Shown: positions 1 through 27,292 of the stretch, piece after piece
Position numbering within the stretch: the first letter of the stretch is position 1
Layout: every line of letters begins with the position of its first letter
DNA from: Segatella copri
Lineage (GTDB): Bacteria > Bacteroidota > Bacteroidia > Bacteroidales > Bacteroidaceae
NCBI RefSeq assembly: GCF_019127135.1
Contig: NZ_JAHOEA010000046.1
Span: forward strand, 1 to 27,292
Length of the DNA stretch: 27,292 bases
Reading direction: 5' to 3'
Program-made: the position numbers and the translations under genes
The notes under the pieces: generated by a model
Told to the model about the DNA's origin: nothing
Databases searched by the model: none
The model's input: only the letters and a program-made list of their open reading frames with translations

Positions 1-225
1 TCCATAATCGAAAAAATTCCCCCAAAAGGAGTGAGTTTCTCAGATTTTATTTGTACTTTTGCCATGTCATTCAGAATTTTGTTTGTTTTTATTTTGCAAC
101 ACTAAGATAAGTGAAATTTCTGACATGGCAAAATCCTGAGCAACTTTTTGTTGCTCAGGTGCTTATAAAAAATATTAAATTATAGTGTTGCGGAAATTAG
201 AGTAAAGTAGAAATAATAAGCCCTT
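1..225. other. Noncoding A+T-rich segment with interlocking inverted repeats
   Basis: No convincing gene is seen in the first 225 bases. The segment holds three inverted-repeat pairs, listed separately, and a TACTTTTG box at 54-61 that fits the Bacteroidota -7 element, although no TTTG lies about 20 nt upstream. The density of symmetry resembles the end of an insertion sequence or an untranslated RNA leader, but no transposase is visible inside the window. Confidence 0.5.
57..191. repeat. Three inverted repeats, two of them interlocking
   Basis: TTTTGCCATGTCA at 57-69 is the exact reverse complement of 121-133. GCAACACTA at 96-104 is the exact reverse complement of 183-191. CCTGAGCAAC at 135-144 pairs with 150-159 across a TTTTT loop, a perfect 10-bp hairpin. 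The first two pairs interlock, as in a pseudoknot, so they cannot form one simple cruciform. Function is unknown. Candidates are a mobile-element end or a structured leader of the 226-1457 genes. Confidence 0.6.
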
Positions 226-585
226 ATGGAAAACGTATTTAGAGATTATGGTAGATTTGAAAACGAATCCAACAATCAAATCATCTGTTTTAATGTAACA
301 CGCACCTATTTATTGTGCAAAAGACCCAGTTTGTATGAATGTGTAAGAAAGTATTGGAGATTGAATGGGGAACGAGCTAAAAAGGCAGAATACGTTTTTG
401 CCATTTGTTCTGGTTACATCGTAGGGGTATTTAAGCCAACCCATTGGTTCCTTACAGATTCAAATGAATATGTAGGTCGATGGGAATTTGAAGGTGTAGA
501 GATTTCAGACTCTCCGTATTTACATATGGATATTTCTCAACTTGTAGGAAAAAGACAAAATCCAGTATCATACATTAATATGTAA
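226..585 (+). CDS. Hypothetical protein, 119 aa
   Basis: I do not recognise this family with certainty. The protein is small, soluble and rich in aromatic residues, with no signal peptide or membrane segment. Its C-terminal half has a patterned stretch in which W and G positions stand out: an FKPTHWF motif, then RWEFEG, then VGKRQNP near residues 107-113. This suggests a compact single domain. The start follows the noncoding repeats. The next gene begins only 5 nt after the stop, so the two are probably co-transcribed. Base composition is much more A+T-rich than that of the genes beyond 2.6 kb, which suggests horizontal origin. The function cannot be inferred from sequence alone. Confidence 0.75.
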   Translation: MENVFRDYGRFENESNNQIICFNVTRTYLLCKRPSLYECVRKYWRLNGERAKKAEYVFAICSGYIVGVFKPTHWFLTDSNEYVGRWEFEGVEISDSPYLHMDISQLVGKRQNPVSYINM

Positions 586-590
586 TCATC

Positions 591-1457
591 ATGAGAAAAG
601 AACAATTACTTAACATATACGAAGATAATGGGTTATATGGAGCAAAAGACCAAAATGGACAGATTGTTATTACCGCACAATATACGGAAATGTATCAATT
701 TAGTTGTGGACTTTCATTGGTTAGAAATAGTCAATATCAGTATGCTTACATTGACTACGATAATAATATTGTTATTCCATTTGGTGTATATTCTTGGTGC
801 GAACCTAGGTTTGTTTGTGGCTATGCCAGAGTGTTAAAAGATAAATGGGGTATCATAAATACAAGAGGAGATTTAATTATCCCATTAAAATACGATAAAA
901 TATGGGCATTAAACGAAGAATACTTATGTTCCATAAAAGCATATGATGGTACACAAGAAACAAGTATCAACTTGTTAAAGCTAACATCAAACAACATGCT
1001 ATTAGACGGACTTACCTATATAGCAACATATTCAGTAAACGATTTTAAAGAGCTGTCTAATTGCAGTCATGTATACATTAAAAAAGATATAGAAACCAAC
1101 CAATTATTTTTCACTTATGGAACAAATATTGGTGCTGTAGCTATAAATTCTATTCCAAAAGAACCAATGTTTTCAATTGTCAGCAATAGCAACGGAAAGA
1201 TATTTGTTTTACTCACAGAAAAATGCGATGTAGGAAAGACCTCATTTCCACCTTCATCTATAGAAATAAATGATGACAGTAACAAAAAAGGAAAGAAACT
1301 GGCTTCAAATTATCATAAAACTTCATTTTGGGATTATGAAAACGAGAAAATGAATGATTACGATAATTGGAGTGACCCTTTTGGTGACGAGAGAGCGTTT
1401 TATGACGGTTGGTCTAGAGAGGACGTAGAATCAGGTTTGGCTGATGCCTATGAATAA
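591..1457 (+). CDS. WG-repeat-containing protein, 288 aa
   Basis: The first about 110 residues contain about three degenerate WG-type repeats. The clearest is KWGIINTRGDLIIPLKYDKI around residues 84-103, and looser copies precede it (LYGAKDQNGQIVITAQYTEM; AYIDYDNNIVIPFGVY). WG repeats are predicted to form beta-rich structures and are widespread in Bacteroidota, where their roles are mostly unknown. The middle has no recognisable domain. The last about 45 residues are acidic and rich in D, W and Y. There is no signal peptide, so a cytoplasmic location is likely. It sits 5 nt downstream of the 119-aa gene and shares its low G+C, so the pair is probably one acquired unit. Confidence 0.8.
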   Translation: MRKEQLLNIYEDNGLYGAKDQNGQIVITAQYTEMYQFSCGLSLVRNSQYQYAYIDYDNNIVIPFGVYSWCEPRFVCGYARVLKDKWGIINTRGDLIIPLKYDKIWALNEEYLCSIKAYDGTQETSINLLKLTSNNMLLDGLTYIATYSVNDFKELSNCSHVYIKKDIETNQLFFTYGTNIGAVAINSIPKEPMFSIVSNSNGKIFVLLTEKCDVGKTSFPPSSIEINDDSNKKGKKLASNYHKTSFWDYENEKMNDYDNWSDPFGDERAFYDGWSREDVESGLADAYE

Positions 1458-1482
1458 ATAAAAAGAATACATTAGTGTCCGT

Positions 1483-1616
1483 TAAGACTGAAGGTCTTAT
1501 TTGTTCAGATGGGACTACATAAAAGGAACCGACTGATTTTAGGCTAAAGCCCAAGGTCAGTCGGATTCCTTCACCATAAACCTTTGATTTCGTTGAATAT
1601 CAAAGGCTTATGGTGA
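1483..1616. terminator. Cluster of three hairpins between convergent genes
   Basis: Three stem-loops follow one another. TAAGAC 1483-1488 pairs with GTCTTA 1494-1499. GGAACCGACTGA 1525-1536 pairs with 1557-1569 with one bulged base. An 18-nt arm at 1571-1588 pairs with 1599-1616 with one mismatch. A short T-rich stretch follows near 1622. The cluster lies between a plus-strand gene ending at 1457 and a minus-strand gene ending at 1643, so a bidirectional terminator is the simplest reading. The number and size of the stems are more than termination needs. Confidence 0.55.
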
Positions 1617-1642
1617 GGGATTCTTTTGTTAGCTATATCATT

Positions 1643-2122
1643 TTATCCATCAATCCAAATGCTTAAAGCTTTTGATAGCTTGAACTCTGGCAGTTGTGCT
1701 ATGATGCAACGACGCAAGAAATTGAATACTTCGTTATAACATTCCATAAGTATCTTGCCATCCAAACTCAAAATGGCATAAGTATTATGGATTGGTACTT
1801 CGTAGTTCCAACTACCATTTACACGATGGTAGTCATTATCGCTTCCCATTTGATAAGTTTGAAAGCTTTTCTTGTTTAGTAAAGCTAAGCGAGATGGAGT
1901 GTCAGGAATACTGTTTAGTTCTTCCAATACATTTGGCGCATCATAGTTGCCGCCATCTTGGTAACGTAATTGATAGAACTTCTCAAAGAAAGGGATAAAC
2001 TCTTTGTCTAACAACTTTTCGTCAAGTGTGTAAACATAATAATCCTCTGTTTCTTGGCGAACGTAAATGTCTTCAAGGTGATACTCTTTTTCTATCTCCT
2101 TGAAAATGTCTTCGAGTGGCAT
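1643..2122 (-). CDS. Hypothetical protein, 159 aa, with probable frameshift at the 5' end
   Basis: I do not recognise the family. The protein is acidic and soluble, with an EDIFKEIEKEYHLEDIY helix near the start, a FIPFFEKFYQLRY segment in the middle and no membrane segment. The ATG at 2122 lacks a clear ribosome binding site, and plausible coding sequence continues upstream in other frames. One candidate starts at 2196 (MGRYLAIGLKIKTAIGKK) and would join this frame if one base were added in the A-rich run near 2143-2149. Another starts at 2246, overlapping the stop of the nucleotidyltransferase gene as ATGA, and would join if one base were removed in the run at 2183-2185. I favour an original protein of about 184-200 aa that is now frameshifted, or a sequencing error. 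Confidence 0.6.
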   Translation of the reverse strand: MPLEDIFKEIEKEYHLEDIYVRQETEDYYVYTLDEKLLDKEFIPFFEKFYQLRYQDGGNYDAPNVLEELNSIPDTPSRLALLNKKSFQTYQMGSDNDYHRVNGSWNYEVPIHNTYAILSLDGKILMECYNEVFNFLRRCIIAQLPEFKLSKALSIWIDG

Positions 2123-2242
2123 CTCGTCAAGATGCTTCGATATTTCTTTCCAATGGCTGTTTTTATCTTCAGCCCGATTGCTAAATAACGTCCCATGATT
2201 CTGTATTTTTATATTGTGTTAATGAGGTAAAGTTGTCCTCTT

Positions 2243-2554
2243 TCATATTACAATTCCTTCCTTATTTACATTATGATAGAATAAGGTATAATGGTTCTCC
2301 TCCCATTCTTTTTTGGAGAAAAGTATAGGGTTGATGATTTCATCAATATCCCAGCCTAATTCTCTTAGTGGATAAGAATACTTATCGTAATCTTGAAGCG
2401 TAACTTTTGGTTTGTCTAGAAGAATCAATACATCCCAATCACTTCCTTCATGTTCTGTACCTCTAGCGCGGGAACCAAACAAGATAGCTTTTGCATGAGG
2501 ATCAATCTCATGCAATCTATTGTGCATTGCTTCTATGATTTGTTTCTTCTCCAT
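2243..2554 (-). CDS. Small MNT-type nucleotidyltransferase, 103 aa
   Basis: This is a minimal polymerase-beta-like nucleotidyltransferase. It has the GSx10DxD signature: G27-S28, then SDWDVLI with D39 and D41, and a third acidic position is likely in the WDIDEII strand. Such small proteins usually pair with a HEPN protein in MNT-HEPN toxin-antitoxin modules and transfer nucleotides to the toxin. Here the downstream neighbour is an unrecognised protein with no visible HEPN Rx4-6H motif. I start at the ATG at 2554. A longer reading would use a TTG at 2563. A TATTTTTG box lies just upstream. The stop TGA overlaps an ATG at 2246, which suggests translational coupling to the partner in its undamaged form. 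Confidence 0.85.
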   Translation of the reverse strand: MEKKQIIEAMHNRLHEIDPHAKAILFGSRARGTEHEGSDWDVLILLDKPKVTLQDYDKYSYPLRELGWDIDEIINPILFSKKEWEENHYTLFYHNVNKEGIVI

Positions 2555-2580
2555 ATCTATCAATATTAATATATGTGTTG

Positions 2581-2588
2581 CAAAAATA
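2581..2588 (-). promoter_or_regulatory. Putative -7 box for the nucleotidyltransferase gene
   Basis: Read on the minus strand this is TATTTTTG, matching TAnnTTTG. It lies about 27 nt upstream of the ATG at 2554. No TTTG is found at the expected distance upstream, so the promoter is only half supported. Confidence 0.45.
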
Positions 2589-2604
2589 CGAGTTTTCTTT
2601 CCTG

Positions 2605-5600
2605 TTATCCCATAGATTTTATTCTTTTCATTACCAAATCAGCGAGCACGATGGCAGATTCCTTCTCATCCCTCGGTGCATCCTTTGACTTCCATGCCAC
2701 GATGAAGCGGATTCGGGCAGCAGTTACCTTGTAGCCTTTCAACTCCCATTTGCCTAGTTTCTCTTTCATCTTGATGGAGAGCTGGGCTATGTCTCTGCCT
2801 GTTGATGGGAGACAGAGGCAATGGTCGTGGTAGGTTAGCGGCATACCGCTTCTCAAGGAAAGAATAGCGTCCTTGTGAGGCTTGGAGAAGCCCAGGTTTA
2901 CATCCTTGTGTGAGAGCTGAAGCACTATTTCGTTGGGCTCATCGTAGGCTTGGGCATCATAGAGATGCTGGGCACTGTTCAGGCTGTCGAAGAGATTGCC
3001 GTTGGTGTGGATGGTTAGTGTACGCTTGGCACGGGTCATGCCCACATAGTATCGGCGCAGTATGTCATCGGTAGGATGCTCGGGATGGGTAATGAGCATC
3101 AGTACATGATCGAACTCATGACCTTTTGCCTTGTGGATGGTGCTGACCACAATGTCTGATTTCGAGATGTCACAGAAATCTTCTACTGAAGATTCGAACA
3201 CGAACTCCCTCAGGTCGCTGTAGTATTTGGCACGATTGGTCTGTTCAAATATCTGAAGGCTGCGGCGCAGATATGGCAAAGCCTGGCTGCTGGCATACTT
3301 TTGGAATGTTTGCTGCTTGGCTGCTTCCCAAATATCATCAGGGATGATAGGGGATTTCGTCTCCTTGATACCTTGATCTATCTTCTTCAAGAAGTATCTT
3401 ACCTCTGCCAGATTCCAGAAGCGCAAGCCGTCCATTGATTGTACCAGCTTGGCCTTGATGTTATGGCTGTGAAGAAGAGCCAGCATGATGACTGCCTCTT
3501 CATTGGTCTGCGTGAGGATACTGATGGTTTCGTTCTTCTTGCGGGAAGATGCATCGGCTTCTTTTGAAACGTTACTTCCTAGTAATCGCGTAACATCTTC
3601 TAGGATAGGCTGATACATATAAACCTTTTTCTCCTGAATCTCGTAAGGATGCTTCACGATTCTTACCTCTCCATCTTCTTGACTCATGGAGATGATAGGG
3701 GTAGATTTGATTCGCTGACGGATGTTGCGGGCGAAGTCGTTGGCTGCATTCACGATGTGGCGAAGGCTGCGGTAATTCTCGGTCATCTCGATGAAACGGC
3801 TGTGTTCTGTCTGGGTCAATTCATAGAGATACTGCGAGTTGGAACCCCTAAACTCATAGATGTTCTGGTCATCATCGCCTACGGCTATCACCCTCATCTC
3901 TTCGTTGGCTTTCATCAGAGCAGAGACAAGGGCATAGTCATCCTTGCTCATGTCTTGTGCCTCGTCAATAACGAGCACGGTCTTGCTGATGCGATTGGGC
4001 TCCACTTCTCCATTGTTGATCATTTCGGCGGCTTGCTTAACCACATCTCCAGCCTCATCCAGATTGCCAACTCTGCCCAGCAGGTCGAAGCAGTAGGAAT
4101 GGAAGGTCTTGATTTCTACGAAATGGGCGGCATTGCCGATGAGTTGCATCAGGCGCTGCTTGAACTCGGTAGCGGCTGCACGTGAGAAAGTAAGCATCAG
4201 AAGTTGTTCGTGCTTTACATCTTCCAACAGCAGGAGAGAGGCAAGCTTATGTACGAGTACACGTGTCTTGCCGCTGCCAGGACCGGCAGCGACTACGATG
4301 CAGCGGGACTCGTGGTCGTCGATGATTTCCTTCTGTCGCTTGGAGAGCATTCCGAAGAGTTGCTTATACTTCGAAGGTGTTACGTTGCGCTCTATCTCAG
4401 TCTCCCGGTTGCCCTTGAAGTACTTTGAGATGAAGCGGTGGTAGTCCATCTGGAAGTAATCCTGCACATATTGCAGGGCGGCATCGTAATCCCTTACCAT
4501 CAGGTTGGCATATTCGCCCACGATGTGAATCTGCTGAATCTTCTGCTTGTAGAATTCATTGAGCATGCGGTAATCCTCCTGCTTATAGTGGAGGCGAGGT
4601 TCCTTGATGCGTTTAATAGCCATCGCATTGTAAAGCACCAGGAATCCTCCTTCCAGCTTCATGGCTCCTATCTTGGAGAGATAGAGCAAGGCTTCCTCCA
4701 CGTCTTCCAACTGCAGGGAAGAGAAGTCGGAGAAGAGTGACTGGTTGCTGGATTTCAGATCGTTCAGAAGTTCAACTACCGAGAATTGAAGAGGCTTCTC
4801 TTTTTTATTGTCTGTTGCGCCAGAGGCTTTTCCTAAACCTTTTTCTTCAGAAGAATTCTTTTCTTCAGAAGAGCTATTGTTGCTCTCTTCTGTTATAGTT
4901 TTATTTATTTCCTCAGCCAGGCTGTATAGTCTTTCGATAATGAATCGGCAAACTTCAATTCGTCTTTCGAATCGTTTGATGATGGTCTCTATATCCTTGT
5001 CTCTTGTTACGATGAGATTGCGGACGCCGTCTTCCTTCTTGTGCGTATATCCCTTTACTGCCAGGAAGTATAGCAGTGTGCGGATTTTCTTTTCGGTTGA
5101 AGTGTTGATGCCGTCGTGTACGGCATTGTCATTGAGTTGCTTGTATGTGATGTGCAGCGATTCATCCGGGATATGTTCCAGGATGTATCTTTCCAGTTTG
5201 GCGAAGTTTTCCAGCATCTGCTGAGGCTTGCGTTGCTTGTCGCTGATGTCTTGCAGATAGGCAGAGATGTCACGGGTATCGGCAAGGATGCCTTCCTGGC
5301 GCATTCTGTCAACGGAGGAGATGACGTCTCGCTTACTGAGTCCTAGGATGTCGGCGAGGTAATCGATGCGGGATTCAGCCTCGCTATCCTGTGCCTTGGC
5401 TATATGCTTCTGGGTGATGAGCGACTTGATGATGCGGATGGCATTCTGCATCTCATCTTCAGAGAACAGGGGGGATTCGGTGAGGCGCAGTCTTGCCTCG
5501 TCCATGTTCTTGACGGTGATACCTGTGGCGTAGACGTGCGGAATATTGTTGCCACGCTCTATGTATCCGCTCTGTTCTAGAGCAGATAGGGCGGTGCGGA

Positions 5601-7668
5601 CACGGGTTTCTATGTCGGATACTGAGTCATCCCAACCGGCTTGACGGGCTATCTCCAGTGCCGAACAACTTACATGTGGGCGCTGTTTGGTAAAATCTTT
5701 AATGGCTTTCCATACCTGTTGTATCTCGCTGATACTCAGTTTGGTTTGGTTGAGCAGGATGAAGTGCTTGTCCAAGTCCTCGTCGCTATAGAGTACATAG
5801 CATTTGGCATTGAGGTGTGGATCTCTTCCTGCACGTCCTGCCTCCTGTACATAGTTCTCCAGAGAGTCGGAGATGTCGTAGTGGATAACCAGCCCCACAT
5901 CGCTCTTATCTACTCCCATGCCGAAGGCGGAGGTGGCAACGATAATTCTAACCTTATCGCTCATGAAGGCATCCTGATTGTGTATCTTCTCATCGGCATC
6001 CATCTTGCCATTATAGGGCAGGGCGGTTATGCCGTCACGTGTCAGTTTTTGGGCGAGTTCCCAGGTTCGCTTGGTGCGGGATACGTAGATGATGGTAGGG
6101 CAATCAGCCTGCTCTACCAACGAGCGCAGTAGATTGTATTTGTTGCCGTCACTATCTACGTGGATAACGGAATAGTGCAGATTGGTACGTGAGGCTGATG
6201 AGGCGAAGAGCTGGAGGTCGGTGCCCAGCCAATGCTTGAAATAGTCGCAGATGTCTTGCACCACCTTCTGTTTTGCAGTGGCGGTGAAGCAAGATACGGG
6301 TATCAGGGTTTGACCATGATTGCGGGCCATAGCATCTTTGCCAAACTTACGTTCCTGATATTCCTTGATAAATTTGCCGATGTATAGGTAATCCACCCGG
6401 AAGTCTTGTCCCCATGCAGAGAAGCAGTGAGCTTCATCAATGACGAATCTCACCACATGCCGTGCCATCAGGATGCGCTCGATGGTTTTGGAGCGCAACA
6501 TCTCTGGTGCTATATATAATAAGGTGGCATCTCCGCTCTGCACTCGTTCGATGGCTAGGGAGCGGGAGATAGGGTCGAGGAGACCGTTGATGGTTACGGC
6601 ATCGGTGAAGCCGCGGTCTGCGAGGTTATCTACCTGGTCTTTCATCAATGATTGCAGAGGCGAGATAACCACGGTGAGTCCATGTATGGTTCTGCCATCC
6701 ATCAGGGCTGGTAACTGGAAGGTGAGCGACTTGCCGCCACCCGTAGGAAATATAGCCAATAATGACTTACCATCCACTGCTGCCTGCGATGCCTGTTCCT
6801 GCAGCGGTTCTCCGTCATAGGTACGGAAGGCATCATAGCCGAAGAGTTGTTTCAGGTTGTGATGAATGTCGAGCATGCGGTTGCAATACTCGCAGCCATC
6901 GGTGCATTGAGTATGGCAGAGCATATAGATGATATGTTCTACTTCGGGATAATGGCAGAGTACCCAACCTGGGGTTACAGATTGGTAATCGTCTGTGCCT
7001 ATGAGGGCCAAGGCGTATGCCAAGCCGCAAGGCGACTGGGCTGCAAGAGCCGGAATGTCGGCATGGGCGCAAATATGATTTTTGTATTCAGAAAGAATGA
7101 ATTCTGAAACGCCTATCATTGCGTCATCCTTTTCGATGGCTCCCACATACATCAGGAATCCTCTGAATTCCTCTTCATTCTGGAGCAGCAAGGTGAAGAT
7201 TTTCCTCTTCCTTTCTGATAATTGATTCCATGCAGCGATTTCATCCATCAAAAGCTCCTTGGCTTTCTCACAGTCGTTGACAGGATTGTTCATCTGCTCG
7301 CTCATCAGTTTGTCGTCCTTTACCAGATGATGGTAAGGGCGTTTGGGAAAGAGGAGTGGGGAGAGATAGAGGGTATCTATCAGTATGCCGTTGAGTTTGA
7401 GATAGCGGGCATCGTGATGAATGAGATTATGTCCGCAGATATAGTCAACCTTTCCTTCTTGCAGGAACTTGTTCAGTGCCGTCTGCGATGCTTGGTGAAA
7501 GGTGGCTCCGTCATAACGCAATGCTCCGATGTCGTGTATTTTATGGTCTTTCAGTCCCACTTCGGTATCCACGAAGGCAATATTTCTGCTTCTGGCATCT
7601 TCCTTCTTGATGTCAGAGCTTACGGTGAGATGGTTCTTCCTTTCAAAGAGGCGACTGAATATTGACAT
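2605..7668 (-). CDS. Exonuclease-like / RecQ / UvrD helicase fusion, 1687 aa
   Basis: Three enzyme modules lie in one chain. Residues 29-140 resemble a DEDD 3'-5' exonuclease: FVDTE with D34/E36, GHNLIHHD with D86, and ND at 131-132. The histidine expected five residues before the last D is an N (127). Next is a cysteine cluster at C251, C255, C259 and C262. Residues 280-650 form a RecQ-type SF2 helicase: PTGGGKS 308-314, DEAH 411-414, FTATA near 461, and QEAGRAGRD near 608. After a winged-helix-like stretch and an S/E/K linker (about 927-957), residues 1105-1560 form a UvrD-type SF1A helicase: GPGSGKT 1129-1135, DEAQ 1235-1238, GDDDQNIYEFRG, STIHKAKGHEFDHV and YVGMTRAKR. A role in DNA repair, recombination or defence is likely but unproven. 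It has its own promoter, shared almost exactly with the AAA-ATPase gene at 14127. Confidence 0.92.
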   Translation of the reverse strand: MSIFSRLFERKNHLTVSSDIKKEDARSRNIAFVDTEVGLKDHKIHDIGALRYDGATFHQASQTALNKFLQEGKVDYICGHNLIHHDARYLKLNGILIDTLYLSPLLFPKRPYHHLVKDDKLMSEQMNNPVNDCEKAKELLMDEIAAWNQLSERKRKIFTLLLQNEEEFRGFLMYVGAIEKDDAMIGVSEFILSEYKNHICAHADIPALAAQSPCGLAYALALIGTDDYQSVTPGWVLCHYPEVEHIIYMLCHTQCTDGCEYCNRMLDIHHNLKQLFGYDAFRTYDGEPLQEQASQAAVDGKSLLAIFPTGGGKSLTFQLPALMDGRTIHGLTVVISPLQSLMKDQVDNLADRGFTDAVTINGLLDPISRSLAIERVQSGDATLLYIAPEMLRSKTIERILMARHVVRFVIDEAHCFSAWGQDFRVDYLYIGKFIKEYQERKFGKDAMARNHGQTLIPVSCFTATAKQKVVQDICDYFKHWLGTDLQLFASSASRTNLHYSVIHVDSDGNKYNLLRSLVEQADCPTIIYVSRTKRTWELAQKLTRDGITALPYNGKMDADEKIHNQDAFMSDKVRIIVATSAFGMGVDKSDVGLVIHYDISDSLENYVQEAGRAGRDPHLNAKCYVLYSDEDLDKHFILLNQTKLSISEIQQVWKAIKDFTKQRPHVSCSALEIARQAGWDDSVSDIETRVRTALSALEQSGYIERGNNIPHVYATGITVKNMDEARLRLTESPLFSEDEMQNAIRIIKSLITQKHIAKAQDSEAESRIDYLADILGLSKRDVISSVDRMRQEGILADTRDISAYLQDISDKQRKPQQMLENFAKLERYILEHIPDESLHITYKQLNDNAVHDGINTSTEKKIRTLLYFLAVKGYTHKKEDGVRNLIVTRDKDIETIIKRFERRIEVCRFIIERLYSLAEEINKTITEESNNSSSEEKNSSEEKGLGKASGATDNKKEKPLQFSVVELLNDLKSSNQSLFSDFSSLQLEDVEEALLYLSKIGAMKLEGGFLVLYNAMAIKRIKEPRLHYKQEDYRMLNEFYKQKIQQIHIVGEYANLMVRDYDAALQYVQDYFQMDYHRFISKYFKGNRETEIERNVTPSKYKQLFGMLSKRQKEIIDDHESRCIVVAAGPGSGKTRVLVHKLASLLLLEDVKHEQLLMLTFSRAAATEFKQRLMQLIGNAAHFVEIKTFHSYCFDLLGRVGNLDEAGDVVKQAAEMINNGEVEPNRISKTVLVIDEAQDMSKDDYALVSALMKANEEMRVIAVGDDDQNIYEFRGSNSQYLYELTQTEHSRFIEMTENYRSLRHIVNAANDFARNIRQRIKSTPIISMSQEDGEVRIVKHPYEIQEKKVYMYQPILEDVTRLLGSNVSKEADASSRKKNETISILTQTNEEAVIMLALLHSHNIKAKLVQSMDGLRFWNLAEVRYFLKKIDQGIKETKSPIIPDDIWEAAKQQTFQKYASSQALPYLRRSLQIFEQTNRAKYYSDLREFVFESSVEDFCDISKSDIVVSTIHKAKGHEFDHVLMLITHPEHPTDDILRRYYVGMTRAKRTLTIHTNGNLFDSLNSAQHLYDAQAYDEPNEIVLQLSHKDVNLGFSKPHKDAILSLRSGMPLTYHDHCLCLPSTGRDIAQLSIKMKEKLGKWELKGYKVTAARIRFIVAWKSKDAPRDEKESAIVLADLVMKRIKSMG
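4841..4872 (-). repeat. 18-nt direct repeat in the inter-helicase linker
   Basis: TTTTCTTCAGAAGA occurs at 4841-4854 and again at 4859-4872, an 18-nt period. On the coding strand it encodes a duplicated SSEEK motif in the hydrophilic linker between the RecQ and UvrD parts. The period is a multiple of three, so gain or loss of a unit would change linker length without a frameshift. Confidence 0.7.
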
Positions 7669-7799
7669 AATCTTCGATGTTTATATTTACACCGCAAATG
7701 TACAATTATTATTTGATATATGCAAATAATCAAGTGCTTTTATCTTCTTAGAAAGCAGTTTTTATACAATTCCAAGAGGCTCGTGAGGATATCTTCAAG
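7666..7799 (-). repeat. Promoter/leader repeat, copy A
   Basis: Starting at the start codon of the helicase fusion gene and running upstream, this segment matches 14125-14258, upstream of the AAA-ATPase gene. The first 72 nt (7666-7737 against 14125-14196) differ at only 3 positions. Weaker similarity continues to a shared TTCAAGGC. The repeat contains the complete promoter and the 5' leader. Confidence 0.85.
7695..7726 (-). promoter_or_regulatory. Promoter of the helicase fusion gene
   Basis: On the minus strand, TTTG (7723-7726), exactly 20 nt, then TACATTTG (7695-7702), matching the Bacteroidota consensus. The TTTG sits in an inverted repeat, ATTATTTG 7708-7715 and CAAATAAT 7723-7730 with 7 nt between, a possible operator. 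Confidence 0.8.
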
Positions 7800-7804
7800 G
7801 CTGA

Positions 7805-8362
7805 TTAATATGCACCTAAAACCTTCCAGTCATCTATGAGTTTGAACAGTCGGGGCATGGCTGGCTTGTAGCTGTCGGGATAGGTGAGGGAATAGACGAA
7901 GAGTATTCTGCCACTCTTGATGAATTTATCGTAATGACTGTAGCCATCTACTCTTACTCCGTTTTCAAAGACAGGACCGCAGAGGATGAATGCCTTATTC
8001 GATGCCTGCATCGTCCTCTCTGAATGAAGCTTCTGGGCTAGAGAATCGGCACAAGCCTGGAGGGTGTTGCTATAGTTGGGGGTAACGTAACTCTCCAGGA
8101 TGATGTTGGCATGATTGGTGAATGAGAAGCGGGCATAGCCCTGGTATCCCGATACCGAAGTATCCTCCTGCTGGAAGAAGCAAGGATATTTGATAACGTA
8201 GCCGAAGTCCGGGTCATTGTATTCCTTCATGGGTGCCATCTCTACCTTGGTCTTGAAATCCGCCATCGGTGTATGCTGCTCTTTCGTAACCTCATGGTGA
8301 TAGTTGATGATGAAGTTTATCATCATCAGCAAGACAACTGCTATCAAAAAAATCTTCTTCAT
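7805..8362 (-). CDS. Membrane-anchored periplasmic protein, 185 aa
   Basis: The start at 8362 (MKKIFLIAVV) is chosen because AAGGAG lies about 8 nt upstream and because any earlier start would overlap the -7 promoter box at 8390-8397. Residues 1-18 form a signal anchor or uncleaved signal peptide (KKIFLIAVVLLMMINFII). The rest is a globular extracytoplasmic domain with DFGYVIKYPCFF, GYARFSF and IILESYVTPN motifs. I know no function for it. Its promoter carries the same tandem ATGTCA operator as the barrel gene at 9424, and the winged-helix regulator gene lies directly upstream, so it probably belongs to that regulon and may take part in sensing or in assembly of the barrel. Confidence 0.8.
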   Translation of the reverse strand: MKKIFLIAVVLLMMINFIINYHHEVTKEQHTPMADFKTKVEMAPMKEYNDPDFGYVIKYPCFFQQEDTSVSGYQGYARFSFTNHANIILESYVTPNYSNTLQACADSLAQKLHSERTMQASNKAFILCGPVFENGVRVDGYSHYDKFIKSGRILFVYSLTYPDSYKPAMPRLFKLIDDWKVLGAY

Positions 8363-8389
8363 ATCTTTGCTCCTTTTGTATTTTAGCTG

Positions 8390-8421
8390 CAAAGGTATGA
8401 AGAAGATGGGAAAAAGCCAAA
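8390..8421 (-). promoter_or_regulatory. Promoter of the 185-aa protein gene
   Basis: On the minus strand, TTTG (8418-8421), exactly 20 nt, then TACCTTTG (8390-8397). Transcription would start near 8383, leaving a leader of about 20 nt with the AAGGAG ribosome binding site. This rules out the longer reading that starts at 8392. Confidence 0.85.
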
Positions 8422-8430
8422 TAACAAGTA

Positions 8431-8447
8431 TGACATTTGGCTGACAT
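8431..8447 (-). promoter_or_regulatory. Tandem ATGTCA operator, copy 1
   Basis: On the minus strand, ATGTCA occurs at 8447-8442 and 8436-8431, with starts 11 nt apart. The downstream repeat ends 33 nt before the TACCTTTG box. The arrangement is identical at 9338-9354. Direct repeats one helical turn apart just upstream of the -33 element are typical of OmpR/PhoB-type winged-helix activators, and such a regulator is encoded at 8456-9229. Confidence 0.75.
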
Positions 8448-8455
8448 TTCTGAAC

Positions 8456-9229
8456 TTATCTGATTATCAGTCGATAAGACTTGCCTCTTTCCGATTCAAT
8501 CAGGAGGTTGCTATTCTGCTCAATCACCGGTTTGATACGGCGAATCAAGGTATAGAGCGTTTCGCTGGCATCCGGTTTCTTGGGCCAAAGAGCATCACAA
8601 ATCTCCTGTTTGGAGAGTTGATGATGCGTATTGTTGAAGAAGAGTTGCATCAGCTGGTGCTGCATCGGAGTAAACTTGATGGCTTGTCCGTTTTCCTGAT
8701 TGTAGAAGGAATCCTCGTCTTGAGAATAGCACATGGTGCCGAACATATCGGCCTCATGATTCCAGGGTTGTTTTCTGCGATGATAGTATAGCGATGCAAT
8801 AGCCCAAATCATAGCCATGAGGGTAAGCGTCAAAGATGTCCGCTGGTTGCTCATACTCAAAACATCTGCCATCGAACAGTTAGCATAACTTTGGATAGAA
8901 TGCTCGTTGAGAAGCATCTCTTTGCTGCTGAGCAGGTTGGCGCTATTTACCAACTGGGAATTGTTCTTGCCTCTTCTTCTGTCTTCCATCACATAGCAGA
9001 GATTACTTGTCGACTTCAGCAGGTCGATGCTGAGATGTGACCGGTAGCTCTGGATGGTATCAGGCGTAATCCATTGATATTTATTTTCCTGAAGTGTCAG
9101 AGCCAAAGCTTTGTTCATATCTTGTACAATGGCATACTGTGCCTTGCGGTAGTTGCTCACGCTGGAGAATGCCGCAGACATCACAAGGATGGCGAAGATG
9201 AGGATGGAATGATATGCTTTCAGTTTCAT
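8456..9229 (-). CDS. Membrane-anchored winged-helix transcriptional regulator, 257 aa
   Basis: Residues 7-27 and about 131-149 are hydrophobic segments that enclose a periplasmic domain of about 100 residues. The cytoplasmic C-terminus (about 180-257) looks like an OmpR/PhoB-type winged helix: FTPMQHQLMQLFF, LSKQEICDALWP, then ETLYTLIRRIKPVIE and the wing LLIESERGKSYRL. This is like ToxR/CadC one-component signalling but with the DNA-binding domain at the C-terminus. It probably senses an envelope signal and controls the two neighbours that carry tandem ATGTCA sites. The 185-aa gene follows downstream with its own promoter, and the barrel gene is divergent. The direct repeat of TGTTTAAA in its leader (9241 and 9257) might be an autoregulatory site. 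The family is clear; the signal is unknown. Confidence 0.87.
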   Translation of the reverse strand: MKLKAYHSILIFAILVMSAAFSSVSNYRKAQYAIVQDMNKALALTLQENKYQWITPDTIQSYRSHLSIDLLKSTSNLCYVMEDRRRGKNNSQLVNSANLLSSKEMLLNEHSIQSYANCSMADVLSMSNQRTSLTLTLMAMIWAIASLYYHRRKQPWNHEADMFGTMCYSQDEDSFYNQENGQAIKFTPMQHQLMQLFFNNTHHQLSKQEICDALWPKKPDASETLYTLIRRIKPVIEQNSNLLIESERGKSYRLIIR

Positions 9230-9274
9230 ATTATCTATTCTGTTTAAATGATATACTGTTTAAAGATTCAAATG

Positions 9275-9282
9275 CAAAAGTA
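9275..9282 (-). promoter_or_regulatory. Putative -7 box of the regulator gene
   Basis: On the minus strand this is TACTTTTG, matching TAnnTTTG, about 45 nt before the ATG at 9229. No TTTG is present 19-20 nt upstream. The ATGTCA pair at 9338 lies further away, in the same divergent region. Confidence 0.5.
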
Positions 9283-9337
9283 CAGAAATTCTATGAAAGA
9301 TGGTATAAAACTAGATATAATATTCGTTAATTGATAA

Positions 9338-9354
9338 ATGTCAGACTCATGTCA
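9338..9354 (+). promoter_or_regulatory. Tandem ATGTCA operator, copy 2
   Basis: ATGTCA occurs at 9338-9343 and 9349-9354, starts 11 nt apart, followed by G or T and a C-containing extension as in copy 1. The second unit ends exactly 33 nt before TACCTTTG at 9388. This spacing equals that of copy 1 to the base, which argues for one shared activator. Confidence 0.75.
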
Positions 9355-9387
9355 GTCATATTTTTCGCTTCGGTCTTCTCTTTTTGA

Positions 9388-9395
9388 TACCTTTG
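9388..9395 (+). promoter_or_regulatory. -7 box of the barrel gene
   Basis: TACCTTTG matches the Bacteroidota -7 consensus. Exactly 20 nt upstream the -33 position reads TTCG in place of TTTG. A weak -33 element next to phased activator sites fits an activated promoter. Confidence 0.7.
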
Positions 9396-9423
9396 CAGCT
9401 GAAAACAAGTTTTAGAAAAGTAT

Positions 9424-11529
9424 ATGATGACAATGAAGAAAAGTAAATTGTTAACAACTATGGTGATGCTGTGGGCATTGATCTCTTGTTTAGAAATACG
9501 TGCCCAGGAAATCCAGAAGGTATCGAATGATTCTATAGCCTTGCAAGAGGTTGTTGTGAAGGCGGCACGAGTAGTCAACAAGGAAGATGGCAAGTTGATA
9601 TTCCCAAGCTATATTCAGAAGCAGCGTTCTTTTTCTGGTTTTTCGCTTTTAGGAAAGTTGGCTTTGCCTCATATTAGGGTTGATGAGGCAGGCCGTTCCA
9701 TTTCTGCTGCCGATCATAAGGGAGAAGTGCAGATTCGTATCAATGGCATTCTCGCCAATATGCATGACGTGCAGATGCTGGATGTAGCTTCTATTATGAG
9801 TGTAGATTATATCGACAGTCCTGGCGTAAGATATGGAAAGAATATTGCATACGTGATAGATATTCATACCCGCAGGGCTTCATCGGGTGGCAGTTTGGGC
9901 TTCAACTTGACCAATGCGCTAACTACCAAGCTCGGTTCGAACGATGTCTATGCATCCGTCAATAGGGGCAAGAGTCAATTGAATATTTTATATGAGCAGA
10001 CTTATGAGGATAATAAGGCTTCCGAATATAATGAGGATGCTCAGTATCTTCTAAATGATGGTTCTGAGTATCAGATATCTCGAAAAATTATGAATGTGGC
10101 AACTCGAAATTATGATAATACATTGCAGTTGAAGTATAATCTGGCTGATTCTGCCTTATATGTATTCCAGACAACGCTTACCACGGATTTCAGCAATCAG
10201 CCTTATACATCGAATGAGATGTGGTTTTCTGAATCTGGAAAGCCTGCGTATCCTGTTTACAGAACCAGCAAGGGTAGGGATTTTACTCCTGCTCTCGATT
10301 TGTATTTCTATCATCAGTTGGGCAAGCATCAGTCTTTGTCGGCAGATGTTTTGGGTACTTATATCCACACCAAAGGAGCCTATTATGAAGGTGAGGGCGA
10401 ACCCTATCAATATCAGGTAGATGGAAAGACCTATTCGCTCATAGCCGAGGCTATCTATGAAAACCGGTTGAAACCCTTTACTTTTTCTGCAGGAACCAAC
10501 TTGAACTGGAAATATATGGATAATCAGTATTTGGGTGATGTGGTTAGCGAGAATGGTATCCGTTCATTGGGTATTTATGGTTTTGCACAAATCAAGGGAA
10601 GTTTGGGACAATTCAAGGAAGGAACATCCCGTTTAACTTATGTGGCTGGCTTCGGGTTGAGTAATCAGTCTTATCGACAGGGAGATGAGGAATTTAGTTT
10701 TTGGCTTTGTCGTCCGAAACTCACATTGGCTTATTCCTTGACATCTTCGTTTCAGATCCGCTTGGGAAGTGAATTATCACAGCATATTTCGCAGATAGCC
10801 ATGATTTCGGATACCCGTATTCGAAAGAACAGTATGGAATGGACTGTGGGTAATCCTTCGCTTAAGCCTAACAGTAGATATGAGAACTGGGTTGCGTTCT
10901 CTTTCAGTAAACCAAGGATAAATACTGATTTTACCTTGAATTATCGCATCAATCGTCATTGTGATTTGGCGAAATACACCCGCACGGAAAATGATCAGTT
11001 TCTTTATTCCCAGACGAATCAGCCCCATTGTAATATGTTGTATCTTACGAATGATACCCGGTTTGACATTATTCCCGATCACCTTATATTATCTGTGAAT
11101 GCAGGTATTTACCGTTTTTTCAATAAGGGCGATGAGTACAGTCATTGTTATACCGCTTATAATTATAGTGGAACATTACAGGGATATTGGGGAAAATGGA
11201 CAGTGATGCTGTATGCTGATAGCGGTTGGAACTTTATGGAGGGAGAGAATATCGGGCATAATCCTCCTTCATTGGCAGCCTCAGCCAGTTATCATATAGG
11301 TGATTTCGATTTTACGCTCTATATGTATAATCCGTTTATGGCTCATCCGAAATCCTATTCTGCAGAAATCGTCAACGCTTTGCTCCACAAGCAGGTTCGT
11401 GGATATGACAATTCGATAGGTAATTTGCTCCGTATCGGTGTTGCCTGGAATATCAATCGGGGAAAGGAATATCGTAAGATACAGCGGAATATCAACAATG
11501 AGGAGAGCGAAACGGGTATCTTGAAATAG
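9424..11529 (+). CDS. Outer-membrane beta-barrel protein with plug-like domain, 701 aa
   Basis: A signal peptide (about residues 1-27, ending RAQ) is followed by the short segment ALQEVVVKAARV, typical of the start of TonB-dependent-receptor plug domains, then a plug-like region (about 45-150) with RINGILA and VDYIDSPGVRYGKN. The rest has the alternating, aromatic-rich pattern of an outer-membrane barrel. Unlike the large receptors at 17420 and 22217 it has neither an STN domain nor a carboxypeptidase-like regulatory domain. The start at 9424 gives the longest signal peptide; ATG at 9433 is an alternative. A paralogue lies at 25226. The promoter carries tandem ATGTCA sites shared with the 185-aa protein gene, so it is probably controlled by the neighbouring winged-helix regulator. 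The substrate is unknown. Confidence 0.85.
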   Translation: MMTMKKSKLLTTMVMLWALISCLEIRAQEIQKVSNDSIALQEVVVKAARVVNKEDGKLIFPSYIQKQRSFSGFSLLGKLALPHIRVDEAGRSISAADHKGEVQIRINGILANMHDVQMLDVASIMSVDYIDSPGVRYGKNIAYVIDIHTRRASSGGSLGFNLTNALTTKLGSNDVYASVNRGKSQLNILYEQTYEDNKASEYNEDAQYLLNDGSEYQISRKIMNVATRNYDNTLQLKYNLADSALYVFQTTLTTDFSNQPYTSNEMWFSESGKPAYPVYRTSKGRDFTPALDLYFYHQLGKHQSLSADVLGTYIHTKGAYYEGEGEPYQYQVDGKTYSLIAEAIYENRLKPFTFSAGTNLNWKYMDNQYLGDVVSENGIRSLGIYGFAQIKGSLGQFKEGTSRLTYVAGFGLSNQSYRQGDEEFSFWLCRPKLTLAYSLTSSFQIRLGSELSQHISQIAMISDTRIRKNSMEWTVGNPSLKPNSRYENWVAFSFSKPRINTDFTLNYRINRHCDLAKYTRTENDQFLYSQTNQPHCNMLYLTNDTRFDIIPDHLILSVNAGIYRFFNKGDEYSHCYTAYNYSGTLQGYWGKWTVMLYADSGWNFMEGENIGHNPPSLAASASYHIGDFDFTLYMYNPFMAHPKSYSAEIVNALLHKQVRGYDNSIGNLLRIGVAWNINRGKEYRKIQRNINNEESETGILK

Positions 11530-11565
11530 GTGGCTTTGCTTTCTATATGGGTTGCATGGGCAACA

Positions 11566-11609
11566 GCCGGAATTTATTTCTTCCCTTTATTGATGATATA
11601 AATTCCGGC
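11566..11609. terminator. 12-bp inverted repeat at the end of the EamA gene
   Basis: GCCGGAATTTAT (11566-11577) is the exact reverse complement of 11598-11609, with 20 nt between. The right arm is inside the 3' end of the EamA coding region, and the left arm contains its stop codon. It lies between convergent genes. There is no clear T-run, so the terminator role is only likely. Confidence 0.45.
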
Positions 11610-12512
11610 AGTAGCCAATGCGCCTGCTATCAGATACTTCCAGTAGAAGGTTTCGCCCAGACAGAGGCAGGAGGTGATGGCTCCTACTACGGGGATGAGC
11701 GAATTGTATATCGCTACCTTTCCTACGGGATTGCAGCTCAATAATTTGTTGTAGAGAGCGAAACTGATGGTTGAGATGGCAATGAGCAGCAGAAGGATGG
11801 TGATGCCCCAGAGGCTGATGACTGGCAGATAGCCACCCATTAACAATGCAGGAATCACCAACAAGGCTCCACCGATGCTCAGCGAATAACCGGTTCCTAC
11901 GAAAACATCCACCCTCTTGCTCAATCCTCGGGTCAGCAGGGAAGCACTGGCTCCACACAGGGCATTGAGGATAATCATGCCATCGCCCAGGAAAGTGAAA
12001 CTTCCGCTTTCCTTTCCGCCAAGGTTCAAGGCAAGGATGCCCAGGAAGCCGATGATGCAGCCCAATGCCTTTCGCCACGTCATCCTGTCGCTCTTGAAGA
12101 AGATGCAGGCAAGGATAACCACCGTGAAGACGCTCATAGAATTGAGTATCGCCGAACGTGCTCCAGCATTATGCGAGAGTCCGAAATAGAAGAAAGCATA
12201 ATGAAGGGTGGTGTTGAGGAGTGCATAGAGGAGAAGGAACCAGACATTCTCTTGAACAGCTTTCTTCTTGAATCCGAATTCACGGTGTGAACTTCTGGCG
12301 ATGGCAAGGATGATGATGCCGGAGATGAAGAAGCGGATGCCGGCAAAAAGCATCTTGCTTCCGGTCATGTCTGCTGTAATCTGATATTCCTCCATTCCCA
12401 TTTTTATCAATGGATAAGCCCATCCCCACGAGATAGCAGCCGTAAGGGCGAACAGGCTTACCCATACCGGGCGCTGAAATATACTGAGTGTATTTGTTTC
12501 TTTCTTTTCCAT
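11574..12512 (-). CDS. EamA/DMT-family transporter, 312 aa
   Basis: About ten hydrophobic segments arranged as two EamA repeats mark this as a drug/metabolite-transporter superfamily inner-membrane protein. The first repeat (about 15-165) has SWGWAYPLIKMG at its start and IIGFLGILALNLGG at its end. The second (about 180-310) has GASASLLTRGLS, NSLIPVVGAITSCLCLGE and AGIYIINKGKK. Substrates of this family range from amino acids to metabolites and cannot be told from sequence. It starts 28 nt after the AAA-ATPase gene without a recognisable promoter, so it is probably co-transcribed. A 21-nt piece identical to part of this gene recurs at 14248-14268. Confidence 0.9.
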   Translation of the reverse strand: MEKKETNTLSIFQRPVWVSLFALTAAISWGWAYPLIKMGMEEYQITADMTGSKMLFAGIRFFISGIIILAIARSSHREFGFKKKAVQENVWFLLLYALLNTTLHYAFFYFGLSHNAGARSAILNSMSVFTVVILACIFFKSDRMTWRKALGCIIGFLGILALNLGGKESGSFTFLGDGMIILNALCGASASLLTRGLSKRVDVFVGTGYSLSIGGALLVIPALLMGGYLPVISLWGITILLLLIAISTISFALYNKLLSCNPVGKVAIYNSLIPVVGAITSCLCLGETFYWKYLIAGALATAGIYIINKGKK

Positions 12513-12540
12513 TTATATTTATTGTAGGAGTATTGAAGGG

Positions 12541-14127
12541 TTATTTTACCTCTTCAAACTCCCAGTCTTCTACTGTTCTGGTTTGAGTACTGAAGCTGAT
12601 ACCTATTTTATATATTTTTCTTTCATCTGCTGAGTAGGGAATCATATAACCTTTCTCGTCTATTTGCTCCAAAGCCTCTTGGGCAGGTTTGTTAATCTTT
12701 ATCTCAAAGACAAAAATTGCTGAAGGAGCAAACATTACAGCATCAGCTCTTCCCCTGCAACTTTTTACTTGTGTATAGGTTGCCACATTCATCATTGAAA
12801 GAACGATGTAGAGAATAGTCTCATAATAATATTCGCTCTTTTGCATATTCTCCAATACGCTCTTTCCTCCCTCTGGGTATGGAATAGAAGCAAAGTAAGC
12901 CTTCATCTGCTCCATGGCTTGGTCTATGTTACCCGTCAGCAGATCACGATAGAAGAGTGCTGCAAAACCTAAGGACTGGCTATCGCTCTTGCCGGAATAG
13001 ATGGGAAGGAGATTCTCCATTAATCCTGCCCTTACCTCTTTGTTTGGAATGCCTAGATAATACCCATTGCTCAGCGGGTCATACTTTTTGATGGTAAGAT
13101 AGCCGCTTTGGTAGAGCAAAGGCAAGGCATCACTCATTTTCTCCGTAGGACGGTCGAAGGATGAGGAAAAGGCAAACATATCGTCAAGTGTTGTGACATC
13201 TGTATGGAAATGTTGCATCTGATGAATCAGGTAGGTTGATGTACCCGAAGCATACCAGTAGTTGTCGATGAATCCTGCCGCAAAACTTCTCATGAGACTG
13301 TATGGATTGAAGATATCTTCACCTTCCCGGCTGAAGTGGTAACCATCATAGTTTTCTCTTAGCAATTCTCTCATTCTTTCGAATGATACATGATTTTTGC
13401 TAGCCAGCAAAGCAATATCTTCTTTCAGAACGGTGTTCAGTTCATCCTTGGTGATGCCGCAGATGGTAGAAAACTCCGGATCCATACTGATGTTGGTAAG
13501 ATTATTGATGGTGCTGAAGATGCTGAGTTGAGAGAATTTTGTGATTCCCGTGATAAAGGCAAAATGAATATGCGAACTGTTGGCTTTAATAGGCGCATAA
13601 AACTCCTGCATGATAGTTCTTACTGCTTCCAGTTTGGTCTCATCATGCAACACATCAAGTAGAGGAGCATCGTATTCGTCAATAATGATAACGACTTTTC
13701 TGCCGGTCATTGATTCTGCCTGTTCTATGAGCTGGGTTAAGCGGTTACCGGCACTTTTCCTCATATCTTCTATTCCGAATTGCTTTTCGAACCTGCGTAA
13801 TTGCATGTCGAATTTTTCTGGAAAGAGAGATAAATCGCAGTTCTTGAAGGTTGACAGATCGAAATGGAGTACAGGATATTCTATCCATTCTTTTTCCAAA
13901 GTTTCGATAGCGAGTCCTTTGAAAAGATCTTTCTTTCCTTCAAAGTAAGAGCGCAGCGTACTGCTTAGCAGGGACTTACCAAAACGGCGTGGACGGCTAA
14001 GAAACACATATTTGTATTTCTTTGCCATATTGTAAATGAGGGCGGTTTTATCTACATAGATCATACCTTCCTCTATGATGTCGTTGAAGGTTTGCACCCC
14101 AACGGGATAGATTCTTTCCTTTGCCAT
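12541..14127 (-). CDS. AAA-ATPase-like protein with C-terminal PD-(D/E)XK nuclease fold, 528 aa
   Basis: The N-terminal half is an AAA-ATPase-like domain: YVDKTALI, a Walker A variant RPRRFGKS (45-52) and Walker B VVIIIDEYD (about 145-153). The C-terminus carries a PD-(D/E)XK signature, GRADAV with D462, then FVFEIK with E475 and K477. This combination defines a family present in many copies in Bacteroidota and often scattered as mobile-looking single genes. Its function is not established, but a DNA-processing or selfish role has been suspected from the fold. Length is normal for the family and all key residues are present. Its promoter and leader are nearly identical to those of the helicase fusion at 7668. 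The EamA gene follows 28 nt downstream. Confidence 0.9.
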   Translation of the reverse strand: MAKERIYPVGVQTFNDIIEEGMIYVDKTALIYNMAKKYKYVFLSRPRRFGKSLLSSTLRSYFEGKKDLFKGLAIETLEKEWIEYPVLHFDLSTFKNCDLSLFPEKFDMQLRRFEKQFGIEDMRKSAGNRLTQLIEQAESMTGRKVVIIIDEYDAPLLDVLHDETKLEAVRTIMQEFYAPIKANSSHIHFAFITGITKFSQLSIFSTINNLTNISMDPEFSTICGITKDELNTVLKEDIALLASKNHVSFERMRELLRENYDGYHFSREGEDIFNPYSLMRSFAAGFIDNYWYASGTSTYLIHQMQHFHTDVTTLDDMFAFSSSFDRPTEKMSDALPLLYQSGYLTIKKYDPLSNGYYLGIPNKEVRAGLMENLLPIYSGKSDSQSLGFAALFYRDLLTGNIDQAMEQMKAYFASIPYPEGGKSVLENMQKSEYYYETILYIVLSMMNVATYTQVKSCRGRADAVMFAPSAIFVFEIKINKPAQEALEQIDEKGYMIPYSADERKIYKIGISFSTQTRTVEDWEFEEVK

Positions 14128-14258
14128 AATCTTCGAAGTTTATATTTCCACCGCAAATTTACAATTATTATTTGATATATGCAAATAATCAAGTGCAATT
14201 GTTTTCTTTGAAGGCTAGTTTTTATACTAGCCCAAGAGACTCTGCCGAGGTTCAAGGC
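14125..14258 (-). repeat. Promoter/leader repeat, copy B
   Basis: This is the second copy of the segment described at 7666-7799. It begins at the ATG of the AAA-ATPase gene, with 69 of the first 72 positions identical. Within it, GGCTAG 14213-14218 and CTAGCC 14227-14232 form a short hairpin not kept in copy A. Confidence 0.85.
14154..14185 (-). promoter_or_regulatory. Promoter of the AAA-ATPase gene
   Basis: On the minus strand, TTTG (14182-14185), 20 nt, then TAAATTTG (14154-14161). The inverted repeat ATTATTTG/CAAATAAT (14167-14174 and 14182-14189) is the same as in copy A. Confidence 0.8.
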
Positions 14259-14268
14259 AAGGATGCCC
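14248..14268 (-). repeat. 21-nt fragment matching the EamA gene
   Basis: This stretch is identical to 12022-12042 inside the EamA gene, in the same orientation, and looser similarity continues toward the kinase gene. Read past the kinase stop codon in the same frame it gives IGFPGILALNLG, against IGFLGILALNLG in EamA. It looks like a scar of recombination or a transporter gene remnant. Confidence 0.6.
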
Positions 14269-14279
14269 GGAAATCCGAT

Positions 14280-15101
14280 TTACAAGTCCCCCAGATGCCT
14301 TTCTATCGGAATACCTCGGTTCTTGTCCTTGTCATCCTTGTTGATGTCTATCCAGTTGCGCAGGGTATCCATGGCGATGCGGGTGGCATGGCGAAGATTA
14401 TCGCCGTCCTTTAGTCTGCCCACGATGATGCTGGAGAAGATGTCGCCGGTGCCCGGGAACTGAACAGGGATTTCTTCGTAGGGCAGGAGGAAATACTCTT
14501 CTGTAAGATGATTGAAACCTACCACGGCATGCTGACCCTCTACGATGCACGAGGTGATGAGCACGGAGTGGGAACCGATGGCTCTCAGTTTATCTATCAG
14601 TTCATAGGCTTCCTTCTCCGAGATTCCCTCTTCCTTGTATTCCGAATCCGTCAGCAGGCAAGCCTCGGTATAGTTGGGAAAACAGAGATGCGATACGCTC
14701 AGCATCTCCTTCATGCATCTCACGGTACTCTCACTGGCTCCACCATAGAGCTTGCCGTAATCGCCCATCACGGGATCCACATAGATGTCGGTGCCCAGTG
14801 CTGCCTGTTCTCTGCAATAGCGTGCCACCAGCTTAGCCTGACGCTCCGAAGCCATGAAACCCGTGGTGATGGCATCGAAATGAATGCCCAGTTCGTTCCA
14901 CTTCTGCAAGGCTTCCTCTATATACGAAGTGCATTCCAGAATGGCGTACTTGCCGTATGGGAAGGTATTGCTGATGAGCATGGTGGGCAGATTGAACACG
15001 TCGAGTCCCATATAAGAGAGGATAGGCATCTGAACAGCGGCAGATACCTTTCCGTAGCCACACATATCGCTGATAATAAGGATATTACTTTTCGCTTTCA
15101 T
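14280..15101 (-). CDS. Pyridoxal/pyridoxamine kinase, 273 aa
   Basis: A ribokinase-like fold of the PdxY/PdxK type. N-terminal ISDMCGYGKVSAAVQMPILS binds the B6 substrate, DPVMGDYGKLY (about 109-119) and FPNYTEACLL (about 140-149) are family signatures, and PGTGDIFSS near 217-225 carries the catalytic aspartate and anion hole. It would phosphorylate pyridoxal, pyridoxine or pyridoxamine with ATP in the B6 salvage pathway. Length is typical. It lies 45 nt downstream of the radical SAM gene and is probably in the same transcript. The sequence just after its stop resembles part of the EamA gene, so its extreme C-terminus may be altered. ThiD-type kinase is a less likely alternative. Confidence 0.88.
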   Translation of the reverse strand: MKAKSNILIISDMCGYGKVSAAVQMPILSYMGLDVFNLPTMLISNTFPYGKYAILECTSYIEEALQKWNELGIHFDAITTGFMASERQAKLVARYCREQAALGTDIYVDPVMGDYGKLYGGASESTVRCMKEMLSVSHLCFPNYTEACLLTDSEYKEEGISEKEAYELIDKLRAIGSHSVLITSCIVEGQHAVVGFNHLTEEYFLLPYEEIPVQFPGTGDIFSSIIVGRLKDGDNLRHATRIAMDTLRNWIDINKDDKDKNRGIPIERHLGDL

Positions 15102-15146
15102 TCTTTCTTTTTTCTACTTGCTTTTCTTTCTTATCCTGATTATCTC

Positions 15147-15914
15147 TTAATAGCTGGCTGTACACTTGATGCCCAGAGCCTCTACACGCTCCTTGATGGC
15201 ATCGAGTACTTCCTTTGGCGCCTTTTCCAGCAACTTGTCTGGTGTTTCGCGGGCGATGGTATAAACCATTACCTGCTGAGGCTGGATGTCTTTCACTGCC
15301 TCCAGCCAAGGAGCTACGAAGTGCTCGCTGGTATTGTCCAAACCGTCACCTCTCAGGAACATGGTCTGGATGATGACGTGCCCCTTGAACATCTTCAGAT
15401 ATTTAATCACATCCTTCACGTCGTAGTTAGGCTGCTGAGGGCGGTCCAGCTTCTTGATGTAATCCATATCCACGGTATCCAGTTTCAGGATGTTGTTATC
15501 CACGAGCATCAGCGCCTCTCTCACTTCCTCCTTATATATATAGGTGGCGTTGCTGAGTACGGATACTTGTGCTTCAGGGAAATATTTCTTGCAGAGTTCC
15601 ATCGTATCTTCCACGATTCCCTTGAAGTCTGGGTGTCCCGTAGGTTCACCGTTTCCTGCGAAGGTAATGTCGTCCAGAGGCTGGTTGTTGTCGTGGCGCT
15701 CTTTCAGAACCTTCTCCAATCCTTCTCTTACCTCCTCGCGGGTAGGGCGCTTCTTCTTAGGACGGAAGTCGGCGTTGAATCCGCATTCGCAATAAACGCA
15801 GTCGAATGAGCAGACCTTGCCATCAGATGGCATGAGGTTGATGCCCAATGAAACACCCAGACGGCGGGAGTTTACCGGACCGAATATCGGTGATGGATAA
15901 ATAATCGTTGACAT
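15147..15914 (-). CDS. Radical SAM protein, 255 aa
   Basis: The N-terminal FGPVNSRRLGVSLGINLMP block is characteristic of the COG0731-like radical SAM group. It is followed by CSFDCVYC with C35, C39 and C42, the CxxxCxxC ligands of the 4Fe-4S cluster. FAGNGEPTGHPDF (about 84-96) is the glycine-rich SAM-binding motif, followed by SNATY and LKLDTVD strands. Proteins of this group are related to archaeal wyosine-synthesis enzymes, but the bacterial reaction is unknown. The start is supported by AAGGAG upstream and by a full promoter at 16010-16041. It is the first gene of a minus-strand unit with the kinase. Confidence 0.9.
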   Translation of the reverse strand: MSTIIYPSPIFGPVNSRRLGVSLGINLMPSDGKVCSFDCVYCECGFNADFRPKKKRPTREEVREGLEKVLKERHDNNQPLDDITFAGNGEPTGHPDFKGIVEDTMELCKKYFPEAQVSVLSNATYIYKEEVREALMLVDNNILKLDTVDMDYIKKLDRPQQPNYDVKDVIKYLKMFKGHVIIQTMFLRGDGLDNTSEHFVAPWLEAVKDIQPQQVMVYTIARETPDKLLEKAPKEVLDAIKERVEALGIKCTASY

Positions 15915-16009
15915 AATCTTATTCTCCTTTATCTAATCTATTCTTTATTTTATCTTGGTAATACCTAGATTTTATACCAATCTTATTTACTTGTTCGTAA
16001 TTTGGTGGG

Positions 16010-16041
16010 CAAAAGTACTAAAAAATGTTGGAATGAACAAA
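16010..16041 (-). promoter_or_regulatory. Promoter of the radical SAM/kinase unit
   Basis: On the minus strand, TTTG (16038-16041), exactly 20 nt, then TACTTTTG (16010-16017). The leader to the ATG at 15914 is about 90 nt and ends with AAGGAG. No other feature was seen in this part of the 304-nt intergenic region. Confidence 0.85.
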
Positions 16042-16073
16042 TAAATCAACTGAAAATCGATTTATCCTTACCA

Positions 16074-16108
16074 TTTGTCTTCTATCTCCGATAGATTGTG
16101 TACTTTTG
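16074..16108 (+). promoter_or_regulatory. Putative promoter of sigma operon 1
   Basis: TACTTTTG at 16101-16108 fits the -7 box. TTTG at 16074-16077 gives a 23-nt spacer, longer than the usual 19-20. In the spacer, TCTATC (16081-16086) and GATAGA (16090-16095) form an inverted repeat that could be a repressor site. A leader of about 105 nt precedes the ATG. Confidence 0.55.
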
Positions 16109-16218
16109 TATTCCAATCCGGGGAGAATCTTGGTGATTTCGATTCGGATTTAAAGGAAAAAACAAAAAAGTTGATGTTTTGCTTAGTTTTTCGCTTGGCT
16201 CAACTGTATAGATAGTAT

Positions 16219-16698
16219 ATGAACAGAAAAAAGGACATAGAACAGTTATTCCGTCAGCATTACGCGAAGATGTACAATCTGGCCAGATGCATTCTTTCGG
16301 ATGATGACGAGAGCAAGGATGTGGTGAGCGAAGTATTCGCCCAGATTCTTGCCGATGATGTGGTTCTGGTGCCTGGGAGTGAGGATGGTTACTTGATGCG
16401 GAGCGTACGCAACCGCTGTCTCAACCTGATAGCTCATAAGAGCGTGAAGGAAAGGGTGGCGAAGCTGCTGCTGGATGATGCCGACGTGATTCTCTCAGAA
16501 GAGACTGATGAGCGACTCGACCGGCTGATGCTTCTCATCGAAGACCTGGAACCACCTATCCGACAACTCATTTTCCGTCTGCGCTATCTTCAGGAGAAAT
16601 CTTATCAGGAGGTGGCTGATGAAGTGGGAGTGAGCAAGGTGACGGTGTTTAATCATCTCTCGAAGGCGATGGACTGGATTAAGAAACAATTTAAATGA
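16219..16698 (+). CDS. ECF-type RNA polymerase sigma factor, 159 aa
   Basis: A sigma-70 region 2 (about residues 8-75: FRQHYAKMYNLARCIL, DVVSEVFAQIL, YLMRSVRNRCLNLI) is followed by region 4 (about 100-155), with the helix-turn-helix SYQEVADEVGVSKVTVFNHLSKAM. The lack of regions 1 and 3 and the length are normal for ECF factors. The stop overlaps the start of the anti-sigma gene by 4 nt, so the two are translationally coupled. With the receptor at 17420 it forms a FecI-like cell-surface signalling set. It probably directs transcription of its own operon and perhaps other targets. It is a paralogue of the factor at 20933. Confidence 0.92.
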   Translation: MNRKKDIEQLFRQHYAKMYNLARCILSDDDESKDVVSEVFAQILADDVVLVPGSEDGYLMRSVRNRCLNLIAHKSVKERVAKLLLDDADVILSEETDERLDRLMLLIEDLEPPIRQLIFRLRYLQEKSYQEVADEVGVSKVTVFNHLSKAMDWIKKQFK

Positions 16699-17402
16699 GC
16701 AAGACAATGACAAACATGAGTAAAGAAGAAAAGCGGATGATGCTCTTTGACATGCAGGAGCATCCCGAGAAATATACTGACGAGCAGGTGGAGCACCTGC
16801 TTGCCGATGAGGAAGTGAAGGAGTTCTTCCATGAACTGGCGATGGCGAGAATGGCTGGCAAGAAAGCCAATCCGAAGGAGGTGGATGTGGATGGAGCTTG
16901 GAAGGAATTTGTTCAGGCACATCACGAGGATAAGATGGCGATGGATGCCGGCAAATCCAAGAGCGTTTATCGTAACCGGGTGAAGATTGCTGCATCCATC
17001 GTCGGCATCATCTTCCTTTCGGGGGTAGCCTTGGCTGCGATTCACAATGGCTGGTTGGGGTTCCCGGCTTCTGATCAGACAGCGGATAACAAGGCTGCGA
17101 CAGAACAGCTGGCAACAACCCAGGCGCTGCCGAATGACAGTCTTCGTGCTGCAACAGCAGAGAACAAGGATTCGCTTGATATGAAGCCGGTGGTGTTTGA
17201 TGATGCTGAATTGGGAACCATTCTGGCTCAGTTATCCGGTTTCTATCATGTCAAGGTGGAGTATGTGGATGCCGGTGCCCAGCACATCCGTCTCTTCTTC
17301 AACTGGAACAAGACGAAGACTTTGGAGCAGAACCTGAAGATTTTGAATGCTTTCGACCGCATACAGATAGAGTATATTGACGGAACATTGATGGTGAAAT
17401 AA
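16695..17402 (+). CDS. Anti-sigma protein with DUF4974-like C-terminus, 235 aa
   Basis: The cytoplasmic N-terminus (about 1-95) has HPEKYTDEQVEHLLADEEVKEFF, shared with the paralogue at 21451, and should hold the sigma factor. One membrane segment lies at about 97-116. After a linker, residues 167-235 form a DUF4974/STN-like domain (FDDAELGTILAQLSGFYHVKVEY, then IRLFFNWNKTKTLEQNLKILNAF). The central FecR domain found in most Bacteroidota anti-sigma proteins (usually above 300 aa) is absent. It overlaps the sigma gene by 4 nt and is followed 17 nt later by the receptor gene. The role is inferred from context and topology. Confidence 0.87.
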   Translation: MSKTMTNMSKEEKRMMLFDMQEHPEKYTDEQVEHLLADEEVKEFFHELAMARMAGKKANPKEVDVDGAWKEFVQAHHEDKMAMDAGKSKSVYRNRVKIAASIVGIIFLSGVALAAIHNGWLGFPASDQTADNKAATEQLATTQALPNDSLRAATAENKDSLDMKPVVFDDAELGTILAQLSGFYHVKVEYVDAGAQHIRLFFNWNKTKTLEQNLKILNAFDRIQIEYIDGTLMVK

Positions 17403-17405
17403 GAT

Positions 17406-17411
17406 AGGAGG
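17406..17411 (+). promoter_or_regulatory. Strong Shine-Dalgarno site of receptor 1
   Basis: AGGAGG lies 8 nt before the ATG at 17420. Full Shine-Dalgarno matches are uncommon in Bacteroidota, and this one fixes the start choice. Confidence 0.7.
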
Positions 17412-17419
17412 ATATATTT

Positions 17420-20035
17420 ATGAGAGATTTTTGGAAACCAATGCCCGTTAGCGGCAAGCTTATCAGAGAGCTTCTTCTTCTCTTCCTGTTGCTTTGGGTT
17501 CAGCAGTCTTATGCCCAGCGCATCACCCGACAATATAATAATGTGTCGTTCTCTGCGGCGTTGAAGGATTTGAATGCCCGCCAGCATAAGTACACCATCA
17601 ACTTCGTGTATGATGAACTGGAGGATTTCAGGGTGACCAAGAGCATCAGAAACCAGAGCGTTCCCGATGCCATCATGCAGCTGATAGGATTCTATCCCAT
17701 CAGGATGACGCAGGTGGAGGATAATATTATTGTGGAGTGTACGCAGAAGACTCCCACCAAGATGATAGGTCGCATCATAGATAATAAGAATCGCCCTGTA
17801 GATTTCGCCAATGTTGCCCTGCTGAATGTCCGTGACTCTTCTTTGATTAATGGTGGCGTTACGAATGAGAACGGCCAGTTCGTGATTCCCTGCGAAGCCA
17901 CAAAGGCGATAGTAAGAGTAAGTTGCGTGGGCTATATTACGACAAGCAATACATATAATATAGGTAAGATAGGGACGATAACTCTGAAGGAGGCAACGAT
18001 GAATCTGCAGAAAATAGTAGTGAAAGGACATCGACAGCCTTTCAGAATGACTTCTGAAGGATTGGTGGCTCAGGTAGAAGGTACATCCTTGGAGAAAATG
18101 GGCTCGGCAGAAGATGTATTGAAACATCTTCCGAGAGTGATGCAGAAGAACGGTGATATAGAAGTCTTGGGAAAAGGTAAACCTTTGATTTATATCGATA
18201 ACAAGAAAATCAAGGGAACCATTGATCTCGATAGATTGAGTTCTTCTGACATCAAACATGTAGAGGTGATAACCGAGCCGGGTGCTGAATACGATGCAAC
18301 CTATCAGTCTGTCATCAGAATCAAGACGACAAGAAAGAAGGGAGAAGGACTGGGATTGACTTATCGCCAGGTCTATCAGCGCAATCATCAGGACAATCAT
18401 CGTGAAGTACTCGATTTGAATTATCGCTATCGGGGATTGGATATCTTCTCCAATTTGTATGGCGGTTTGTCTCAGGGCTATCAGGATCAGCATAATGATA
18501 ACAGACTCTACGGCAAGACGCTCATGAATATCAACGAAGACTTGATTATCAAAAACAAGAGTTACTATACCAGTGGAAGTCTTGGTTTTAATTATGTTTT
18601 CAATGATAAGCATTCCGTGGGTGCTACTTACGAGGTGAACATCAATCCTTATAGTCGGGGTGGATGGAATTCGCTGATGGATGTCTGGAAGAATGGCTCC
18701 AAGACAGAAAGCTATACAAATGATATGTATTGTCGTTTCAAAAGCCGACCTACGCAGGATATTACGGCTTATTATGCCGGACAGATAGGAAAGGTGAGCA
18801 TAGAATGGAATGGGGAAATATATCTTCGTAAAACAGGACAGACTCAATATTCTGAAGAAACAGGAATTGAGGGCGGAGATTCTCGTACGATAGAATCTGA
18901 TTTCACAGCTGATAGTTGGATGCATGCATCTAAGCTGGTACTGAGCTTTCCGGTATGGAAAGGTACTCTGAAGGTTGGTAATGAGTTTACCGAAAGTTGC
19001 CGTGCCAATCTTTATACTATAGATGAACAGGGAACTGACTTGCCAGGCAAGACGGACGACCAGGTGAAGGAAAGTAATCTTGCAGCCTTTGTTTCTTATG
19101 GATTGAGACTGAACAAGGTAGAACTGAATGCTGGCCTCAGATACGAACATGTTTCTTCCAATTACTATAATACAGGTGGTGATTATTGGAGCGAGGAGAA
19201 TAAGGATTATTTCGTACCCGACCAGAGTCGTAAGTACGACCATTTCTTTCCGAATGTGTCCTTGACCTTTCCTGTCGGGAATGTGAAAATGAATATGGTT
19301 TATAAGGTGACGGTGAGTCGTCCTTCCTATAGTCAGTTAAGTAGTAACGTGCAATATAATAGTCGCTATTATTATCAGGGTGGAAATCCATTGCTCAAGT
19401 CAAGCTTCGAACATGGCATAGGGATTAATCTGGGATATAAATGGTTCCAGTTTTTTGCCAACTGGCGTTATCTTGTAGATCCTTGCTATCAGGTGATAGA
19501 ACCGTATCATGACAATGAGTTAATCAGTATGTACACCTTTCGTAATTTGAATCATACTCAGGTTTGTTACGTGGGACTGACGGCATCGCCAACGATAGGA
19601 TGGTGGCATCCTACGTTGGACGCTGGTATGAGAAAGCAGTTCCTGACCATTGGTGGTAAGGCATACAGCAAACCGATATTCATGGGCTCTTTCAATAATG
19701 CGTTTTCACTACCATGCGGTTGGACGCTTAATCTTGATATGAGTTGGAACACGCAGGGCCATTCTGCGCTTCCGCTTTATATGGCACAAGGAGGAGTGGA
19801 CGTCTCTTTGCGTAGAAGTTTTCTTCACGACCGCCTGAATGTCATTTTGGCGGGCAATGACCTTTTTGCGACGATGCGCAATTCCACAAGATTGGTATAT
19901 GGTACCAGCGATATCTATACCAGAAAATATACGGATACCCGAATGTTCATGTGCTCATTCAGCTATAAGTTTAATGTTAGTAGAAGCAAGTACAAGGGTA
20001 CGGGTGCCGGTAATACTGAAAAGAGCCGCTTGTAG
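17420..20035 (+). CDS. TonB-dependent receptor-like protein with STN domain, 871 aa
   Basis: Signal peptide to about residue 32 (QSYA|QR). An STN (secretin/TonB N-terminal) domain covers about 33-107. A carboxypeptidase-like regulatory beta-sandwich follows at about 114-190 (MIGRIIDNKNRPVDFANVAL). A plug-like region starts near 198 and contains GKGKPLIYIDNKKI and EVITEPGAEYDA, and the remainder is an outer-membrane barrel of the OMP_b-brl_3 kind. The protein ends in SKYKGTGAGNTEKSRL, a hydrophilic tail beyond the last strand. As third gene of the sigma operon it should act as the FecA-like sensor: ligand binding moves the STN domain, which contacts the anti-sigma protein. No SusD partner is present, so the ligand is open. 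Confidence 0.9.
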   Translation: MRDFWKPMPVSGKLIRELLLLFLLLWVQQSYAQRITRQYNNVSFSAALKDLNARQHKYTINFVYDELEDFRVTKSIRNQSVPDAIMQLIGFYPIRMTQVEDNIIVECTQKTPTKMIGRIIDNKNRPVDFANVALLNVRDSSLINGGVTNENGQFVIPCEATKAIVRVSCVGYITTSNTYNIGKIGTITLKEATMNLQKIVVKGHRQPFRMTSEGLVAQVEGTSLEKMGSAEDVLKHLPRVMQKNGDIEVLGKGKPLIYIDNKKIKGTIDLDRLSSSDIKHVEVITEPGAEYDATYQSVIRIKTTRKKGEGLGLTYRQVYQRNHQDNHREVLDLNYRYRGLDIFSNLYGGLSQGYQDQHNDNRLYGKTLMNINEDLIIKNKSYYTSGSLGFNYVFNDKHSVGATYEVNINPYSRGGWNSLMDVWKNGSKTESYTNDMYCRFKSRPTQDITAYYAGQIGKVSIEWNGEIYLRKTGQTQYSEETGIEGGDSRTIESDFTADSWMHASKLVLSFPVWKGTLKVGNEFTESCRANLYTIDEQGTDLPGKTDDQVKESNLAAFVSYGLRLNKVELNAGLRYEHVSSNYYNTGGDYWSEENKDYFVPDQSRKYDHFFPNVSLTFPVGNVKMNMVYKVTVSRPSYSQLSSNVQYNSRYYYQGGNPLLKSSFEHGIGINLGYKWFQFFANWRYLVDPCYQVIEPYHDNELISMYTFRNLNHTQVCYVGLTASPTIGWWHPTLDAGMRKQFLTIGGKAYSKPIFMGSFNNAFSLPCGWTLNLDMSWNTQGHSALPLYMAQGGVDVSLRRSFLHDRLNVILAGNDLFATMRNSTRLVYGTSDIYTRKYTDTRMFMCSFSYKFNVSRSKYKGTGAGNTEKSRL
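17732..17935 (+). repeat. Near-identical segment shared by the two receptors, copy 1
   Basis: These 204 nt match 22502-22705 with 12 differences by my count (about 94% identity) and no gap, while flanking sequence in both genes is much more diverged. The segment encodes most of the carboxypeptidase-like regulatory domain. Confidence 0.85.
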
Positions 20036-20080
20036 TTCTTGTTAGGAAGAAACTCTCTTAATAAACAATGAATATATGAC

Positions 20081-20133
20081 AATCGGTCAAGCGAAGGCAA
20101 AACCTTATTGTTTTGCTCTTTGCTTGACCGATT
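20081..20133. terminator. Bidirectional terminator between receptor 1 and the XRE/nucleotidyltransferase pair
   Basis: AATCGGTCAAGC (20081-20092) pairs perfectly with 20122-20133. An inner stem of GCAAAAC (20097-20103) pairs with GTTTTGC (20110-20116). A/T-rich runs flank the structure (TAAAATTTTATA on the right). It lies between convergent genes ending at 20035 and 20140. Confidence 0.85.
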
Positions 20134-20139
20134 AAAATT

Positions 20140-20469
20140 TTATACACATATTTCTAAATCCTGATGAACTACATTTAATATCGGAGCTTGGAGAGCATCC
20201 TCAATAGATACAAGAGTGTCTATTGTAAAATTATGTGTTCCTCGCATCCATTTGCTTATTTCCGCTTCCCGTTTTCCGAGTAGAAGGGCTAGGTCTTTCT
20301 GCTTCATCCCTTTAGAAACCAGAATGTCATGTATCCTATCTACGATTTGGAAAGACAAATCTACAGACTTGCGAATCTCAGGATCAACATGTTTGCGGCG
20401 TTCTTCTAAAATCTTACTTCTTCTGAGCATGTGCTCTAAGCGGTTTTTATCTCTACTTCGTTCTCTCAT
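20140..20469 (-). CDS. XRE-family helix-turn-helix protein, 109 aa
   Basis: The C-terminal half is a Cro/C1-type DNA-binding domain: GMKQKDLALLLGKREAEISKWM followed by FTIDTLVSIEDAL. The N-terminal half is charged and helical, with many R and K residues. There is no membrane segment. Its start overlaps the end of the nucleotidyltransferase gene by 17 nt, so translation is coupled. In size and arrangement it resembles HigA-like antitoxins, but the upstream partner is a nucleotidyltransferase, not a RelE-type toxin. It may repress the promoter at 20775. Confidence 0.87.
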   Translation of the reverse strand: MRERSRDKNRLEHMLRRSKILEERRKHVDPEIRKSVDLSFQIVDRIHDILVSKGMKQKDLALLLGKREAEISKWMRGTHNFTIDTLVSIEDALQAPILNVVHQDLEICV

Positions 20470-20749
20470 AAACTAAGATTTTATCACGTTCTATTGATTC
20501 CTGTGCAAAAGGAAGTAAGGTTCCTTCTGATACCAAATCAACTTTTCTACCTAAGAGTTCTTCCAAATCACTCCACATGCCGAAGAATTTTAAACCAATA
20601 GGTTTGCTCTTGTCCAAAGAAACCATAATATCGACATCGCTATCCTTCGTTTCTTCCCCTCTGGAGAAAGAACCGAACAGCCAGACTTTCAATACGGGTT
20701 GGGTGCTGAAATAATGGCGTAAAGCTTCTATGATGGCTCGTTTACCCAT
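20453..20749 (-). CDS. MNT-type nucleotidyltransferase, 98 aa
   Basis: A minimal nucleotidyltransferase with the complete GSx10DxD motif: GSFSRG with G26-S27, then SDVDIMV with D38 and D40; a third acidic residue is likely in GRKVDLV. The start at 20749 (MGKRAII) is chosen because an earlier ATG at 20785 would lie upstream of the -7 box at 20775-20782. It is first in a two-gene unit and overlaps the XRE gene by 17 nt. Proteins of this kind act in toxin-antitoxin systems by nucleotidylating a partner or tRNA. Which gene is the toxin cannot be read from sequence. It is a distant relative of the nucleotidyltransferase at 2243. Confidence 0.87.
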   Translation of the reverse strand: MGKRAIIEALRHYFSTQPVLKVWLFGSFSRGEETKDSDVDIMVSLDKSKPIGLKFFGMWSDLEELLGRKVDLVSEGTLLPFAQESIERDKILVYERTK

Positions 20750-20774
20750 AATATAATGATGTTGTTTCTTGCTG

Positions 20775-20782
20775 CAAAGATA
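20775..20782 (-). promoter_or_regulatory. -7 box of the nucleotidyltransferase/XRE pair
   Basis: On the minus strand this is TATCTTTG, matching TAnnTTTG, 26 nt upstream of the ATG at 20749. The -33 element is weak. It lies back to back with the plus-strand box at 20825. Confidence 0.6.
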
Positions 20783-20824
20783 CACTTTTTATTCGAAAGA
20801 GCAAGCTTTTTTCTAGTTTTTTAT

Positions 20825-20832
20825 TACCTTTG
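20825..20832 (+). promoter_or_regulatory. Putative -7 box of sigma operon 2
   Basis: TACCTTTG fits the -7 consensus. No TTTG is present 19-20 nt upstream, where the sequence is T-rich. The leader of about 95 nt contains the palindrome TTTTTCGAAAAA near 20839-20850. Confidence 0.55.
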
Positions 20833-20932
20833 CATAGGTTTTTCGAAAAAAGTAGAAGATTTCTTCATTTTAGGGGTAATTGATTTCAGGAAAGCTTGTA
20901 TATAAGAGTAGAAACAAGAAGAAAATGACGTG

Positions 20933-21421
20933 ATGACAGAAGAAAATGAACAGCGGATGGAACGGCTGTTCCACGACCATTACGAGCAGATGTATCGCTT
21001 CGCCTTTGCCTTGCTCCATGATAATGAGGAGGCGAGGGATGTGGTGAGCGATGTGTTCTCCAGATTGTGGGATAAACAGCTGGTTCCAGACCGGGCTTAC
21101 CTGATGCGAAGCGTGAAGAATGCCTGCATCAATCTCATAGCCAGAAAGAAGAGAGATGAACGACTGAAACGGCTTCTCCCTCTCTCGGAAGAGAAATTGA
21201 CGGAGGAAGAACCTTCTCGTCTGGAAGAGCGATGGCAGGCTGCCGTAGATTGCATCGACCATGACCTGACCGACCAGACAGCTTCCGTCATCCGATTGTG
21301 CTATCGGGAAGGAATGTCGTATAAGGATACGGCGGAGGAACTGGGCATCAGCGTTTCGGCAGTGAACAAGCATATCGTGAAAGGTTTGCGAACGCTCAGA
21401 GAAAAGTTGAAAGGAAAATAA
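20933..21421 (+). CDS. ECF-type RNA polymerase sigma factor, 162 aa
   Basis: Region 2 (about 10-72) has FHDHYEQMYRFAFALL, DVVSDVFSRLW and YLMRSVKNACINLIA. Region 4 (about 100-158) has CYREGMSYKDTAEELGISVSAVNKHIVKGL, a clear helix-turn-helix. I start at ATG 20933; a GTG directly before it (20930) is an alternative. It is the first gene of the second sigma/anti-sigma/receptor operon. Region 2 is clearly similar to that of the factor at 16219, but region 4 is more diverged, so the two may recognise different promoters. The anti-sigma gene follows after 29 nt. Confidence 0.92.
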   Translation: MTEENEQRMERLFHDHYEQMYRFAFALLHDNEEARDVVSDVFSRLWDKQLVPDRAYLMRSVKNACINLIARKKRDERLKRLLPLSEEKLTEEEPSRLEERWQAAVDCIDHDLTDQTASVIRLCYREGMSYKDTAEELGISVSAVNKHIVKGLRTLREKLKGK

Positions 21422-21450
21422 TAACCCTAAAATGAAGAAAGGAAAAGAAA

Positions 21451-22215
21451 ATGAAACATGAATTATCTGACATAGATCCTCAGAAGATGGATTCTCAGAA
21501 ATGGGATTTGCTCCTCGATCTCCTGGAGCATCCCGAAAAGTATTCCGAAACCCAGAAGGATGAACTTCTGGGCGATGAGGAAGTGAACGAACTCTATCAG
21601 CAGCTGATAGAGACCCGACAGTCTCTGGATTTCGCCAAGTCGAAGGAAGAAATGAAACTGCCTTCGATTGATGCTGAATGGGAGAAGCTGAAAGATGAGA
21701 TGAAGCTGAAAGAAGAAATGCAGCAGAAAGAAGAGATGAGTCAGAATACAGAAACCCAGAAAACCGCCAAGTTGTTTCCTCTCTGGAGCCCGATGAGAAA
21801 GGTGGCTGCCGTTGCAGCCGTCCTTGTCGTCTCCGGCATCACCTTTGCTGCCATTCATCTGGTAACCCGTTCTCATCAGGCATCAGATAACAACAATACC
21901 GAACTCGTGGCATCCCAAAAGGATTCTATCCAGCAGATTTCTGCTCCTCAGAAATCCAACATAGAAGAAAAGACAGATTCTGCAAGTCTTGCCCAGCTCC
22001 CATTGGTTTACGAAAACGCTGAGCTTCAGAATATCCTGACTCCTATTGCCGGGCATTTCCATCTCCAGGTAACTTATCAGAACGAGTCGGCTCGCCATAT
22101 CCGTCTCTTCCTGCAACTGGAGAAGAACATGAGTCTGGATGATATTATCGAACTGTTGAATCATTTCGAGAAAGTGAATATTCGTCATGAAGGTCAAACT
22201 TTAATCGTGGAATAA
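21451..22215 (+). CDS. Anti-sigma protein with DUF4974-like C-terminus, 254 aa
   Basis: The N-terminus carries LLEHPEKYSETQKDELLGDEEVNELY, matching its paralogue at 16695. A K/E/M-rich coiled-coil-like stretch lies at about 79-97, and one membrane segment at about 116-137. Residues 185-254 form the DUF4974/STN-like domain (YENAELQNILTPIAGHFHLQVTY, IRLFLQLEKNMSLDDIIELL). The FecR middle domain is missing here too. The receptor gene begins 1 nt after the stop codon, so the two are tightly coupled. The protein should hold the sigma factor at the membrane until the receptor signals. Confidence 0.87.
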   Translation: MKHELSDIDPQKMDSQKWDLLLDLLEHPEKYSETQKDELLGDEEVNELYQQLIETRQSLDFAKSKEEMKLPSIDAEWEKLKDEMKLKEEMQQKEEMSQNTETQKTAKLFPLWSPMRKVAAVAAVLVVSGITFAAIHLVTRSHQASDNNNTELVASQKDSIQQISAPQKSNIEEKTDSASLAQLPLVYENAELQNILTPIAGHFHLQVTYQNESARHIRLFLQLEKNMSLDDIIELLNHFEKVNIRHEGQTLIVE

Positions 22216-22216
22216 G

Positions 22217-24787
22217 ATGAAAAGATTAAGAAATATCATGCTGCTGGCAGGTCTGATGAGCCTTTCTCTTCAGACCATCTATGCCCAACGCATCACCCGC
22301 AGCTTCCGCAACACTTCTATGTCAGAAGCACTCACCATCCTTGCCAAAAGCACCAAGGATTATCGTATCAACTTTATGTATGATGAACTGGAAGATTTCA
22401 CGGTTACCACAAGTATCGTGAAGCGAACAGCTCCGGATGCCATCCGCCAGATCATGGGTTTCTATCCGATGAAGATGACGATAGATGGCGAAAACATCTT
22501 TGTGGAGTGTACGCAGAAGACTCCCACCAAGATGATAGGTCGCATCATCGACAATAAGAAACGCCCTGTAGATTTCGCCAATGTAGCCCTGCTGAATGTT
22601 CGTGATTCTTCATTGATAAATGGCGGCGTGACGAATGAGAACGGCCAGTTCGTGATTCCCTGCGGAGCCAGAAAGGCGATAGTAAGAGTAAGTTGCGTGG
22701 GCTATCATACCGCTGTTGATACTTATCATACAGGTAAGATAGGTTCAATTACTCTGAAGGAGGCAACGATGAACCTGCAGAAGGTGATAGTAAAGGCGGT
22801 TCGCCCCAAGACAAAACTGACTCGCGAGGGATTTCAGACCCAGGTGCAAGGTACGATACTGAGTGATGCGGGTATGGTTGCCGACTTGTTGAAGCAGGTT
22901 CCAAGAGTGCGTGTGGATAAGGATGGAAACTGTTCGGTGTTCGGCAAAGGCACACCGGAGATTTATGTCAACGGCAGAAAGCTGACCGACAAAAATGAAT
23001 TGCAAACCATATCTTCCAAGGATGTGAAGAACGTGACGGTTATCACGACTCCTGGTGCGCAGTATGATGCCCAGGTCAATTCGGTGATTCGTATTACCAC
23101 GGTCAAGAAGCAAGGTTATGGATGGAGTGGTAATTTTCAGGCAAAATATGGTTTTGCCATGAAGAATGCCTGGCAAGAGCAGGCTAATCTCAATTACCGT
23201 GTGGGTGGACTGGATGTATTCGGTGGATTGATGTGGTCAGATTCGTATTTCTATGATAAGTTGGGATTGGATGAATATATCAATGGAAATCAGCATCAGA
23301 TATATCAAAAATCAGTAGGGCGCATTGATTCTAGAGATTATGGACCTGATGCCAATCTGGGTTTCAATTATGAATTCAACGAAAATCATACCATCGGTCT
23401 GAAATATAAGTTTGGTTCTGGCTATACCAAGTATTTTACTGTTAGGCAGAACTATTCCATCTTTCAGGATGGAGTTCACCAGGGAGATGTGAATTATCTC
23501 AACGATGAGTCAGATTCCAAGCAGACTCCTATTCATCAGGCTGACTTTTATTATGATGGTAAGATAGGCAAGTGGAGTATAGACCTGAATGCATCAGCGT
23601 TGTGGAGGACGAAAGACCAGATACAGAAAGCCACCGAAACCAGTTCTGAGTTGGGTGACCAGATAGTATGTTCTGATAGCCATACCAAAGGAAAGTTGCT
23701 TGCCGGTAAATTGGTTGTTTCTTATCCTTTGACCGACCAGTTGAACATAGACTTTGGTTCGGAATACACAAATTCTGATAGTCATACCAACAACCAGAAC
23801 GAGGGTGGTGTGGCTGCATCCAATGATTCCAGAATCAAGGAACAGAACATTGCCACCTTTGCTGAGGCAGCATGGTCGTTGGGAGATTATTCCCTGAATG
23901 CCGGTGTGAGATATGAGCATGTAAAATCAGACTATTATGCCGAAGGAGTGCTCAATCCGGATATGAGCAGAAAGTATGATAATGTATTTCCTAATGTATC
24001 CTTAGGATATGACAAGGGCAAGTGGCATTCTTCATTGAGTTTCACGGCGAAGACCTATCGACCAAGTTACTTCCGTCTTTCCGGTTATACCCGATATACG
24101 AGTCGTCATTCCTATGAAAGCGGTAATCCGAACTTGCGACCAAAGGATGCCTATCATCTGGAATGGGATGCGCAATATTCCTGGCTGAGTTTCTCTGCTG
24201 AATATATCTACAACAAGAATGCCTCGGTATATATGATGAAGCCATTCCAGGGCAATAAGGATATAGCCCTGTCATATTACGAGAATGTAGATAAGATTCA
24301 GAACCTGAAGTTCTATCTTGAGGCTACTCCTGTGATAGGCTTATGGCATCTTGACTATACGGTAGGTCTGGTCAATCAGTTCTTTAATGCCGAGAAATAT
24401 GTCAGCGACTATAATGCCAACCGTCCTTCTCTCTATCTGGATTTGGAGAATACCTGGGTATTGCCACATCATTGGAAGGCTCGATTGGAATACGCTTACC
24501 AGTCGCGTAATTATAGCGAATTGGGTGTCAACTATGCATGGAATTCCCTTGATGCGTCTATTTCCAAGTCGTTCCTGAACAACCGACTGGTTGTGAGATT
24601 GGAAGCAGAGGATTTGCTTCATGGTCAGAACGAGAGTTGGAAATATAATAATTCGTATGCGCACTTCACCAGAACCGGTATAGATAATACCCGCATGTTC
24701 TTGGTCAATGTAACTTATAACTTCAATGCCACCAAGAGCAAGTATAAGGGTACGGGTGCTGGTAATGCAGAAAAGAGCAGATTATAG
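22217..24787 (+). CDS. TonB-dependent receptor-like protein with STN domain, 856 aa
   Basis: Signal peptide to about residue 23 (TIYA|QR), STN domain at about 24-98, carboxypeptidase-like regulatory domain at about 105-181, plug-like region from about 190 (GKGTPEIYVNGRKL, VTVITTPGAQYDA), then an OMP_b-brl_3-type outer-membrane barrel. The tail is SKYKGTGAGNAEKSRL, almost the same as in receptor 1. Domain order equals that of receptor 1, but the barrels are well diverged, which points to different ligands. It is last in the operon and is followed by a large terminator-like structure at 24799-24923. No SusD-like partner is seen. Confidence 0.9.
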   Translation: MKRLRNIMLLAGLMSLSLQTIYAQRITRSFRNTSMSEALTILAKSTKDYRINFMYDELEDFTVTTSIVKRTAPDAIRQIMGFYPMKMTIDGENIFVECTQKTPTKMIGRIIDNKKRPVDFANVALLNVRDSSLINGGVTNENGQFVIPCGARKAIVRVSCVGYHTAVDTYHTGKIGSITLKEATMNLQKVIVKAVRPKTKLTREGFQTQVQGTILSDAGMVADLLKQVPRVRVDKDGNCSVFGKGTPEIYVNGRKLTDKNELQTISSKDVKNVTVITTPGAQYDAQVNSVIRITTVKKQGYGWSGNFQAKYGFAMKNAWQEQANLNYRVGGLDVFGGLMWSDSYFYDKLGLDEYINGNQHQIYQKSVGRIDSRDYGPDANLGFNYEFNENHTIGLKYKFGSGYTKYFTVRQNYSIFQDGVHQGDVNYLNDESDSKQTPIHQADFYYDGKIGKWSIDLNASALWRTKDQIQKATETSSELGDQIVCSDSHTKGKLLAGKLVVSYPLTDQLNIDFGSEYTNSDSHTNNQNEGGVAASNDSRIKEQNIATFAEAAWSLGDYSLNAGVRYEHVKSDYYAEGVLNPDMSRKYDNVFPNVSLGYDKGKWHSSLSFTAKTYRPSYFRLSGYTRYTSRHSYESGNPNLRPKDAYHLEWDAQYSWLSFSAEYIYNKNASVYMMKPFQGNKDIALSYYENVDKIQNLKFYLEATPVIGLWHLDYTVGLVNQFFNAEKYVSDYNANRPSLYLDLENTWVLPHHWKARLEYAYQSRNYSELGVNYAWNSLDASISKSFLNNRLVVRLEAEDLLHGQNESWKYNNSYAHFTRTGIDNTRMFLVNVTYNFNATKSKYKGTGAGNAEKSRL
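22502..22705 (+). repeat. Near-identical segment shared by the two receptors, copy 2
   Basis: This is the counterpart of 17732-17935. The identity begins abruptly at GTGGAGTGTACGCAG and ends after GGGCTAT, which looks like the footprint of a conversion tract rather than an old shared domain. Confidence 0.85.
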
Positions 24788-24798
24788 CTCATTTTTAA

Positions 24799-24923
24799 AA
24801 CACGGACAAATTGAATTTGTCCGGACAAATTGTCCGGTTGGTTCTAAGTGGTTGATATTTAGAATATTATAAGCCGTCGGACAAAAGAGCCGGACAAATT
24901 CAATTTGTCCGTGTTGTTTTTTT
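24799..24923 (+). terminator. Large symmetrical terminator-like inverted repeat
   Basis: A 26-nt arm at 24799-24824 is the exact reverse complement of 24890-24915, with 65 nt between. Each arm contains its own palindrome (GGACAAATT, one base, AATTTGTCC), and CCGGACAA/TTGTCCGG overlaps the left arm at 24820-24836. Seven Ts follow at 24917-24923, as in an intrinsic terminator on the plus strand. The repeated GGACAAA units allow several alternative folds. Confidence 0.8.
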
Positions 24924-24927
24924 CAGT

Positions 24928-24955
24928 GATTTTGGAGTCAAAATCATGCTTTTTT
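24928..24955 (+). terminator. Second short hairpin with T-run
   Basis: GATTTTG (24928-24934) pairs with CAAAATC (24939-24945) around a GAGT loop, and six Ts follow at 24950-24955. It may back up the larger terminator just upstream. Confidence 0.5.
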
Positions 24956-24966
24956 AGCTTTTCTCC

Positions 24967-25044
24967 CTATAGTTTTCTTCTCGTAACCCTATGCTTTTCT
25001 CCCCGTAACTCTATGACTTTTGGATGTTAACTCTATGAGTTAGG
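24967..25044. repeat. Degenerate 22-nt tandem repeats
   Basis: Three units of exactly 22 nt begin with CTAT at 24967, 24989 and 25011, and a truncated fourth starts at 25033. They share a CTATG-start, a TTTTC core and a GTAAC(C/T) end. No coding role is seen. Apart from this, the terminators and a short ORF, the 438-nt gap between 24787 and 25226 holds nothing recognisable. Confidence 0.65.
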
Positions 25045-25058
25045 TTTTTTAAGAGATG

Positions 25059-25199
25059 ATGTATGACAAAAAACGGGAATACATTCAGGCTAGGAGGGAT
25101 GAAGAACTGGATGGAATTGGTAATTTGATGCAGTTATACAAATTTAACGGAAGAGATGTAATGGTTTTGGATAATAATGTGTACTTTTGTACTAGATAA
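25059..25199 (+). CDS. Possible small protein, 46 aa
   Basis: An open frame from ATG 25059 (or 25056) to TAA 25197-25199 encodes MYDKKREYIQARRDEELDGI and a further hydrophobic/polar tail ending VYFCTR. The composition looks protein-like, with a charged N-terminal helix, but there is no ribosome binding site, no known family and no neighbour that supports it. It may be chance or a remnant. A TACTTTTG box at 25182-25189 inside its end could be the -7 element of the next gene. Confidence 0.25.
   Translation: MYDKKREYIQARRDEELDGIGNLMQLYKFNGRDVMVLDNNVYFCTR
25182..25189 (+). promoter_or_regulatory. Putative -7 box of the 671-aa barrel gene
   Basis: TACTTTTG lies 36 nt before the ATG at 25226. No TTTG is present 20 nt upstream, and there is no ATGTCA pair, so this barrel is not regulated like its relative at 9424. 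Confidence 0.5.
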
Positions 25200-25225
25200 T
25201 GATGAAATAAAAACATATTGTAAGA

Positions 25226-27241
25226 ATGAAGACGGTTTTTTGCTCTTTTGGACTGCTGATGGCTGCTGTGCCCGTGTTCGCTCAGAACACTGGGAAGGAC
25301 TCCATAGTCTCTACTAAAGCTTTGGATGATGTGGTGGTATCAGCCTCCAATATCAGTCGTGTGGGTGATCATCTCGTCATCTATCCCAACAGCCAGCAAC
25401 GAAAACATGCGGTCAATGGATTCGGGGTGTTGGAAAACCTGAATATCCCAGGACTCATCATCGATGCAAAGTCGAATCAGGTGGATGTGATGGGACTGCA
25501 AGCCACCTTGTATCTGAATGGGCAGGAATGCGACATCCGGGAAATACAGATGCTCCGTCCTCGTGACATCGAGAAGATAGAATATCATGATGCTCCATCG
25601 GGAAAATACGCCAAGGATAAGCTTGTCGTCAACTTCATCACCAAACAATACCGATATGGAGGATATGTGCAGGCTGACGGACTGCAGACGATAGGATATG
25701 ACCATGGCGACTATAACGTTGCCACCAATTATGTAAAAGGTAACAATTCCTATACTGTGTTTGCTGGTGCAAACTATAGTCATGTGGATGGTACTGAGAC
25801 CTGGAACAATGAGAACTATCAGTTTACGCAATCCTTATTTGATAGGGAGAGCTATAGTAAGAATTCTTACCAGAATCATCAGGAATATATGCAGTTCCGC
25901 TATCAGAACCAGAAGGGAAAGAGATATTGGGTGGGCAAGTTTACGCTCGTCAACCTCTCTACTCCAAGAAATGCATCTTCTGGTTTTGCGAAGGAAAGCA
26001 CAGAGACGGACATCTTCTCAAATATCCGGAAGAAGAGTCTGTCTCCTAAGATTGACCTGAACGCCAACTTGCCATTAAGCAAGAATCAGACGCTTACCTT
26101 GGGAGTACATGGCAAGTATTCTGCCAACTCCTATCATCGTCTTTATCAGGAACAGCCTTTCGAGGCAATAACCGATGAAGACGAGAAAGCGCTGTCGTTC
26201 CAGCTGTCTGCCATCTATAATTATTTCTCTCAAAAGCATTCCTTATCTGTGGAACTGTTTCATTACCACGATGTCTGGAATGCCGATTATTCCGGCAATT
26301 GCGAACTTTGGCAGCATCTGTGGAAAGGGGAGTCGTTGGCTTTCTTCTCCTATAATTTTCAGGCTAGCAGGCGCTTGAGCCTGAAAACCCGCATCGGATT
26401 GGATTGGCTTCAATATCATCTGCATGGAGACAACAGTTTTAGCCAGCTGTCTCCTCGCATCAATACGAATGTGCAATACCAGCTGAATAAGGGAATGCTC
26501 TTGTGGTCATTCAACTTTGTGAACTCCAATCATGGTATGGATGTCATCAACCGGGCTATGATTCAGGTCAATTCCCACATGATGGAAAAGGGAATGCCCG
26601 AACTGAAGAAATCACATGACATCAACACCTATTTATATTATATGGGGCGTTTCAACAGGTTGAGTGTTTCTGCCATCGGACAATTCCGCTACAATCATCA
26701 TCCTGTAACTGATGATTATTACCTGGATGAGGCAAACGGGAAAATAGTGAAGACTTACTCGAATGGTGGAAATGCTCAATATTATTCTGCTATCCTCGCC
26801 TTGCAGTACAAACTGTGTAAGTTTGCCAATCTGTCGGGAGATATCAGATATAGCCATGCGGAGGTGAAGACTACCTGGTCGATGCATAACAACAATTTGA
26901 CGGGTAATCTTGGGTTGAATATGTTCATGGGTGATTTTGCCTTGAAGCCTTATCTGCATTTTGGCAAGAAGTCTTTGGATGAAGCAGCTTTGGTGATAAG
27001 CAAGACTCCTATCGACTATGGAATGTCGTGTTCTTACAGCAGGGGCAACCTCTATGTAGAACTTCAGGCAGTATCGCCTTTCAAAAAGCAGGAGAAGCAA
27101 TATTGGTTGGATTTGCCTATCTACAGCTACAGTAAGAGCATCAAAGACCAGACGGCTTCGCAATATGCCAGCATCAAGGTTGCTTACTCCTTCGACTTTG
27201 GCAGGAAGACCCAAAAAGTAGAGAAGGATGTTAATAACTAA
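25226..27241 (+). CDS. Outer-membrane beta-barrel protein with plug-like domain, 671 aa
   Basis: Signal peptide to about residue 19 (VPVFAQ), then KALDDVVVSASNI, which matches the ALQEVVVKA segment of the 9424 protein, and a plug-like region with LYLNGQECDIREIQML and EKIEYHDAPSGKYAKD. The remaining about 520 residues have the aromatic, alternating pattern of an outer-membrane barrel and end in a strand (IKVAYSFDFGRK) plus a short charged tail. There is no STN or regulatory domain. It is a diverged paralogue of the 701-aa protein. It is monocistronic within the window, and its ligand is unknown. A direct role in uptake with TonB is possible but no TonB box can be assigned. Confidence 0.85.
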   Translation: MKTVFCSFGLLMAAVPVFAQNTGKDSIVSTKALDDVVVSASNISRVGDHLVIYPNSQQRKHAVNGFGVLENLNIPGLIIDAKSNQVDVMGLQATLYLNGQECDIREIQMLRPRDIEKIEYHDAPSGKYAKDKLVVNFITKQYRYGGYVQADGLQTIGYDHGDYNVATNYVKGNNSYTVFAGANYSHVDGTETWNNENYQFTQSLFDRESYSKNSYQNHQEYMQFRYQNQKGKRYWVGKFTLVNLSTPRNASSGFAKESTETDIFSNIRKKSLSPKIDLNANLPLSKNQTLTLGVHGKYSANSYHRLYQEQPFEAITDEDEKALSFQLSAIYNYFSQKHSLSVELFHYHDVWNADYSGNCELWQHLWKGESLAFFSYNFQASRRLSLKTRIGLDWLQYHLHGDNSFSQLSPRINTNVQYQLNKGMLLWSFNFVNSNHGMDVINRAMIQVNSHMMEKGMPELKKSHDINTYLYYMGRFNRLSVSAIGQFRYNHHPVTDDYYLDEANGKIVKTYSNGGNAQYYSAILALQYKLCKFANLSGDIRYSHAEVKTTWSMHNNNLTGNLGLNMFMGDFALKPYLHFGKKSLDEAALVISKTPIDYGMSCSYSRGNLYVELQAVSPFKKQEKQYWLDLPIYSYSKSIKDQTASQYASIKVAYSFDFGRKTQKVEKDVNN

Positions 27242-27246
27242 AGTTT

Positions 27247-27268
27247 CGCAAGTGAAAATTCACAAGCG
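27247..27268 (+). terminator. Weak hairpin after the last gene
   Basis: GTGAA (27252-27256) pairs with TTCAC (27259-27263), and CGC (27247-27249) pairs with GCG (27266-27268) across a small internal loop. No T-run follows before the window ends, so a terminator role is uncertain. Confidence 0.3.
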
Positions 27269-27292
27269 TGATTTAACGTAATTTTGGAATAA

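Follow-up and report, generated by a model that had tools for sequence, protein, structure and literature searches.

RESULTS

A regulator gene lies between two promoters with the same phased repeats

The window, by which we mean the whole 27,292-nt stretch of Segatella copri DNA analyzed here, contains the gene for a membrane-spanning regulator, denoted REG, that sits between two promoters. One of these precedes the gene for an outer membrane beta-barrel protein (BAR), and the other precedes the gene for a 185-aa protein (P19). The features of the locus are as follows.

8456..9229, - strand: REG, gene for a 257-aa membrane-spanning regulator (open reading frame; Trans_reg_C, E = 2.6e-10)
9424..11529, + strand: BAR, gene for a 701-aa outer membrane beta-barrel protein, predicted target 1 (open reading frame)
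7805..8362, - strand: P19, gene for a 185-aa protein, predicted target 2 (open reading frame with ATG start)
9338..9354, + strand: candidate operator of the barrel gene, ATGTCA-N5-ATGTCA, ATGTCAGACTCATGTCA; core TGTCAG-N5-TGTCAG at 9339-9355 (sequence, pattern search, conservation)
8431..8447, - strand: candidate operator of the 185-aa-protein gene, ATGTCA-N5-ATGTCA, ATGTCAGCCAAATGTCA; core TGTCAG-N5-TGTCAT at 8446-8430 (sequence, pattern search, conservation)
9388..9395, + strand: -7 box of the barrel gene, TACCTTTG (sequence; TAnnTTTG consensus)
8390..8397, - strand: -7 box of the 185-aa-protein gene, TACCTTTG (sequence)
9361..9367, + strand: TTTTTCG, a T-rich stretch at the -33 place just downstream of the barrel operator (sequence; recurs in the operator alignment)
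9275..9282, - strand: TACTTTTG, putative -7 box for the promoter of REG itself (sequence alone)

The barrel promoter reads, on the + strand, ATGTCAGACTCATGTCA, 33 nt, TACCTTTG, and then the ATG at 9424; on the - strand, the promoter of the 185-aa-protein gene reads ATGTCAGCCAAATGTCA, 33 nt, TACCTTTG, and then the ATG at 8362. A preliminary description of this DNA had reported ATGTCA pairs on an 11-nt phase, 33 nt before TACCTTTG, at both promoters, and direct reading together with a pattern search found this to be exact to the base, with zero mismatches in either repeat. The same description had recognized an OmpR-type winged helix in the gene between the promoters, which agrees with the C-terminal Trans_reg_C domain (PF00486) listed above. 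The half-site it proposed holds in part: ATGTCA is present in both promoters, but the unit conserved by comparison is TGTCAG, to which the second copy at the 185-aa-protein gene, TGTCAT, has one mismatch. Overlooked at that stage were further half-sites, the likeness to the Pho box, and targets unlinked to the regulator. The window promoters have two half-sites each, and the -33 place is occupied by TTATTTGG before the 185-aa-protein gene and by TTTTTCG before the barrel gene. Reading of the candidate regulator promoter (TACTTTTG) revealed no operator in its own orientation.

Shuffled versions of the window contained on average 4.08 matches when up to two mismatches were allowed, so that a loose match inside the window carries no meaning. 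In the nearest genome compared (G001; 3.9 Mb), the exact repeat occurs only twice, flanking the regulator gene, and the relaxed pattern TGTC-N7-TGTC...TAnnTTTG returned the same two sites and none in addition. Over six genomes, the relaxed pattern yielded eight sites versus two for the reversed pattern. The whole-genome count and the reversed-pattern controls rule out chance repeats. The window regulator is 99% identical to the regulator on S. copri contig NZ_NMPZ01000018.

Elsewhere in the window, positions 25226-27241 (+) encode a second barrel-like protein of 671 aa that shows weak kinship to BAR relatives (19-25% by tblastn); no TGTCAG array was noticed before this gene. Two consecutive ECF sigma/FecR-like/receptor-like modules occupy 16219-20035 and 20930-24787 (+), and their two receptors share stretches that are near-identical by eye. 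A 1,687-aa protein encoded at 2605-7668 (-) reads by eye as a single chain that combines an exonuclease with helicases of the RecQ and UvrD types. Small nucleotidyltransferase-like genes were seen by eye at 2243-2563 (-) and 20140-20785 (-), one of them beside an XRE-type HTH gene, resembling MNT-type partner pairs.

The repeats form conserved arrays at regulator loci

The loci of the window and of the best 80 of 158 relatives, of which 3 encode a regulator 99% identical to that of the window and 77 one that is 36-48% identical, were searched from the regulator outward, with up to 2 mismatches, a gap of 28-38 nt, and one mismatch in the -7 box allowed. Of the 81 loci, 74 have an array that departs from the pattern at no more than one base and is separated from a -7-like box by 32-33 nt. 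The preliminary description had named as a refutation test orthologous promoters that keep the -7 box without the repeats; as these loci show, the repeats are mostly retained, not merely the -7 box. Under the same rules, all 81 loci together held 90 sites in the real sequence versus 5 in one mononucleotide shuffle. This search found no operator at 7 of the 81 loci (L011, L022, L028, L041, L054, L058, and L063); of these, L041 is cut off by the contig edge, and an operator lies 21 kb away in the genome to which L063 belongs. At two further loci of about 9.1 kb, L027 and L029, a perfect operator lies about 3.4 kb past the regulator gene, behind oppositely oriented genes.

The operator consensus is TGTCAG-N5-TGTCAG-N32/33-TAnnTTTG, often with extra half-sites on the 11-nt phase. 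Most operators were exact in a mismatch-tolerant search, whereas the spacers vary. Among the 189 operators from all loci that are non-redundant by exact sequence, the hexamer exactly 11 nt upstream of the pair matches at least 4 of the 6 TGTCAG bases in 109, and it is a perfect TGTCAG in 49; at the seven neighboring control offsets, at most 11 of the 189 reach 4 of 6 bases. A hexamer 22 nt upstream of the pair reaches this level in 47 of the 189.

Operator and regulator co-occur across genomes

The preliminary description had proposed a scan of related genomes for the repeats. Made without using the regulator, such a scan detected the exact operator and -7 box in 76 of 399 Bacteroidaceae genomes, belonging to 14 of 30 genera, and the reversed-pattern control in 0 of the 399. 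With the regulator called at E <= 1e-25, 71 of these 399 genomes contain both, 26 the regulator only, 5 the operator only, and 297 neither; thus, 71 of the 76 operator genomes encode the regulator versus 26 of the 323 others, which favors the link of the repeats to the regulator that had been suggested from the window. In a set of 100 relatives spanning the order, which overlaps in part with the 399, the operator is present in 28 genomes, each belonging to the same genus as the window, and was found in none of the 40 genomes of other families; at E <= 1e-30, 26 genomes of this set contain both, 5 the regulator only, 2 the operator only, and 67 neither. By genus, as read off the tables by hand, 17 of the 30 have the regulator strongly; 14 of these also have the exact operator, which none of the other 13 has. 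Few candidates were scored in each genome when the regulator profiles were searched, so that paralogue counts are lower bounds.

The two discordant classes were inspected. Inspection of 20 regulator-only genomes (of 26) revealed, in 19, an array near the regulator gene that deviates at 0-2 positions and stands 32-33 nt from a -7 box; in some of the 19, the box itself has one mismatch. These near-match arrays lie mostly between the regulator gene and a barrel, TMEM260-like, or P19 gene; at the remaining locus, L258, no array was found near the regulator. A looser search over these 20 loci added one further, off-spacing site in total. The operator-only genomes are G014 (locus L238) and G039 (L239) from the set of 100 and G123 (L155), G131 (L175), G200 (L220), G451 (L173), and G467 (L171) from the 399, of which G123 is 99% complete. 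A six-frame search of the operator surroundings in these seven genomes found no regulator piece. Loss of the regulator at a contig end was considered for G014 and G039 and rejected, given that 853 and 523 bases, respectively, lie upstream of their operators and contain no regulator piece. In the seven genomes, the regulator may be in the missing part or may have been lost.

The operators precede a short list of envelope genes, many away from the regulator

In a mixed set of 103 non-redundant operators, the downstream gene encodes a barrel in 41 cases, a TMEM260-like protein in 34, P19 in 22, and another protein in 5, and 1 operator has no ORF after it; 97 of the 103 operators thus stand before genes of the three named families. 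These labels come from profiles built on the same loci, with Pfam run on part of them, and PF11028 was confirmed on six TMEM260-like proteins. Two ECF sigma factors and a protein with weak likeness to thioredoxins are among the five other targets.

The 91 sites found operator first, corresponding to 90 loci and counted apart from the sites of G001, G005, G011, G025, and G059 and loci L233-L239, precede barrel genes (46), TMEM260-like genes (13), P19 genes (10), barrel-like genes (4), other genes (16), or no gene (2). Hence, 69 of the 91 stand before barrel, TMEM260-like, or P19 genes, with 4 more before barrel-like genes, and 18 precede other genes or none. Pfam covered 13 of these 18 sites (all but L173, L197, and L220, and L175 and L223, where no ORF is in range) and identified five OMP_b-brl_3 barrels, three thioredoxin-like proteins, and two M60 peptidases among the other targets; it gave no match for the L169 target and one of the two L209 targets. 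The two L209 sites, which have a 34-nt gap, may be chance occurrences. The recurrence of barrel and 185-aa anchored proteins behind operators bears out the target families named from the window, and the TMEM260-like family is added to them.

Counts of co-occurrence ignore shared descent, and inheritance of the locus as a block would keep the gene and the operator together. Block inheritance could therefore explain the co-occurrence, and the main answer to it is the unlinked targets. A regulator gene lies within 600 bp at 50 of the 91 operator-first sites and is absent within that distance at 41; of these unlinked sites, 22 precede barrel (7), TMEM260-like (7), or P19 (8) genes. For example, in one other genus, all five genomes with two operators (G212, G322, G335, G458, and G480) combine an operator between the regulator and barrel genes with an unlinked P19 operator, and in G335, the two share a single 4.03-Mb contig, with 1.86 Mb between them. 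In G033, the regulator gene has no adjacent operator, and three operators elsewhere precede two barrel genes and a TMEM260-like gene. At six loci (L010, L032, L033, L035, L069, and L082), the barrel and P19 genes follow in a row behind the regulator; in the window, this pair is split, with an operator before each half. In an S. copri strain with no barrel gene at the locus (L005/G486), the P19 operator is the only one found, both at the locus and genome-wide.

These data also bear on an alternative explanation, namely, that the repeats are a linked feature of the promoters, passed on together with the locus and lacking a trans-acting partner. Many operators do stand at the regulator locus, where shared descent alone could keep both together. 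However, the operators are mostly exact while the spacers differ, 41 of the 91 operator-first sites have no REG gene nearby, 22 of these standing before genes of the three families, and the exact operator is confined to genera with a strong REG match (14 of 17 versus 0 of 13). We regard an inherited feature without a partner as exceedingly improbable.

Other genes near operators were recorded as well. At two loci (L081:6604 and L099:2549), the gene after a TGTCAG array encodes an ECF sigma factor, and at three more (L018:6534-7666, L050:6556-7691, and L056:1643-2784), an ECF sigma gene accompanied by one for an anti-sigma-like membrane protein lies downstream of P19 (sigma factor by Pfam for L018, anti-sigma-like gene by eye); the regulon may feed a sigma cascade. 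Thioredoxin-like envelope proteins are encoded behind operators at L154:5907-6956, L185:5212-6261, L224:3191-5062, and, with a weak match, L032:921-3062, and M60 (enhancin-like) peptidases with F5/8 domains are encoded behind operators at L156:7118-9268 and L157:7071-9098. At three loci of one genus (L162:7078, L187, and L190), a similar small membrane ORF of 99-113 aa is the first gene after the operator, before a TMEM260-like gene.

REG is predicted to be a membrane-spanning winged-helix protein

The predicted topology of REG consists of a first transmembrane helix (about aa 5-27), a periplasmic part (about aa 28-129), a second transmembrane helix (about aa 130-153), and a winged helix at aa 181-254 of 257. 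The AlphaFold2 model (mean pLDDT, 91.4) has the same order, with a helix at 5-48, a small periplasmic part made of two short helices, two strands, and one helix, then a helix at 130-153 and the winged helix. The first transmembrane helix alone passes a hydropathy threshold of 1.5; the second was assigned from the model and from reading of the sequence. Trans_reg_C is present in 49 of 49 aligned REG relatives, and mean identity to the window protein is 68% in the winged helix versus 33-37% in residues 31-160. Foldseek searches matched the DNA-binding domains of SaeR, PhoP, and PhoB and also those of TcpP and ToxR. By its Trans_reg_C domain and fold, REG is an OmpR/PhoB-type winged-helix protein, and as a single chain uniting a DNA-binding domain with one or more membrane helices, it is a transmembrane transcription regulator (TTR). 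The domain search found no kinase or receiver domain in the 49 proteins. A periplasmic cysteine near the second membrane helix, C118, is retained in 39 of the 49, and our guess is that it might be a sensing residue.

The Pho box, like the arrays, is built on an 11-nt phase. An alternative to REG as the binder is that the repeats are Pho boxes bound by PhoB and that the REG gene is a bystander. The PhoB half-site, TGTCA(T/C), resembles the array unit, and PhoB makes base-specific contacts through T194, V197, R201, and R219 (PMC3264566). In an alignment with Escherichia coli PhoB, REG proteins have T224 (48 of 49), T227 (49 of 49), R231 (49 of 49), and R248 (48 of 49) at these positions, so that three of the four contacts are kept (T194 as T224, R201 as R231, and R219 as R248). 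The corresponding residues of KdpE, whose half-site is different, are Y, I, H, and T. Judged by these residues, the winged helix of REG looks fit to read the TGTCA sequence of the promoters; the contact residues may be common across this large family, and the link is thus supported rather than proven.

REG shares with PhoB the winged-helix family, the TGTCA half-sites, and these contact residues, but REG itself is not a PhoB: it has no receiver domain (0 of 49 proteins) and falls far below the NF053854/TIGR02154 cutoffs for PhoB, scoring 15.3 of 270 bits (Bacteroidetes PhoB) and 17.4 of 296.2 bits, and its targets are different. As for PhoB as the binder, a PhoB above the cutoff is encoded in the nearest genome, G001, and is somewhat more common in operator genomes. 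However, in the set of 100, PhoB above the cutoff occurs in 19 of the 28 genomes with the operator and 22 of the 72 without it, compared with 26 and 5, respectively, for REG. Nine operator genomes, including G004 and G044 (both 99% complete), have no PhoB above the cutoff, although weaker PhoB-profile matches occur in all 100. Among those targets that were identified, which are part of the total, we noticed no gene for phosphate uptake, and the operator lies within 600 bp of a REG gene at the 50 of 91 sites noted above, all found without using REG. Co-distribution and targets fit PhoB much worse than REG, and binding by PhoB appears very unlikely.

Properties of the target proteins

Among 29 aligned BAR-type proteins, 3 match OMP_b-brl_3 and 1 matches TonB_dep_Rec_b-barrel, and the window BAR matches neither; a plug domain was found in 0 of the 29 at E <= 0.01. 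TonB-dependent receptors combine a plug, a barrel, and a TonB box. A profile search with BAR for solved relatives gave a single match at E = 0.87 and none that was convincing. P19 has no Pfam match and no sequence-level match to the PsbP group and was therefore placed by fold instead: it has an N-terminal hydrophobic anchor and a PsbP/DcrB/Mog1-like fold. In Foldseek searches with its AlphaFold2 model (mean pLDDT, 88.3), the best match was CyanoP (E = 6.1e-6), and DcrB was also found (E = 8.7e-4), with TM-scores of about 0.4-0.6.

The arrays abut the -33 region

Of the 189 operators, 110 have 32 nt between the array and the -7 box, 75 have 33 nt, and 4 have 30, 31, or 34 nt, and a T-rich stretch at the place of the -33 element recurs downstream of the array in the operator alignment. 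OmpR-family activators have sites that abut the -33 region or lie upstream of the promoter elements. Because the arrays abut the -33 region in the same manner, REG is most likely an activator. The tethered protein could instead bind the arrays and repress the promoters until a signal releases it; repression would give identical comparative data, and some membrane-tethered regulators act as repressors. However, the array does not overlap the -33 and -7 elements but precedes them, at 32-33 nt in 185 of the 189 operators when 30-35 nt was allowed; activators of this DNA-binding family usually bind there, and we consider repression unlikely. As to the promoter elements themselves, TAnnTTTG at -7 with TTTG near -33 is the promoter consensus (sigma-ABfr) (PMC7366714).

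DISCUSSION

From the comparison of these sequences, REG is probably an activator that is tethered to the membrane and controls a small envelope regulon through TGTCAG arrays. REG would be a one-component signal protein anchored by two helices in the inner membrane, with a small periplasmic region that senses an envelope signal. Its cytoplasmic C-terminal winged helix would bind TGTCAG half-sites arranged head to tail, at least two of them, on an 11-nt phase. From an array placed 32-33 nt upstream of TAnnTTTG, abutting the -33 region of what would be housekeeping promoters, REG would most likely activate envelope genes. In the window, the predicted targets are the barrel and the PsbP/DcrB-like anchored protein; in relatives, a TMEM260-like glycosyltransferase would be added.

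One-component regulators tethered to the membrane are common and form a known class. ToxR and CadC have an N-terminal winged helix, one membrane helix, and a C-terminal periplasmic domain. REG is not of this type: its winged helix, at aa 181-254 of 257, is C-terminal behind two membrane helices instead of N-terminal before one. In Bacteroides hybrid two-component systems, the binding domain is likewise C-terminal, but it is AraC-type, whereas that of REG is OmpR-type; with neither a histidine kinase nor a receiver domain found in REG, assignment to these systems was rejected. Common ground with both groups is found in the literature on TTRs, a class enriched in Bacteroidia: TTRs such as ToxR and CadC act from the membrane with a DNA-binding domain and membrane helices in one protein, as REG would, and Bacteroides hybrid two-component systems join a membrane sensor and a DNA-binding domain in one chain (PMC10269533).

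The proposed system can also be set beside envelope stress responses in general. The Cpx, Rcs, and sigma-E systems are envelope stress systems with an inner membrane sensor, and like the system proposed here, they control outer membrane and periplasmic proteins; the REG path differs in having no phosphorelay or anti-sigma factor, with a direct path proposed from the membrane to the promoter. In open-licence PubMed Central articles searched with narrow terms, we found no description of the REG family, its operator, or its regulon, which suggests an envelope-control system not previously described. What is likely to be new, on the present sequence comparisons, is the domain order reversed relative to ToxR, the Pho-box-like arrays, and an envelope regulon spanning at least 14 genera.

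A broader reading, put forward tentatively, is that the Bacteroidaceae possess their own envelope homeostasis system, in which the tethered REG might read the periplasm and directly switch on the barrel, the DcrB/PsbP-like protein, and the TMEM260-like (protein O-mannosyltransferase-like) enzyme, joined in some genomes by thioredoxin-like proteins and an ECF sigma factor. To our knowledge, the ways in which these very abundant bacteria sense and adjust their envelope are poorly mapped. If the broader reading is true, surface protein glycosylation or outer membrane assembly would be coupled to transcription without a phosphorelay. The barrel, P19, and bacterial TMEM260-like families, all uncharacterized, are placed in one likely regulon, which provides a functional handle on each. 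With a regulator, a precise operator, and a short target list recurring in at least 14 genera, the circuit is open to direct test.
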